From Allocoleopsis franciscana PCC 7113 (GTDB taxonomy: Bacteria > Cyanobacteriota > Cyanobacteriia > Cyanobacteriales > Coleofasciculaceae), in the NCBI RefSeq assembly GCF_000317515.1, contig NC_019738.1, positions 4,304,001 to 4,368,000 of the forward strand: a stretch of 64,000 nt of DNA, written 5' to 3'. The notes below the pieces were generated by a model that saw only the letters and a list, made by a program, of their open reading frames with translations, was not told the DNA's origin and did not search any database. Shown piece by piece: positions 1-64,000 of the stretch (positions within the stretch are counted from its first letter, which is position 1; the number at the start of each line of letters is the position of its first letter). A program made the position numbers and the translations under genes.

Positions 1-111
1 TGGAATAAATTCGCGATCGAGCCAAGTGACAAGAGCCTCTCGCAGCCATTCTCCTTCTTGCTGGGCATTCTGGGGAGGGGGGAGTGTAATCGGTGGAATT
101 GGTTCAGCCAT
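1..111 (-). CDS. Partial hypothetical protein (N-terminus only)
   Basis: An open frame enters from the left edge on the minus strand and begins with ATG at 111. Only the first 37 residues are visible: a proline-rich start (MAEPIPPITLPPP) followed by EGEWLREALVTWLDREFIP, which looks like the start of an amphipathic helix. I do not recognise the family. It lies about 100 bases downstream of the permease pair on the same strand, so it could be the last gene of that transcript. The rest of the gene lies outside the window. Confidence 0.5.
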   Translation of the reverse strand, partial: MAEPIPPITLPPPQNAQQEGEWLREALVTWLDREFIP

Positions 112-216
112 TAGTCAAGATAACAAGACAACAGTCTTGAACTCATTCTAAGTGGCATTGGCAGGGGCGATACACGGAATGTAATCACCCCTGCGGCGAA
201 CGCCGATGTTTGAGGT

Positions 217-1935
217 TTAACGGAATTCTACTGAAGAACGCCCAGAAAGCAACGCTTTCAGATCAGATTCCCCGATTTTTTGCAACTGTCGCGTGAACTG
301 AAGGCTCAACAGTGTAAACGCCAGTGATTGACCGATAACGGCGAGGAACACAGTGATTCCGGTGGTCGTTTCTAAACTTGCCCAAGGAAAGGCAGAAAAC
401 AGCCAAACCCCAGGGTTGTCCATCGGTGTCATCGACAAGAATGTGAAAATAATTGGGGGCACAACAATCAATCCTCCAACGCTTGTCGCCGCCCAAACTG
501 CACGTTTTGGCGTTTTCATCAAGAGCATGAATTGTGCCACCGCTGCATAAAGAATTGTTAAGCTGGAACTGACTAATAGCCCCCAAAGGGCTGGGATTTT
601 CAGTTCACTGTTAGGCCAGAACAATATCCAAGGTAGCAAGATGGAAGATGCGATCGCTAAATTCAGGGCGACGGCTACCAGCGCAGGGCTTCTTTCACCC
701 CAAACCAAATCTAACAATACGCCTCTTTTGTGAACTGAACGCTGCTGGTGGCGATAACGCATCCAATCTTGCATCCCTTGTCGCTGTGGGCTGAGTGCGG
801 CAATCAGTCCCAAAAACAGCAGCAGGTTAAACACGAGTAGAACCTGAAAATTACTAAACGCACCTCGGTTATAACTTGTCCATTCTGTAACTTCCGGGTT
901 CACAGCAAACCCAAGAATTACCGCCTCAAAGCAAGCCGTTAACCAGTAACTTTGTTGCTTACCCAAGAGAGTAGCACTGGGATTATGGAAGCAACGCTTG
1001 ACAGCTTGCCAAATCCAGTAAGTCCACAACCCGAAGTTGAGTACCATCAAACCCCCAATACTCCCAATGCTGCTCCCTACAGGCATCGAGAAATAGGTCA
1101 ACTGTTGTAAGCTAGACCTGTAATTCTCTGTAGTGGAAGCATCTAGAGAATAGGAACCCATCAAATAGGGCAATACAACCTCTGGATTAAACAGGAATAA
1201 CCAGTCGAAGGGCGAATGGGTGGCATAACTACCGCTACTCATGAGCATCGTTGTCATTGCGAAAAGGAACATCAGCACCACACCACTACCCAACCAAGCT
1301 TGAAAACCTCCCAATCCTTTGCCTACTAAGCCTAATAACAGAGCCAGAGTGTAGAAAAACAGGCAACTGGTACCCAGGACACCGTAATAACCCAAAATCA
1401 GAGATAAAGAAATTCCACCCGACAACCCAGCGATTAAATGTAAAGGTAAAGCCAAAAAGCCCACGAAATAAAGTAGCATCGGGACTCCTAGCATTTTCCC
1501 CATCAAGATGCTGGGGCTAGACTGAGGCGTGAGGCGTAGAAAGTTCAGCGTGCCACGACGTTCTTCTTTCGCCAAGTCAGCAATCAGCATATAAGTACCG
1601 ACCACCAATAGGGCAAAAATGCCCATAATGCTCAGCCCAAAAAATACATCTTTCCACCACAGCGACCAATTAATCACAAAACCCTTAAAACCATCCGCGA
1701 GGCAGATAGGAGGAGAGTACGGTGGGGCTGTACCCGTACAATATCGGTTAGATATAGCAGTCGCGCTCTCGTTCGGCACCGGTAGCTGACTAGAGAAATT
1801 CATCAGCAATAGTAGTTGACTAACAAGAGAAACGGCTGTGGCGATCAGAATATTGCGGGGTACAAGACGCCCTTTAATTTCTCGGAAAAGTTGCGGATTC
1901 CATTCACCGATTTGATCGATTCTAGGTAAAGCCAT
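217..1935 (-). CDS. ABC-2 type transporter permease-like membrane protein (paralogue 1)
   Basis: A 572-residue polytopic membrane protein. An amphipathic N-terminus (QIGEWNPQLFREIKGRL, residues 8-24) precedes a membrane segment at about 28-46. A charged cytoplasmic motif, KEERRGTLNFLRLTPQS, sits at residues 123-139 after the second segment, and further hydrophobic segments continue to the C-terminus. The KEE-RGTL-LLxxP type of loop is usual in ABC-2 permeases. The loop between segments 1 and 2 carries two Cys residues in an apparently extracytoplasmic stretch. The gene starts 49 bases after the stop of the next permease gene and the two probably share a transcript. No ATP-binding subunit is present nearby, so the substrate cannot be inferred. 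The assignment as an ABC-2 permease is family-level inference. Confidence 0.75.
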   Translation of the reverse strand: MALPRIDQIGEWNPQLFREIKGRLVPRNILIATAVSLVSQLLLLMNFSSQLPVPNESATAISNRYCTGTAPPYSPPICLADGFKGFVINWSLWWKDVFFGLSIMGIFALLVVGTYMLIADLAKEERRGTLNFLRLTPQSSPSILMGKMLGVPMLLYFVGFLALPLHLIAGLSGGISLSLILGYYGVLGTSCLFFYTLALLLGLVGKGLGGFQAWLGSGVVLMFLFAMTTMLMSSGSYATHSPFDWLFLFNPEVVLPYLMGSYSLDASTTENYRSSLQQLTYFSMPVGSSIGSIGGLMVLNFGLWTYWIWQAVKRCFHNPSATLLGKQQSYWLTACFEAVILGFAVNPEVTEWTSYNRGAFSNFQVLLVFNLLLFLGLIAALSPQRQGMQDWMRYRHQQRSVHKRGVLLDLVWGERSPALVAVALNLAIASSILLPWILFWPNSELKIPALWGLLVSSSLTILYAAVAQFMLLMKTPKRAVWAATSVGGLIVVPPIIFTFLSMTPMDNPGVWLFSAFPWASLETTTGITVFLAVIGQSLAFTLLSLQFTRQLQKIGESDLKALLSGRSSVEFR

Positions 1936-1984
1936 AAGGATTTTCTCAACTACAAAACATTGGGATTGAGTTAACTGGAGCTTT

Positions 1985-3568
1985 TTATTTCAAGGCACGG
2001 GAGGGTAGAGAAGCTGACTGAGTTAAAAGCCCCTTGGAGGTAGATTCGCCCAGCTTTCGGAATTGTCGCGTCAACTGTAGAGTTAATACTCCGAGTATAC
2101 CCAGTTGAGTCAGAAAACCTAGGAAAAGAGTTGTCGCAGAGGCATGGGTAAAAGCAACGATAGGTAAAGGTGACAACAGCCACAAAAACGGCATATCTAG
2201 GAGACTCATGCCCATAGTTACCCAAATAGCCAATAACCCTCCCACTAAAACCCCTACCGTGCCAACAATCCAAGCCGATTGCTTCCATCTGCTCATAAAA
2301 ACCATGACTTGGGCAATCGCCACATAAATCAAGATGACATTCAGGGTGAGCAATAAACCCAAGAGTGCGCTTGGGGCAGTGAAATCCTGGCTAGACTCAA
2401 CCTGTCCGAGTCGCCATACCATCCAAGGGAACCAAATTGCAGTGGTAAGCAGGAAATTAATGGCGATCGCAACTAAGGCTGGACTCTTTTCGCCCCACAT
2501 TAAATCCTGTATCAAAGAGCGATTCAACAAACCCTTGTCCGTAAAATGGCTTGTGTGTCGATAGCGTGCCCAATCTCGCAAGGCTTGGGGACGAGGAGAC
2601 AACACTCCACCTAGAGAGATGAATCCTACAGGGTTGAAAACAAACAGCGTTAGTGTACCCAGAACAACCTGAGAATCTAGAAATATTTGAGAATCTGAAC
2701 TAAATTCATTTAAAGGTGGGACACAGAATCCTAACAGCCACACTTGAATACTAGCGACTAACCAGTAACTTTGTGACTTGCTCACAAGGGTAGAATTTGG
2801 GTTACGAAAAATTCGATTAACGGATTGCCAAATCCAGTAAGTTGCCACACTCAAAGTAATCAGCATCCACAGAAAAATAAGTTGTGGATCAGATCCCACT
2901 GGCAAAGAGAACCAGTACCAGTTGCTTAACCCATTACTCCACCCAGATTGATCAAAAATGAAATTAATGAAAGAAATATAAACCGCGCCGGCTATAAAAC
3001 CTAACAAGCTACCACTCCAAGCCAGAGCTTGAATTCCGTTTTTAGCTCCATAGAGCAATGTCATCAGGAAAGCACTACTATAAAACAAACCACAAGCGAC
3101 ACCCCAAAGTAGATAAATTTCCAAGAGCCAGCCTAAAGGGAAATCCCCTGCTAAGGCAGAGCCAAAATGCAAGGGAAGGGCGAGAATTATCCCCAAATAA
3201 AGTACAGCAGGAACCCCTAGCATTTTCCCAGTCAGAATGCTTTGACTCGACTGTGGACTCAAGCGAATAAAGTTAAGAGTGCCGCGATGCTCTTCTTTCC
3301 CCAAATCACTCATGAGTAGGTAAATCCCACAAGTTAGTAGGAGAAAAGGCAGTATCCAGTTGAGAACTATAAACACACTCTCCCATCGGACATACCAGCT
3401 ATTTGTGCTGTCGCCGACCATCTCACTGCCAAGGAGGAGGAGAAAGATTTGACAGACGAAGGAGATAGTGACTCCCAAAAAGAGGTTTCGGGTCGTAAGT
3501 TGACCTTTGAGTTCCCGAAACAGTTGCGGATTCCACTCGCCCAGTTGATTTAGTCGTTTTAGTTCCAT
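1985..3568 (-). CDS. ABC-2 type transporter permease-like membrane protein (paralogue 2)
   Basis: A 527-residue membrane protein clearly paralogous to the downstream gene. Both share the start LNQLGEWNPQLFRELKG-type motif (residues 6-22), the loop KEEHRGTLNFIRLSPQS (91-107), the following GKMLGVP motif, and the C-terminal LTRQFRKLGES. It is shorter because it lacks the extracytoplasmic insertion seen at residues 50-85 of its partner. It is probably the first gene of the two-gene unit, with an upstream region reaching to 4017. Two half-transporter permeases side by side suggest a heterodimeric channel whose ATPase is encoded elsewhere, but that is inference. Confidence 0.75.
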   Translation of the reverse strand: MELKRLNQLGEWNPQLFRELKGQLTTRNLFLGVTISFVCQIFLLLLGSEMVGDSTNSWYVRWESVFIVLNWILPFLLLTCGIYLLMSDLGKEEHRGTLNFIRLSPQSSQSILTGKMLGVPAVLYLGIILALPLHFGSALAGDFPLGWLLEIYLLWGVACGLFYSSAFLMTLLYGAKNGIQALAWSGSLLGFIAGAVYISFINFIFDQSGWSNGLSNWYWFSLPVGSDPQLIFLWMLITLSVATYWIWQSVNRIFRNPNSTLVSKSQSYWLVASIQVWLLGFCVPPLNEFSSDSQIFLDSQVVLGTLTLFVFNPVGFISLGGVLSPRPQALRDWARYRHTSHFTDKGLLNRSLIQDLMWGEKSPALVAIAINFLLTTAIWFPWMVWRLGQVESSQDFTAPSALLGLLLTLNVILIYVAIAQVMVFMSRWKQSAWIVGTVGVLVGGLLAIWVTMGMSLLDMPFLWLLSPLPIVAFTHASATTLFLGFLTQLGILGVLTLQLTRQFRKLGESTSKGLLTQSASLPSRALK

Positions 3569-4017
3569 TAATCATGTCTCCAATGCAACAGAGGGCTGAC
3601 TCTATATCAATTTTGGCTGCCTATTAGTAGTATTTATCTCCTTGCCGTGTACCACTTATGCAAGCAACCGGAGGAATTACTCCCCATCTACGGAAATTCC
3701 AGAATTGGCAGGATTTATGGAAAAGCAGAAGCTATGGGCGTAGCGCCAGCTTAAGGTTCAAGAGGCTATTAGGAAAGTCTTCTGAGCCTTTTGCTCGATG
3801 TTCAGACTTAATACTTGCCCAATCCCGTCTTCCCAATTAACGCCAATCCTATCCTTTCCGGAGCCTCTGTGACAGGAGCTTTTAAACAAACGACCAACAT
3901 GAAAATGCGGCGAGTGGTTGAAACCGTTCCTTTCCCCGCTATGATAATAAACCGGTTGGGGTTACCCGCTGTTTACCGATTTCACTTCTCGCATCATCTA
4001 CGGAGCAAGCAACCAGC
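3569..4017. other. Intergenic region between divergent permease and leuB genes
   Basis: About 450 bases without a credible gene. It must contain the promoters of the minus-strand permease pair and of leuB. A GC-rich palindrome-like stretch around 3733-3750 (gctatgggcgtagcgccagc) resembles the interspersed GCGTAGCGC-type repeats of cyanobacteria. Short open frames here (for example 3658-3840) have no recognisable composition. I see no leader peptide or attenuator for leuB. Confidence 0.5.
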
Positions 4018-5106
4018 ATGGCACAACATTACCGTATTACTCTTTTGCCAGGTGATGGCATTGGCCCGGAAATCATGGCAGTCGCGGTAGATGTCTTAAA
4101 AGTCGTCGGTGAACAGCTCAATATCACCTTTGAATTCACCGAAGCCTTAATCGGGGGGGCGGCAATTGATGCAACAGGTGAGCCTCTACCTGCCCAAACC
4201 CTAGAAATTTGCCGTGATAGTGATGCTGTCTTACTGGCGGCGATTGGCGGTTACAAGTGGGATACGCTTTCCCGGCATTTACGCCCTGAAACTGGACTGT
4301 TGGGACTGAGAGCGGGTTTGGGTTTATTTGCCAATCTACGACCTGCGACGATTTTACCCCAACTCATTGATGCCTCAAGTTTAAAACGAGAGGTAGTTGA
4401 GGGCGTTGATATTATGGTGGTGCGAGAACTCACTGGCGGGATCTACTTTGGTCAACCCAGGGGAATCTTTACCACAGAAACGGGTGAGAAGCGAGGCGTC
4501 AATACAATGGCTTATACGGAAGCCGAAATTGACCGAATTGGGCGGGTCGCTTTTGAAACGGCTCGAAAACGGGGGAAAAAACTTTGCTCCGTGGATAAAT
4601 CCAATGTGCTGGAAGTGTCCCAGTTATGGCGCGATCGCATGACTCAACTCGCGGCTGAGTATCCGGATGTAGAGCTTTCTCACCTGTATGTTGATAATGC
4701 TGCGATGCAGCTTTTGCGGGCACCAAAGCAATTTGACACGATTGTTACTGGCAATCTGTTCGGAGATATTCTCTCGGATGCCGCTGCCATGCTCACCGGT
4801 AGTATTGGAATGTTACCCTCCGCGAGTTTAGGCGAAAAAGGGCCTGGGCTGTTTGAACCCGTTCATGGCTCTGCCCCCGACATTGCTGGACAAGATAAAG
4901 CTAACCCGTTAGCCCAGGTTCTGAGTGCAGCAATGATGCTACGCTATGGTTTAAATCAGCCGACGGCGGCTGACCGAATTGAGCAAGCCGTACTCAGGGT
5001 TTTGGATCAAGGCGATCGCACAGGGGACATCATGTCAGAAGGAATGAACCCACTGGGTTGCCGAGCCATGGGAAATGCCCTGATTCAGGCACTATCGGGA
5101 GGCTAA
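4018..5106 (+). CDS. leuB: 3-isopropylmalate dehydrogenase
   Basis: A 362-residue protein of the isocitrate/isopropylmalate dehydrogenase family. It oxidises and decarboxylates 3-isopropylmalate to 2-ketoisocaproate with NAD+, the third step of leucine synthesis in the cytoplasm. Visible motifs are the N-terminal [11 protein letters not shown], the substrate-binding [13 protein letters not shown] arginines, the [11 protein letters not shown] loop, and the family signature [25 protein letters not shown]. This last includes the metal-binding aspartates; the NAD-binding [15 protein letters not shown] follows. Length is normal. ATG at 4018 gives the start expected for the family. leuB is monocistronic here; no other leu gene is in the window, although ilvC lies at 37 kb. 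Confidence 0.97.
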
Positions 5107-5203
5107 ATCATAGGACTGGCGTAGCCTTCGTTTACGCGCTCAAGCCTCTTGCTGTAATTGCGCTGTTGGATTAAAGTCGAGCTTAAATAATAGGGGTAGG
5201 CGG

Positions 5204-5470
5204 GTGGTATATACATCATCACAGCAATGGCCAGAAAATTACATAGAGCGGATGGATATTCCGATGTTGCTAGACCCTGTTTTACTGAGGTCAGCTCGAC
5301 AGATTTATCGGACTTATTATGAAGTGCATCCAGAGCTCACACAACGTCCTACAGGTGTCGCCATTGACCGATATACCCATCGCGGCAAGCTAATTTTTAA
5401 GAAAAGACCGATTCTTTTGCCTCAAGAATGTTTTGTGCCTTTTAGTCAACTGGAGGCAGAAATTTATTAG
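5204..5470 (+). CDS. Small conserved-looking hypothetical protein
   Basis: A frame of 88 codons opening with GTG at 5204. An internal ATG at 5252 (MDIPMLLDPVLL) is an equally possible start and would give 72 residues. The protein is soluble and basic to neutral, with a readable body (DPVLLRSARQIYRTYYEVHPELTQRPTGVAID) and no membrane segment or cysteines. It sits between leuB and pilD on the same strand. I do not recognise the family; the amino-acid composition looks like a real protein rather than a shadow frame. Confidence 0.5.
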   Translation: MVYTSSQQWPENYIERMDIPMLLDPVLLRSARQIYRTYYEVHPELTQRPTGVAIDRYTHRGKLIFKKRPILLPQECFVPFSQLEAEIY

Positions 5471-5545
5471 TGATAAGTTATTAGTGATCGCTCCTGGATC
5501 ATTCAACTAAGGACTAGGAACTAAAGGCTATACCTAGGACATGAA

Positions 5546-6367
5546 ATGGAAGCGCTGTTTACTGCTGTAACATCTTTGATTGTTTTTGCTGTAGGTGCAT
5601 CGTTTGGTAGCTTCCTCAATGTTGTGGTTTACCGACTACCAGCAAAGTTATCGCTGTTGTGGCCCCCCTCCCGCTGCCCTGATTGCTCGCATCTGTTAAA
5701 AAAGCGGGATAATGTCCCCGTCATAGGCTGGCTGTGGTTGAAAGGACGTTGTCGTTACTGTAAACGTCGAATTTCTTGGCGCTATCCTGTTGTTGAGGCC
5801 GTAACGGGTCTGCTATTTTTGTTAGTATTTTTGCTCTATGGTTTTAGTGGGCAAACGTTAGGATATTGGGCTTTTTTGAGTTGGTTATTGGTGCTTTCTC
5901 TGATTGACCTAGACACCATGACTTTACCAAATTCATTGACTCAATCAGGATTAATTGTGGGTTTAGTCTTTCAAGGAACTGTCGGTTTTTTCCACTCGTC
6001 TCAATGGACAGGAATGTCTCAGCAGCTCATGACTGGTATAGTCGGTGCCGTGCTGGGAATTTGGTTATTTGATTTCATTGCCTTTGCCGGCTCGATGGTA
6101 TTTGGACAAACCGCTATGGGTGGGGGTGATGCCAAATTAGCGGCGATGATGGGAGCCTGGTTGGGATGGAAATATCTGCTGTTGAGTGGGTTTATCGCCT
6201 GTGCCCTAGGAGCCTTTGTTGGAGGAGGTGCGATCGCTCTGGGCTGGATCGACCGAAGACAACCGATGCCCTTTGGCCCCTTTCTCGCCTTAGGAGCCGG
6301 CTTGACCGTTTTTTGGGGCGAGGCGATTGTTTCTACCTATATGCAGCTATTTTTCCCTTGGAGTTGA
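5546..6367 (+). CDS. pilD: Type IV prepilin peptidase / N-methyltransferase
   Basis: A 273-residue membrane aspartyl protease (A24 family) that cleaves the short leader of type IV prepilins and methylates the new N-terminus, at the inner membrane. The N-terminal cytoplasmic loop carries the zinc-binding pairs C44-x2-C47 and C69-x2-C72 of the methyltransferase half. The catalytic aspartates lie in LIDLDTMTLPN (D121/D123) and in the GGGD motif (D195). About seven hydrophobic segments follow the usual pattern. Start ATG at 5546 gives the normal GASFGSFLNVVVYRLP opening. No pilin genes are adjacent; in cyanobacteria pilD is commonly isolated. It would serve pilus-based motility and DNA uptake. 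Confidence 0.95.
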   Translation: MEALFTAVTSLIVFAVGASFGSFLNVVVYRLPAKLSLLWPPSRCPDCSHLLKKRDNVPVIGWLWLKGRCRYCKRRISWRYPVVEAVTGLLFLLVFLLYGFSGQTLGYWAFLSWLLVLSLIDLDTMTLPNSLTQSGLIVGLVFQGTVGFFHSSQWTGMSQQLMTGIVGAVLGIWLFDFIAFAGSMVFGQTAMGGGDAKLAAMMGAWLGWKYLLLSGFIACALGAFVGGGAIALGWIDRRQPMPFGPFLALGAGLTVFWGEAIVSTYMQLFFPWS

Positions 6368-6500
6368 AGCCTGGTACGTCTGGAGAAAACCGCTTTGAAC
6401 TTTTAACCAACCCTACAACCTCCAACATTCAACCTTTATTCCCAATTCCTTGTATTATTGACCCAAAAATATGCATCATGAGTCTTGATAAGATTAACCT

Positions 6501-6731
6501 GTGTCCTGGATAACCCTAAAAACCACCAATGCCCGCTGGGAAGCCGAGCTGATGCAGCAGGTGCTAGCGGCTCATGAGATTCCGAGTCGAATTCTCGATA
6601 CGGGGATAACTCCTTATTTCGGTGCGGGTAGCCCCGCAGCATTGCAAGTTCGCCCCCAAGACCAATGGACAGCTTTACTTCTATTGAGTTGTCCCGAAGA
6701 GGAGCAAGCAGGGGCATCAGATAACAATTAA
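6501..6731 (+). CDS. DUF2007-family small protein
   Basis: A 76-residue protein starting at GTG 6501. It has the compact alpha/beta pattern of DUF2007, a domain related to PII-like/ACT-type folds: WITLKTTNARWEAELMQQVLAAHEIPSRILD, then a glycine-rich turn, then ALQVRPQDQWTALLLL. The family reads as a sensor or signal-transducing module of unknown ligand. It ends 16 bases before accD and may be cotranscribed with it. The assignment rests on the EAELMQQVLxxxxIPSRI motif and on length; function is unknown. Confidence 0.65.
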   Translation: MSWITLKTTNARWEAELMQQVLAAHEIPSRILDTGITPYFGAGSPAALQVRPQDQWTALLLLSCPEEEQAGASDNN

Positions 6732-6747
6732 GGAATAAAAAAATTTC

Positions 6748-7677
6748 ATGTCTCTATTCGATTGGTTTGCAAATCGACGAAAATCAGAACCCACTAATCC
6801 ACAACCGCCAGAGCGTGAGATTGCAGACGGGCTATGGACAAAGTGCCCGGAATGCGGGGTCTTGGCTTACACAAAAGACCTGCAAGCCAATCAAATGGTT
6901 TGTCTAGAATGCAAGCATCACATGCGGGTCTATAGTGACGAGCGCATTGGGCAACTGATTGACCCTAATACTTGGATTCCCCTGGATGAGCATTTGTGTC
7001 CGACCGATCCCTTGAAGTTTCGCGATCGCAAACAATATGCGGATCGTTTGCGAGAAACTCAAGATAAAATCCACCTGGTGGACGCGGTTCAAACCGGTAC
7101 GGGTCAACTCGATAGCTTACCTATGGCTTTGGGGGCCATGGACTTCCGCTTTATGGGGGGCAGTATGGGTTCTGTGGTGGGCGAAAAACTCACCCGTTTG
7201 ATCGAACATGCCACGCTACGCAGCCTACCTGTTGTAATTATCTGTGCCTCCGGGGGAGCCAGGATGCAAGAGGGGATGCTCAGTCTAATGCAGATGGCCA
7301 AAATCTCAGGAGCCTTAGAACGCCATCGCGAAGCCAGACTGCTTTACATTCCAGTTCTGACGCATCCCACCACAGGTGGCGTCACGGCAAGCTTTGCCAT
7401 GCTAGGAGACATCATTCTGGCAGAACCTGAAGCAACGATTGGCTTTGCCGGACGTCGGGTAATTGAGCAAACCCTGCGAGAAAAACTGCCAGACGACTTT
7501 CAGACTTCTGAGTATTTATTACAGCATGGCTTTGTGGATGCGATCGTGCCCCGAACTCAGTTGAAAAGAACCCTGGCTCAACTAATTCGTCTCCATCAAC
7601 CCCTCTCTACATCACCGTCGATGTTTCCCTTACCTGAAGCAATGCGCTTGAGTGTTACCAAGGGAAGTGGAAGCTAA
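6748..7677 (+). CDS. accD: Acetyl-CoA carboxylase carboxyltransferase subunit beta
   Basis: A 309-residue subunit that, with AccA, transfers the carboxyl group from biotin-BCCP to acetyl-CoA to give malonyl-CoA, the first committed step of fatty-acid synthesis. An N-terminal zinc ribbon is visible (C33-x2-C36 and C52-x2-C55). It is followed by the crotonase-like carboxyltransferase core with the oxyanion-hole glycines in [21 protein letters not shown] and the [18 protein letters not shown] motif. Length and start ([12 protein letters not shown]) are typical. accA, accB and accC are not in the window, as is usual for cyanobacteria, where the subunits are scattered. Confidence 0.97.
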
Positions 7678-7986
7678 GGAAAACCCAAAAGTAGAGCAGA
7701 GGGGGAAGGTTTGTAAAGTTAAGCCGTTGTGCCTTTAACTTACATAACTGGGGGGCAGGATTCCCATCCCACAAGCAATCTCTACGCTTGGAATCTGCAA
7801 TTTAGATGATTGTTAGCTTCTCGGAATCATTCCGGGATGAAAGTTGAGCTATTCCCCCGTTCTCCCCCACTCCCCCCTCTCCCCATCCAATTGATCCCAA
7901 CCCACTCTTGGCAAGTTAGGGAAAGGCGTCGCAAGGTGGCATCATATTTTAAGAGACTCGATCTTGTTTGTTGCCAGCCAATAATT
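7678..7986. other. Spacer after accD
   Basis: About 310 bases with no supported gene. The open frame upstream of 7987 continues through this spacer (residues 1-59 of a longer frame) but its translation is poor in conserved pattern and rich in proline, so I treat it as noncoding. No clear terminator follows accD. Confidence 0.4.
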
Positions 7987-8181
7987 ATGGGGTTTGCAGA
8001 CCTGTCAATTGCGGAGATTGCCGCAGAGTATAACCTTCCTCCTGAGGAAGTTTGCCATCGATGCGAGCAGTTGGGAATTGCTTACAAAACTCAAGAAACC
8101 CGTCTGGCTCTGGAGGATGCCAAGGCAATTATTTCTATGATTTTGTCCGAAAGAGAGGGTTCAGTTACACCTCGAGAGTAG
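7987..8181 (+). CDS. Small IF-2 N-terminal-domain-like protein
   Basis: A 64-residue protein read from ATG 7987 (MGFADLSIAEIAAEYNL). It has the helix-helix pattern of the IF-2 N-terminal domain: LSIAEIAAEYNLPPEEVCHRCEQLGI, then a DAKAIISMIL helix. Such small proteins are recurrent upstream of psbV in cyanobacteria and are sometimes annotated as translation initiation factor IF-2-like. It lacks any GTPase domain and cannot act as IF-2. A longer frame opens at 7810, but the conserved part begins at residue 60 of that frame. Role unknown; a DNA- or RNA-binding adaptor is plausible. Confidence 0.6.
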   Translation: MGFADLSIAEIAAEYNLPPEEVCHRCEQLGIAYKTQETRLALEDAKAIISMILSEREGSVTPRE

Positions 8182-8381
8182 GGGAGATTAAGCTCCATCT
8201 ACCATCAGTGAGTAATTCCTTTGGGAAAGCTCCCACTAAGCCAGTGCGCCTTGACGAGAGCACTCCAAAGAATCTTCTTTTGCCGATTGCTGGGTTGACG
8301 GCGATGCCCCTCAGATAGAGGATAGGCTCCAGATTGAGTCCGTGCTGTGTTGAGTAGCTAAAACGAATGAGCCATATTTTT

Positions 8382-8389
8382 GAAGGAGA
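8382..8389 (+). promoter_or_regulatory. Ribosome-binding site deciding the psbV start
   Basis: The sequence gaaggaga lies 7-8 bases before ATG 8397 and is a strong Shine-Dalgarno match. It favours 8397 over an in-frame ATG at 8367, and the resulting protein starts with a normal signal peptide. Confidence 0.6.
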
Positions 8390-8396
8390 ACCAAGA

Positions 8397-8885
8397 ATGA
8401 AGCGATTCATCTTGCTTGCGTTGGCAGTTGTATTTTTTGCCTTTCAAATCGCTGTTGGGAGTGCAGCCGCTGTTGAACTGACCCCGGAAATACGCACGGT
8501 GAAGGCCGATGAAGCGGGTGACACCATTACCCTCAGCCTCCAGCAAGTGCAAAAAGGCAAGCGCTTGTTTAACGATACCTGTGCTCAATGTCATGGGGGC
8601 GGCAGAACGAAAACTGACCCCAACGTGGGCTTAGGGACTGATGCGCTGGCTGGAGCAACACCACCCCGTGATAATATTGCCGCGTTGGTGGATTACATGA
8701 AGAATCCCACGACCTACGACGGGGTGACTGAAATTGCTGAGTTACACCCCAGTATCAAGAGTGCTGATATCTATCCCGAAATGAGAAATCTCACCGATGA
8801 TGACCTAGAAGCGATCGCGGGTCATATCCTGTTCCAGCCGAAAATCCTTGGCAGAATGTGGGGAGGTGGCAAAGTCTACAACTAA
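8397..8885 (+). CDS. psbV: Cytochrome c-550 of photosystem II
   Basis: A 162-residue precursor of the extrinsic lumenal cytochrome that stabilises the Mn4CaO5 cluster and the chloride/calcium requirement of photosystem II. A signal peptide (MKRFILLALAVVFFAFQIAV) ends at about residue 25, giving a mature start at VELTPE. The heme c motif is C62-A-Q-C65-H66, and the second axial ligand is H117 in ELHPS. Counted from the predicted mature N-terminus these are His41 and His92, exactly the bis-His ligation known for PsbV. The C-terminus GRMWGGGKVY is typical. psbV2 follows 164 bases downstream, then petE. Confidence 0.97.
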   Translation: MKRFILLALAVVFFAFQIAVGSAAAVELTPEIRTVKADEAGDTITLSLQQVQKGKRLFNDTCAQCHGGGRTKTDPNVGLGTDALAGATPPRDNIAALVDYMKNPTTYDGVTEIAELHPSIKSADIYPEMRNLTDDDLEAIAGHILFQPKILGRMWGGGKVYN

Positions 8886-8899
8886 TATCCAGCTTGTGT

Positions 8900-9049
8900 G
8901 ATTGGGTCATGGGTCATGGGTCATTAGTCATTGGTGATGCCTCTAGTCGTTAGACATGGGCTGACAAACTGAAGTACTCATGACTGATGACTAAAGACTA
9001 AGGATTAATGGCGAATGGCTCATGACCAACGACTAAGGACTAAGGATTA
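8900..9049. repeat. Short direct repeats in the psbV-psbV2 spacer
   Basis: The spacer is built from near-repeats: gggtcat occurs in tandem around 8905-8925. The phrase actaaggattaatgg/actaaggattaatgc is repeated at about 8996-9010 and 9038-9052, alongside several gactaa units. The second copy overlaps the psbV2 start codon. This is low-complexity cyanobacterial spacer DNA; a regulatory role is not shown. Confidence 0.6.
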
Positions 9050-9586
9050 ATGCTGACCCGCTCCATCCAAATCCCTCAAGTTTTACACGCCTTACGGCGT
9101 CAACTGTTCTCGGTTCACTTTTTACTAGCCGCTGTAATCGCTGTCTGGGGCGTTTTTCTGGTCAGCTCACCGGCTCAGGCGGCTACAGATAGCTACGTTA
9201 GGCGCTACCTCGATGTCAAAGAGCCAATCTCTCTGGCGTTAGATGGGAAGGGTCAAACCAAGCCGTTCTCTGGCGAAGACTTGTCCTTTGGGAAAGAGCT
9301 GTTTGAGGCTCATTGCCTCAATTGTCATGTTGGGGGAGCCACCTTGCCAGATCCAACCGTGTCTCTGGCACTAGATACCCTGGCGGGTGCCACACCACCT
9401 CGTGATAATATCAACGGCATTGTGAATTTCTTGAGAGAACCCATGACCTATGACGGCAGCGATCTGAGCTTTTGGTGCCGTCAAGTCTCGGAAAGTTGGA
9501 TACCACAGGAGCAAATTGAGAAGTTAGCTGCTTTTGTTTTGAGAGCTGCCCAAAAAGCACCTGGATGGGGTACCTCCAATTTCTAG
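9050..9586 (+). CDS. psbV2: Cytochrome c-550-like protein PsbV2
   Basis: A 178-residue precursor with an N-terminal membrane-type signal (LLAAVIAVWGVFLVSS) ending at PAQA-A near residue 45, so the mature protein is lumenal or periplasmic. It keeps the PsbV framework (FGKELFEAHCLNCH, LAGATPPRDNI, MTYDG). The heme motif is C89-L-N-C92-H93. Where PsbV has the distal ligand in ELHPS, this protein has SFWCRQ with C143, suggesting His/Cys heme ligation as described for PsbV2 of Thermosynechococcus. It lies directly downstream of psbV. The protein is known to be scarce in cells and its redox role is unsettled. Confidence 0.92.
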   Translation: MLTRSIQIPQVLHALRRQLFSVHFLLAAVIAVWGVFLVSSPAQAATDSYVRRYLDVKEPISLALDGKGQTKPFSGEDLSFGKELFEAHCLNCHVGGATLPDPTVSLALDTLAGATPPRDNINGIVNFLREPMTYDGSDLSFWCRQVSESWIPQEQIEKLAAFVLRAAQKAPGWGTSNF

Positions 9587-9675
9587 AGGCCGCTAGAGAA
9601 GTGGACAAAGGAAAGAACGGTAAAGACTTGCTCTAAGATATTAATAAAGAATTCAATGGCGAATTTTCGGAGAAA

Positions 9676-10095
9676 ATGATGAAATTTAAAGCCGCAATTA
9701 CACGCAGTGTCGGGTTGCTACTGTCTACAATTCTGCTGATAGTTGCTAGCTTTGCCTTATCGGCAACACCTGCATCCGCAGAAACCTATACGATTAAGAT
9801 GGGTACCGACAGCGGAATGCTTCAGTTTGAGCCATCATCCGTCACAATTAAGCCAGGTGACACAGTCAAGTGGGTGATGAATAAAGTTCCTCCTCACAAC
9901 GCAGTCTTTGATGATACTAAAATCCCTGGCGGAGAGAAGGCGTTGGCGAAGAAGTTATCTCACGACAAATTAACCTTCGCTCCGGGTGAGTCTTTCGAGA
10001 CGACTTTCCCCGGCGATACCGCGCCCGGAACCTATCCTTTCTACTGCCAACCTCACCGGGGTGCTGGCATGGCAGGCAAGGTCATTGTCCAATAA
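9676..10095 (+). CDS. petE: Plastocyanin
   Basis: A 139-residue precursor of the soluble lumenal copper protein that carries electrons from cytochrome b6f to photosystem I and to the terminal oxidase. The signal peptide ends at ATPASA (residue 35), leaving a mature chain of about 104 residues starting ETYTIKMG. The type 1 copper ligands are visible: H74 in VPPHNAVF, C124 and H127 in [11 protein letters not shown], and M132. Two ATGs stand in tandem at 9676 and 9679; the first is used here. A strong hairpin terminator lies about 190 bases downstream. Copper-dependent control is known for petE in other cyanobacteria but no site is evident here. Confidence 0.97.
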
Positions 10096-10277
10096 TTAAG
10101 GTTTTAATTATTGTGTCGAAATTGCTAATCACTTGGTCGTTTTGTGGATTGGTTTTCCCCAACTGAAGGGATGTTTCTCTATTCATTGGGTAAGTGTTAA
10201 TCAAACCAAGGATATCTCTGCCCATGTTCTGATGTAGTTGAACAGGGCAAGTAATTTTTTCAATTCCCTCTTTTGCA

Positions 10278-10310
10278 AAAAAAAAACCTCTCTTGGGAGA
10301 GGTTTTTTTT
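10278..10310 (+). terminator. Bidirectional-type intrinsic terminator after petE
   Basis: An 8-bp perfect stem aacctctc (10285-10292) / gagaggtt (10297-10304) with loop ttgg. It is preceded by a run of A and followed by a run of eight T, so it can work on either strand. It closes the psbV-psbV2-petE block. Confidence 0.9.
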
Positions 10311-10387
10311 ATGAGATACGAAGGAAGACAAATCAAGAGAGTTAGGATAGGGTTTTTCCATGTTTGGATAGATAGGAAAGAACTGTA

Positions 10388-11092
10388 GTGTTTCCCATTA
10401 GCGATCACAATCCGACGCGCATCACCCCTTACGTCACTTATGCCCTGATTGGCGCAAATGTCTTTATTTTTCTGTATCAGCTAAGATTAACACCGCCCCA
10501 ACTGGAGCAGTTTTTCCAGTTATATGCTGTTGTGCCTAAAGAGTTAACCGCAAGTTTCGGTGGCATCCCCGTCAATCAAAGCGTGCCAGAACCCCTAACC
10601 TTGGTAACCTCTCAGTTTTTACATGGTGGTTTTTTGCATATTTTGGGCAATATGCTGTTTTTGTGGATTTTTGGCAACAATATAGAAGATAAGTTAGGAC
10701 ACATTAAGTACATTATTTTTTATATTACTTGTGGTGTTCTAGCCGCTTTGGCTCAGTGGTTTTTCTCCATGCAATCGGGTATTCCTTCCTTGGGTGCCAG
10801 TGGCGCGATCGCTGGGGTGATGGGAGCCTATATACTGAGGTTTCCCCATGCTAAAATCCGAACTTTAGTATTTCTCGGCCCACTCATCGTCTTCCCCGAT
10901 ATTCCAGCTATTTTCTTCTTGGGCATTTGGTTCCTACAGCAAGCCTTATACGGCATTGCCAGTTTGAATGTACCCAGTAATATCGGGATGGAGAGTGGGG
11001 GAGTAGCTTACTGGGCGCACGCGGGTGGATTTGTTTTCGGAGCCATTCTTGGCCCCTTGCTTGGGCTGTTTTCTGAGGATTCTAGAGGATGA
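10388..11092 (+). CDS. Rhomboid family intramembrane serine protease (copy 1)
   Basis: A 234-residue protein starting at GTG 10388, with six or seven hydrophobic segments. The catalytic serine is in the GASGAIAGVMGAY motif and the catalytic histidine in WAHAGGFVFGAILG. The conserved HGGFLHILGNMLFLWIFGNNIED motif supplies the oxyanion-side His and Asn residues. Rhomboids cut substrate proteins inside the membrane; the substrate here is unknown. It is followed after 169 bases by a second, closely similar rhomboid, and the pair looks like a tandem duplication. Confidence 0.93.
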   Translation: MFPISDHNPTRITPYVTYALIGANVFIFLYQLRLTPPQLEQFFQLYAVVPKELTASFGGIPVNQSVPEPLTLVTSQFLHGGFLHILGNMLFLWIFGNNIEDKLGHIKYIIFYITCGVLAALAQWFFSMQSGIPSLGASGAIAGVMGAYILRFPHAKIRTLVFLGPLIVFPDIPAIFFLGIWFLQQALYGIASLNVPSNIGMESGGVAYWAHAGGFVFGAILGPLLGLFSEDSRG

Positions 11093-11261
11093 ACCTTCTA
11101 GCTGTCAAAACAGCCAATGCCGGAAAGGTATGAATTCCTCTATCTATAGTTCAATTGTTTTTGGTTGAAAAAAATCAGATATCTATCTATAGCTGGCAGT
11201 CAGGGCAAGCCACATTAAGTTATGTTTCTTTTAGTTGAGTAAATCAATAGGAAAAAGGCTT

Positions 11262-11996
11262 GTGGTTCCCCTACGTGATGAAAATCCGATAAGAATAACT
11301 CCTTATGTCACTTACGCCCTGATTGCCGCCAATCTCTTGATTTTTATCTATGAGCTGACTTTGGCTGGGCCTCAACTTGATGGATTTTTCCATCTTTTTG
11401 CGGTTGTTCCCAAAGAACTCACTTACAGTTTTAATGGTATTTCTGTCAATCAGCCAGTACCAGAACCCCTGACTTTGATCACCTCACAGTTCCTCCATGC
11501 GAGCTTTACTCATGTGGGGTTTAATATGTTGTTTCTGTGGATTTTTGGTAACAATATTGAAGAGGAACTGGGTAGGGTTAAGTTTTTAATTTTTTATCTA
11601 GCTTGTGGGGTATTAGCGGCTCTTACCCAGTGGTTTTTCTCCATGCAATCTGGTGTTCCTTCTTTGGGTGCCAGCGGTGCGATCGCAGGCGTTATGGGTG
11701 CTTATATTCTTAAGTTCCCTAGGGCTAAGGTCGTTACATTCCTGCCCCTTGGTTTCTTTTTCACAACCGTAAGAGTCCCTGCCCTGTTTTATCTAGGTTT
11801 TTGGTTTTTGCAGCAAGCCTTTAATGGGGTAACCATGCTAGAAGCCCCCGCGAATGTTGGGATGGAAAGTGGTGGAGTTGCCTACTGGGCACATGCTGGT
11901 GGCTTTGTTTTTGGCGCAATTCTCGGCCCTTTATTGGGGTTATTTGCTCCTGACACCAAACCCCCAGCTTATACTACAGAACCGGACTCGTACTAA
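11262..11996 (+). CDS. Rhomboid family intramembrane serine protease (copy 2)
   Basis: A paralogue of the gene just upstream, with the same catalytic motifs (GASGAIAGVMGAY and AHAGGFVFGAILGPLLGLF). In the motif after the first loop it has HASFTHVGFNMLFLWIFGNNIEE. GTG at 11262 gives a start that lines up with copy 1 (VPLRDENPIRITPYV against FPISDHNPTRITPYV) and has aggaaaaagg just upstream. A TTG at 11235 would add nine residues. The C-terminus is longer by a short hydrophilic tail (TKPPAYTTEPDSY). Divergence is spread along the length, so the duplication is not recent. Confidence 0.92.
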   Translation: MVPLRDENPIRITPYVTYALIAANLLIFIYELTLAGPQLDGFFHLFAVVPKELTYSFNGISVNQPVPEPLTLITSQFLHASFTHVGFNMLFLWIFGNNIEEELGRVKFLIFYLACGVLAALTQWFFSMQSGVPSLGASGAIAGVMGAYILKFPRAKVVTFLPLGFFFTTVRVPALFYLGFWFLQQAFNGVTMLEAPANVGMESGGVAYWAHAGGFVFGAILGPLLGLFAPDTKPPAYTTEPDSY

Positions 11997-12420
11997 TTTT
12001 TCACGAAGCTTTTAATAAATAAAAAAGTAGTTTGCGTAAATACTGCGTGAACTACTTCTATCTTGTCAACTTTTTGTTGAATTAGAAAGTAGGGATTGAT
12101 TAAATGAATACCAGCAAAACCACGCTGCTCAGACAGCCAATATGAGGTAATTATTAAATAATGTAAAGAAGATGAGAGGTAGTACCTTTTTATAGATAAT
12201 TTGTATTTTCTATGAAGACTATTAAATCTTTTAAACAAGGTAAATGTCAAGGAAGGTCAAACGGTAAAAACAGGGCAAGTGCTGTTGTAACTAGAGTCTG
12301 ATGTTGTCCGCAACGACATTCAGCAGGTCTTTTCTCTGTATCCGTTTAATACCTAAAACCATAAAAGAAGGGAGCACGAGGCTCCCAATCATTTTAGTTT
12401 TACCAAACAGAATCTATCCC
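11997..12420. other. Convergent spacer between rhomboid and ctaB
   Basis: AT-rich spacer of about 420 bases between convergent genes. It holds a ctaB terminator near its right end and no supported gene; the 85-codon minus-strand frame at 11993-12250 is low-complexity and lacks recognisable motifs. Confidence 0.5.
12361..12390 (-). terminator. Intrinsic terminator of the ctaA-ctaB unit
   Basis: Stem gggagc (12370-12375) / gctccc (12381-12386) with a 5-base loop. Read on the minus strand it is followed by ttcttttat. It lies 30-60 bases past the ctaB stop. Confidence 0.75.
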
Positions 12421-13395
12421 TTAACCACCAATCAAGATAGCGCTGACTAGGGTTTGCAGATTTTCCGTTAAACCTGTTGTAACTTGTTGCATGATGGGCA
12501 AGCTATCGACAACCATTCCCGTACATAAAAGCATCATGTAAAGGATGGAATATTTAAACATGGAACGGGCTAATTGCTTATCTGTTGGTGCTTGTAAGAG
12601 TTGCCATGCTTTTTGGATAAAAATGATTCCCAACCATACTGCGATCGCACCATAGACCACACCCAAGGCTCCCAAGGGATAAATCAGCAAGAGGGAAGCC
12701 GGGACGACTAACAGGGTATAAATCCAAATCTGACGAGTCGTGGACTCTTCACCCGCCACCACCGGCAGCATCGGAATCCCAACTTTGGCATAGTCATCGC
12801 GAATCATCAACGCTAATGCCCAGAAGTGGGGGGGTGTCCACAGAAAGACAATGGCAAACAGTAACCAAGCCACCCAACTCAATTCACCTGTCACGGCAGC
12901 CCAACCAACTAGTGCTGGGATCGCTCCGGCTGCACCACCAATCACGATATTGTGGGGAGTATGGCGTTTGAGTAAATGAGTATAAATAGCCATGTAGAAG
13001 ACAATACCGGACATGGCTAAAAGGGCAGACAGCAGATTAGCGAATACCGTAAGTAGGGTGAAAGAGAGCAAGCCTAACGAGATCGCAAACAACATGGCAT
13101 CACGGGGCTGCACCTTACCCGACGGAATCGGGCGATGACGTGTGCGCTCCATATCGTAGTCGATGTCGCGATCATAAATGCAATTAAGGACTTGGGCGGA
13201 AGCCGCTGCCAGGGTTCCACCCACCAGAGTTACTAGCAGCAAAAAGGGGTCTACTCGTCCATCCGATGCCATCCACATCCCCGCCGCTGTCGTAATCAGT
13301 AGCAGTGGGATAATCCGAGGCTTGGTCAGTTGATAGTAGCTTTGAATAACTTGTAGGAAGTTTTCATGTTGACGGGAGACACTTGTCCCAACCAT
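12421..13395 (-). CDS. ctaB: Protoheme IX farnesyltransferase (heme O synthase)
   Basis: A UbiA-type prenyltransferase of 324 residues with about nine membrane segments. It attaches farnesyl to heme B to make heme O for the cytochrome oxidase. The two aspartate-rich motifs are visible: [24 protein letters not shown] and [16 protein letters not shown]. The frame opens farther upstream at 13482, but the family start corresponds to the internal ATG at 13395 ([27 protein letters not shown] is typical in cyanobacteria), so I use that. It follows ctaA by about 90 bases on the same strand and is divergent from ctaCDE. Confidence 0.95.
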
Positions 13396-13488
13396 TACTT
13401 CACCAATTTCCTTTTTTTCAAACAATACGCGCACTGTTTTCCACACCAGTCTGAACTGTGGCAGTAACGCGGTTAAACCCAAATCGGT

Positions 13489-14439
13489 TTAGCTAGCAGC
13501 GGCGGCATCTGGGGTAGTAGGACTCATCGGGTTAGCGGCAGCACGGTCACGCAACGCTAAGACTGTAAACGCAACCAGGATTCCCAGTAAAGCCGCCCCC
13601 ACGGCTTGATGTGAAACGGTCAGCAGTTCAACTTGCAAGTGTAACCAAAACGTGGCAACACCGAGGATAACCTGTAAAATCACCATGACTCCCGCTAACT
13701 TCGCCAATCCCCGCAGTGTGGGATGGAGTGCAGGTGTCCGCCATGCCAGAAACACAACCGCTAAGGTTGCCAAGGTGGCAGGTACCACACCCGCGATATG
13801 GCTATTCATCACCACGCACAGTTGATATCCGGCAAAGCATTGATGTAGGGCCCATTGGGAGGCGACCAATCCACCTAACAGACTCTGCACATAAATCAGA
13901 ATCGCCGCCGTTAAGCTGACCCAAGGCAACTTACCAACAGCACCAGTGCCTTGATAGGGCAGGAGCGCACAACCAATCACTAGCATAGTGTTGAAAAATA
14001 ATAGCGCACATGCCAGGTGGGCGGTAACGATATCAAATCGCAGCAGTTGCGTAACCGTTAAGCCACCTAGAACACCTTGGAAAATAATTAGACCTAAAGC
14101 CAATGTAGAAGCCCAAGGCAGCCAGTTAGGCAATGAGCGTCGATACCACCAGGATAGCCCTGAAAGCGCGATCGCACTCAAACCAATCAAAGCTGCATCC
14201 AGTCGGTGAAACCATTCCAAAAAGACTTGGAGGTTCATCTGTTGGAGGGGCAGCCACTGACCGAAGCATTGAGGCCAATCCGGACAAGCAAGACCTGCAT
14301 TCATCACCCGTGTGGCACTACCCACAGCCATCAACAGTAGCGTCGCGATCGCAATTTTCCAGACAAAGCGACGGATACGGTCTTTCGGTTGAGATGGCTC
14401 TTGAGTGGTATCCGACCGATAAAGGACTGATTCAGCCAT
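13489..14439 (-). CDS. ctaA: Heme A synthase (COX15/CtaA family)
   Basis: A 316-residue membrane protein with eight predicted segments that oxidises the C8 methyl of heme O to the formyl group of heme A. The heme-binding histidines are seen in WFHRLDAALIG, TAHLACALLF, NSHIAGVVPA and TVSHQAVGAALLG. The CxxxxC-type loop (LHQCFAGYQLCV) and the N-terminal GLACPDWPQCFG motif are usual for the family. The C-terminus is a short Ala/Pro-rich tail. It heads the ctaA-ctaB unit and faces ctaC across an 816-base control region. Confidence 0.95.
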   Translation of the reverse strand: MAESVLYRSDTTQEPSQPKDRIRRFVWKIAIATLLLMAVGSATRVMNAGLACPDWPQCFGQWLPLQQMNLQVFLEWFHRLDAALIGLSAIALSGLSWWYRRSLPNWLPWASTLALGLIIFQGVLGGLTVTQLLRFDIVTAHLACALLFFNTMLVIGCALLPYQGTGAVGKLPWVSLTAAILIYVQSLLGGLVASQWALHQCFAGYQLCVVMNSHIAGVVPATLATLAVVFLAWRTPALHPTLRGLAKLAGVMVILQVILGVATFWLHLQVELLTVSHQAVGAALLGILVAFTVLALRDRAAANPMSPTTPDAAAAS

Positions 14440-15255
14440 AGCACCAATTGCAACCTAATTTAACTTAACTTTTTTGGCAGAAGCCTGCCGTTACTTCTAC
14501 AGGTCTAGCAGGAAATGCTGACCGAAGAGAGTATCGACTCATCTGCCACTTAACATCTGAGGTCGGAAGATGGGCAGACTCCCCTTACCACTCTAATGAC
14601 CCTATTGCTAGAGCTGATAGAGTTTTAGAGATTTTTCAGATTGTGAGCTTACCCATATAACCTAGAAATACTCTGTATAAAACTTCACATTTTTAACGAT
14701 ACACAAAGTATTCCCTGACTCATTTTGCGTAAAGACTTTATGCTCTGACGGGCGCGATCCCAAATAAATTGCTAAAAAATGACTAAGAAAAAAGCCTGCG
14801 TATCCTCTTTTACTGATAACCTGGCTTACCGTAGTAAATGACCACAACAGAGAAACTTAAAGGCTCAAAGTGTCAATCTGAAGCTAAATTGGGGAAAACA
14901 TGGAGAGGAACGTCCTCATTGAAGACGGAACTTATCCCTTTCGAGGGAGTGCAATTAGCGATTCTAGCAGTGTAATAGGCTAGAAACGCATACCTTAGGG
15001 CATAAACAAAACAGATTAACCCATAAGAAGCAAGCTGCAATACCAGTCCTTTACTCGTGGCAGCGACCAGCAGCCCCCAAGTGTATGACCTCAACGGCCC
15101 CATCCGTTAAGGCGGTCTGAACCGAACCATCTGACATGATTACCTGTTCAGGGATTTTAGGAGAGTCATCTTCCGCTGCTTTTCTTGTGGGCTTTGATTC
15201 TTGCCACTCCTGTTGTGAACGAAGTCTTGTATAAACTCCTAAACTAGCTCATACC
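14440..15255. promoter_or_regulatory. Divergent control region between ctaA and ctaC
   Basis: An 816-base noncoding stretch that must hold the promoters of both cta units. The short frames in it (14662-14847 and 14873-15103 on the minus strand, 14838-14975 on the plus strand) have no recognisable features and I do not call them genes. I see no clear repeat or riboswitch. The size is larger than needed for two simple promoters, which suggests regulated expression. Confidence 0.5.
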
Positions 15256-16293
15256 GTGAACATTCCAAGTCAAATTGCAACCCTGCTGGCTGGCATCGTC
15301 TTGACCCTGATCAGCCTGTGGTATGGACAAAACCACGGTCTCATGCCAGTGGCAGCATCAGACGAAGCGGCCCAAGTGGACGCACTCTTCAACATGATGA
15401 TGACCATTGCCACAGGCCTGTTTCTGCTGGTAGAGGGCACACTCATTGTTGCAGCGATTCGATATCGCCGCCGCCCAGGTGACAACAGCGATGGACCACC
15501 CATTCATGGCAATATTCCTCTAGAAATTGTTTGGACAGCGATTCCTGCTGTCACCGTCCTGATTATCGCGGTCTATAGCTTTGAAATTTATAACGCGATG
15601 GGAGGACTCGATCCCATGGTGTCTCATGACCACCATCACGCTCAGGTTGCCCATGCCGACGAGATGTCAACGTCTTCAGCCAATGCGGGCAAAAATCTGA
15701 TTGCTCTCGACCCCAGTCGCGGCTCCATCGCCTTGGGACTGGGTGCTTCTCCAGAACATCGAGGCGAACCCGTGCCCATGACGGTTAATGTTATGGGACT
15801 GCAATATGCTTGGCTGTTTACCTACCCTGAAAGTGGTGTAACCACAGGGGAATTGCATATCCCGGTGGGACAAGAAGTACAGCTCAACATCTCAGCACAA
15901 GACGTTCTGCACGCCTTCTGGCTACCAGAGTTTCGCCTCAAGCAAGATGCGATCCCAGGACGTGAGACTCAACTACGCTTCACACCCAATCAAGTGGGTC
16001 AGTACCCCATTGTCTGTGCCGAACTCTGCGGTGCGTATCATGGCGCAATGGGAGCTCAACTCTTTGTTCAGACCCCAGAAGAATTCCAGGCATGGCTGCA
16101 AGAGCAGCAAGCCGTTGCCAGCAACGAAACGTCAGAGAAAACCCTTGCCGCTGCCAATCCAACCGAGCAGTCGAGTGATGAATTTCTGGCTCCCTATACC
16201 CAAGACATGGGGATTTCATCGAAAACTCTGGAGCAATTGCACTCCTCCCCTGAACATCTGGCTCAGCATTTAGCCGTTAGTAATCAACTGTAA
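15256..16293 (+). CDS. ctaC: Cytochrome c oxidase subunit II
   Basis: A 345-residue subunit starting at GTG 15256, with two N-terminal membrane segments and a C-terminal cupredoxin domain that carries the binuclear CuA centre. The ligands are C254-x3-C258-x3-H262-x2-M265 in CAELCGAYHGAM, with the upstream His in VLHAFWLPEF. CuA takes electrons from cytochrome c6 or plastocyanin. A His-rich insert (SHDHHHAQVAHADE, about residue 123-137) lies between the second membrane segment and the cupredoxin domain. The C-terminal 60 residues are a hydrophilic extension. First gene of ctaCDE. Confidence 0.97.
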   Translation: MNIPSQIATLLAGIVLTLISLWYGQNHGLMPVAASDEAAQVDALFNMMMTIATGLFLLVEGTLIVAAIRYRRRPGDNSDGPPIHGNIPLEIVWTAIPAVTVLIIAVYSFEIYNAMGGLDPMVSHDHHHAQVAHADEMSTSSANAGKNLIALDPSRGSIALGLGASPEHRGEPVPMTVNVMGLQYAWLFTYPESGVTTGELHIPVGQEVQLNISAQDVLHAFWLPEFRLKQDAIPGRETQLRFTPNQVGQYPIVCAELCGAYHGAMGAQLFVQTPEEFQAWLQEQQAVASNETSEKTLAAANPTEQSSDEFLAPYTQDMGISSKTLEQLHSSPEHLAQHLAVSNQL

Positions 16294-16414
16294 TGGGTTG
16301 TCCTTAAAGAGTTGTAGGTTAACAGGTTACCGGTTGGCACGTTGTTCATAACCTTCAACCCCTTAAACCTTCAACTCTTTAAACCTTCAAACGCATAGAC
16401 AACAGATAAAGCGC

Positions 16415-18175
16415 ATGACACAAGCAGAGCTTCAAGAACAAGCCAATAAGCCTGCCCATGCCCCAGGACATGGCGCGACGAAATGGCAAGATTATTTCAC
16501 CTTCAACACCGATCACAAAGTCATTGGGATTCAATACCTAGTAGCGGCGTTCTTCTTTTTCTTCGTCGGTGGCATACTAGCAACTATCATTCGTGTGGAA
16601 CTGGCAACCCCAGCTTCCGATTTTGTTAGCCCGGAAAATTACAACCGCATCTTTACCATGCACGGGACGATCATGATCTTCCTGTGGGTGGTGCCGGCGG
16701 GAACGGGTGCCTTCGCCAACTATCTGATTCCCCTCATGATTGGCGCAAAGGATATGGCATTCCCGAAGTTGAATGCCGTCGCCTTTTGGATGAATGCCGT
16801 TGGTGGAATATTGCTCCTCACCAGCTTCTTTGTCGGGCCAGCCGAGGCGGGTTGGACATCTTATCCGCCCTTAAGTACGATCGCAAGCAAGGCGGGTGAG
16901 GCAATTTGGATTCTCAGCATCCTGATTGCCGGGACTTCCTCGATTTTGGGGGGTCTGAATATTGGCGTCACCATCTTAAAGATGCGGGTGCCAGGAATGA
17001 GCTTGAATCAGATGCCGTTGTTCTGCTGGTCGATGCTGGCAACAACAGCCCTTCAGTTGCTTGCTACCCCAGTGTTAGCAGCCGCTTTGATTTTGCTTTC
17101 CTTTGACTTACTCGCCGGGACAACATTTTTTAACCCCACGGGCGGGGGAGACCCAGTCGTTTACCAGCACATGTTCTGGTTTTACTCCCACCCGGCAGTT
17201 TATATCATGATTTTGCCTTTCTTTGGGGCGATTTCGGAAGTGATTCCAGTACACGCTCGCAAGCCCATTTTCGGCTATCGGGCGATCGCCTATTCCAGTA
17301 TCGCCATTAGCTTTCTCGGTCTGCTGGTGTGGGCGCACCACATGTTTACCAGTGGCACCCCAGGCTGGATGCGGATGTTTTTCATGATCGCCAGTATGAT
17401 CATTGCCGTGCCCACTGGGATTAAAATCTTTAGCTGGTTGGCAACCCTCTGGGGGGGCAAACTCGCCTTGGAGAGTCCCATGCTGTTTGCCATGGGCTTT
17501 ATCTCTGTGTTTGTGATTGGCGGCATTACCGGGGTGATGGTGGCCTCAGTGCCGTTTGACATTCACGTTCACGACACCTACTTTATCGTTGCTCACCTCC
17601 ATTACGTGTTGTTTGGCGGTAGTGTTCTCGGACTTTATGCCGGGTTTTACCACTGGTTTCCCAAAGTCACAGGGCGGATGTACAACGAAACTCTGGGTAG
17701 AATGCACTTTGTTCTCACCTTTATTGGCTTTAACTTGACCTTCATGCCCATGCATGAGTTGGGTTTGTTGGGGATGAATCGACGCATTGCTGTTTACGAC
17801 CCGAAGTTTCAAGCTCTCAATGAGTTAGCCACCATCGGTGCAATCCTCATGGATACGTCGATTATTCCCTTCATTATTAATGTGTTTTGGAGCTTGGCTC
17901 GTGGGAAAAAAGCGGGTGACAATCCTTGGAGAGCTTTAACCCTAGAGTGGATGACCTCTTCACCGCCAGCGATTGAAAACTTTGAGGGAGTACCTGTTTT
18001 GGCGACTGGCCCTTATGACTATGGTATGGGCGATCGCGAATATCAGACCTATGTCCCCTTATCCAATGAACGGGAACCTGCATTAGCCGCTGGCCCCAAC
18101 TCCGCTTTACGCGCCGACCCTGATCCCACGGTGGCAGTCAATCCCGAAGACCGTCAACCCAAGGATAAAAGTTGA
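16415..18175 (+). CDS. ctaD: Cytochrome c oxidase subunit I
   Basis: A 586-residue catalytic subunit with twelve membrane segments. It reduces O2 to water at the heme a3-CuB site and pumps protons. The low-spin heme ligand lies in TMHGTIMIFLWVVPAG. The CuB His-Tyr pair is in FWFYSHPAVYIMILP, with the two CuB histidines in VWAHHMFTSG. The heme a3 and heme a ligands are in VAHLHYVLFGG. The C-terminal 80 residues (after about 510) are hydrophilic. It is placed between ctaC (121 bases upstream) and ctaE (55 bases downstream). aa3-type oxidase is supported by the ctaA and ctaB genes nearby. Confidence 0.98.
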   Translation: MTQAELQEQANKPAHAPGHGATKWQDYFTFNTDHKVIGIQYLVAAFFFFFVGGILATIIRVELATPASDFVSPENYNRIFTMHGTIMIFLWVVPAGTGAFANYLIPLMIGAKDMAFPKLNAVAFWMNAVGGILLLTSFFVGPAEAGWTSYPPLSTIASKAGEAIWILSILIAGTSSILGGLNIGVTILKMRVPGMSLNQMPLFCWSMLATTALQLLATPVLAAALILLSFDLLAGTTFFNPTGGGDPVVYQHMFWFYSHPAVYIMILPFFGAISEVIPVHARKPIFGYRAIAYSSIAISFLGLLVWAHHMFTSGTPGWMRMFFMIASMIIAVPTGIKIFSWLATLWGGKLALESPMLFAMGFISVFVIGGITGVMVASVPFDIHVHDTYFIVAHLHYVLFGGSVLGLYAGFYHWFPKVTGRMYNETLGRMHFVLTFIGFNLTFMPMHELGLLGMNRRIAVYDPKFQALNELATIGAILMDTSIIPFIINVFWSLARGKKAGDNPWRALTLEWMTSSPPAIENFEGVPVLATGPYDYGMGDREYQTYVPLSNEREPALAAGPNSALRADPDPTVAVNPEDRQPKDKS

Positions 18176-18230
18176 TTCGGCTTTTGCCAGAGGTCTCATG
18201 ACTTCATACTTCACACTTCAATAGAGGTTT

Positions 18231-18854
18231 ATGCAAGGTTCAACCATTGACGAATCGAAAACAGCCCTAAATTATCACAATGCGCCTGGAGCAAGTGCTG
18301 AACACGAAGAACATCCCGACTTCCGGATGTTTGGCGTGGCAGTGTTCCTGGTGGCTGAGAGTATGATTTTTCTTGGCTTATTTACCGCTTTTTTGATCTA
18401 TCGTGCCATCCTACCGGCTTGGCCCCCCGAAGGAACACCAGAATTAGAGCTGCTGTTGCCTGGAATTAATACCTTGATTCTGATTTCCAGCAGTTTTGTC
18501 ATGCATCGAGGTGACACAGCCATTAAGAAAAACGATGTTTCCGGGTTGCGGTTTTGGTACACTATCACCGCGATTATGGGGGCAATCTTTCTGGCTGGAC
18601 AGGCTTATGAGTATGCTCATCTAGGATTTGGCCTGACCAATAATGTGTTTACCAGCTCCTTTTTTGTGCTCACCGGCTTCCACGGTTTGCACGTCACGGT
18701 GGGTCTGCTGCTAATTTTATCGGTATTATGGCGCTCCCGAAATCCAAGTCACTACTCGGCTGAAGAACACTTTGGCCCAGAAGCGGCAGAACTTTACTGG
18801 CACTTTGTTGATGTAGTGTGGATTGTTCTGTTTACCCTGGTGTATTTGCTTTAA
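18231..18854 (+). CDS. ctaE: Cytochrome c oxidase subunit III
   Basis: A 207-residue membrane subunit of the heme-copper oxidase with five hydrophobic segments, the short form usual in cyanobacteria. The motif FHGLHVTVGLLLI and the C-terminal LYWHFVDVVWIVLFTLVYL are characteristic. It stabilises the catalytic core and proton uptake. It is the last gene of ctaCDE, and a short GC hairpin with T-tract follows 32 bases after the stop. Confidence 0.97.
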   Translation: MQGSTIDESKTALNYHNAPGASAEHEEHPDFRMFGVAVFLVAESMIFLGLFTAFLIYRAILPAWPPEGTPELELLLPGINTLILISSSFVMHRGDTAIKKNDVSGLRFWYTITAIMGAIFLAGQAYEYAHLGFGLTNNVFTSSFFVLTGFHGLHVTVGLLLILSVLWRSRNPSHYSAEEHFGPEAAELYWHFVDVVWIVLFTLVYLL

Positions 18855-18886
18855 GTCTTGTGTTCGATGCGTTGTCAGTGTATCAG

Positions 18887-18906
18887 CCCCCAGTAGGGGG
18901 TTTTTT
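18887..18906 (+). terminator. Intrinsic terminator after ctaE
   Basis: Stem ccccc (18887-18891) / ggggg (18896-18900) with loop agta, followed by six T. It is placed just past the ctaE stop. Confidence 0.85.
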
Positions 18907-19266
18907 CTTGCCAATTTATTCACTGTAGGCGAGGGAGCGATTTAAACAGATTGGAATAATGAGCTACTTTTAGCCCTATATAAAACCACAATACAAACTT
19001 TAATTTTTTTATCGTTTATAAAAAGAAGTGTTTATTTCGATTGCAATACTATTAAGACAGATATCAATGATACGCTAGATCAAGAAAAGACAGATCAGCT
19101 CATTGAAAGTATCTAAAATTGGCTCAAAAAAGTAACGCCAATGTCATTAAAAATTGGCATATTTGGGGGCATCTTGCCATTCATTCCACCCTAGGATGGA
19201 GTAGACTTTCGAGTTCGATTTCTATAATTCTTAAAAAATTTTCCATCAAGTAGAGGGAGACGTTTA
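18907..19266. promoter_or_regulatory. AT-rich upstream region of glgE
   Basis: About 360 bases of AT-rich DNA between the ctaE terminator and glgE. It probably holds the glgE promoter. A good ribosome-binding site (gagggaga) ends 6 bases before the glgE ATG. No gene is visible. Confidence 0.45.
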
Positions 19267-21225
19267 ATGCTGCCGAAGGAAGGTAGACAACGAGTCCAGA
19301 TTGAAGGAGTCTCGCCAGAAATTGATGGGGGTCGTTTTCCCATCAAACGAACAATCGGTGAAAAAATCCAGGTTGAAGCCGATATGTTTTGTGATGGACA
19401 CGATATGATCACAGGTGTGATTTTATACCGTCCAGAAACATCTCAACAGTGGCAGGAAGCACCACTATCTCCTTTGTTCAATGACCGATGGCAAGGAGAA
19501 TTTAGCGTTTCTGAGATAGGGAGTTATGTCTATACCATCATGGCTTGGGTAGACCATTTTAAGTCTTGGCGGCGAGACATTCTGAAAAAGATTGACGCGG
19601 TACAGGTTGCACCCGTCGATTGGCTGATTGGCGCTCAATTGATTGAGGAAACGAGTCAGCGAGCCTCAGGTGATGATGCCGAACAATTGCAGACTTGGTC
19701 GAATGCTCTGCGTTCCCATGCCAACGCGAACAATGGCATCCTTGAGGACAAAATCGTGTCACCGCACTTGGCTTTCCTCATGGACAAGTATCCTGACCGA
19801 ACATTAGCCTCCACTTACGAAAAACTGCTCAAAGTTACCGTTGACCGAGAAAAAGCCCGCTTCAGCACTTGGTACGAACTATTTCCCCGTTCCTGTGGTG
19901 CACCGGGAGAACATGGTACCTTCGCCGACTGTATCAACCGTCTTCCCTACATTGCCGATTTGGGCTTTGATGTCCTCTACCTACCGCCCATTCACCCGAT
20001 TGGTGTCACCTTTCGCAAAGGGAAAAACAACACCGTTGTCGCCGAACCTGGAGATGTGGGAGTGCCTTGGGGCATTGGTGCTCCAGAGGGAGGGCACAAA
20101 GCGATTCACACCCCACTCGGTACCCTAGAAGACTTCCGAAAATTAGTCAGTAAAGCGGCGGAGTATGGCATTGAGATAGCCTTAGACCTCGCTTACCAGT
20201 GTTCCCCCGACCATCCATACGCGCGAGAGAATCCCCAATGGTTTAAGCGTAGACCCGATGGGACAATTCAACATGCAGAAAATCCACCCAAAAAGTATCA
20301 AGATATTTACCCCATAGACTTTGAAACCGAAGACTGGCAAAACCTGTGGGAAGAGTTAAAAAGTATTGTGCTGTTTTGGATTGACCAAGGGGTAAAAATC
20401 TTCCGCGTGGATAATCCCCACACCAAAGCGTTTCCATTTTGGGAGTGGATGATTGGAGAAGTTAAACAAGCTTATCCCGATGTGCTCTTCCTGGCAGAAG
20501 CCTTTACCCGTCCTAAAGTAATGTCTCGCCTCGCCAAGATGGGCTTTAGCCAGTCCTATACTTATTTCACTTGGCGCAATAATAAGTGGGAATTGACCGA
20601 GTACATGAAGGAACTCACCCAAAGTGAGGTACGCGAGTTCTTTCGACCCAACTTTTGGCCGAATACGCCGGATATTCTCCATGCATTTCTCCAACACGGC
20701 GGACGACCGGCTTTTATTCTGCGGTTAGTTCTCGCCGGAACCTTAACCGCCAATTATGGTATTTATGGGCCAGCCTTTGATGTTTGTGAAAACCGACCGA
20801 TTCGAGAAGGCAGCGAAGAATACTTAGATTCGGAAAAATATCAAATCCGGGAATGGGACTTGAATAGCCCTTACACCATCAAAGATTACATTGCACGGGT
20901 GAATCGCAGCCGTCGAGAACATCCAGCTTTGCAGAGTAACAATAGTATCCGCTTCCATCACATTGATAACGAGGAGATTATTTGTTACACCAAACAAACT
21001 GAAGATTTGAAAGATGTGATGCTGATGGTGGTAAATCTCAATCCCTACCATACCCAATCCGGCTGGATTCATTTACCCTTAGAGTCATTAGGAATCAAAC
21101 CCGATCAACCCTACCAAGTTCATGATTTGCTCAATAATGCCCAATACACTTGGGAGGGTGGTTCTAACTATGTTGAACTCAATCCCCATATCACTCCAGC
21201 TCATCTTTTTTGGATTCAACAGTAG
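19267..21225 (+). CDS. glgE: Alpha-1,4-glucan:maltose-1-phosphate maltosyltransferase
   Basis: A 652-residue GH13 subfamily 3 enzyme that extends alpha-1,4-glucan by transferring maltosyl units from alpha-maltose 1-phosphate. The N-terminal region (residues 1-200) is the DUF3416-type beta domain plus helical linker (YELFPRSCGAPGEHGTF). The catalytic barrel starts at LPYIADLGFDVLYLPPIHPIG. The nucleophile is D382 in FRVDNPHTK and the acid/base is E411 in LAEAF; their spacing of 29 equals that in Streptomyces GlgE. The GKNN and NPQWFKRRPDGTI motifs are typical. It shares the locus with treS-maltokinase and glgB, which make its donor and branch its product. Confidence 0.95.
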   Translation: MLPKEGRQRVQIEGVSPEIDGGRFPIKRTIGEKIQVEADMFCDGHDMITGVILYRPETSQQWQEAPLSPLFNDRWQGEFSVSEIGSYVYTIMAWVDHFKSWRRDILKKIDAVQVAPVDWLIGAQLIEETSQRASGDDAEQLQTWSNALRSHANANNGILEDKIVSPHLAFLMDKYPDRTLASTYEKLLKVTVDREKARFSTWYELFPRSCGAPGEHGTFADCINRLPYIADLGFDVLYLPPIHPIGVTFRKGKNNTVVAEPGDVGVPWGIGAPEGGHKAIHTPLGTLEDFRKLVSKAAEYGIEIALDLAYQCSPDHPYARENPQWFKRRPDGTIQHAENPPKKYQDIYPIDFETEDWQNLWEELKSIVLFWIDQGVKIFRVDNPHTKAFPFWEWMIGEVKQAYPDVLFLAEAFTRPKVMSRLAKMGFSQSYTYFTWRNNKWELTEYMKELTQSEVREFFRPNFWPNTPDILHAFLQHGGRPAFILRLVLAGTLTANYGIYGPAFDVCENRPIREGSEEYLDSEKYQIREWDLNSPYTIKDYIARVNRSRREHPALQSNNSIRFHHIDNEEIICYTKQTEDLKDVMLMVVNLNPYHTQSGWIHLPLESLGIKPDQPYQVHDLLNNAQYTWEGGSNYVELNPHITPAHLFWIQQ

Positions 21226-21645
21226 CCGTGTGAATTGATGGAAATCAACAGGACTGGCTAAAGCCATCAGGAGTATCCCGTCTTTGCCGACAGAGGAAAC
21301 TCCATTCGACGCCTCCCCTGAATCAGGGGAGGAAATCTTGTCACATTTATATTGGTCTGGGTTGATTAATCTTGGTTTTCTGTGCAGCGATGTACTGTGG
21401 AAGAGAATCGGTAATCATAATATAGCGACCCATTACCGATTACCCATTAATGTCCTTTATTGTTTTCATAGCCAATATTAGACTGGCTATATCTCACTAA
21501 AGGAATATATCTGATCATTGAGAGTTAGATATATTTTTTTGAGTGTAGGTAAGTTCAAGGGCAGCTTTCGATTGATGGTTGCTCCCTGAACTTAGCTATT
21601 GCAACATATCCCTGAATCTAAAACCTAAAGTCTAAAAACTATTTC
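21226..21645. other. glgE-treS spacer with hairpin and terminator
   Basis: A 420-base spacer. It contains a perfect 9-bp hairpin cctcccctg (21312-21320) / caggggagg (21324-21332) without a T-tract, and further on an AT-rich terminator (separate entry). The 65-codon frame at 21284-21481 overlaps the hairpin and does not look like a gene. Confidence 0.5.
21504..21540 (+). terminator. Probable terminator between glgE and treS
   Basis: Inverted repeat aatatatct (21504-21512) / agatatatt (21527-21535) with a 14-base loop, running into seven T. The stem is AT-rich, so efficiency is uncertain. If it works, treS-glgB has its own promoter. Confidence 0.5.
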
Positions 21646-24600
21646 ATGCAAACTGATCACTCGATATTGAAAGACGATCCCCTGTGGTTTAAGAATGCCA
21701 TCATTTACGAGGTGCCTGTTCGTGCCTTTGCTGATAGCAATGGTGATGGCATTGGTGACTTTCGGGGACTGACAGAAAAACTGGATTACTTACAAGATTT
21801 AGGCGTCACGGCACTCTGGGTACTCCCATTTTTTCCATCCCCCCTACGGGATGATGGGTACGATATTGCCGATTACACCAGTGTCAACCCCATCTATGGC
21901 ACATTAGACGATTTCAAAGAATTTTTGGATGCGGCTCATCAACGTGGCATTCGCGTCATTATCGAGTTAATTATCAACCATACCTCCGACCAACATCCCT
22001 GGTTTCAGCGGGCACGTCGGGCACCCAAAGACAGTGTAGAACGGGATTTTTACGTCTGGAGCGATACTCCTGAAAAGTACCAAGAAGCGCGAATTATTTT
22101 CCAGGATTTTGAAACCTCGAACTGGGCTTGGGACCCCATCGCCAAAGCTTACTACTGGCATCGCTTTTACTCGCATCAGCCGGATTTAAACTACGACAAT
22201 CCTGCCGTGCGCCAAGCCGTCTTTGAGGTTTTGGATTTTTGGTTAGAAATGGGTGTGGATGGGCTACGCATGGATGCGGTGCCTTATCTGTATGAGCGAG
22301 AAGGAACGAACTGCGAGAACCTGCCAGAAACCCATGCTTTCCTGAAGCAGATGCGTAAGCATGTAGACGAAAAGTTCCCCAATCGGATGCTGCTGGCGGA
22401 GGCCAATCAATGGCCTGAGGATGCGGTGCAATATTATGGGGCTGGGGATGAATGCCACATGAACTTCCATTTCCCCCTGATGCCTCGTTTGTTCATGTCC
22501 CTACGGATGGAGGATAGTTTCCCCATTAGTGACATCCTCCAGCAAACCCCTGCGATTCCCGATAACTGTCAGTGGGGATTATTCCTGCGGAATCACGACG
22601 AACTGACACTGGAAATGGTCAGTGATGAAGACCGGGATTACATGTATCGGGTTTATGCACAAGACCCGGAAACAAGACTTAACTTAGGCATTCGTCGTCG
22701 CTTGGCTCCCTTGTTGGGGAATGATCGCCGCCAGATTGAATTGCTCAATAGTCTGTTGCTCTCTCTCCCCGGCACCCCTGTACTTTATTACGGGGATGAA
22801 ATTGGCATGGGCGATAACATTTATGTCGGCGATCGCAATGGTGTTCGCACGCCGATGCAGTGGAGTTCGGATCGGAATGCGGGTTTTAGTCGCGCCAATC
22901 CCCATAAGCTGTATTTACCCGTGATCGTGGAGTCGGAATATCACTATGAGGCGCTGAACGTAGAAGCGCAACGGGGGAACCCAAACTCCCTGTGGTATTG
23001 GATGAAACGCCTAATTGCCACCCGTAAGCGGTTCCAAGCCTTAGGCAAAGGCAGCTTTGAATTCTTGCACCCAGAAAACCGGAAAGTACTCGCCTTCACG
23101 CGCACCTATCAAGACGAACACATCTTGGTGATAGCGAATTTATCCCGCTTTGTTCAGACGGTGGAATTAGACCTATCACCCTTCAAGGGTACGGTGCCGG
23201 TGGAGATTTTTGGTCGAACCGAGTTCCCACCAGTGGGAGAGTCGCCCTACTTCCTCAGCGTGAGTCCTTACTCGTTTTACTGGTTTACGCTCAAGCTTCA
23301 ACCCAGTTCACTACAATCCTCTAAACCTCAATCCACATTGCCGACTTTGGTGGCTAATGGCAAGTGGCAGAGTGTTTTTTCTCAACTCCAGTCGAAAGCG
23401 ACGTTGGAATCTACCCTGCCCGATTATCTATACACCTGTCGTTGGTTTGGTGGCAAAGCCCGGACGGTGCAATCTGCCAATATCACCGAGATGATTCCGG
23501 TGTCCTACAAGGACATGGAGGCTCAGATGGTGTGGTTACGTGTGGATTATATCCAGGGCGACCCAGAAACGTACCTGTTGCTACTCGCTTATGCCGAAGG
23601 TGAGCAAGGAATGCATCTTTTGGCAGAAAAGCCTCAATCAATTGTGGCTTACTTGCAAATACCAGGAAACGAGGAAACTGGGGTGCTATTCGATGCCGTT
23701 GCAGATAAGAACTTTTTAATCTTCCCCTTGGAGGCGATCGCTCACCATCAACGTTACAAAGGGATGGCAGGGGAATTGGTCACCATGTCTACCGATCTAT
23801 TCCCCCAACTCTACAAAGATGGCTCTAACATTGACCCTTCCCTAATTAAGGGTGAGCAAAGTAATACCTCGATTATTTATGGCGTTAGCGAAGCGGGACG
23901 CGAAAGCGTCCCTCGCTTCATCTTGAAACTGTTCCGCAAAGTGGAGGAAGGCATCAACCCGGATTTGGAAATTGGGCGCTTCCTCACCGAAAAGAAACTC
24001 TTGGAACACTTTGCTTCAATTGCTGGGGCTTTAGAGTACCGCCGTCCCCGCGCTGAAACCATGACGGTGGGAATCTTGCAAGAGTTTATCCTCGATACCC
24101 GCAGTAGCTGGGAGTATACCCTGGATAGCTTGCGTACCTACTTCGAGCATGTTTCAATCCAGCAGGCGGAGATTACCGAGGTGCCGGTTCCTTCCGGTTC
24201 TCTCTTAGATTTGCAGGCAAGCGAAATTCCGGAATTGGCGTCCCTCACCATCGGTTCTTATCTCGCTAGCGCTCAACTTTTGGGGCAGCGTACCGCTGAA
24301 CTGCATATTGCTTTGGCGTCGAATACCGATGATCCCGACTTTACGCCAGAACCCTTTTCGTCCTTTTATCAGCGTTCCATCTACCAGTACGCCCGTAACC
24401 TCACCGGACAAGTGCTGCTGTTGTTGAAAAATCGCCTGAAACAACTCCCACCCAACACCCAAAGGTTAGCCCAGGCTGTCCTCAACGCGAGTGATCAGAT
24501 TATGGGGCGCTTCCAGTTAGTCCTGGATCAAAAAATTACGGCAATGCGAACCCGGACTCATGGAGACTACCATCTGGGGCAAGTTTTGTACACGGGTAAA

Positions 24601-25056
24601 GACTTCATCATTATTGACTTTGAGGGAGAACCGGCGCGGAGTTTAGGTGAACGGCGGATGAAGCGATCGCCTTTACGAGATGTCGCTGGGATGCTGCAAT
24701 CGTTTAACTACGCGGTTACCCAAGCACTCCGCAATGAAGTCGAAAGCGGGATGATTCGCCCTGAAAATTTGCCGTTAATGGAGCAATGGGCGCAGTTTTG
24801 GTTTTGCTGGGTGAGTTCAGCTTTTCTGAAGAGTTATGTGGAGGTTGCCAGTCAGGATTCTTTCTTACCCAAATCAAGAGCAGAGTTGGAAGTACTCCTG
24901 GATAGCTATCTGTTGGAAAAAGTAATTTACGAATTAGGTTACGAACTCAACAATCGCCCAGATTGGGTAGAAATCCCTCTACAACGACTGCTCCAGTTGC
25001 AAGAACTCACAACATCCGGAAAATACAGTCAATCTGAAGCTTTGAAGGAATCATGA
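21646..25056 (+). CDS. treS: Trehalose synthase fused to maltokinase
   Basis: An 1136-residue two-enzyme fusion. Residues 1-550 are the GH13 trehalose synthase, which interconverts trehalose and maltose. Its start [25 protein letters not shown] is typical, with nucleophile D210 ([16 protein letters not shown]), acid/base E252 (LLAEANQWP) and D318 (RNHDEL). From about 575 follows a maltokinase (Mak/Pep2) that makes maltose 1-phosphate with [16 protein letters not shown] at the start, catalytic [11 protein letters not shown] (D974) and metal-binding IIIDFEGEP (D991). An in-frame palindromic insertion adds about ten residues (747-756) inside the kinase lobe. The stop overlaps glgB by four bases (ATGA), so the two are translationally coupled. 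Product feeds GlgE. Confidence 0.95.
23884..23915 (+). repeat. Palindromic REP-like element inside treS
   Basis: The core gggacgc (23895-23901) gaaa gcgtccc (23906-23912 region) is a 7-bp perfect stem with a GAAA loop, flanked by imperfect gcgaagc / gctcgc-type arms. It is in frame and encodes [10 protein letters not shown]. The surrounding protein reads IIYG....[11 protein letters not shown], which joins smoothly without the insert. A similar cgtcccgcttcgcgg stretch lies in the intergenic region near 49100. Confidence 0.75.
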
Positions 25057-26996
25057 CTTATCAATTATCAGTCAATCAAACTCAACCGCAAGTGACCGAC
25101 GGTTATGTCAGCTTGCTAACGGAGGATGACCTTTATCTGTTTAATGAAGGGTCACACTTCCACCTTTATGAAAAATTAGGCTCTCACCCCGTCGTGGTCA
25201 ATGGCGAAAGGGGAACCTATTTTGCCGTGTGGGCACCCAATGCGACTGAGGTATTTGTTAAAGGGGATTTCAACGGGTGGCAGGATAATGGTCACCGCCT
25301 ATCTCTGAAAGGAAACTCCGGGATTTGGGAAGGCTTTATTCCTGGAATGACCAAAGGTAGCCTCTACAAGTACCACATTGTCAACCACAATAGTGGGTAC
25401 GCGGTAGATAAAGCCGATCCCTTTGCCAATTCTCAAGAAGTGCCGCCGAGAACCGGTTCAGTGGTTTGGGATACGGAATACACTTGGCATGACCAAGAGT
25501 GGATGGAAAAGCGCGATCGCATACAAGCCCTCGACGCCCCCATGTCCATCTACGAGGTACACTTAGGCTCTTGGATGCGAGTGCCGGAAGAGGGAAATCG
25601 CTACCTCACCTACCGAGAACTGGCCTCAAAACTGGCTGAGTATATCAAGCAAATGGGATTCACCCATGTTGAATTGATGCCGATTACCGAGCATCCTTTC
25701 TATGGGTCTTGGGGTTATCAAACAACGGGTTATTTTGCTCCAACCAGCCGCTATGGTAGTCCCCAAGACTTCATGTATATGGTGGATTACCTGCATCAGC
25801 AAGGCATTGGTGTGATTTTAGATTGGGTGCCGTCTCATTTCCCCACCGATCAGCATGGACTGAACTATTTTGATGGGACAAACCTCTATGAACATGCTGA
25901 CCCCCGCCAAGGCTTCCATCCCGACTGGCAGAGTAGCATTTTTAACTATGGTCGCCATGAAGTCCGCAGTTTTTTGATTAGCAGTGCCTTTTTCTGGCTC
26001 GACAAGTGCCATATTGATGGACTACGGGTGGATGCCGTCGCCTCGATGCTGTATTTGGACTACTCCCGCAAAGAAGGAGAGTGGATTCCCAATCAATACG
26101 GCGGCAGGGAAAATTTTGAGGCGATCGAGTTTCTACGCCGCTTTAATGAAGCGGTTTACAAGCACTTCCCCGGTATTCAAACCATTGCCGAAGAGTCTAC
26201 CTCTTGGCCGATGGTTGCCCGTCCCCTGTATGTGGGGGGTCTAGGGTTTGGACTGAAATGGGACATGGGTTGGATGCATGACACCCTCAGCTATATGTCC
26301 CAAGAACCGATCCACCGGAAGTACCATCACAATAAACTCACCTTCCGGATGCTTTACGCCTTTAACGAGAACTTCGCCCTACCCCTGTCTCATGATGAAG
26401 TGGTGCATGGTAAGGGTTCGCTGATTGGCAAAATGCCGGGAGATTACTGGCAGAAATTTGCCAATTTACGCTTGCTTTTTGGCTACATGTATGCTCAAGC
26501 GGCGAAGAAGCTGTTGTTTATGGGTGGGGAAATTGGTCAGTGGTCGGAATGGAACCATGATCAAAGCTTAGACTGGAATCTTTTAGAGAATCCCATGCAC
26601 GGGGGTTTGCAAAAGTGGGTGGCTGACTTAAACCACACTTATCGCACTGAACCCGCCCTGCATGAATTGGATTTTGACTGGCAAGGGTTTGACTGGATTG
26701 ATTGTAATGACACAGAGCAAAGTGTGATTAGTTTGGTTCGCAAGGGTAAGTCTGCCGAAGATGTGGTGTTAGCCGTTTGTAACTTTACCCCTGTACCCCG
26801 CTACAACTACCGCATCGGTGTTCCTGCTGAAGGATTCTGGCAGGAGTTACTCAACAGCGATGCCGGGGACTATGGTGGCAGTGGCATGGGTAATATGGGG
26901 GGCAAACAAGCAGAGGCCATTTCTCAACATGGTCAGCCCTACTCGGTGGATCTGACCTTACCCCCGTTGGCGATCGCTTTTTTCAAACTTTGTTAA
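25053..26996 (+). CDS. glgB: 1,4-alpha-glucan branching enzyme
   Basis: A 647-residue GH13 enzyme that cuts alpha-1,4 chains and rejoins them in alpha-1,6 linkage. It has the CBM48 domain ([21 protein letters not shown], about residue 57-80) and then the barrel with nucleophile D327 ([15 protein letters not shown]), acid/base E380 (IAEES) and D448 ([13 protein letters not shown]). It is the short form without the extra N1 module found in E. coli. The start ATG overlaps the treS stop. A convergent terminator follows. Working with glgE it would produce branched glucan. Confidence 0.96.
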
Positions 26997-27018
26997 AGGC
27001 GGCTTCTTCCTGAAAATA

Positions 27019-27051
27019 TCCCCCATTATCGTCGATATAATGGGGGATTTT
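27019..27051. terminator. Convergent terminator between glgB and treY
   Basis: An 11-bp stem tcccccattat (27019-27029) / ataatggggga (27037-27047) with a 7-base loop, with a short T-run on the plus side and A/T-rich sequence on the other. It is placed between convergent genes. Confidence 0.8.
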
Positions 27052-27093
27052 AAATTTATGAGGGTTCTACACCGAAATCACTGCATTGTGACT

Positions 27094-29883
27094 CTAGCTT
27101 TTCAGTAACGCTACAGGAAAGTGTTGCAGCGCCTTGCCAATGGACACAATGCCATCTTCAGAAAACGCCTGCAAAGAAATAGTATCTGTCCAGGATTTCG
27201 GCATTCCTTGAGGTAACTCAATGCGGGTATCCTGCCATACCGATTCCCCTAGGGGGAGTGCACCCGGTTCGATCAAGCTTGTCAGGAAGCGAGGTGCGAT
27301 CGCAATCGCTGTCGTTTCACCATGCCGTCTGGCAAATGCCACAATATGATCCTTGAACGTTCCCGTCACGTTCAGAGGCAGATAATCTCCCTTCTGGAAA
27401 ACGGTTAAATTCTCTTTTCTGGCCTGAAGAGCTCGGTACGTTAGGAACAGCTTAATTCGACCATCTTCCTGATTCGACAATAATTCCTCTATTAGCTTCA
27501 GACTATCGGTTTGTAATTTCTGTTTAATCTCCTGCAAACAAGAAATTCGCTGCTGGTAATCAACCGGACGACGGTTATCCGGGTCTACCATACTTAAATC
27601 CCAGAATTCTGTTCCCTGATAGGTATCCGGTACACCGGGCGCTGTATATTTCAACAATACCTGTGAAAGTGAGTTAAAAATTCCATAACCAGCAACCCAC
27701 TTTTGGAAAGGAAGAAACTCCTTCATAAATTCATTCGAGTCAGAAGGCTCTAAAACTCTCTCCACAAAGGCCAGAAATTCCTCTTCATAAGCACTATCAG
27801 GGCGTAACCAAGCTGTATGCAGTTTAGCTTCTCTGACCGACTTGAGCATGTAGTCTTTAATCCGTCCAATAAACGAAGCATTTTCACTTTCATCAAACGG
27901 ATAAGAACCCACTAAAGTTTGATAAAAGAAGTATTCATCATTAGGAACAGGAACAGCTCTCCCCCTCACCTCATTTTTCTTAGAGCGATTGAGGTGAATC
28001 CAAGTTATCACCTGTTTTTCCCATTCATCGGGAATTTCTGAAAGCACATTCAATCTTGCTCGAACATCCTCACCACGTTTGGTGTCATGGGTTGCCGTAG
28101 CATTCATCTTATGAGGCCAAGCGGCGCTTTCTTTTTGATTGGCTTGATGAAACTCGTCAATTGTAACGCCAAATTTCCCAGGATTGCCTCCCACTTCATT
28201 CAAGGCAAGATGTCGGTTATACACATAAAATAAGGTATCCTCAATCCCTTTCGCCATTAGAGGGCCAGTTAATTGTTGGAACCTCATGATGAAGTGAAGC
28301 CTCAAGCCCTTTTGTTCTTCGGTTAACCCTTGCTGCCAATCCAACAAGAGCAATCTTTCGATAAAGTTTAGTTCATTCAAAAGCAGGGGAATCCGTCCTC
28401 TGGCTTCTTCGATCGCTTCTTCGATGTAGATGCGATCGTCTTCACTTAACCCATCGCCATTGACGTAGGTACGGTAAACGGGGAAAAGGCACAGGACTTC
28501 TGAAAGCGTTCTTTTCAGACCATTCATGGTAAAGTCAATTCCCAATCGGGATTGACCTGCAATTCTTTTCAGGATTTGAGCCAAATTATCGACATCGCCC
28601 GCCAAGTTCTTCTCGACAATTAGGTTTTTCTTATCAAAAAATAGCTGTTCGTAATTGGTTTGGGCGCTATTTAGCTGAGAGTAGATATCGGTAAAGTGTT
28701 TCTCACTCTCCGTTTTGCAGAAAAGCCCATTGACGTAGTTCAAGAAATCATAACCACTGGTTCCCTGAATCGGCCAAACTTTAGGTAACTCTTCTTTAAG
28801 TTCCAAAATCTTTTCCACCGTGATATAGACATCCCCTGTTTTTTCCCGAAGTCGCTTCAGATATTCGGTTGGGTCATACAGTCCATCAATGTGGTCTATT
28901 CTTAATCCAGTTACTTTCCCTTGCTCAACAAGCTGACCTACCAAATCATGAGTTTTATGAAAAACTTTGAGTTCTTGAACTCTCATAGAAATCAGTTCAT
29001 TAACGGTAAAAAATCTGCGATAATTGATTTCTTCCGCACCGACTTTCCAGAACGAGAGACGATAGAACTGTTCTTGTAGCAAACTATCCAGAAGATTGAA
29101 ACTTTCGGGGTTGCCCTTTTCTCCATTAAACAGCTTTATATTACTATCAACAAAGTCTTTAATTTCAGGGTTTTGGTTGTAGAGTTCCCACAAAAGTACT
29201 TTGACAAAGGCTATCTGACCATATCGTTCCTTGCCTTTGGTTTCGTAGGGTACACTTTTGATCAGATGGAGAATACCCAGTAATTTGAGAAAATCGGGAT
29301 GCCGCTTTCCTATTTCTCTTGCTACCTGTCCCAAATTCTGGCTGATGAACCGACCATAAGATTCAATACGGACAGGCAATTTTAAAGCGTAGTAATTGAC
29401 GCTTAATTCGCTCTCTTCATAGTTGAGCTGAATCTCACCATTGTGCAAAGCTTCTCCATAAAAATTCCCCATCATTGGGGCAAGTATCCGTCCCTTAATG
29501 TCTTCATAAGTGTGTTCCCATTCAATGTCGAAGTAGCCAGAAAAATCAGAATCAATCCCATTTTCTAGAACATCCATTAGCCAAGCGTTTTGGCTATGAT
29601 AAGCCATGTGGTTGGGAACAATATCCTGCACCCACCCCATGTCATGATTCTTGATTTCACTCACCAGTGCTTCAAAATCCTCTGCTGTTCCCAGTTCAGG
29701 ATTCAGTTGAGTGGGGTCAACCACATCATACCCGTGGGTACTGCCTGGTGTAGCTTTAAAGATTGGGGAAGCATAAAGGTCAGAAATTCCTAAGTCAGCG
29801 AGATAATCAAGAATATTTTTTGCCGCTTCAAATTTAAATACTGATTGAAATTGAATTCGGTAAGTGGCTGTGGGAATCCGCAT
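27094..29883 (-). CDS. treY: Maltooligosyltrehalose synthase
   Basis: A 929-residue GH13 enzyme that isomerises the reducing-end glucose of a maltodextrin to an alpha,alpha-1,1 linkage, so that TreZ can release trehalose. The N-terminus RIPTATYRIQF and YASPIFKATPGSTHGYDVVDPTQLNPELG are diagnostic. The region after IVPNHMAYHSQNAWLMDVLENG, the nucleophile motif TGLRIDHIDGLYDP, the acid/base region VEKILELKEELP and TATHDTKRGEDVRAR are all present. Length is typical. It is transcribed towards glgB and away from the glycosyltransferase gene; the treZ copies lie 2 kb further right on the same strand. Confidence 0.97.
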   Translation of the reverse strand: MRIPTATYRIQFQSVFKFEAAKNILDYLADLGISDLYASPIFKATPGSTHGYDVVDPTQLNPELGTAEDFEALVSEIKNHDMGWVQDIVPNHMAYHSQNAWLMDVLENGIDSDFSGYFDIEWEHTYEDIKGRILAPMMGNFYGEALHNGEIQLNYEESELSVNYYALKLPVRIESYGRFISQNLGQVAREIGKRHPDFLKLLGILHLIKSVPYETKGKERYGQIAFVKVLLWELYNQNPEIKDFVDSNIKLFNGEKGNPESFNLLDSLLQEQFYRLSFWKVGAEEINYRRFFTVNELISMRVQELKVFHKTHDLVGQLVEQGKVTGLRIDHIDGLYDPTEYLKRLREKTGDVYITVEKILELKEELPKVWPIQGTSGYDFLNYVNGLFCKTESEKHFTDIYSQLNSAQTNYEQLFFDKKNLIVEKNLAGDVDNLAQILKRIAGQSRLGIDFTMNGLKRTLSEVLCLFPVYRTYVNGDGLSEDDRIYIEEAIEEARGRIPLLLNELNFIERLLLLDWQQGLTEEQKGLRLHFIMRFQQLTGPLMAKGIEDTLFYVYNRHLALNEVGGNPGKFGVTIDEFHQANQKESAAWPHKMNATATHDTKRGEDVRARLNVLSEIPDEWEKQVITWIHLNRSKKNEVRGRAVPVPNDEYFFYQTLVGSYPFDESENASFIGRIKDYMLKSVREAKLHTAWLRPDSAYEEEFLAFVERVLEPSDSNEFMKEFLPFQKWVAGYGIFNSLSQVLLKYTAPGVPDTYQGTEFWDLSMVDPDNRRPVDYQQRISCLQEIKQKLQTDSLKLIEELLSNQEDGRIKLFLTYRALQARKENLTVFQKGDYLPLNVTGTFKDHIVAFARRHGETTAIAIAPRFLTSLIEPGALPLGESVWQDTRIELPQGMPKSWTDTISLQAFSEDGIVSIGKALQHFPVALLKS

Positions 29884-30369
29884 GGTTTAATAATGGCTCC
29901 TGATTATTTTTTTGAGGCTTCTGATGCTAGTGTGTGTCGCTTCAATCTGTTAAATATATTTTATATTCAAACGAGACACTGAGTACAGAGCATAGAAGAG
30001 CAAGGGAGAGAGATACTGATTTTTGAGTTTACCTTACTAGATATTATTGAGTATTTTTAAAGAGCATCCTTTATATTTTTGTATGGAAATCAGGCAATGT
30101 TTAAAATATATTTTATATACAGTGTTTTATTCCGAAACGGGTGTCCAGACTTGCAATTTTAAATAATTATCTTTCAATTTATTTATTGGCACCCATTTTT
30201 GTTAAGCTTTAAAAGCTTGAAAAGACGCTGCGACCACAATATTACTGCTATTTGAATTTTCTCTTTTTGTAAAAAATAAAACATCTTTCTAGGGGCAGAG
30301 AGTGTTTAGATAAATGGCAAGTAAAACTGATTAATTGAGATAGAGCAATTTACCAATAACATCTGTTTT
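29884..30369. promoter_or_regulatory. Divergent AT-rich control region of treY and the glycosyltransferase
   Basis: A 486-base AT-rich stretch with no gene. The 15-base sequence aaatatattttatat occurs twice in direct orientation, at 29952-29966 and 30104-30118. These lie about 70 and 220 bases upstream of the treY start and could be operators or UP-type elements. Not otherwise identified. Confidence 0.5.
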
Positions 30370-31650
30370 ATGTTGACTAAGGCCAGAGAATACGAGATTG
30401 TCAGCTATCGGCAATCGGTGCAACAAAAAGGGATGCTGCTCGTCCTACCCGTTCCCCTTCGGGCTAAAGGGAAGCAAATATTCCTAGAGTCCCAGGCTTG
30501 CAACGGCTTAGAGCAGTGGGCCAATAATTTTGGGTCAGTGGTCGTCGCTGCACCTCTATTGCCCGAAGCCCTAGCCACAGAAGGAAAAACCATGACTTGG
30601 CGGGACACAGCCACCTTAGCCGGACCCCATCGCTTTGAATTTGTGCCACTGCCTTGGGCTTATTCCCTCCCCAAGTTCCTTTCTAACTATCCTTCGGTAC
30701 GAGCCTCTCTGGGCGAATTAATCTCACGCTGCCGTTATCTGCAATTTGCGATTGGCGGTTTGTTTGGAGATTGGGCAGCCGTTGCCGCCTTGGAAGCTCA
30801 TAAACAGGGTAGACCCTATAGCATTCATACGGATCGCGTTGAACATGAGGTCATGCTGCGATCAAGACAGGGAGCAACACTCAAAACCCGACTAAAGTCG
30901 AGAGCCATGGCACCGCTGATCGCGAGTTACCACAAACAGATTATTAAGAATTGTGCCCTAGGTCTGTGGCATGGTCAAGATTGCTATTCCGCTTACAGTC
31001 CCTTTTGCCAGAACAGCCATCTAATTCATGACATCCACACAAAACCTTCAGATAGCATCGGCAATTTAGAGTTGTTTAAAAAAGCTCGGTGTGCGAAGAG
31101 TGATGAGACAATTCGCATTTGTTATGCCGGACGTATTGATCCGATGAAAGCGCCCTTGGACTGGGTAAAAGCTGTAGGCAGGGCGAGGGATTTGGGTGTG
31201 AATCTGCACGCCACTTGGATGGGTGATGGGTCTTTGATGACGGAAATGAAAGCCATGATTGCAGAGATGGGCTTAAGTTCTGTAATCGAACTGACAGGAT
31301 TTGAGTCAGATCGAAAAAAAGTGTTTAAGAAAATAAGCGAATCTCACCTCATGTTGTTTACTCATGTCACCCCAGAATCGCCACGCTGCCTGATTGAGTC
31401 CCTCGTTCGCGGCACCCCGATTATTGGCTATCACAGTGATTACGCTGATGACTTGGTGAACAACCACGGTGGAGGAATGTTCGTGCCTGTGGAAAATTGG
31501 GAACAACTCGGCAATCTGATCGCTCAATTGTCGAACGACCGAGAACGTTTGTCAACACTAATCCAAGAGGCTGGCAAGAATGGAACCCGCTTCAATGATC
31601 AAGCGGTCTTCCACGAACGTAGTGAGCTGATCAAAAAGCATCTGGCCTGA
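30370..31650 (+). CDS. Glycosyltransferase, GT4-like (GT-B fold)
   Basis: A 426-residue protein with a C-terminal GT4-type domain: IRICYAGRIDPMKAPLDWVKAV at about 250, WMGDGSLMTEM, then the nucleotide-sugar binding region SHLMLFTHVTPESPRCLIESLVRGTPIIGY with the ExxxxE-like spacing (PRCLIE). The N-terminal half lacks clear family signatures. Membrane segments are absent, so it is cytoplasmic or peripheral. It lies between treY and treZ but on the opposite strand. The acceptor is unknown; exopolysaccharide or a glycosylated solute is possible from context only. Confidence 0.8.
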   Translation: MLTKAREYEIVSYRQSVQQKGMLLVLPVPLRAKGKQIFLESQACNGLEQWANNFGSVVVAAPLLPEALATEGKTMTWRDTATLAGPHRFEFVPLPWAYSLPKFLSNYPSVRASLGELISRCRYLQFAIGGLFGDWAAVAALEAHKQGRPYSIHTDRVEHEVMLRSRQGATLKTRLKSRAMAPLIASYHKQIIKNCALGLWHGQDCYSAYSPFCQNSHLIHDIHTKPSDSIGNLELFKKARCAKSDETIRICYAGRIDPMKAPLDWVKAVGRARDLGVNLHATWMGDGSLMTEMKAMIAEMGLSSVIELTGFESDRKKVFKKISESHLMLFTHVTPESPRCLIESLVRGTPIIGYHSDYADDLVNNHGGGMFVPVENWEQLGNLIAQLSNDRERLSTLIQEAGKNGTRFNDQAVFHERSELIKKHLA

Positions 31651-31807
31651 GGCATAACAGATGAGTATAAACTATGACATTATCCCATGTGCCTTGGCTA
31701 GACTCCTGCTAGGGTGGGGCATATACTGATACTGATATTTTCTCTTCTCAATATCATCCCCAGTGAAGCCCCGCTCCCCGAACATCTAATACCCATTCTA
31801 TTTTCAT

Positions 31808-33640
31808 TCATGTTGCTAGAGTTTCTAGCTCATAGAGGGCAAAACTTTGTGGACGAATTGTTACTTCCTGCTCCCGGATTAGTTTTTCTGGCAAGGTAGA
31901 GCCTGAACCCATCCATTGCTCATCAGAAGAATCCAAAATTTTTCTCCAAATTCCACCGGGAGAGGGTTTACAAGTAACCTTATTCTTATTGAAGTTCATG
32001 ATGCAGAAGATTTGGTCGCCACTACTTCCACGCCGAAGGAATAGGAGTTTATCTTCTTCAACGGCAGAGGCTTCTAGATTTTCCTTATCGAGTTGTTTCA
32101 GGGCAGGCAAGGTGCGACGTAATTGAATTAAATGCTGATAAAATTCTCGCATTACTTTGTGTTTACCTTCTTGCCGTTTATCCCAGTTTAACTGACATTG
32201 TTGAAACGTCTCAGTACTGAAGGGATCGATGAATTCTCCTTCTATATGAAAAGCGGCAAAATCTTTCTTTCTCCCCTCTCTCACTACCTCAACTAATTTC
32301 TGATCGGTATGACTCACGAAGTAGAGAAAGGGTGCATCTTCTGCATACTCTTCACCCATAAATATTAAAGGAATATTGGGAGCAAGCATGAGGACACCAG
32401 CAGCAAGTTTTAACCCTTTAAACGATACTAGATGAGTTAATCGTTCACCTAGCGCTCGATTGCCAACTTGGTCATGGTTTTGGGTAAAAACGACAAATTG
32501 ATGACCGGGAATAGCGCTTGAATCACTGCCATGAAATTTTTTGCGGAATGGTGAGTACTGCCCGGAGTAGACAAACCCTTGTTTAAAAGCCTTTGCCATC
32601 TGTTCGCAGGTGCCGTAATCTTCGTAATACCCAGACTCTTCACCTGTTAGCAGGCTATGCAGACAATGGTGGAAAGCATCGTTCCACTGAGCATCTATAC
32701 CATAGCCGCCTGATTCAATTGGACGAATTATCTTGGTATCGCTTAAATCATTTTCTGCTGTTAGATAAAATTTCTGACCTTGTTTTTTGGAAAGGGCATC
32801 AACGTTTTCTGCTAGTTCTTGTAGGAAATGTTTGACACCAATATCGTATAGATGGTCGCTAGCATCTAAGCGCAGGGCATCAATGTGATAGTTGTTAAAC
32901 CAATACAGGGCGTTTTCAATAAAGTAATTACGCACACCGTAACTGTATTCACCATCAAAGTTAAGGGCATTACCCCAAGCTGTTTGGTAGTGGTTTGTGA
33001 AATACGGTGCATAATCACTGAAGTAGTTTCCTTCTGGACCAAAGTGATTGTAAATCACGTCGAGAATGATTGATATTCCCTGTTGATGCGCTGCATCGAC
33101 AAGCTTTTTCAATCCTTCAGAACCCCCATAGGAATGCTGCGGTGCGAAGGGAAAAACGCCATCATAGCCCCAGTTTCGGTTGCCGGGAAATTGTCCAATT
33201 GGCATTAGTTCGATCGCATTCACTCCAAATTCGTGCAACTCTCTTAACCGAGGAATAATCGCTTCAAAGGTTCCTTCCGGCGTGAACGTGCCAACGTGCA
33301 GTTCATAGATAATCATTTCCTCTAAAGGAATGCCTGACCAATCGGCATCATTCCAGTTCATCTGAGTATGATCAACCACAGAGGAGGGGCCATGTACGTC
33401 CTTGGGTTGAGAGTGGGAAGCGGGATCGGGTCTATCTGCCTCTGCTCCGAGTTTGTAGCAATAAAGTGTTCCTGGCTCAATATTTTCAGCTAGCACTTTA
33501 AAATACCCCCATTCATCTTTTTGCATGGGAAGCAAACGCTGAACAGGGGATACTATTTGTACAGCTACTTCTTCGTGAGCGGGTGCCCAAACCGTAAATT
33601 CACAACGACCGTCACCAAGATAATCAGCGCCGATTTTCAT
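31808..33640 (-). CDS. treZ: Malto-oligosyltrehalose trehalohydrolase, divergent copy
   Basis: A GH13 enzyme of 610 residues (from ATG 33640; the frame extends four codons to GTG 33652). TreZ hydrolyses maltooligosyltrehalose to free trehalose. The N-terminal CBM48-like domain (CEFTVWAPAHEEVAVQI) and the barrel motifs (YELHVGTFTPEGTF, NAIELMPIGQFPGNRNWGYDG, FTQNHDQVGNRALGERL) are present. In the nucleophile motif this copy reads ALRLDASDHLYD, where the second copy has the usual ALRLDAIHAIYD; the His three residues after the Asp (D259) is replaced by Asp. ATG 33640 lines up with the start of the second copy. The 3' end is almost identical to the second copy. Confidence 0.9.
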   Translation of the reverse strand: MKIGADYLGDGRCEFTVWAPAHEEVAVQIVSPVQRLLPMQKDEWGYFKVLAENIEPGTLYCYKLGAEADRPDPASHSQPKDVHGPSSVVDHTQMNWNDADWSGIPLEEMIIYELHVGTFTPEGTFEAIIPRLRELHEFGVNAIELMPIGQFPGNRNWGYDGVFPFAPQHSYGGSEGLKKLVDAAHQQGISIILDVIYNHFGPEGNYFSDYAPYFTNHYQTAWGNALNFDGEYSYGVRNYFIENALYWFNNYHIDALRLDASDHLYDIGVKHFLQELAENVDALSKKQGQKFYLTAENDLSDTKIIRPIESGGYGIDAQWNDAFHHCLHSLLTGEESGYYEDYGTCEQMAKAFKQGFVYSGQYSPFRKKFHGSDSSAIPGHQFVVFTQNHDQVGNRALGERLTHLVSFKGLKLAAGVLMLAPNIPLIFMGEEYAEDAPFLYFVSHTDQKLVEVVREGRKKDFAAFHIEGEFIDPFSTETFQQCQLNWDKRQEGKHKVMREFYQHLIQLRRTLPALKQLDKENLEASAVEEDKLLFLRRGSSGDQIFCIMNFNKNKVTCKPSPGGIWRKILDSSDEQWMGSGSTLPEKLIREQEVTIRPQSFALYELETLAT

Positions 33641-33652
33641 CTTTAATTCCAC

Positions 33653-33925
33653 GCACTGGAAAAAGGGAATTCGGTCTTGATTTTGTCCCTTTTCAACCGA
33701 GCTCGCATCCTTCTATTGGAATAAAGTTGAGGAGCAAGATTTTCTCCTTACTTCCTTTCCACCACAAGATTATCTACTAGACTACGGAAAAACTAAAGTT
33801 TTGAAACCCGCGTAGGCGGGTTTTGTTTGTGTAGCTGCGGTTTTAACCGCCTTTTCTATCGTTAATTTGACACCAATGCAGCACGCCTGCCTCAGACTTT
33901 GATGAAAAGGATTTTTTCAAGAGGT
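33653..33925. other. treZ-treZ spacer with two hairpins
   Basis: A 273-base spacer between the two treZ genes. Stem aacccgc (33805-33811) / gcgggtt (33816-33822) is followed on the plus strand by ttttgttt, and a second stem gcggtt (33837-33842) / aaccgc (33845-33850) follows. They may terminate or attenuate between the genes, but the T-run favours the plus strand while the genes are on the minus strand. Confidence 0.45.
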
Positions 33926-35755
33926 TTATTCTGCTAATGTTTCTAGCTGGTAGAGTACAAAACTTTGGGGAGCAATTGTTACTTCCTGCTCCCGGATTAG
34001 TTTTTCTGGCAAGGTAGAGCCTGAACCCATCCATTGCTCATCAGAAGAATCCAAAATTTTTCGCCAGATTCCACCGGTAGAGGGTTTACAAGTAACCTCA
34101 TTCTTATTGAAGTTCATGATGCAAAAGATTTGGTCGCCACTACTTCCACGCCGGAGAAATAGAAGCTGCTGTTCTTCAACAGAAGAGGCTTCTAAATTTT
34201 GCTTCTCTAAAGTTTTTAGTGCTGGAACTGTACGGCGCAATTGTATTAAATGTTGATAAAGTTCTAACAGCACTTTGTGTTTACCTTCTTGGCGTTTTTC
34301 CCATTTCAGCGTAGACTGAGCAAAGGTATCAACACTGAAGGGATCGATGAATTCTCCTTCGGCATGAAAATCTGCAAACTCTCTTTTCCTTCCCTGTCTG
34401 ACTGCCTCAACTAAATCCTGATCGGTATGACTCACAAAGTAGAGGAAAGGCGAATCTTCCCCATACTCTTCACCCATAAATAACATGGGAATGTAGGGAG
34501 AAAGAAGTAGAGCACCCGCCGCAAGTTTTAACGCATCAAACGATACTAGATGAGTTAAGCGTTCACCTAGCATACGATTACCAACTTGATCATGATTTTG
34601 AGTGCAAACGACAAATTGATGACCGGGGCGATCGCTCGCATCACTGCCGTGATATCTTCGACGATGAGGAGCATATTTCCAGTCGTAAATAAAGCTATCT
34701 TTATAGACTTTAGCTAGCTGTTCAACGCTGCCAAAATCTTGGTAATATCCCCTCTTTTCGCCTGTGAGCAATACATGAAGGACGTGATGAAAATCGTCAC
34801 TCCATTGGGCATCCATCCCATGTCCACCCAACTCTTTTTCGCGGATGACGCGAACATCGTTTAAATCGCTTTCAGCAATTAAATAAAGTTTTCTGCCTCC
34901 AGATTGGGAAAAAGCTTCAACCTTCTCTGCCATTTCTTGCAAGACATGTTTCGCCCCCAAGTCATAAATAGCGTGGATGGCATCTAATCGCAAAGCATCA
35001 AAGTGATAATTCTGGAACCAATACAGGGCATTTTCAATAAAATAATTACGCACCCCGTCACTGTACTTATCATCAAAATTCATCGCCATGCCCCAAGGCG
35101 TTTTGTACATTTCCGTAAAATAAGGGCCATATAAACTGTAATAGGCTCCTTCAGGGCCAAAGTGGTTGTAAACGACATCGAGAATGACGGATAAGCCTTC
35201 GCGGTGAGCGGCATCCACGAGTTTTTTCAAGCTTTCAGGGCCACCGTAAGAATGCTGCACAGCGTAAGTATAGGCACCATCGTAGCCCCAGTTGCGATCG
35301 CCCGGAAATTGAGCAACGGGCATAATCTCAATTGCATTAACTCCAAACTCGCGCAACTCCCTTAATCGGGAAATCATCGCTTCAAATGTGCCTTCTGGGG
35401 TGAACGTCCCGACGTGCAATTCATAGATAATCATTTCCTCTAAGGGAATACCCGACCAACTCGCGTCAGTCCAATTCATCTGACTATGATCGACTACCTG
35501 AGAAGGCCCATGTACATCCTTGGGTTGATAATGAGAAGCGGGATCGGGTCGATCATCCCCTGCTATTTTGTAGAAATAAAGGGTTCCTGGCTCAATGCCT
35601 TCAGCTAATGTTTTAAAGTATCCCTGTTCATCCTTTTGCATCGGAACGAGGCGGTTTGCAGGAGACACAATTTGCACAGCTACCTCATCATGAGCAGGTG
35701 CCCAAACTGTAAACTCACAACGACCTTCACCTAAATAATTAGAGCCTATTTTCAC
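33926..35755 (-). CDS. treZ: Malto-oligosyltrehalose trehalohydrolase, canonical copy
   Basis: A 609-residue TreZ starting at GTG 35755, with AGGAA upstream. Domain order matches the other copy. The active-site motifs are canonical: nucleophile D258 in ALRLDAIHAIYD with His at +3, acid/base in LIAESDLND, and the third Asp in CTQNHDQVGNRMLGERL. With TreY it converts glucan chain ends to trehalose. It is most likely the functional housekeeping copy. The first treZ lies 273 bases downstream on the same strand, so the two probably arose by tandem duplication. Confidence 0.95.
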   Translation of the reverse strand: MKIGSNYLGEGRCEFTVWAPAHDEVAVQIVSPANRLVPMQKDEQGYFKTLAEGIEPGTLYFYKIAGDDRPDPASHYQPKDVHGPSQVVDHSQMNWTDASWSGIPLEEMIIYELHVGTFTPEGTFEAMISRLRELREFGVNAIEIMPVAQFPGDRNWGYDGAYTYAVQHSYGGPESLKKLVDAAHREGLSVILDVVYNHFGPEGAYYSLYGPYFTEMYKTPWGMAMNFDDKYSDGVRNYFIENALYWFQNYHFDALRLDAIHAIYDLGAKHVLQEMAEKVEAFSQSGGRKLYLIAESDLNDVRVIREKELGGHGMDAQWSDDFHHVLHVLLTGEKRGYYQDFGSVEQLAKVYKDSFIYDWKYAPHRRRYHGSDASDRPGHQFVVCTQNHDQVGNRMLGERLTHLVSFDALKLAAGALLLSPYIPMLFMGEEYGEDSPFLYFVSHTDQDLVEAVRQGRKREFADFHAEGEFIDPFSVDTFAQSTLKWEKRQEGKHKVLLELYQHLIQLRRTVPALKTLEKQNLEASSVEEQQLLFLRRGSSGDQIFCIMNFNKNEVTCKPSTGGIWRKILDSSDEQWMGSGSTLPEKLIREQEVTIAPQSFVLYQLETLAE

Positions 35756-36387
35756 TTTTAATTTCCTTCCTAGAGCTACGTTTATCGAAATCGAATCACC
35801 AAATTTTATATGTTGTTAAAGGGTCATCAACATTCTCATATCCAGCTATATTCTACAGGAAAACGGACAGCTACCCAAAAAATGCAACTCACTCCTGACA
35901 AAGACGGCTGTTTATAAAAAATAGTTTTTTTCGGTTACAACTTTTTGCTGAGAAGGGCTGAGGGTTGAAGTAAATTGATTTTGATTCTCTCCTGTTTGAA
36001 ACGATAGAACATCTTTCTCTTGGAAGAGAGTAGAGTATTTTTGAGTAAACCTAGATATAGCGGGAATAAGTGTTTCTTGAGAGAATTCTGTGTGTAGCGA
36101 TCGCTACGTTAGGGGGGTGTACTCTGCCCTTGGAGTTCGTTCCCTCTGCTTGACAAAAGTCCTCATGTCCTTCTTCCCGGTTACCAAATTTGCAACTCGC
36201 TCAATACTTACCAGTTTCGATGCCAATTTGGGAAAGAACACAACCCATTAGTCCTATCTTCAAAATCACTTAGTTTTTAAAGGGTGATACAAGATTTAGG
36301 AGTACTCAACGAATTGAATTTCAATGAGTGCGATCGCCTTTTGCTTGAGACAATCATCGTTTACCTGTAAGCTAACACTATAATTTC
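35756..36387. other. Intergenic region upstream of treZ and the secreted protein gene
   Basis: A 632-base divergent spacer, holding the promoter region of the treZ pair and of the next gene. It includes a 14-bp palindrome gtagcgatcgctac (36094-36107) built around a HIP1 octamer. No gene is supported. Confidence 0.45.
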
Positions 36388-36963
36388 ATGCTAAATATTC
36401 GCCCCTGGACAACGGGAGTTCTTTTACTCGCCACCTTAGGGATAACCGCGACTTCGACCAACGCCCTCTCACTAACTCCCTTAAAATTCATATCGGGTCA
36501 ATCCATTACTCAATCCCCACAGGCACAGGATTCCCAATCCCCCAACTCAGTTAAGCCGCAGTTTCGGCAAGATGCAGCGCAACTGGCACAATGCGGTAAT
36601 TCGTCACCTCCATCCCGGAAGTTATCAGTGAGTGGGATTGAGGGACGCTCAACCAGCAGTAGATTGCCTGGAATTATACAGCGTAACCCAGATGGGAGTG
36701 AACGAAAGGTTCAACCTGTCATCTCTGGGATGCCTATCCCAATCACCGTTCTGAATCAGGCAGGGCGTAAAGTCGCTGACATTCAACCGGATAAAGAAGG
36801 ATACTTCCGCCTTACTCTCAAGCCTGGAACGTACAAACTTGTGCCTAAATTCCAGGACTCTAATTACCTAGTGTTGGGTAATCGGGATAAACTCAAGACC
36901 ATTAAAGTAACTCAAGGGAAGTTTACCACCCTCAACCTCACCTATACCGAACTGATTCCGTAA
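36388..36963 (+). CDS. Secreted protein with a carboxypeptidase-regulatory-like beta domain
   Basis: A 191-residue protein with an N-terminal signal-type segment (WTTGVLLLATLGITATSTNALS). A Gln/Ser/Pro-rich low-complexity linker follows (about residue 36-95). The C-terminal domain of about 80 residues resembles a CarboxypepD_reg / SpaA-like beta sandwich: PIPITVLNQAGRKVADIQPDKEGYFRLTLKPGTYKLVPKF. That pattern (nonpolar strand, Gly-Xaa-Phe, KPGTYKL) is usual in extracellular regulatory beta domains. Specific function unknown; export is likely. One Cys near residue 69. Confidence 0.65.
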   Translation: MLNIRPWTTGVLLLATLGITATSTNALSLTPLKFISGQSITQSPQAQDSQSPNSVKPQFRQDAAQLAQCGNSSPPSRKLSVSGIEGRSTSSRLPGIIQRNPDGSERKVQPVISGMPIPITVLNQAGRKVADIQPDKEGYFRLTLKPGTYKLVPKFQDSNYLVLGNRDKLKTIKVTQGKFTTLNLTYTELIP

Positions 36964-36993
36964 CTACAGGGGCAATTGCAGCATTGGCATTAG

Positions 36994-38088
<1,095 letters not shown>

Positions 38089-38972
38089 GAGTATCCGAAA
38101 AAAGGCTATTAGTAGTAAAGTAATCTGCTATTTCTTCTTAGCCCCCCTTATCAAGCCGGAGCTTTAGTGAGGAGGTTGGGGGGATCGGACAGGTTGCGTC
38201 AATCTCGGCGGAGTCCCCCTAGGGCGTGTTTTCAAACCTCTCGTTAGGATGAACTCATCTTAGAAGATCCCCCTCGCATCTCCTCATCCTCACTAAAGTC
38301 CTCACTAAAGCTCCGGCGGTCGCTCCGGCTTAAAAGGGGACTTTGAGTTTCTTTCCGTCCCTTTCTCAAGGGGGGAACCAAAAATGAAATCTTTTCAATG
38401 AGTAGGGTTTCCTGGTTGCACTTTAGGAAATATCTGATTGAACAATTGATTGACACTGTTTCTAGTCTGAATACTGGCTCTACTCATCGGTTGGGGAAGC
38501 ACGCGATCGCCAAAGGAAATAAATAGCACAGCTAGGATGAGGATATGTGTAAGATTAACCTTAATACGCATAAGTAATTCAGGGTTAGTGTGTTGCAGGC
38601 TTAATCCTATTTTTCTCCTCATCCGACTAAAATTACTGTCTTTTTAATGGGCTTAATTAAGTCTTCATCACATCATGAAGCTTTATTCTCTTCGTGCTAT
38701 TTATTCCCCAATCAGTGACTGAGCTTATAGACAGTAGATTTACTTTGCGCTAAATAAAGCGGTTCTCGGTTGGATGCGGTAAACTCTGACCTCTCTCCAA
38801 ACTCCTCACTAAAGCTCCGGTCTCCTTCAAGGAGAGAGGCTTTGAATTCTTACCCCCCTTCCAGCTAAAAATAGTCTTCCTTTCCCCTCCCCTTTAAGGG
38901 GAGGGCTAGGGAGAGGTGGGAAGGGGTTGGGGGTTAGGTTATTCGCTCTGTACTTCACGCCTCTGAGAAACG
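38089..38972. repeat. Repeat-rich spacer between ilvC and the amidase gene
   Basis: An 884-base spacer dominated by interspersed repeats. The phrase ccggagctttagtgagga (or its complement) occurs at 38153-38175, 38299-38316 and 38802-38820, often beside aggggggct-type runs. A minus-strand frame at 38395-38571 (from an internal Met) begins with a hydrophobic segment MRIKVNLTHILILAVLFISF and could encode a small secreted peptide, but support is weak. No strong gene is seen. Confidence 0.6.
38395..38571 (-). CDS. Possible small signal-peptide-bearing protein
   Basis: A 58-codon frame read from an internal ATG on the minus strand. It opens with a positively charged start and a hydrophobic core (RIKVNLTHILILAVLFISF), then a short Gln/Asn-rich tail (SRASIQTRNSVNQLFNQIF). 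This resembles a small exported peptide. There is no homologue I recognise, no clear ribosome-binding site, and repeats surround it, so it may be fortuitous. Confidence 0.25.
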   Translation of the reverse strand: MRIKVNLTHILILAVLFISFGDRVLPQPMSRASIQTRNSVNQLFNQIFPKVQPGNPTH

Positions 38973-40376
38973 CTATAAAGCCGGACGGTGCTGACTCCAA
39001 GGCTTAGCAGCTTCTATCTGGGCGGCTAAGGAAATCAGCGTTGTTTCAGCAGCAGGGCGTCCTACTAATTGAACGCCAACGGGTAACCCTGTAGAATTAT
39101 CGAACCCAGTCGGAAGTGCGATTGCAGGTAATCCACTCGCATTAACGGGTGGACAGGGCGCAATCCAACCCGTAATTTTCTCCAACGTCTCTTCAGGACT
39201 CAAATTCGCCCACTCGCCCACCCGAATTTGTGGGTGCAGATAAACGGGTAGTACCAAGACATCGAAAACTTCAAAGAACGCCACAATCTGCCGCGCCACA
39301 ATTTGCATCTGGTGAACCGCTTGCAAGTACTCTCCAGCAGTACCCGACTGCTCAGCAATCCATCGATTCATCGGGCTGAGTACTTCTTTTGGAATCCGTA
39401 CAGCCGTAACGCTTGCCGACCAAACTTTCTTAAACGGTTCAATCAAACCTGTAAAATCAGGGCAGCTTTGCTCAACACGATGTCCCATTCCTTCCAGTAA
39501 TTGCACCGTTTGTTGAATGCTTTGTTGACAAATTTCTGTGGCTTCACCGATGGGTTGTACTGAGGTAGAAAACGCAATTCGCAACGGACTAGGGGCTTGA
39601 CGAGTGGCCTCTAAAAACGAGGTTTCTGGATTCGGTAACCAGTAGGGATCGCCCGTTACATAACCTGATATCACATCCAATAACGCCGCTGCATCGGCAA
39701 CCGTCCGAGCGATCGGGCCATTCGTCGCAATACCACTAAGATGATCGCCCACTGGTGCACACGAAACTCGACCCCGTGCGGGTTTAATCCCCACTAATCC
39801 ACAACAGAATGCTGGCCCCCGAATCGAACCCCCAGCATCAGAGCCTAGGGCAATCGGAGTTAAGCCGGCGGCTACCGCTGCGGCAGAACCCCCACTCGAC
39901 CCCCCGGCGGTATACTCCAGATTCCAAGGATTGCGACTGGGTGGAAATCCCGGTTGCTCAATATAAGGCAAAGAACCCAGTTCCGAAGTTGCGGTTTTGC
40001 CGAGAATCGTGAAGCCAGCGTGCTTAATTCGCGTTACCACACCATCGGTATAGGCCGCAATTTTATCCATCAGCACAGGTGACCCGTAGGTGCAGCGAAT
40101 GCCTTCGACGGCGCTGAGGTCTTTAATGGCAATCGGTACGCCAAAAAAAGGCGGTAATGCTGAAATATCCTTGGTTTGTGCTAACTGCTCCGTCTTAGCT
40201 TTCGCCTCTGTCAGAGCCATCTCTGCGGCTACCGTAAAGTAACTTCCTAGTTGAGAATCTAACCGCTGAATCCGCTCCAAGTAAACTTCAACTAACTCCA
40301 ACGGCGATACTTCACCTTGGCGGATAAGCTGAGCTTGTTCGAGAGCTGGTGTAAAGGCTAAATCAACTTTATTCAT
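38973..40376 (-). CDS. Amidase signature family protein
   Basis: A 467-residue amidase signature enzyme that hydrolyses a carboxamide or related bond. The catalytic triad Lys / cis-Ser / Ser is visible: PIAIKDLSAVEGIRCTYGS, TAGGSSGGSAAAVAAG and ALGSDAGGSIRGPA. The frame opens at 40415, but ATG 40376 is preceded by taggagaccta, a strong ribosome-binding site, and yields the natural start MNKVDLAFTPALEQAQ. It is not next to gatB or gatC; the substrate is unknown. GatA cannot be excluded but the sequence is closer to general amidases. Confidence 0.88.
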   Translation of the reverse strand: MNKVDLAFTPALEQAQLIRQGEVSPLELVEVYLERIQRLDSQLGSYFTVAAEMALTEAKAKTEQLAQTKDISALPPFFGVPIAIKDLSAVEGIRCTYGSPVLMDKIAAYTDGVVTRIKHAGFTILGKTATSELGSLPYIEQPGFPPSRNPWNLEYTAGGSSGGSAAAVAAGLTPIALGSDAGGSIRGPAFCCGLVGIKPARGRVSCAPVGDHLSGIATNGPIARTVADAAALLDVISGYVTGDPYWLPNPETSFLEATRQAPSPLRIAFSTSVQPIGEATEICQQSIQQTVQLLEGMGHRVEQSCPDFTGLIEPFKKVWSASVTAVRIPKEVLSPMNRWIAEQSGTAGEYLQAVHQMQIVARQIVAFFEVFDVLVLPVYLHPQIRVGEWANLSPEETLEKITGWIAPCPPVNASGLPAIALPTGFDNSTGLPVGVQLVGRPAAETTLISLAAQIEAAKPWSQHRPAL

Positions 40377-40499
40377 TAGGTCTCCTATGAAAATAAGGCA
40401 GAGGGCATAAGGCAAAAAGCAGAAGGAGTAAGAGAATTTTTCATCCTCGGTGGGGATGGCAGCGATTCTCTAGAAATTCACTGAAAATTGGCTCAATTA

Positions 40500-40546
40500 C
40501 TCTGCGCTCCTCTGCGCCTTCCTCAGCGACCTCTGCGTTAAAAAAA
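40500..40546 (-). repeat. AACGCAGAGG-type interspersed repeat, copy A
   Basis: On the minus strand the stretch reads ttttttaacgcagaggtcgc... and ends with gaggagcgcagag. Two further copies of the same pattern lie at 53307-53354 and 58882-58930. The element sits between the amidase and acyltransferase genes. Confidence 0.7.
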
Positions 40547-40569
40547 CATAATTTTCCCACTCAGCAGCC

Positions 40570-41511
40570 TTACCAAAAGAAGTGATTCAGAAAATAACGC
40601 AACAGCTTTAACCCGTTCGGTTCCTGATAGTCTTTAGACAAAAGCCCCATCAGCGCGTCTTGCAAAGCCTCCAACGCTGTTTTTACTTCCTGCGGTTTCG
40701 GTCGATCGCATTGAGAAAAGCGCAACGGTTCACCAAACCGAATGGTTAATTCCTTGCGAAAATAGAGGTCTTGCGTTCCAATCAGCGCTACTGGCACAAT
40801 AGGCACTCCTGCACGTAGGGCATAGATCGCAACTCCACGAGCCAACGGCAGTTGCAACTGTCCCTCAACACTTCCCAGTTTTCCCTCTGGAAAAATCATC
40901 ATCCCATCCCCACGAGCTAAAATAGCCTGAACCGCACGGTCTATCCAGCGTAGAGTATGTATATCGGCACCCGTTGGCACATCCTGTTCAATTGCCGCCG
41001 CCAAGTCAGCGAGATCGTTGCATCCTGCCTTAGCCGCTTCAATCACAGCCATCTCTTCTTTCCATCGGCGTTCCAAGGGAATGACACCTCCAGCCCACCC
41101 TAAGACTTGGCGCTTCCACCATCGGTTATACAAAGTACGAGCATCACCTGGGATGTAATAGTAGGGATGGGCTGGGACTTCAGACAGGATGAGGAATGGG
41201 TCAATATGGCTGAGATGGTTAGCGGCTAGGATGGTGGGTTCTTGGGGAATCCGTTCTGGGTGTTCAACCCGCACCCGGAAAAAAGTGTGAATGAGCGATC
41301 GCATTACCCAACGCCGCAGCCACCCACTCGCTCGGCGATCGCAACCTCCCTGTGCAATCGTTTCGATATTGTCAAAGGCGTTCTGGATACACTGACGAAC
41401 CGTGCGATCGCGTGATGCCGCTATCCCTTCCCTCACCCTTTGGATGGTTGCGGGTGTAATGGGTGGTAGGAGGTTCTGCTCCCTCTGCGTGTTGTGTAAC
41501 TGGGTACTCAT
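40570..41511 (-). CDS. 1-acyl-sn-glycerol-3-phosphate acyltransferase-like protein
   Basis: A PlsC-family protein of about 313 residues (ATG 41511; two extra codons reach 41517). It would transfer an acyl chain to a lysophospholipid-type acceptor at the membrane. The four acyltransferase blocks are visible: ILAANHLSHIDPFLIL with the NHx4D motif, the WAGGVIPLERRWKEE region, MMIFPEGKLGSVEGQLQ, and GVPIVPVALIGTQ. An N-terminal extension of about 75 residues precedes the catalytic domain. It is longer than the usual PlsC, and the middle has an insertion (NDLADLAAAIEQDVPTGADI). Which step it catalyses is not evident. Confidence 0.85.
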   Translation of the reverse strand: MSTQLHNTQREQNLLPPITPATIQRVREGIAASRDRTVRQCIQNAFDNIETIAQGGCDRRASGWLRRWVMRSLIHTFFRVRVEHPERIPQEPTILAANHLSHIDPFLILSEVPAHPYYYIPGDARTLYNRWWKRQVLGWAGGVIPLERRWKEEMAVIEAAKAGCNDLADLAAAIEQDVPTGADIHTLRWIDRAVQAILARGDGMMIFPEGKLGSVEGQLQLPLARGVAIYALRAGVPIVPVALIGTQDLYFRKELTIRFGEPLRFSQCDRPKPQEVKTALEALQDALMGLLSKDYQEPNGLKLLRYFLNHFFW

Positions 41512-41517
41512 GGTCAA

Positions 41518-42262
41518 TCCTGCCTGAGTGGGACTTGCAGGGATTCATGGGGGTAAAACCCTGTGAGAAGCTGGATTTGATAGCTAAAACTTGGCTTTCA
41601 CTGTCTCACCCTACGCTGAAGTCTACCTTGGCAGGAGATTCAATGGCGCAGTTTCAGCGTTGTCATTGTTTTACCGATGTGGGTGTCGTTCTAAAGCCTT
41701 TCAGTCACTGAGTCGGCAGTTGTTGTGTGAAAATCTTGGGTAGACAGTTCAATAATTGCCACGCGATTAAGTAAAATTAGCAAATTTATGTTAATGGAAT
41801 GCTTAATTTTGCACTTCTGGGTTGGGTTGAGATGGCTATTCAGTGTAAACTGCCACATTCCACCCCACTTTATTGACTCCCCCCTAAAAGGCTGATGGGC
41901 GTGACTTTCAAACGAAGATTTAACACACACAGTACCGTTTCTTAAAGAAGGGGGAGTGCGGGCATAGCTCCAATGTCGGTCAAACTACTGCGTACATAGA
42001 GTATCCTCTATAGATGAGAGATGGCAGAGGACAGTGGTGAGGAATGGGATAAGCGATCGGGTGAGAGCTCTACTCGCAACGCTATCACTTTCAGCATCTA
42101 CTCATCCCTACTCAATCTTCCAATCTTTGCGTTAAACCCGAAGTAACTTGGCTATACATTTGCAAGACCGATGCAGAAATACGTCTTGAGAGTTTTGCGC
42201 TCGCCCATAGCGCTCTTGTAAAATCCTAATCAATTGTTGAGAATTCGCTTTAGAAAAAGTTT
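41518..42262. other. 745-base spacer
   Basis: No gene or known RNA element is evident. The plus-strand frame at 41463-41711 mostly overlaps the acyltransferase start and is a shadow; the minus-strand frame at 41691-41930 has no recognisable motif. The region carries the acyltransferase promoter and that of the small gene at 42263. Confidence 0.4.
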
Positions 42263-42607
42263 ATGGCAGATATGTCCGGTCAAGACCCCTCGGAAATCAT
42301 AATGGCAACGGTTGATGAAGAACGAATTGGCGCAACTTTCAGCGGTACGGTCATCCTTGGTATAGATCCTGAGGGTGGGGAAGCCATTGCCTTTAGAGAC
42401 TTTTTAATTGAAGATTATAAAGGCGAACTTACCGCTTATCTGGCAACAGATGGCGATATAAAGAAAAGCATTGATTTAGGCGAACTCGATCATAAAAACC
42501 CCAATTTTAGGCTGCCAATTCCGCTGGGAACGGATACATCGCCCTACAATACAGTCGTGTTGAGCGACAAAAAAAGCCAGAAAAAAATCCTGACGATCGA
42601 TCTATAA
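42263..42607 (+). CDS. Small DM13-like protein
   Basis: A 114-residue soluble protein without signal peptide or cysteines. The pattern DFLIEDYKGELTAYLATDGDIKKSIDLGELDHKNPNF followed by a PIPLGTDTSPYNTVVL strand resembles the DM13 domain (L-YL---IDLG-LKG-NQ-Y-IP----Y-TVVIWC). It lacks the conserved Cys/Trp of typical DM13 domains implicated in electron transfer. ATG 42263 is preceded by aaaag. Neighbours give no hint. The family call is inference from pattern only. Confidence 0.5.
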   Translation: MADMSGQDPSEIIMATVDEERIGATFSGTVILGIDPEGGEAIAFRDFLIEDYKGELTAYLATDGDIKKSIDLGELDHKNPNFRLPIPLGTDTSPYNTVVLSDKKSQKKILTIDL

Positions 42608-42840
42608 AATTTGCAACTCCCTTACCTTTTGCCTTCTGCCTTCTGCCTTTTAAGACAGATGTCAGTAATATGCCAGTCAGGGACAGCGATCGCGTTTTTG
42701 ATTCGGTGAAAGTGCGATCGCCCCAAGGGGGCAGCACCAAACAGAGCGATCGCATTAGTCCCCCTGGGAAACCACGTATCAGCCAAGTTAACCACGAAAT
42801 TTCCCCAACCTTTTCCGGATACATACGATATCGCCAGTAA
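42608..42840. repeat. Heptamer run and HIP1-dense spacer
   Basis: A heptamer-type repeat (tgccttctgccttctgcctttt, around 42626-42648) is followed by three GCGATCGC-like sites within about 70 bases. This is typical cyanobacterial repeat spacer. Confidence 0.6.
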
Positions 42841-42902
42841 TAAAGAAGTGGTAGATGCACCCTGTAATGCCCCCCCGGAAAGTTTATTTTTGGGGGGTTT
42901 TT
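42831..42902 (+). ncRNA. Candidate small RNA locus A (shared motif plus terminator)
   Basis: The 20-base sequence tggtagatgcaccctgtaat (42849-42868) is found again at 51534-51553. In both places it is followed at once by a terminator-like hairpin; here cccccc (42871-42876) / gggggg (42892-42897), extendable inward by G-U and A-T pairs, with five T. The bases upstream also align partly between copies. The site is intergenic. A conserved small RNA or the 3' end of one would explain this, but no promoter was identified. Confidence 0.35.
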
Positions 42903-43075
42903 ATTTGCGCCTCCTAATAAAAAAGGCAGGCGTCTCGCCTGCCCTTCATGTCAAAATTCAATCCATCTGAATATCCGTTCTGTCAGATCTTGCCCCAAGC
43001 TTTTTACCCCTCCCCAACCCTCTGTTCACGCTTAGCTCCGGTTGGTAAGGGGAGGAGCTAAATTCCCCCCTTAAT

Positions 43076-43098
43076 AAGCCGGAGCTTTAGTGAGGAGG
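43076..43098. repeat. CCGGAGCTTTAGTGAGG interspersed repeat, fourth copy
   Basis: aagccggagctttagtgaggagg stands just downstream of the GH65 gene, close to a run of C. It matches the copies at 38153-38175, 38299-38316 and 38802-38820. Confidence 0.75.
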
Positions 43099-43123
43099 AT
43101 AGGGGGGTGGTGCCAGAGGTGAG

Positions 43124-46084
43124 TTATCTCACTTGCACATGAACAGAGCGCTCAACATGGCTCAATTTAGCCAGTAAATCTGCCCACTGTACTCCTTCCA
43201 AACTAGGCAAGACAACATGAGCCACACCAACCCGCTCAACCGGGCCAAGTCCCACTGCCAACATCCCAGCCGCCAAGGCTGCCTCCACACCGGAAGCCGC
43301 ATCTTCCACCACCACGCAATGCTCTGGTGCAAGCCCCAATTGTTCCGCCGCGTGTAAGAACAAATCCGGTGCTGGCTTAGAGCGCGTGACACTGTAGCCA
43401 TCCGAAATCGTATCGACGCGATCGCTAATTCCCAAGCGTTGAATCACTTCTTGAGCATTTTTGCTGGCTGAACCAATCCCCACTTTAATCCCCGCCGCAC
43501 GCAGTTCGTCGAGTAACTCAACTGCTCCCGGCAGTAAATCAGCCGGACTCACATCCTTGATGAATTCCAGATAGTAGCGGTTCTTGCGCTCCATCATCTC
43601 TTCGAGTTGTTCTTCTGTGCGCGATTGCCCATTCAGCATCAGAAGGAGTGAATCCCGACGTGACAAACCTCGCATTGCCTCGTTAGCCTCGCGATTAAAA
43701 GGAATACCCTCTTCATCCGCTAAGCGCTGCCAACCCCGGTAGTGGTATTCCGCTGTCTCTGTGAGTACACCATCCAGGTCAAAAATCACTCCCTGAATCT
43801 CCGGCTTGTGCTCGGCAGATTTCCCATTCGTATTGTCTTCCATCTGTCCTAATTCCTCTTTTACTTCTTCTGAACGCAGATCGAACTCGTACCACTCTCC
43901 GCGCCACTGTAACTTAAACTTCAAGCGTGTCCAGCCTTTAGGCAGATGTGGCTTAGCTTGGGGATAGGTATCATTAATACGGATACCCGCAAACCCAAAG
44001 ACCAAAGCTTGCCATACCCCACCCGCTGATGCGGCGTGAATCCCCTCTTTGGCATTGCGCCGTGTGTCTTCCAAATCCACCAAAGCGGCCTGCATGAAAC
44101 GCTCATAAGCTTCTTCCGGTTGATTCAGGTAGGAAGCTAAAGCAGCATGAATCGCTGGCCCCAGGGATGAACCATAGGTAATATCTGTGCGGGGTGCATA
44201 ATAGTCCCAATTGGCTTGCAGTGTCCGGAGATCTGAGAAGATACCAGGAGTTTCACGCAGCAAATAAAGCAGCATCAACACATCCGGCTGCTTGAGTACC
44301 TGTCGCTTGCTGGCTCCTTCGATACCTAGGATAGTCTGCATCGATTTCGTTCTGGGTTCATAATCAGCGAGGTTGATATCTTCGAGCTTGAAAAATCCCT
44401 CACACTGCTCAATGATGCCAGTTTCCGGGTCGTAGGGAATCCAGATATTACTGATAATGTCACGCCAACGCGCTTGTCGCTCTAGAGTGACTAAGAGTTT
44501 TCCTTCCAGGGTTGCGGCTTGCTCAGGATATTGCTTGTGCAGCCAATCCAGGACAACTAGCGCCTTCTCCAGATGCCATTGCACCATCCGGTTAGTGAAG
44601 GTGTTGTTACTTACGTGTTCGTGGTACTCATCCGTACCAATCACCTCACGAATCTCATAATGCTCCTGCTTGGGGTTCCACTCCACGCGGCTTCCCCAAT
44701 AAACGGCAGTGTCCAAAACGAGCTCGGCACCGTAGTCACGCATCCAAGCATCATCACCGGTTGCCTGCCAGTACTGCCAGACCGCATAGGCCACATCTGT
44801 ATTAATATGAAGTTCGCGATCGCCACACCAAATGCGTACCAATTCCTCACTGTCATCGGCGGGTGGCACCCAACGAGGAGTCACCTCATCTCCCGTCCCG
44901 GCACTTTCCCAGGCAAACATCGCCCCCTTGTAACCCGAATCTTTCGCCTTGCGCCGCGCTCCGTTCAGGGTATGGTAGCGATAGGTCAGCAAATTGCGAG
45001 CTAAATCGGGTTGGGTGAAAATCAGGAAAGGCTGGATAAAGATTTCCGTATCCCAAAAAACGTGACCGCGATAGGCAAAACCAGAAAGGGTTTTAGCTGG
45101 GATGCTCACCGTATCATCATGACGCGGTGCACTGATCAGCAACTGGAACAGGTTATAACGAATCGCGAGTTGAGCTTTGATATCCCCCTCAATCACCACA
45201 TCGCTGGATTGCCATACCTCTTCCCAAGCCGCTTCCTGAGCAGACAGCAAGGTTGCATAGTTGGGTTGTTGTTTAATCTTGTCTACCGCTGCCTGGGCAG
45301 GAGCCTTCTCTTCCCGTGAGGTAAAGACAGTTACCAGCTTCTCTAATGTCACTGTCTGTCCAGACTGAACGGGGAATGTCGCCGCCAAACTTGGATAACC
45401 CTGGCACCCACTGACGCGCACGGAGGCATTTGCATCCGATACTGTGACGCGAGTCGCCATCCCCAACTCAATACCCGTGTTTCGGGTGCGAAGATGTATC
45501 CAAGCGGCGTGAGCGCCCTCGTCTGTAGTGACATCGCCCTGGTTGAGCCATTCCCAGTGCATTACACCCTGATTGTCGGGATAACCGTTGATGCTCGCTT
45601 GAATCTCGACCTTGCCCTCAAAATTTAGGGCGGTTACCTGACAACGCAGCGCCAATACATGCTGATCGACTAAGCTGGCAAAGCGTTCGAGATGGATGTC
45701 TACCGTGTAACCCGATTCACTACGCCAGCGCACATCTCGGCTCAATACACCTCGCCGCACATCAAGTTGACGCCTATAGCTGAGAATCTCGCCCTGATCG
45801 AGGCGGAAGCGATCGCCATTGATGATGACCACCAACGGCAACCAATCCGGGCAGTTCGCCAGTTCAGTATGGACAACTGGAACATCATCGTAGACGCCGT
45901 GAATCAAGGTAGCTCCCATCGCACCTAGATAGCCTTCCTCAAAGCTGCCCCGCGTACCGAGGTAACCGTTTCCTACAGTGAAAACCGTTTCCTTATAATG
46001 CAACTGAGTCGGGTCAAACTGGGTTTCAATCACAGCCCAGTCAGTATAAGTATTATGGCAATTTTGTTCTTTGTGCTTAGTCAT
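43124..46084 (-). CDS. GH65 disaccharide phosphorylase fused to beta-phosphoglucomutase
   Basis: A 986-residue bifunctional enzyme. Residues 1 to about 745 are a GH65 phosphorylase (the family includes maltose, trehalose, kojibiose and nigerose phosphorylases). They hold an N-terminal beta-sandwich (NCHNTYTDWAVIETQFDPTQL, TVGNGYLGTRGSFEEG) and an (alpha/alpha)6 barrel with the general-acid motif VIGTDEYHEHVSNN. Residues about 760-986 are a HAD-type beta-phosphoglucomutase: FDLDGVLTETAEYHYRGW (D769, D771), the RGLSRRDSLL cap, and GIGSASKN. The phosphorylase would yield beta-glucose 1-phosphate and the mutase would convert it to glucose 6-phosphate. Linker is charged (EDNTNGKSAEHKPE). Substrate is not readable; trehalose is attractive from context. 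Confidence 0.93.
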   Translation of the reverse strand: MTKHKEQNCHNTYTDWAVIETQFDPTQLHYKETVFTVGNGYLGTRGSFEEGYLGAMGATLIHGVYDDVPVVHTELANCPDWLPLVVIINGDRFRLDQGEILSYRRQLDVRRGVLSRDVRWRSESGYTVDIHLERFASLVDQHVLALRCQVTALNFEGKVEIQASINGYPDNQGVMHWEWLNQGDVTTDEGAHAAWIHLRTRNTGIELGMATRVTVSDANASVRVSGCQGYPSLAATFPVQSGQTVTLEKLVTVFTSREEKAPAQAAVDKIKQQPNYATLLSAQEAAWEEVWQSSDVVIEGDIKAQLAIRYNLFQLLISAPRHDDTVSIPAKTLSGFAYRGHVFWDTEIFIQPFLIFTQPDLARNLLTYRYHTLNGARRKAKDSGYKGAMFAWESAGTGDEVTPRWVPPADDSEELVRIWCGDRELHINTDVAYAVWQYWQATGDDAWMRDYGAELVLDTAVYWGSRVEWNPKQEHYEIREVIGTDEYHEHVSNNTFTNRMVQWHLEKALVVLDWLHKQYPEQAATLEGKLLVTLERQARWRDIISNIWIPYDPETGIIEQCEGFFKLEDINLADYEPRTKSMQTILGIEGASKRQVLKQPDVLMLLYLLRETPGIFSDLRTLQANWDYYAPRTDITYGSSLGPAIHAALASYLNQPEEAYERFMQAALVDLEDTRRNAKEGIHAASAGGVWQALVFGFAGIRINDTYPQAKPHLPKGWTRLKFKLQWRGEWYEFDLRSEEVKEELGQMEDNTNGKSAEHKPEIQGVIFDLDGVLTETAEYHYRGWQRLADEEGIPFNREANEAMRGLSRRDSLLLMLNGQSRTEEQLEEMMERKNRYYLEFIKDVSPADLLPGAVELLDELRAAGIKVGIGSASKNAQEVIQRLGISDRVDTISDGYSVTRSKPAPDLFLHAAEQLGLAPEHCVVVEDAASGVEAALAAGMLAVGLGPVERVGVAHVVLPSLEGVQWADLLAKLSHVERSVHVQVR

Positions 46085-46298
46085 TTATCCGTTGTCCTTT
46101 GTGCTTTGCTAATTGCTGTCCTGACTTATGAGTTGACCCCTAACCTTTGAAGGTTAGATACCCGTTGCCGTACCGTGAGCAGTACACGATAGCGTACATT
46201 TTCGATTGTTTAGTTAGCCAACTTTACTTCAAGCACCCTGATTGATTTGTCATCGATTCCTCCAAAATCCAAAATCAAAACTCCAAAATTAATACCTC

Positions 46299-48788
46299 CT
46301 ACTGTTGCATGTGTTTTTGTAACAATTGCTCAGCTCTCGGCTTGTAGCAGAGATAAAACAAGGCTTCCATATAGCGAAGGAGTGCTTCCCGATTTTCAAC
46401 AGAAGCATAATTCCAAAAGCCGTAGATTTTAGCTAAACCAAGCAGTTGTTTGGTGTGGCTTTTCCAGGTGTATTTGTCGTGAACTCGCTTAATGGAACGT
46501 TGAGAAATTTCATTCCAGTAGTTGGGTTCTTGGTCACATCGAGAAATAAATTGCAGAAGTTTTTCCGCCATTCCTGCTAGGTCAGTCGAGTTGATATGAA
46601 AACCACATTCTCCGTCCTGAATGATTTCCAACGGGCCACCAAATTGAGTCGCAAAAGTGGGTAAACCCGAAGCCATCGCTTCCAAAATTGACAAGCCGAA
46701 GGCTTCAAAGCGAGCTGGGTGGACAAAAATTCCGCCACAATCCGCGATCGCACGGTAGACTTCACCACTATCGGGTGTGGTAAAGCGCAGTCCTAACCAG
46801 CGTACTTTACCGTGGAGATTGTATTGGTCGATAAGCTGCTGGAACTTCTCAATTTCACCTCTTTCTTCTGAGTCTTTCGCCTCCTCCGGACGTACTTTAC
46901 CTGTCACGACTATCAGGTTGCAGCGCTCCTGTAAGTCTGGGCTTTGACCAAAACATTCCACCAAACCCGTGAGGTTTTTGCTGGGGTAGAGGGAAGCCAG
47001 AGCTAAGATGGGTCGCTTACTGGTGTCGTCCAGGTAACCCATGATTTGTGAATCTTCATGGGTGAAAAGTAAGGATTTAATCTGTTCAGTTTTGCTGGAA
47101 TCTCGATCTGAACTTTGGGTATGGGGGAAGAAAACACGTTCATTCACCCCAGGCGGCACTACATTAAATTTAGGGCTGAACAAATCAATGCCATCAACTA
47201 CATGATAGAGATCGGGCATTGTGAAGTACTTGTAAGACTCATACTGTCCCCACTGTTCGGGTGTCCCCACAATTTCTTGATACGTACTGGTAATGATGAA
47301 ATCAGCACCATTCATCCCAATCAAGTCAGCGGTGAATTGCAGGGAGAAATGATACTGCTCCTCCAGGTCTTTCCAGTAAAGATTACTAAAAAGATATCTC
47401 GGTTTTTCCAGGACGTGCCCAATGCTGCACTGGGTAACTTTGAAACGTCTGGCTAAGAGAAATGCAACCAAATTGCCATCGGAATAATTACCAACGATTA
47501 AGTTGGGACGCCCCTTAAATTCTGCCAGAAGTTCTTTTTCAGCCTCCTGGGCAAAGGACTCCAGGTAAGGCCAAATCTCAAACCGAGAAATTCGGTTTTG
47601 AGTCACATTTGGATTACCTTCGGGGAAGGGAACTCGCAAAATCCAGGCATTTTCGGTACCATGAATTTTCTCCAGGCGTTCGTGTGATTTCGTTCCTTCA
47701 CTATTGGGAATCAGACGTGTGAGGACAATCACTTTTGGCTGAACACCTACTACATCCAGCCCAGCTAACTTAATATCTTCTTGGAGCTGCTTTTCTAAAC
47801 TCCGAGCTTGATTGAGGACGTAAACCACTTGACTAGCGGTTAGAGGACGACCTAAGGTATCTTCTTGATTCACCCAACCGTGGATGGCAACCAGGACAAT
47901 GCGGAAGACGAGGGGAATGTGAGAAATGAAGGCATCTAATACGCCATGATCCGGCGAATCAATCAGGCGATCGAGCAATTCCAAGGTTTCCCGCACCCGA
48001 CCGGCGGTGTTACCCCATCCGGGTTCAAAGCCCAACACTTGGAGTTTGGCGCGAAACTGCTCGTAGGGTTCGTCTGCTGGACGTTCCCCCACAAAGGTTA
48101 AGGCTCGTTTGACTTGTTGAGACAACTCAGTGGTTGAGTGAATCCGCTCGTTAATCATCAACGGTGTTCCTTCATACTCTGAACGCTGTAGTATGTCAAG
48201 GAACGCCTCTAACCACTGCTGGGAAGGAACGTTATCTCGCCCTGATTTTGTATTGGCAAATAGCTGGCTTGATAGGTAACGGTGAAGAAACTCTATCCCT
48301 TTACCAATATTTCTAGGGTCGCGAATCGTGGGGAAAGACTCGTAAAAGGGACGAACATCAATTTCGAGTACGTTACTGGTAGCGACAGTCCCTTCATGTC
48401 CATTCGGAGAGTCTGATAACCCAGTTGTTTTATTGGATATAAAGCGGTCTTGTAAGTTTAGCCACGCCTCCACTGGCATCGACTCAACGCGGCTTAAGTC
48501 CGTCGGCAGCCGACAGATATCTTGAGAAGCGATTTTAGGCCGGACAATAAACCAGACGCTCTCCTTTTCCAGAATAATTTCATGGGTATAATGGATGAGT
48601 TCGCCAAGAGCAGAAGTGCGGGAAAAGTAAGCTGGTTTTTGGTAATTGTTGCAGTAGTCTTCAAAAGCTTGTAAAATTTGGTTTTTCAGGAAGTACTGAT
48701 CTCGATGATTGGCGCGTAACTGATCCAGTAACTGGCGCAAATCGGCCTTCTCGTCACCATCAAGAACAGCTCGTAACAGTTCACACAT
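46299..48788 (-). CDS. susA: Sucrose synthase
   Basis: An 829-residue enzyme of the sucrose synthase family. It reversibly makes UDP- or ADP-glucose and fructose from sucrose. The N-terminal regulatory region (MCELLRAVLDGDEKADLRQLL to about 250) is followed by the GT4 catalytic core. Visible motifs are GHEGTVATSNVLEIDVRPFYESFP, GNYSDGNLVAFLLARRFKVTQCSIGHVLEKPRY, and the nucleotide-sugar site GGIFVHPARFEAFGLSILEAMASGLPTFAT. The frame extends to 48806, but ATG 48788 has gggaggaacc before it, and the family begins there. It is transcribed away from the IS element and towards the GH65 fusion. Confidence 0.93.
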   Translation of the reverse strand: MCELLRAVLDGDEKADLRQLLDQLRANHRDQYFLKNQILQAFEDYCNNYQKPAYFSRTSALGELIHYTHEIILEKESVWFIVRPKIASQDICRLPTDLSRVESMPVEAWLNLQDRFISNKTTGLSDSPNGHEGTVATSNVLEIDVRPFYESFPTIRDPRNIGKGIEFLHRYLSSQLFANTKSGRDNVPSQQWLEAFLDILQRSEYEGTPLMINERIHSTTELSQQVKRALTFVGERPADEPYEQFRAKLQVLGFEPGWGNTAGRVRETLELLDRLIDSPDHGVLDAFISHIPLVFRIVLVAIHGWVNQEDTLGRPLTASQVVYVLNQARSLEKQLQEDIKLAGLDVVGVQPKVIVLTRLIPNSEGTKSHERLEKIHGTENAWILRVPFPEGNPNVTQNRISRFEIWPYLESFAQEAEKELLAEFKGRPNLIVGNYSDGNLVAFLLARRFKVTQCSIGHVLEKPRYLFSNLYWKDLEEQYHFSLQFTADLIGMNGADFIITSTYQEIVGTPEQWGQYESYKYFTMPDLYHVVDGIDLFSPKFNVVPPGVNERVFFPHTQSSDRDSSKTEQIKSLLFTHEDSQIMGYLDDTSKRPILALASLYPSKNLTGLVECFGQSPDLQERCNLIVVTGKVRPEEAKDSEERGEIEKFQQLIDQYNLHGKVRWLGLRFTTPDSGEVYRAIADCGGIFVHPARFEAFGLSILEAMASGLPTFATQFGGPLEIIQDGECGFHINSTDLAGMAEKLLQFISRCDQEPNYWNEISQRSIKRVHDKYTWKSHTKQLLGLAKIYGFWNYASVENREALLRYMEALFYLCYKPRAEQLLQKHMQQ

Positions 48789-48806
48789 GGTTCCTCCCTG
48801 TTGCAT

Positions 48807-49653
48807 TAGCGTAATGGATGAGAGCGACTTTTAACATAGTCCTGCTACCTCGGTTGGTTGCACAGTAAATCGACTCCCTTGGCGTGGATTTTGGGGCTTC
48901 TGGTAGAGCAGAAAAATCCTTTTCCTCTACTAGTACCCACTACCCATTATTAACAGCGCACTACTTCCCTCTTCTGGAAGAATATACAGATTGTGCGCTT
49001 CCCAACGGATACTGTGATCAGGTTCGTTTTCGGCAAAGGAATCCGCTTGCTCCCATAGGAACTGCTACCAAAATAGCTAGTGCCGTAGGTCATCACGTCC
49101 CGCTTCGCGGCAAGGGCGTGAAGCATTGGCTCTGCTGCAAAGCAGCTAGAGCTGGGTCTTGCGGCAGAAACGCCATGTCAGCGTCTGATTCCTCTTGCTC
49201 TGACGACTTATGGACAAACCCATCTTGGCATTCGTCTTGTTGTCTTTACACTAAGGCAAGGATTATCGGGTTGTAACTGCAATCAGCAGGAGCAACAGGA
49301 TGCAAGAGGCACGAACCGAAATCCGTTCGACCCACTGAACTTGTTGACTGCACCCTTGCCATAGAAGCCGTGACAAACTCCGCCCGTCTTCTATCTAGAG
49401 GTATAGACACAATCGTCGTCTAGCGTGATACTACATCCGATGCATCCCTTGAACAATTCTAGGCTGCTAAATCCGTCCTGTACCCATTCTTAGCAGAGTC
49501 TTCAAAATTCTCTTGTCAGAATAGGAACTAAGGTAACAAGCTTTCAATTTGGCATGAGCAAATTTTTGAAACTCTTGTCGGATGCTCATCTTGACCGTCC
49601 AGTGTATGCAATTTGAATAGGTCACAGCTTATACCTTTCGACTGAGCTGATCT
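48807..49653. other. Upstream region of susA with a REP-like stretch
   Basis: An 847-base noncoding spacer. It carries a palindrome-rich piece around 49098-49160 (cgtcccgcttcgcgg, then agcagctagagctgg) related to the element inside treS. An inverted repeat atagaag (49361-49367) / cttctat lies 20 bases apart. The 130-codon frame at 48884-49276 is Cys- and Ser-rich with no plausible fold and I do not call it a gene. The susA promoter must lie here. Confidence 0.5.
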
Positions 49654-51336
49654 TATATAGGGTTTGCTGTAAAAACCGGAAACCCTTAGCTATAAATAGT
49701 TTGAGCGGTCTTGAAAGTTGTTCAGCTCCCAGGAAATCTGGTAGAATCCCACAAAATCCTTGTACCAAGAGCAGGGAAAATGTACAGAAAAGCTTCCTCA
49801 AGCCCGACCCCACCGGAAAACTTTGAGCTGCCCTTTGAGGGAAAGTTATCACAAGATAACCGTTGGGTAATCATGGCAAATCTGATACCCTGGGATGAAT
49901 TTGAAGAGGAATACGCCAAAATTTTTTCTATTGATATGGGGGCACCTGCGCTGCCATTTCGGATGGCATTGGGTTCATTAATAATCAAAGAAAGATTAGG
50001 AATAAGCGATCGGGAAACAGTAGAACAAATAAAAGAAAACCCTTACTTACAATACTTTATAGGGAGAAAGCATTACAGCAACGAAGCCCCTTATGATGCC
50101 TCACTTTTGGTAAGATTTAGAGAAAGGATAAATGTTGATTTAGTAAATCAAATAAATCAAAGAATGGTAAAGAAGATTCAGGAAGAAACAGAGGAGGAAT
50201 CTAAAAAAAAAGCTCACTCTCAGAAAGGCAAGAAACAAGAGAAAGCCCGAATCAAGGGAAATTAATTCTGGATGCTACCTGTGCGCCAGGAGATATCAGC
50301 TATCCCAATGACTTGGGTCTATTAAATCAAGCCAGAGTCAAAACGGAAAAGATAATAGATACTCTCTATAAGCCCCTAAAAGGGAGACTAAAGAAAAAGC
50401 CAAAAACTTATAGAAACCTCGCTCGGAAAGATTACTTGAAAGTCGCCAAAAAACGGAGATCGTCAAGAAAAGAGAGAAGAAAAGCTATAAAAAAACAACT
50501 GAAATATATAAAAAGAAATTTATCACACATTGACCAGCTCCTTCAGACAGGAGAAGCACTTGAGGGTTTGAGCATCTCTCAATATAAGAGCTTGCTGGTG
50601 GTGGCGGAAGTTTACCGTCAACAGCAATGGATGTATGAGAATAAAGCCCAGAGAATTGACGACAGAATAGTCAGTTTAAGTCAGCCCCATATCCGTCCAA
50701 TTGTGAGAGGAAAAGCCGGAAAACCTGTAGAATTTGGAGCTAAACTAGCAGCAAGCGTCAGAGATGGATATGTCTTTTTAGACCGTATAAGCTGGGATAA
50801 CTTTAATGAAGCCGGAGACTTAAAAGCCCAAATAGAAGCATTTAAACAGCACACAGGAGTCTATCCCGAATCAGTACATGTAGATAGAATTTATCGAAAT
50901 CGCGAGAATCGAGCATTCTGTAAAGAAAGAGGGATTAGAATAAGTGGCCCCCCCTTAGGCAGACCTCCAGCTAATGTCAGCTCAGACAAAAAGAAACAAG
51001 CCTTAGACGACGAGAAGGTTCGCAATGCTATTGAAGGAAAATTTGGCATCTCAAAGCGAAGATTTAGCTTGAATCGCGTCATGGCTAAACTGCCTCATAC
51101 TTCTCAAACGGCTATTGCTATCACTTTTTTAGTCATGAATCTTTCCACCCTGCTACGGCAGTTTTTTTGTCTTTTTTTGTGCAATACACAACATCACGCC
51201 TTTTTTCTCGATAACTATTAATTCGGCTTATGCTTGTGGGAATTAACAACAACAAAAGCTCATTATTATTCCAGGATTAAATAACTGATTAATCCATCGG
51301 TTGTTTTTCGCCGACTTATTCAGCAAGCCCTATATA
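49654..51336 (+). mobile_element. IS5-like insertion sequence with TATATA direct repeats
   Basis: The element from 49660 to 51330 (1671 bp) is bounded by inverted ends: gggtttgctg (49660-49669) and, on the right, cagcaagccc (51321-51330), whose complement is gggcttgctg. The flanks are TATATA (49654-49659) and tatata (51331-51336), a possible 6-base target duplication, though the palindromic sequence makes this ambiguous. Inside is one transposase gene with a frameshift. The element lies between susA and map, in a repeat-rich spacer. Confidence 0.8.
49780..51221 (+). pseudogene. IS5-family transposase, split by a frameshift
   Basis: The first reading frame from ATG 49780 runs to a stop at 50263-50265 and carries a DUF772/InsH-type N-terminal region (LPFRMALGSLIIKERLGISDRETVEQ, IGRKHYSNEAPYDASLLVRFRERI). 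The protein continues in the -1 frame: GKLILDATCAPGDISYPNDLGLLNQARVK, LAASVRDGYVFLDRISWDNF (DDE region) and IEGKFGISKRRFSLNRVMAK near the C-terminus (DDE_Tnp_1). A run of nine A (50203-50211) could allow -1 slippage, and a lost A near 50259-50261 would explain the break equally well. The lysine-rich frame reads naturally up to that point, so a deletion is favoured. I treat it as a damaged copy. Confidence 0.75.
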
Positions 51337-51772
51337 GCAAAAGGCAAAAGGCAGAAGGCAGAAGGCAGAAGGTTTATGACTCGTACGTGGTCGTTTCAGC
51401 CCTTCAATCTGTCCTAACCTTTATGGTGACAGCTATAAGAGCTCACCACAGTTAAGAGTTCACTGAAGTCAAGAAATCTCATCCAATTCCATCCATTGCT
51501 CCGGATAGTGGTAACAACCCAGGAATAGTGAAATGGTAGATGCACCCTGTAATTCTCCCTCCGACCCCAAGGTTGGAGGCTTTTTCTTTGGTAGCTTCAG
51601 AATTCGCCACCTTTTTAGCCAATAGCCAATTGCTCGGTGATTGGATTGTATTGAACAGACAAAGGGTCACTACGCTTTGTACACACATAAACCCAATCAC
51701 AAAAAGCCTAATTTCCCCAGCGACTCAATTGGCTCAGTGCCTCTGGACACATCCTATTACTTCTAGTATGAC
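51337..51772. repeat. Heptamer repeats and spacer before map
   Basis: A run of ggcagaa units (about 51341-51372) is followed by about 150 bases of unremarkable sequence and then a candidate small RNA locus. Similar heptamers, in the other orientation, are at 42626. Confidence 0.55.
51515..51585 (+). ncRNA. Candidate small RNA locus B (shared motif plus terminator)
   Basis: Second copy of tggtagatgcaccctgtaat (51534-51553). It is followed by a 9-bp stem cctccgacc (51558-51566) / ggttggagg (51571-51579), loop ccaa, and a T-run from 51581. The hairpin differs in sequence from that of copy A, but position and role are the same. The preceding bases (caggaatagtgaaa) align partly with copy A (cagtaataaagaag). 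Confidence 0.35.
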
Positions 51773-52603
51773 CTAGATTTTCGTTCGATCCGTTAAGATT
51801 TCGTAGCCATCCTCGGTCACTAAGACCGTATGCTCAAACTGAGCAGACAGAGAATTGTCCAGGGTGACGGCTGTCCAACGGTCAGATAAAATGCGGGTGA
51901 ACTTGGAGCCAGCATTTAAAATCGGCTCAATTGCTAACGTCATTCCCGCTTTGAGCTTAACATTCGGTAGTTCACGGGTACGGTAATTAAAGACGGCAGG
52001 CTCTTCGTGTAGATTTCGCCCGACGCCGTGACCGGTAAAGTCTTCTACTACATTAAATCCATGAGCTTTCACATGGTCTTCAATCGCCCCTGCAATGTCG
52101 AGTAAGTAAGCTCCAGCTTTAACTTGTTCAATTCCCTTATAAAGCGTTTCTTCTGCCACCCGAATTAATTGAGCCGCTTCGGGCGTGACTTCACCAATCG
52201 CTAGGGTAATGCAAGAGTCACCATGAAAGCCTTGGTAGTAAGCACCCGTGTCTACTTTCAGGACATCTCCGGTATGAATGACCTTCTTGCGATTGGGAAT
52301 ACCATGTACCACTTCGTTGTTAATACTGGAGCAGATAGAAGCCGGAAACCCATGATATCCTTTGAAGCTCGGTGTTGCCCCCATTTCTCGGATGCGCTTT
52401 TCCGCATAGGCATCCAAATCAGCGGTGGTCATTCCCGGTTCCACCCTCTGAGAAATTTCTTGGAGTACCGTTGCCACAATTTTAGCGGCCTGTCGCATGA
52501 TTTCAATTTCATGATCAGACTTGATTTCTATACCCCGGCGTTTTTTCTTAGGGGTGGGAGGGGTGGAAGATTTGAACAGCAAATTGCTAAAAATTTTCTT
52601 CAT
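51773..52603 (-). CDS. map: Methionine aminopeptidase, type I
   Basis: A 276-residue M24A enzyme that removes the N-terminal methionine from nascent proteins. An N-terminal extension of about 25 residues with Lys/Pro-rich sequence ([18 protein letters not shown]) precedes the pita-bread core. The metal ligands are visible in [15 protein letters not shown] (two Asp), [15 protein letters not shown] (His), AIEPILNAG (Glu) and [12 protein letters not shown] (Glu). The lid region [22 protein letters not shown] is conserved. It is transcribed away from the cupredoxin gene. Confidence 0.96.
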
Positions 52604-52746
52604 GCGACTGAAAGATGGCTGAGGTGTGAACTTAGGTGGCTTCTATCTTTTAAGGTAGCTTAACATTGCTGCAATCCAACCCCTTTGCCTCTGTGTATGA
52701 AGCGAGGACGGATTGAACTAGCACATCAACCGGGCGGGGTGATGCC

Positions 52747-53229
52747 TTACTGGGCGGAAATGGTTATCAACCCAGTCATCCCAGCTTCTGTATGTCCGGG
52801 GATGGGGCAACGCAAGGAATATTGTCCCGGTTTCATGGGGACAAATACCCACTCAGCTTCCCCTCCGGGTTTTAGTTCCAGTTCGTGAATTGCCCCTTTA
52901 ATTTCAACTTTGCCGGCTTCAACTTTTTGAGTCCAGCTACTATCGGCAAAGTCTTTAGCGGTGAAGTAGTGTTTTTGGGGGCTAGGATTATCGAGTATGA
53001 GTTTGTAACGCTGACCGACGACAAACTGCAAGTTATTCGGGAAAAATTTTAACTCGTTTGCACTGTTGCCTAAGCTAACTTTAACTTCTGTAACCTGGGG
53101 TGCGGCAAGGGCTAGCGGTGTGGAGAGAACTCCCCAACCGAGAATGACGCTTAGGAGTATCGAGAAATATCGACTGAGGTATTGGCGGCGGAAATAGTTA
53201 CTGATGGAGACAGCAAACTGGAGCATCAT
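52747..53229 (-). CDS. Secreted cupredoxin (plastocyanin-like) protein
   Basis: A 160-residue protein with a membrane-type signal (FSILLSVILGWGVLSTPLALA) ending near residue 43, so it is lumenal or periplasmic. The body has the cupredoxin pattern, with type 1 copper ligands H87 (QKHYF), C141 and H146 (RCPIPGHTEAGM) and M151. The strand FFPNNLQFVVGQRYKLILDNPSPQKHYF corresponds to the first copper-binding block. It differs from PetE in loop lengths. It may be an electron carrier or copper protein of unknown partner. Tandem Met at the start leaves the exact start open by one codon. Confidence 0.85.
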   Translation of the reverse strand: MMLQFAVSISNYFRRQYLSRYFSILLSVILGWGVLSTPLALAAPQVTEVKVSLGNSANELKFFPNNLQFVVGQRYKLILDNPSPQKHYFTAKDFADSSWTQKVEAGKVEIKGAIHELELKPGGEAEWVFVPMKPGQYSLRCPIPGHTEAGMTGLITISAQ

Positions 53230-53306
53230 CTAAAAATCAATTCTTTCCAAGATTGTAGGGGGGTTGGGCATCAGTGATATTGAACGGTTGGCGTTGGAAT
53301 AGTAGA

Positions 53307-53354
53307 TTTTTTTTAACGCAGAGGCCGCAAAGGGTTACGCAGAGGGGCGCAGAG
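53307..53354 (+). repeat. AACGCAGAGG-type interspersed repeat, copy B
   Basis: tttttttaacgcagagg, then a short spacer, then ggcgcagag. It lies between the cupredoxin and M16 peptidase genes. Confidence 0.7.
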
Positions 53355-53439
53355 TTTTTACACTCCAATTGCAGTAATAGAGCTCGCTTCCCCAGTCTCC
53401 CCCTCTTTTTACCTGGTGGGAAACTGTCACCGTCTTGCA

Positions 53440-56262
53440 CTAGTTTTTGGAGGCTGACACTGAAGGGCCGGCAGTTACCACCACTAGATTGGCTGGATGA
53501 AGTAAGTCTTTAGCTGCCTGATTGACTTGCTCTACCGTAACGGCTTCGATTTTACTGACGAAGTTGCGAAGTTCTGATGACCCTAAACCATATACTTCGT
53601 TATTTAAAATTGTCTGCGCTAAACTGCTTGGATCGGCAAGACCTACTGGATACTCGCTGGCAATCGAACGTTTGGCTGTGGCAACTTCACTAGGGGTAAC
53701 ACCTTTTTCTTGGATTTGTTGGAGCAGCGTGATGGTACTGGCGATCGCTTTTTGGGCGTCTTCGGGAGCGGTTTGCATTTGAATCAAAAAGGGGCCTTGA
53801 TGGAGTCCGGCTTGGAAGTAGCTGTAAATCCCGTAAGTTAGCCCTTGGCGATCGCGAATTTCTGTACCCAATCGACTCGATAAAGTATCGCCCCCTACAA
53901 TCTGATTCAACACCAAGGCGGCATAGTAACGCGGGTCTTGTCGGTCAATTCCTCGATAACCCAACAAGGTGACTGACTGAGTCTTCCCTGGTAGCACGGG
54001 GTTCAGTTCCACCTTGGTTTTGGGTAGGGGTACTTGTGGATAATTGGCAACGGGGGATTGACCGCTATCTTGCCAAGAAGAGAGTTGGCTTTCCAGCAGC
54101 GATCGCACTTTGGCTGGGTCAAAGTTACCCACGAGGCTCAATACTGTCGTATCTGGGCGATAGTGCTTCTGATAAAAATCCACCACATCCTCACGAGTAA
54201 TCCCCTTCAAGCTCTCCTCGGTGGGAAAAGCGTGGAAAGGATGATTCTCTGGGTAAACGGTCTGTTGGAATGTGCGAATGGCTACTTGTGATGGCGTATC
54301 TAGCTTAACCTTCAGCTCCGTTAGCATTTGTTGGCGGGTCAATTCCAATTGCTCGGAGGGAAATGTTGCATTTTGCACCACATCCGCAAAGCTTTGAATC
54401 AAGATGGGTAAATCGGCGGCTAAACTGTTTCCCTCAATATTCACCCCTTCTCGGTTCGCCCCAAAGCCCAAACTCGCGCCTCGCTCTTCCAAGACTTTGG
54501 CAATCTCCAAGGCATCTCGCGATTTTGTCCCATTCATCAAATTATCGGCGGTTAGGCTTGCCAAACCCGCTTTCGCTTGATCATCAAACTCTGTACCCGC
54601 ACGCATATAGCCACTTAGAGTCACCGTTGGTGTACTGCGATCGGGTAACAGCAACACTCGCATCCCATTGGTTAACCGTATCTCTTCCGGTAACGCCTGA
54701 GTTGTTGGTGTCGCTGATGAGTCTACCGGAGGTAGGTATTTCGCCACCTCAGCCGGGTCTACAGGAGAGCCATCGCTGAAGTTTTCACTGGTTTTCCCCG
54801 CATCCGCCGATCCTTGATTAGCCTGCTCATCCAGTTGAGTCGGTTCAAAAAAGCCCACGGTTCTATTTTCCGGCGTCAAGTAAGTTTGAGCCACGCGCTG
54901 CACCTGGGCAGCACTCACTTTCTGAACAGCGGTCAGATAGCGGTCTGTATAACGATAATCACCCCCCGATAGTTCGTCATACCCCAGTTGCATCGCTTGG
55001 CTGGTGATATCGCGGTTCTCTAAAATGACCTTGGCAGTGAGTTGGGTTTTGGCTCGCTTCAGTTCCTCCTCGGTAACGCCCTTGTCCCTCAACTGAGCTA
55101 ACTCTGAAGCCAAAACTTGGTCAATTTTTTCTAGCTTTTGACCGGGAGCAGCGGTAGCCATCAGCTCATACCAGCCTGCTCCAATCAAGTTAGCCGCACC
55201 TCCTGACAAATCGCTAGCAATGCCGGATTCTACCAAAGCTTGGGTTAGGCGAGAATTGCGTCCACCTGTCAAGATATAGTCCATCACATCCAGCGCGGGT
55301 ACATCTGGATGATTGGCGGCGGGTAACGGATACACTTGTTGCAGGAAACTGGCGCTACCCGCTTCTCGCAGGACAATTGGATTTTGGCTGTTGGATTTTG
55401 GTTTTTGGATGGGAGAAACAGAAGTTTTCTGATCTAGAGTGGCTGATGAGTTTCCTGGGACTTTGCCAAAAGTCTCTTGAACGGCTGCCAGGGTTGGTTC
55501 TGTTTGGAAATCGCCTACGATAATTAACGTGGCATTCGCAGGGTTGTAGTACTTACGGTAGTAGTCCCGTACCTGTTCAACGGTAAATTTCTGTACATCT
55601 GCCTTGGTACCCCCAACCGGTAAACCGTAAGGTTGGTTCGGAAACGCCGCACGCATCACGGCGCGGCTGAGACGGTAGCTAGGGCTGTTTTCGTACCCCT
55701 GCAACTCAGAAATGACGACACGCTTTTCTTTTTCGAGTTGCTGCGGTTCAATCAGGGAGTTCTGCATCCGGTCTGATTCGAGCACCAACAAGGCTTTGAG
55801 TTTTTCCCGCTCGACAGTGCCGAAGTAAGCCGTCTGATCGTAGCTGGTGAAGGCGTTGGAGGCACTGCCTAAGGCACTGAAAAGACGACCAAATTGAATG
55901 GGACGCTCTTTGGTGCCTTTGAACATCATGTGTTCTAATTGATGGGCAATTCCATTGACTCCAGGCGCTTCGTTCCGAGAACCAATTTTGTACCATACCT
56001 GTACTGTGACTACGGGTGCTGTATGGACTTCCTTGGTGAGAACAGTCATGCCATTGTCCAGGACTGTTTTACGAACATCTTGAGTGAGGGTAAAGGCTTG
56101 AGGTTCAGTGCTGGTAGCTGAAGGTGATGTTGTTGGGCGCTGGGACACTAAAACCTCTGAGGGAGCTGAAGTGGCTTTCGTCGTGAATACCACTGCACTC
56201 AAGCAGAGACTGAAAAGCAAAATGAGAAGACTGCGGCGACGAGCATTAGACCGGAAATACAT
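53440..56262 (-). CDS. M16 family zinc peptidase, fused two-domain form
   Basis: About 940 residues with an N-terminal signal or anchor (SLLILLFSLCLSAVVFTTKA). Two M16 halves follow: the N-terminal half has the inverted zinc motif HQLEH (in GIAHQLEHMMFKG) and the third-ligand region KEKRVVISELQGYENSP, while the C-terminal half (after about residue 510) lacks HxxEH and should be inactive but needed for folding. Such fused M16 proteins are common in cyanobacteria and act on peptides in the periplasm or thylakoid lumen. The frame opens with TTG 56289; ATG 56262 gives the more normal start. A Ser/Asp/Gly-rich linker at about 490-510 joins the halves. Confidence 0.92.
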   Translation of the reverse strand: MYFRSNARRRSLLILLFSLCLSAVVFTTKATSAPSEVLVSQRPTTSPSATSTEPQAFTLTQDVRKTVLDNGMTVLTKEVHTAPVVTVQVWYKIGSRNEAPGVNGIAHQLEHMMFKGTKERPIQFGRLFSALGSASNAFTSYDQTAYFGTVEREKLKALLVLESDRMQNSLIEPQQLEKEKRVVISELQGYENSPSYRLSRAVMRAAFPNQPYGLPVGGTKADVQKFTVEQVRDYYRKYYNPANATLIIVGDFQTEPTLAAVQETFGKVPGNSSATLDQKTSVSPIQKPKSNSQNPIVLREAGSASFLQQVYPLPAANHPDVPALDVMDYILTGGRNSRLTQALVESGIASDLSGGAANLIGAGWYELMATAAPGQKLEKIDQVLASELAQLRDKGVTEEELKRAKTQLTAKVILENRDITSQAMQLGYDELSGGDYRYTDRYLTAVQKVSAAQVQRVAQTYLTPENRTVGFFEPTQLDEQANQGSADAGKTSENFSDGSPVDPAEVAKYLPPVDSSATPTTQALPEEIRLTNGMRVLLLPDRSTPTVTLSGYMRAGTEFDDQAKAGLASLTADNLMNGTKSRDALEIAKVLEERGASLGFGANREGVNIEGNSLAADLPILIQSFADVVQNATFPSEQLELTRQQMLTELKVKLDTPSQVAIRTFQQTVYPENHPFHAFPTEESLKGITREDVVDFYQKHYRPDTTVLSLVGNFDPAKVRSLLESQLSSWQDSGQSPVANYPQVPLPKTKVELNPVLPGKTQSVTLLGYRGIDRQDPRYYAALVLNQIVGGDTLSSRLGTEIRDRQGLTYGIYSYFQAGLHQGPFLIQMQTAPEDAQKAIASTITLLQQIQEKGVTPSEVATAKRSIASEYPVGLADPSSLAQTILNNEVYGLGSSELRNFVSKIEAVTVEQVNQAAKDLLHPANLVVVTAGPSVSASKN

Positions 56263-56657
56263 AGGTTTTGTTGAGCGAATCAGAGACAAGGAAGGGGAGA
56301 TTAAAATTAGTTTGCTTGTCGCAGACTACGAATCGGGACAGAGAATTTAAGAATAATGCTCTATGTATTGGGTTTCAAGAGCAAAACTCAATGAGTTTCT
56401 TGGAGCAGAAACCGTATTATCTTCCCTATAACAGCCAAGTTCTCGGTTTTTAACGAATATCTTGCAGAATTCTCAAATCTATAAAAGTCCCAAGAAACAC
56501 ATCGTGTGAGTTGAGCTTTTGATGAGAATTGGGTAAAGTTATCTATCACCCTCTAGGCGATCGCACCATAGCCGAACTTGCCCAGCCGACCCTTAACTCG
56601 TTCCATCCTTCGTGAACAGTTAACAGCAAATCCAGCTAATTTATTGAGGTATGGGGC
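56263..56657. other. Spacer between the M16 gene and the VOC gene
   Basis: About 395 bases, no supported gene. Two plus-strand frames over this region (56108-56350 and 56268-56453) are shadows or fortuitous. Confidence 0.4.
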
Positions 56658-57122
56658 TTATTGATTGCTCAGGACTCGGAGAAATTCTAGCGGTAGACCA
56701 TCACTGTCGGCAATAAAAGCCACTTCGTAAACTCGTGAACCGATCATCTGTTGAGTCGGTTCCAAAAGAATTTTCAACGGTTGCAACGCTTCCGGGTTTT
56801 TGCTTGATGCTTCGGCAAAGCCTTGTTGTAAGTTGCTCAACCAAGTTGGGAGATTCGTTACCGTATCGGTGAGATCGAAAGACAAATGGTAATACCCAAC
56901 ATAATGTTCGTCCCCAAAGGCGTCGGGCGCAGGACGGGGTTCGGGAATCTGAATCAGTTCAATCCGTCCTCCTAATCCCTCCATCCAGCAAGCGAGAGTG
57001 ATACCGGCTGTGAAGCGTTCACAGACGGCAAATCCCAGTTGTTCGTAAAATGCGATCGCGCGATGAATGTCTGCTGTGCGAATTGAAGCGTGGTGCATCG
57101 GATTTTGGATTGAGTGACTCAA
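56658..57122 (-). CDS. VOC superfamily (glyoxalase-like) protein
   Basis: A 154-residue protein with the paired beta-alpha-beta-beta-beta modules of the vicinal-oxygen-chelate fold: HHASIRTADIHRAIAFYEQLGFAVCERF in the first half and VYEVAFIADSDGLPLEFLRVL in the second. Candidate metal ligands are the His of HHAS and the Glu of LEFL. It may be a glyoxalase, a dioxygenase-like enzyme or a binding protein. An internal Met at 57098 is a possible alternative start and would put the first His at residue 2. Adjacent on the same strand to the TIGR02652 gene. Confidence 0.8.
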   Translation of the reverse strand: MSHSIQNPMHHASIRTADIHRAIAFYEQLGFAVCERFTAGITLACWMEGLGGRIELIQIPEPRPAPDAFGDEHYVGYYHLSFDLTDTVTNLPTWLSNLQQGFAEASSKNPEALQPLKILLEPTQQMIGSRVYEVAFIADSDGLPLEFLRVLSNQ

Positions 57123-57152
57123 CCTCCAATCTAAAATCTAAAAGAGTCGTGT

Positions 57153-57662
57153 CTATTCAAAAATTCGGAAGTAAGGATAGCGCACGGGTATCCCTGGTTC
57201 TTTTTCCAAATCAAAATTGATCACTTCCCAGCAAGGTTCTTGTTCCGGTTCGGGGCTAAATTCTACTGGCAAGCCGTACAGTCTAGGTTTAGCGGGTTCT
57301 GAAGGCGATCGCCACGGTGTGCTACGCTCCAGGTAAGCACTTACTAACTCTTTATAACGACTGGCAATAATCACCCGCGTCGCTCGGTATCCTTGAGTGT
57401 AGAGCCGGTCTAGCGCTTCGTGAATTTCAAAGCGAATTCCATCCGGATGCGTGTGTTGCCGATACCACTCATCATTCCACTGACGCCAGTGACGCCCGGA
57501 TTGTAAATGAATCAATTCCCCAGTTTTTGGGTCTGCCTCGAAGGCACCATGACGCGGACACAGATAAGTATCGGTCAGGGTCAATGCCGGAATCATCTGA
57601 CGGCAGTGAGGACACTGAATCTCTGGACCAAATATGGGGTACTGCAAGCTTGAATTGATCAT
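57153..57662 (-). CDS. TIGR02652-family cyanobacterial protein
   Basis: A 169-residue conserved cyanobacterial protein. It has a zinc-ribbon-like pair near the start (IQCPHCRQMIPAL and YLCPRHGAFEAD), then a central SGRHWRQWNDEWYRQH segment, a mixed helix-strand part (IHEALDRLYTQGYRATRVIIASRYKELVSAYLERS) and a conserved C-terminal PCWEVINFDLEKEPGIPVRYPYFRIFE. Function is unknown. Cytoplasmic by composition. Codes for no membrane segment. Confidence 0.8.
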   Translation of the reverse strand: MINSSLQYPIFGPEIQCPHCRQMIPALTLTDTYLCPRHGAFEADPKTGELIHLQSGRHWRQWNDEWYRQHTHPDGIRFEIHEALDRLYTQGYRATRVIIASRYKELVSAYLERSTPWRSPSEPAKPRLYGLPVEFSPEPEQEPCWEVINFDLEKEPGIPVRYPYFRIFE

Positions 57663-57776
57663 TACATACCTATAGCCGTCTTTCCCTTGTGTGCTAGCCC
57701 TGTGGCTTTATTATATCTAGGGATCTGTTTGCTTCAGAAGATGTTTTGAGTAAACATATTGAATTAACTCTAGATT

Positions 57777-58331
57777 GTGAACGAGCTCAATAACCAATTC
57801 TCATTAACGACTTCTTTCTGGTCACCTCCTGACCTGTCTCCTGCGGCGTTTATCGCCCCGAATGCGGTGGTCATGGGTCAGGTCGTACTAGCCCCAGGGG
57901 TCAGCATTTGGTATGGTGCCGTTGTGCGAGCCGATGTTGAACGGATTGAAATTGGTGAATGCACCAATATTCAGGATGGGGCAATTTTACACGGTGACCC
58001 AGGCAAGCCCACCATCATTGAAGACCATGTCACGGTTGGTCATCGCGCTGTGATTCATTCAGCTTACATTGAACGCGGTAGTTTGATTGGCATTGGTGCG
58101 ATCGTCCTAGATGGTGTACGTGTGGGTACCGGTAGCATTGTGGGTGCTGGTGCGGTGGTGAGTAAGGATGTTCCCCCCTTCTCCCTGGTGGTTGGAGTTC
58201 CGGCTAAGCGATTACGCGATATCGCTGAAGCGGAGGCGTTGGAACTGATTGAACATGCGAGGCGTTATGAAAAGCTGGCTCTCGTTCACGCTGGGAAGGG
58301 AACCGATTTAGGGTTTGCCAAGCCTGACTAA
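57777..58331 (+). CDS. Gamma carbonic anhydrase / hexapeptide-repeat protein
   Basis: A 184-residue left-handed beta-helix protein starting at GTG 57777. Hexapeptide turns run from about residue 25 to 145. The zinc-binding histidines occur in [15 protein letters not shown] and [14 protein letters not shown], in the positions expected for gamma-class carbonic anhydrases (CamH/CcmM relatives). The CcmM C-terminal RuBisCO-small-subunit-like repeats are absent, so this is a stand-alone member. It could be a carbonic anhydrase or an NDH-1-associated protein as in plant mitochondria; activity is not shown. Confidence 0.85.
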
Positions 58332-58610
58332 GCGGGTGGGGGATGGGGGATGGGGGATGGGTAAAGACACACCATTACGTCTAACTACCACTGTGTATAA
58401 GGTTTGTGCATCCATCGACGGACTGATACCAAGTTGCAGTCAAAGATGGCAGGCTGTTTTCCCGGCTCCCCAGCTCCCCACTTGACAAGCCCAATTCCTG
58501 TGTCTGGTTCAATTCAACAAGTCCTATGGCAAACTATGCCAATTTGCTTAAAAATGGAAAAATGAGAATAATTCAAAAAACTTCAAGCGTTAAGGCAAAG
58601 GGCTAAAAAT
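58332..58610. repeat. psbY upstream region with G-rich heptamers
   Basis: Directly after the carbonic anhydrase stop is a ggggatg-type tandem run (about 58336-58360). The rest is spacer and probably holds the psbY promoter. Confidence 0.5.
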
Positions 58611-58733
58611 ATGGACATTGATTGGCGTGTAGCAATAGTTTTGTCTCCTATCCTCCTGGCAGCAGGCTGGGCACTCTTCAATATTGGTGCGGCTGCCCTG
58701 AGACAAGTCCAGGGGTTTCTCAGTAAATCCTGA
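58611..58733 (+). CDS. psbY: Photosystem II protein Y
   Basis: A 40-residue single-span protein that I translated directly from the DNA. It reads [19 protein letters not shown] then [18 protein letters not shown], matching the PsbY pattern WRV-IVL-P-LLAAGWA-FNIG-AAL. One membrane helix and a short stromal tail. PsbY is a peripheral small subunit near cytochrome b559 in photosystem II. The gene is too short for most gene finders. A large inverted repeat follows 22 bases after the stop. Confidence 0.9.
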
Positions 58734-58755
58734 ACCGTGCTGAGTACGACCTAGA

Positions 58756-58800
58756 AGAAAGCCAGCTAACTCACGATAACCGGAGGGCAGCTGGCTTTCT
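58756..58800 (+). terminator. Large hairpin downstream of psbY
   Basis: A 12-bp perfect stem agaaagccagct (58756-58767) / agctggctttct (58789-58800) with a 21-base loop. It is followed by gtacactgg rather than a long T-run; still, a terminator or stabilising hairpin is likely. Confidence 0.6.
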
Positions 58801-58881
58801 GTACACTGGCATCTTGCACCTTTTTCAGTAAGCTTTTTAGCCTCTTTCAACTGGATAGTTATTTCCGCCGCGCTGCACGAT

Positions 58882-58930
58882 GTTTTTTTAACGCAGAGGG
58901 TCACAGAGGTTTTCGCCAAGGGACGCAGAG
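58882..58930 (+). repeat. AACGCAGAGG-type interspersed repeat, copy C
   Basis: tgtttttttaacgcagagg, then cacagagg, then ggacgcagag. It abuts the 3' end of the HD-domain gene. Confidence 0.65.
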
Positions 58931-58942
58931 TTGGTGGATATG

Positions 58943-59773
58943 CTATTCGTGTTCGACCCGAAATACATTGGCGTAGAGATTGGCAATAATTTGCTTGCCC
59001 TCTAGGGTTGTTTCTAAGTAACGTAAGGCTGGCTGAATGTAGGGATAGGCACCTTTTCGATAAAAGGTTGGATAGTTCTTCCTTAAATCACCCGGTGTGC
59101 GATAACCTAAAGTTTTGTTTACGCCAGTTTCTTCAAACTCGTAGAATAGAGCAGGAATTTTTTGTAAGTAGCGTGGGTCACTGAGTTGACCAATTAAATC
59201 AGCGGCTCTGACTAAACCCGGATAGTTGATGGTATCGGAATGCTCCTCATCTAGAGGTACTGGGAAGCGAGTTAGCTCAATATAGCGCTGGATGACTTGG
59301 GCATCAAGGACGTTGTGAATGCCGAAGCGTTCGCTGATAAATAGTTTGCCCCGATCCACATGAAAAGGAGTCAAACTAGCGTCTGTGGAGCCACAAGGGA
59401 GTAAGATCATGATGTCCTCTAGACCGGTGGCATATAAGCTTTCGTCTTCTTTGTCTTGCTGACAGACTCCCTTGATGTAGCCAATGTCATGACACAGCAA
59501 GGCAATGATGAAATGTAACCAATCCTCACAGGAAACACCTCCTTCTCGGATGTGCTTGCCCCGCAAAATTTCCTGACCGACTAAGCTTACTAAGACGGTA
59601 TGCTCGACGTTGTGATAGAGAGCATCACTATTGGCAATGATTTCCAAAGCCATATTTGCAGCCCATCCCAAAATGTCTGCATAATTCGGTTTGAGGTTAC
59701 CGTAAGTCTGGCGATAGCCAGCTTTCAGGCGTTCAACACAGCTATTAATTAACACGGCTGTAGGATTAAACAT
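58943..59773 (-). CDS. HD-domain metal-dependent phosphohydrolase
   Basis: A 276-residue protein of the HD superfamily. Motifs YHNVEHT and FIIALLCHDIGYIKG supply the metal-binding His and the His-Asp pair. The middle region VDRGKLFISERFG and the C-terminal YPGLVRAADLIGQLSDPRYLQKIPALFYEFEETG are further conserved-looking blocks with a probable second Asp ligand (RAADLIG). HD proteins often hydrolyse cyclic or poly-phosphorylated nucleotides; the exact substrate is not readable here. It faces away from the HTH-TIR-ATPase gene across a 659-base spacer. Confidence 0.85.
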   Translation of the reverse strand: MFNPTAVLINSCVERLKAGYRQTYGNLKPNYADILGWAANMALEIIANSDALYHNVEHTVLVSLVGQEILRGKHIREGGVSCEDWLHFIIALLCHDIGYIKGVCQQDKEDESLYATGLEDIMILLPCGSTDASLTPFHVDRGKLFISERFGIHNVLDAQVIQRYIELTRFPVPLDEEHSDTINYPGLVRAADLIGQLSDPRYLQKIPALFYEFEETGVNKTLGYRTPGDLRKNYPTFYRKGAYPYIQPALRYLETTLEGKQIIANLYANVFRVEHE

Positions 59774-60432
59774 CTTATGTATCCTCTGAAAAAAATAACC
59801 TAACTTTGTGAATCAAGTTACTGAAGGCAGGCGCTCAACCTATCAGTTAATAGATCGGTGATTTTTTGGGGTTAGGCTTGGACTTCACACAAAAATTAAA
59901 TGAGTTATTTTACTCTGTGATCATTTTGGCTAAAATTTTAGTAATAAGGAATCAAGAAACCTCATAACTTTGTTCGATATTGATGTAGATCTGACAAGGC
60001 AAGAATCTTAAATAGAAGGAAAACTCAGTAAACCTCATAGAACCTCATAAAAAACTATAAACCCTGGAAATCAAGCTCAAAAAAAGCAAGATTAGCTAAT
60101 TAAGATAAAGTTGGAGTAGTATGATTTTGAGCAAAAGATTTTTACCCTTAAATCAGATCCTTTGGGATCAGGTGTAAAGGGGTAAGAGAGAAGCAGGCCG
60201 TCAAAAGGCTATTTGAACTGAGTGAGAACTGGAGGCCAAATACCATGCACTTCATCTGATCTTAACAATTAGGGACTTATCATCGTTGTGATCGATGTCA
60301 ACAATAGGAGCGATCTATATCTAAACCAATAGAGAAATGAAAACTTAGCCTTGAAACGTCAGCTTTCGGATCAAGTCATTCTTTGAAAAAAAATTATTAT
60401 TTTAATTTAAAAATCCTAATTTTAGGAGAACC
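59774..60432. promoter_or_regulatory. Upstream region of the HTH-TIR-ATPase gene with AACCTCATA repeats
   Basis: A 659-base AT-rich spacer. The 9-base word aacctcata occurs three times in direct orientation: 59958-59966, 60031-60039 and 60041-60049 (the last two nearly adjacent). Such direct repeats could be binding sites of a regulator, perhaps the HTH domain encoded next door. taggagaacc forms a good ribosome-binding site before ATG 60433. Confidence 0.45.
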
Positions 60433-62331
60433 ATGAAAGCTGAAGACGCACTAGAGTTTGTAGAAAAAATAGTTCATGCCAAAACAGGCAAACATTTAAA
60501 TGACTTAGAGAGACAAGTCTTCCTTGGGTCTTACGAAGGGAAGACTTATGAGGAAATTTATCCTCTCAATCCTGAGTATGTAGAAAGATACGTGGGTTAT
60601 CGATTATGGCAAAAGCTGTCAAACGTCTTCGAGGAAAGAGTTACCAAAAAAATGTTCCGAGGGGCGCTAGAGCGGGCGATCAAGAAAGAGTCCTTGCAGG
60701 TCGAAAAAGTAGATCAGAAACAGAGAGTTTTAATCTCACATTGGGCACAAGAGCCAGATTTGACACTTGCCTTGCAGTTGTGTGAAGCAGTGCAGGCGGC
60801 TAAACATCAAACGTTTAGGGCAACGGTAGGGTCAACTGGCAGAGATTTACCCACTCTGGAAGAAGATTGGATTGCTCAAATTGATACACAATTGAAGCTA
60901 TGTGACTATTACTTGTTGCTATTGTCTCCTCAAGCGGCAGTGAGTGAGATGGCAATTGAGAAGTTGCGGCGGGCGAAAGAGTTGCGGGATTCCCGCCCAA
61001 ACCACAAGCCCGTTGTGCTAGCAATTCGGATTAATTGTCCTCTCAATACGCCCTTGAATCATGACCTCCGCAGCTATTTACAAGGGATTGGACAGCGTGA
61101 ATGGAAATCGCCTGCTGATACTCCAAACTTAATTCAAGAAATTCTGAATTTGTTGGTTGATGGGGAGAGAGAGGTAGGGGGAGAGTGGAACCCATTTGTT
61201 ACCGAAGAGGAGACGGGGGGGGAGCAAAAAAATGTAACCCCATCTGCCTCTGCAACTGTACACTCCTCTGCGCTTGCCCTGGATAGCCCACCACTCCCTG
61301 TGGCGGAACCAGAGTTGCCGAGTGGTCAAGTGCGTCTCGCCTCTGCTTTTTATGTAGAGCGAGTTCCTTATGAAGCTCTCTGTTATAAGGAAATTTTACA
61401 TCCAGGGGCTTTAATTCGGATTAAAGCGCCCAGGCAAATGGGCAAAACATCTTTGATGGCGAGAATTTTATATCATGCCAAAGAGCAGGGATATCGCACG
61501 GTACCGCTCTCTTTTCAACATGCCGATGCCGGAGTTTTTAGTAGTTTGAATCAACTCTTACAGTGGTTCTGTGCCAGAATTACGCGCAAACTACGTTTAC
61601 CCCATCAGGTTGATGATTATTGGACGGATACTTATGGAAGTAAGGATAATTGTACCGATTACTTTCAAGATTGCCTCTTACCAGAAACCGATACTCCCCT
61701 GGTATTGGGTTTAGATGAAGTTGATCGAGTTTTCCAATACCCAATCATTGCTGATGATTTTTTTGGTTTATTGCGGGCTTGGTATGAAGAAGCTGGGTAT
61801 GGTGATGGTGACTTGTGGGAAAAACTCCGATTGGTTGTGGTGCACTCGACGGAAGTTTATGTGCCGTTGAATGTGAATCAATCGCCATTTAATGTTGGTT
61901 TGCCGATTGAATTGCCGGAATTTATCCCTGAACAGGTACAAGATTTGACCCAGCGGCACGGATTAAATTGGAATGCCTCTCAGGTGGAGCAACTCATGTC
62001 TATTGTAGGTGGGCATCCTTATTTAGTCCGGGTCGCACTTTACAATCTGGCGACAGGACAACTTACCCTCGATCAATTATTAACCCAAGCCCCCACCGAA
62101 GCGGGGCTTTATGGTGACCATCTGCGCCGACATTTGTGGCATCTCCAACAGCATCCAGAGTTAGCCGCTGCATTTACTAAAGTTGTGACGACTCATGAAC
62201 CTGTGGAATTAGAGTCTGTGGTGGCGTTTAAGTTACACAGTTTGGGTTTGGTACACTTACAGGGCAATTATGTTACGCCTCGATTTGATTTATATCGTCA
62301 ATATTTTTATGAACGGTTAGCGACAACTTAA
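60433..62331 (+). CDS. HTH (vMAP-type)-TIR-AAA ATPase protein
   Basis: A 632-residue multidomain protein. Residues 1-85 resemble the N-terminal HTH of vWA-MoxR-associated proteins (AEDALEFVEKIVHAKTGKHLNDLE). Residues about 97-230 are TIR-like: QRVLISHWAQEPDL, then CDYYLLLLSPQAAVSEMAIEK with the likely conserved Glu in VSEMAIEK. A Pro/Ser-rich linker follows. Residues about 295-630 are an AAA-like ATPase with Walker A in [13 protein letters not shown] and Walker B in LVLGLDEVDRVF. TIR domains in prokaryotes often degrade NAD+ or make signals in defence; the ATPase may act as a switch. The next gene encodes a related ATPase. Function is inference from domains. Confidence 0.85.
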   Translation: MKAEDALEFVEKIVHAKTGKHLNDLERQVFLGSYEGKTYEEIYPLNPEYVERYVGYRLWQKLSNVFEERVTKKMFRGALERAIKKESLQVEKVDQKQRVLISHWAQEPDLTLALQLCEAVQAAKHQTFRATVGSTGRDLPTLEEDWIAQIDTQLKLCDYYLLLLSPQAAVSEMAIEKLRRAKELRDSRPNHKPVVLAIRINCPLNTPLNHDLRSYLQGIGQREWKSPADTPNLIQEILNLLVDGEREVGGEWNPFVTEEETGGEQKNVTPSASATVHSSALALDSPPLPVAEPELPSGQVRLASAFYVERVPYEALCYKEILHPGALIRIKAPRQMGKTSLMARILYHAKEQGYRTVPLSFQHADAGVFSSLNQLLQWFCARITRKLRLPHQVDDYWTDTYGSKDNCTDYFQDCLLPETDTPLVLGLDEVDRVFQYPIIADDFFGLLRAWYEEAGYGDGDLWEKLRLVVVHSTEVYVPLNVNQSPFNVGLPIELPEFIPEQVQDLTQRHGLNWNASQVEQLMSIVGGHPYLVRVALYNLATGQLTLDQLLTQAPTEAGLYGDHLRRHLWHLQQHPELAAAFTKVVTTHEPVELESVVAFKLHSLGLVHLQGNYVTPRFDLYRQYFYERLATT

Positions 62332-62374
62332 GGAAAATTGCCTCGTCAAAGTTGGGACATTAGGAGTTAATGCC

Positions 62375-62545
62375 ATGTCTTCTCCAGTTCTAGGGGAAAA
62401 GTGTCGAAGCTTTTTCTTACCCTTGAGAGTCGTTCACACGATTTTGTCGGGAGTGGGAATTAGCGCTTTGATAGGAGTAGAGGAATGGGTGTATTTACAA
62501 CGGCAACTCTTCCAAGTGGGGCACTCCAGCAAGTTGTCTGGCTAG
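62375..62545 (+). CDS. Possible small protein between the two ATPase genes
   Basis: A 56-codon frame from ATG 62375 (MSSPVLGEKCRSF) with a hydrophobic middle (VVHTILSGVGISALIGV). No homologue is recognised. It overlaps, in another frame, the 41-codon frame at 62485-62610, so at most one of the two is likely to be real. Confidence 0.2.
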   Translation: MSSPVLGEKCRSFFLPLRVVHTILSGVGISALIGVEEWVYLQRQLFQVGHSSKLSG

Positions 62546-62610
62546 AACTTGCCACAAATCCAAATGAATTTACGGCACAAATACAACAAGGGGCTAGCAT
62601 CCATGATTGA
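62485..62610 (+). CDS. Possible small protein overlapping the second ATPase start
   Basis: A 41-codon frame from ATG 62485, preceded by aggagtagagga, a good ribosome-binding site. It reads [19 protein letters not shown] and then an Asn/Gln-rich tail, and its stop overlaps the start of the next gene by eight bases, as in translationally coupled pairs. It may be a true short gene or a fragment of a decayed effector. No family is recognised. Confidence 0.3.
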
Positions 62611-64000
62611 GGATAGTGTATTTTCGACTCAACAGCGTATCCCAAGTAAAACGCTAAATCCAGATTATCACTACAAAGTTGGGGGGCATTTGCCATTAAA
62701 TGCTCCTACCTATGTGGTACGGCAGGCAGATTTCGATCTTTATGAAGGGTTAAAAGCAGGGGAATTTTGTTATGTTCTTAACTCCCGGCAGATGGGAAAA
62801 ACCAGCTTGCGAGTACGAACCATGCAAAAACTGCAAGCCGAAGGATTTGCCTGTGCGGCGATTGATTTGACGAAAATTGGTAGCCAGGATATTACCTCCG
62901 ATAAGTGGTACAACGGGGTGATCAGAAGCCTGGTAAGAGGATTTAATTTATCGGACAAGGTGAATGATCGCACTTGGTTACGCGATCGCGAATACCTGCC
63001 TCCGGTGCAGCGTTTAAGTGAGTTTATCGAACAGGTACTACTGCCTTCCGTCAGCCAAAAAATCGTCATTTTTATAGACGAAATCGATAATACGCTCAGC
63101 TTAAATTTCAAAACCGATGATTTTTTTGCCTTTATCCGGGCTTGCATTGAGTACGAACGGCTAACTTTTGCCCTGTTAGGAGTCGCTACCCCTTCAGATT
63201 TGATTCAAAACAAAATTCGCACCCCATTTAATTTGGGGCGGGCCATTGAATTGCAGGGTTTTGAATTAGAAGAAGCACAGCCTTTAGCTGAAGGATTAGC
63301 GATCAAATCTCACTATCCCCAAGCTGTGCTGAAAGCGGTACTGGATTGGACAGGAGGGCAACCGTTTCTTACGCAAAAACTTTGCCACTTCATCTTCATT
63401 TCAGAATCTCCTATACCCATCGGTGGCGAGAAAATATGGGTGGAAAATTTAGTGCGATCGCGGATTATTGACAATTGGGAAGCGATGGATGAACCCCCCC
63501 ATCTTAAGACGATACGCGATCGCCTGCTGCGAATTGGTCAGCGTAGCCGTGCGCTACTCGATCTCTATCAGCAAATTTTGGAACACGGTGAAATAGCAGC
63601 TACTGGCAGTCCCGAACACTTAGAATTGCGATTGTCCGGGTTAGTGGTCAAGCGAGACGGAAAATTAAGAGTTTGTAATCGTATTTATGCCTCTGTATTT
63701 AATCTCAGCTTGGTGAAAAAAGCCTTGGTAGACTTACATGCTGAATTTATGCAACTGGTCACCAAGCAAGAACAACGATTGTTGTCGATGCTCAGTATGA
63801 TGAAGGGGAAAGGATTTGATGAACTCCTTCATGATATTTTGGGTTCCATTACTCTGAAAATCTGTGAATTAGTCAGTGTAGACCGCACCACTATTTTATT
63901 TGTCGATGAAGACCAAAAAGAATTATGGTCAATTATTGCCAGGGAGGGCAGTAGTCGATACCCAGAAATTGAAATTCTAGCTAGCAAAGAGACAGAAGGA
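62603..64000 (+). CDS. AAA-like ATPase with C-terminal GAF domain (runs off the window)
   Basis: An open frame of 466 codons from ATG 62603 to the right edge, which I translated directly and found unbroken. The N-terminal ATPase (AAA_35-like) has Walker A in [12 protein letters not shown] (about residue 58-69) and Walker B in [10 protein letters not shown] (about 152-161). It is followed by [14 protein letters not shown] and the [11 protein letters not shown] segment typical of this family. From about residue 385 a GAF domain begins ([47 protein letters not shown]). The output domain beyond the edge is unknown; in relatives it is often a cyclase or histidine kinase. It shares Walker-A style and position with its neighbour. 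Confidence 0.85.

Follow-up and report, generated by a model that had tools for sequence, protein, structure and literature searches.

A cyanobacterial locus for the GlgE and TreY-TreZ pathways, and a link between GlgE and intact maltokinase active sites

Introduction

Can a single cyanobacterial locus support both the conversion of glucan to trehalose and the return of trehalose to glucan, and is its GlgE enzyme likely to be used? Allocoleopsis franciscana PCC 7113 raises this question with a 64,000-nucleotide stretch of its genome, here called the window. According to one large survey, the GlgE pathway is dominantly restricted to Actinobacteria (PMC6686919), and our literature search found no biochemistry or expression report for any cyanobacterial GlgE. 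In the proposed mechanism, TreY would convert the ends of alpha-1,4-glucan chains into maltooligosyltrehalose, from which TreZ would release trehalose. In the opposite direction, TreS would convert trehalose to maltose, the maltokinase (Mak) would use ATP to convert maltose to maltose 1-phosphate (M1P), GlgE would transfer the maltosyl unit of M1P to glucan, and GlgB would then branch the glucan.

Results

A preliminary description had placed GlgE, TreS-maltokinase, GlgB, TreY and two TreZ at positions 19267-35755, acting in two opposing directions. The genes and flanking features are as follows.

19267..21225, + strand, glgE (PF11896, E 1e-56; PF21702), nearest solved structure Streptomyces coelicolor GlgE1
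21646..25056, + strand, treS-mak fusion, 1136 aa (TIGR02456, 922 bits; TIGR02457, 432 bits; both above cut-off)
25053..26996, + strand, glgB, GH13 branching enzyme, 647 aa (NF003811, NF008967 and TIGR01515, all above cut-off)
27018..27048, no strand, 12-pair terminator-like hairpin where glgB and treY converge
27094..29883, - strand, treY, maltooligosyltrehalose synthase, 929 aa (TIGR02401, 966 bits; cut-off 499)
30370..31650, + strand, GT4-family glycosyltransferase, acceptor not assigned (PF00534)
31808..33652, - strand, treZ copy 1, diverged tandem paralogue, 614 aa (TIGR02402, 721 bits)
33926..35755, - strand, treZ copy 2, conventional copy, 609 aa (TIGR02402, 751 bits)
43124..46084, - strand, flanking GH65 phosphorylase-beta-phosphoglucomutase fusion, 986 aa, nearest solved structure kojibiose phosphorylase
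46299..48806, - strand, flanking sucrose synthase, 835 aa (TIGR02470, 1112 bits)

All six named genes are uninterrupted open reading frames that exceed the cut-offs of their family models and have intact active sites, as the preliminary description held, and their content supports both directions. The closest solved structure to the window GlgE matches it with an E of about 2e-189 (1.6e-189). In the fusion protein, TreS spans residues ~14-550 and the maltokinase residues ~590-1117, the latter matching the maltokinase structures 4u94, 4o7o and 5jy7. The fusion gene overlaps glgB, which is called by three equivalog models, by 4 bases. The hairpin has the most pairs in the list of such sites, the regional count of which does not exceed that in shuffled sequence. 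The GT4 gene, which lies between treY and the treZ pair and was absent from the preliminary description, is 85% identical in a congener (G464) and missing from the other loci compared. Because all calls lie far above curated cut-offs and this congener conserves the whole locus in identical gene order, chance is no serious alternative. The nearby GH65 phosphorylase could be another sink for trehalose or maltose, which counts against a joined GlgE and TreY-TreZ system as the best explanation.

We then consider the functional residues. The window GlgE carries the nucleophile D382, the acid/base E411 and the phosphate-site residues N339, K342, Y344 and N383 (roles from PMC4526890), and the functional residues are identical in 27 cyanobacterial and 77 other aligned rows; the residues that define a GlgE of this pathway, N352, K355, Y357 and N395 for M1P binding and D394 and E423 for catalysis, are present. 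In the maltokinase, S739, N740, D974, Q979, D991, K1092, Y1095 and Y1099 are all retained, the TreS active site is intact, and a branching enzyme gene adjoins this GlgE set. The catalytic residues of TreY and TreZ are also present. The ratio omega is 0.02-0.07 for TreS and 0.08-0.15 for Mak. Copy 1 of treZ retains its catalytic D/E/D, shares 75% amino acid identity with copy 2, and has an omega of 0.12 against the congener, with four changes at 112 near-invariant positions; this omega and the retained catalytic residues rule out a pseudogene as the second TreZ. Copy 2 is the best match of most treZ genes from GlgE-bearing cyanobacteria. We consider it very likely that the GlgE pathway encoded in the window is functional and is connected to trehalose formation by TreY and TreZ, and we infer from the sequences that M1P is probably made and used in this organism.

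Family searches of the whole genome revealed two GlgA, a second, 779-aa GlgB and one GlgX-like gene outside the locus, and no recognisable match to OtsA or to a GH37 trehalase. With no OtsA match, TreYZ is the likely main source of trehalose; with no trehalase match, TreS-Mak-GlgE is likely a main sink. The preliminary description had all enzymes of both directions within 17 kb in a closed locus. This holds for the genes it named, but no GlgX-like debranching enzyme was matched within the window (the nearest is at C1:3633218, ~0.67 Mb away), and a one-locus cycle that includes TreX/GlgX was not found. "Closed" is a loose term, because the GlgA, GlgB and GlgX genes elsewhere tie the locus into ordinary glycogen metabolism. 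With two GlgA and a second GlgB in the genome, GlgE could add little to total glucan. The GlgE arm may be minor or vestigial, with bulk glucan coming from GlgC-GlgA-GlgB and the cluster only disposing of excess trehalose or maltose; the patchy distribution of GlgE, which needs several gains or losses, also fits. However, the functional residues of GlgE and Mak are invariant in GlgE-bearing cyanobacteria and omega is low, which indicates that the GlgE arm is under selection, and we regard a minor role as rather unlikely. That alternative concerns the flux through the GlgE arm and not its existence.

The expected rarity was borne out in a survey of cyanobacterial genomes, where GlgE was present in 5 of 386 genomes across the phylum and 19 of 379 across the order. 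Within the 386, the genes are nested: the 5 genomes with GlgE are all among the 26 with TreS-Mak, and these 26 are all among the 47 with TreY. The combination is thus unusual for cyanobacteria, as had been claimed, but it is frequent among Alphaproteobacteria and Bacteroidota. GlgE-TreSMak(-GlgB) has TreY and/or TreZ no more than about 10 kb away in many of the former and several of the latter, and also in Singulisphaera, Nitrococcus and one Thermoleophilia metagenome-assembled genome. The GlgE pathway itself is known and common in other bacteria and rare in cyanobacteria. Outside the cyanobacteria, the closest GlgE in the set of sequences compared come from Nitrococcus (61% identity) and Singulisphaera (58%). 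In a tree built without canonical actinobacterial GlgE, 11 of 12 cyanobacterial sequences form one clade (support 99), the G332 GlgE falls outside it, and the tree does not resolve the nearest groups; these data do not suggest a recent import of the locus from Actinobacteria.

About 100 cyanobacteria carry TreS-Mak without GlgE. We compared eight residues that are essential to, or located at, the maltokinase active site. All eight are intact in 20 of 20 GlgE-bearing cyanobacteria, whereas at least one is changed in 94 of 96 without GlgE (intact in 2). Outside the phylum, they are intact in 49 of 49 GlgE-bearing genomes (one with Y416F). Some GlgE-less cyanobacteria carry D322N, a change that kills mycobacterial Mak; mycobacterial mutants are the basis for predicting lost kinase activity (PMC4306142). 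The GlgE-less Nodularia spumigena CCY9414 has D322H at this position. K149 and the alpha-C Glu, by which the domain may still bind ATP, are retained in all 116 sequences. The TreS residues are unchanged throughout. The GlgE-less Mak halves with changed residues remain full-length domains under purifying selection (omega 0.07-0.27 in nearly all pairs), as expected of a pseudomaltokinase. Changes are somewhat more frequent at the active site than at other invariant Mak columns (0.26 versus 0.14), an excess that is only suggestive (p 0.07); therefore, our claim is the loss of essential residues and not their targeting.

Shared ancestry offers a different account, in which close kin simply inherit both GlgE and an intact Mak. 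On a TreS-only tree, only 3 independent contrasts fall on well-supported branches, and their 3-0 split is not significant alone. However, the TreS-Mak of GlgE-bearing cyanobacteria do not form one clade (AU p 9e-6), and both traits require 8 changes on the best tree. The GlgE-bearing group comprises 16 genera from several families and shows no lost residue in any of them, while 36 of 37 GlgE-less genera have lost at least one. Different residues are lost in different lineages, and one genus contains both a GlgE-bearing genome (G332) and a GlgE-less one (G177) whose Mak has N137Y. Ancestry alone is improbable. We instead favor, as a likely generalization, that cyanobacterial Mak is intact only with GlgE, and that without it Mak has repeatedly become a pseudokinase through different mutations, with its fold and the TreS activity kept. 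This pattern indicates that GlgE very probably consumes M1P in the window organism, and that the "TreS-maltokinases" of cyanobacteria are probably in most cases TreS-pseudokinases. No report of a pseudokinase TreS-Mak appeared in the literature searched, which covered subscription literature only partly.

Discussion

The GlgE, TreS, Mak and GlgB of the window have the same functional residues as those of mycobacteria and Streptomyces, although its TreS and Mak are fused and its cyanobacterial host also has GlgA-type glycogen genes. In Alphaproteobacteria and Bacteroidota, glgE-treSmak-glgB-(treZ)-(treY) clusters contain the same gene types within ~10-12 kb; their order and strands differ, and their GlgE is 48-54% identical to that of the window. 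Anabaena sp. PCC 7120 has a desiccation-induced cluster of treY, treZ and trehalase, for which, to our knowledge, GlgE has not been reported. It shares the TreYZ branch and uses a trehalase; no GH37 trehalase was matched in the window genome. Pseudomonas aeruginosa also has both directions, a fused TreS/Pep2 and no OtsAB, and biochemical and genetic work on these enzymes has demonstrated both routes there (PMC8084333). Its genes form two operons, glgE-treS/pep2-glgB and treYZ-glgA-malQ-glgX, whereas the window has one 17-kb locus without glgA, malQ or glgX and with two treZ.

We infer that the balance of both arms may serve stress or drying cycles. A more specific version, in line with the preliminary description, with TreYZ expressed on drying and TreS-Mak-GlgE on rewetting to buffer trehalose, is possible but falls short of an even chance. 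The two arms lie on opposite strands with the hairpin between them, and the GlgE-bearing Kastovskya adunca ATA6, Microcoleus vaginatus WJT46 and AVDCRST_MAG92 apparently come from desert or soil crust, judging by titles. Anabaena trehalose genes are induced on desiccation, according to work cited in PMC3610870. However, the name of the GlgE-bearing Limnofasciculus baicalensis points to an aquatic habitat, and such titles are a poor guide to ecology.

The locus adds cyanobacteria to the organisms that likely run the GlgE pathway, and the link of an intact maltokinase to GlgE offers a means of predicting from sequence which cyanobacteria make M1P. If the link is true, most cyanobacterial "maltokinases" are misannotated, annotation overstates maltokinase in the phylum, and the role of a conserved dead kinase for TreS becomes a question. 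The link is also an evolutionary test of M1P toxicity, which is known in mycobacteria and suspected in Escherichia coli with chlamydial TreS-Mak (PMC7935935). If true, it would be natural evidence that M1P without GlgE is harmful or useless.

Organization of the locus and the trehalose routes

The genome holding the window (7.97 Mb, nine contigs) encodes GlgE, a fused TreS and maltokinase (TreS-Mak), GlgB, TreY and two TreZ at window 19267-35755. All are uninterrupted open reading frames assigned by curated family models, and the gene identities in the preliminary description were right. The features are:

Upstream of the locus: cytochrome oxidase genes
Plus strand: GlgE, TreS-Mak fusion, GlgB (curated models)
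Minus strand: TreY and two TreZ, the latter at 31808-35755 (curated models)
Plus strand, separating TreY from the TreZ pair: GT4 glycosyltransferase (family model)
Downstream of the locus: ilvC, amidase, GH65-beta-phosphoglucomutase fusion, sucrose synthase

A gap of 420 bases separates glgE from treS-mak, treS-mak and glgB overlap by 4 bases, and a 12-pair hairpin lies where the convergent glgB and treY meet. The GH65 phosphorylase-beta-phosphoglucomutase fusion adjoins sucrose synthase (43124-48806), so that disaccharide genes reach well past the named locus. Transposase pieces (DUF772, DDE_Tnp_1_2; 49711-51221) adjoin the sucrose synthase gene, and one protein with TIR-like and AAA_35 domains (60433-62331) possibly has a signalling or defence role.

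Catalytic motifs were found in the window TreS, Mak, GlgB, TreY and TreZ, where the GlgB, TreY and TreZ assignments rest on established GH13 knowledge. All eight donor-phosphate-binding and catalytic residues of GlgE, defined from Streptomyces and Mycobacterium structures (PMC4526890), are kept in the window GlgE and in every other aligned GlgE row. The claim that the locus holds every enzyme of both directions was too strong, since no GlgX/TreX-like gene was found within the window and the genome's GlgX-like reading frame lies ~0.67 Mb from the locus; a second GlgB and two GlgA are also encoded elsewhere. Neither OtsA nor a GH37 trehalase was found in the genome. Among the routes searched, TreYZ is thus the only recognised source of new trehalose; TreS-Mak-GlgE is a likely exit, and the GH65 protein a possible second one. 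A switch between carbon storage and protection on drying, as proposed in the preliminary description, is a possible role of these genes.

TreZ is encoded by a tandem pair of paralogues that share 75% identity. Their last ~60 codons share 96% DNA identity, against 60-87% over the remaining gene, which suggests gene conversion between the copies. In copy 1 the stretch around the catalytic region has diverged (DASDHLYD in place of DAIHAIYD), but the catalytic residues are retained and purifying selection acts on the copy (omega 0.12 versus the congener, G464). Both copies are retained in that congener.

Distribution of the gene combination

One sample of 386 genomes of the phylum has 47 with TreY, 26 with TreS-Mak and 5 with GlgE, each rarer set nested inside the commoner one; among 379 genomes of the order, 19 have GlgE and about 118 have TreS-Mak. 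In one GlgE-bearing genome, G514 (88% complete), no TreS-Mak was found. The congener's locus matches gene for gene, both TreZ and GT4 included, and all five gene types lie inside ~30 kb in G062 (Kastovskya adunca), G197, G408 and G397. Three Microcoleus-type genomes (G393, G421, G432) carry GlgE-TreSMak-GlgB-TreZ with TreY not nearby. TreY is in two pieces in G066 and G334, with an internal TGA in one G066 piece.

Outside the cyanobacteria, TreY and/or TreZ lie at most ~10 kb from GlgE-TreSMak(-GlgB) in many Alphaproteobacteria, several Bacteroidota, Singulisphaera, Nitrococcus and others. Most Azospirillum loci (L057, L061-L063, L065 and others) have GlgE without TreS-Mak close by within the DNA compared, in contrast to nearly all other GlgE loci. 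Pseudomonas aeruginosa has both arms, established experimentally (PMC8084333). The combination is indeed rare in cyanobacteria but not very unusual outside them, and its uniqueness was overstated; the window locus is a rare cyanobacterial example of an already known pathway type.

Maltokinase residues and the presence of GlgE

Many cyanobacteria carry TreS-Mak without GlgE. We confirmed the absence of GlgE by tblastn in the first 21 such cyanobacteria, although in draft genomes an absence may now and then be an assembly gap. The GlgE-less TreS-Mak proteins are full length and interspersed in the tree with those of GlgE-bearing species; a single clade of GlgE-bearing proteins was ruled out (AU p 9e-6). 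TreS catalytic residues are invariant in all 116 proteins, barring one fragment without part of TreS.

Eight Mak residues identified in the structural study of maltokinase (PMC4306142) were compared: S136 and N137 of the P-loop, the catalytic base D305, the Mg ligands Q310 and D322, and the maltose site K413, Y416 and Y420. According to the same paper, the roles of D305 and Q310 were assigned from structure; mutants of N137 (N145 in M. tuberculosis) and D322 (D339N in that species) lose all activity, those of S136 most of it, and those of K413, Y416 and Y420 practically all (PMC4306142). All eight are intact in 20/20 GlgE-bearing cyanobacteria and, one Y416F excepted, in the 49 non-cyanobacterial genomes with GlgE that were compared. 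At least one is changed in 94 of the 96 GlgE-less cyanobacteria (e.g. loci L142, L143, L150-L153 and L192-L273), only the near-identical pair G459/G492 being intact. By genus, changes occur in 0/16 GlgE-bearing versus 36/37 GlgE-less. The maltose site was added after the first five residues had been inspected; counting those five alone, at least one is changed in 0/20 GlgE-bearing versus 74/96 GlgE-less genomes. Genomes are not independent, as Fisher values take them to be, so those values are not readable as probabilities; only 3 GlgE/Mak contrasts, nearly always running in the expected direction, lie on well-supported branches, and 8 on the best tree.

The changes vary by lineage: D305N, A, K or Q; D322N or H; N137K, H, D or Y; and S136D, K, T, R, G and others. 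The GlgE-less G177 (L144), which shares its genus with the GlgE-bearing G332 (L159), has N137Y alone with the other seven intact, and looks like an early step of Mak inactivation. Nodularia spumigena CCY9414 (G284), whose TreS has been assigned to trehalose breakdown (PMC3610870), has D322H. The TreS of G429 (L192) clusters with other families (f2, f11, f13) and apart from that of G537, a GlgE-bearing member of its genus, a pattern that suggests the gene was replaced through transfer. From the mutants of distant enzymes, loss of activity is predicted for the changed Mak domains of GlgE-less cyanobacteria.

Fate of the altered maltokinase and its meaning

The GlgE-less TreS-Mak reading frames analysed are full length and free of internal stops. 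Mak-half dN/dS is mostly 0.07-0.27 in close GlgE-less pairs, with two higher values on very low dS, and 0.08-0.15 in GlgE-bearing pairs; the ATP-site lysine and alpha-C glutamate are invariant. From its length, low dN/dS and these invariant residues, the GlgE-less Mak domain appears to be retained for a non-catalytic role. As a guess, it might perhaps keep TreS assembled, as happens in the TreS:Pep2 complex of mycobacteria (PMC6509496).

By analogy, the toxicity of maltose 1-phosphate (M1P) may have caused the loss of Mak residues. This is extrapolated from M. tuberculosis (PMC4526890, PMC4663749), from P. aeruginosa, where M1P rises eight-fold without GlgE (PMC8084333), and from E. coli, in which colonies carrying a chlamydial TreS-Mak were not obtained (PMC7935935). 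The co-loss of Mak residues with GlgE in relatives is a more interesting result than the locus itself and supports a genuine M1P metabolism in Allocoleopsis franciscana PCC 7113.
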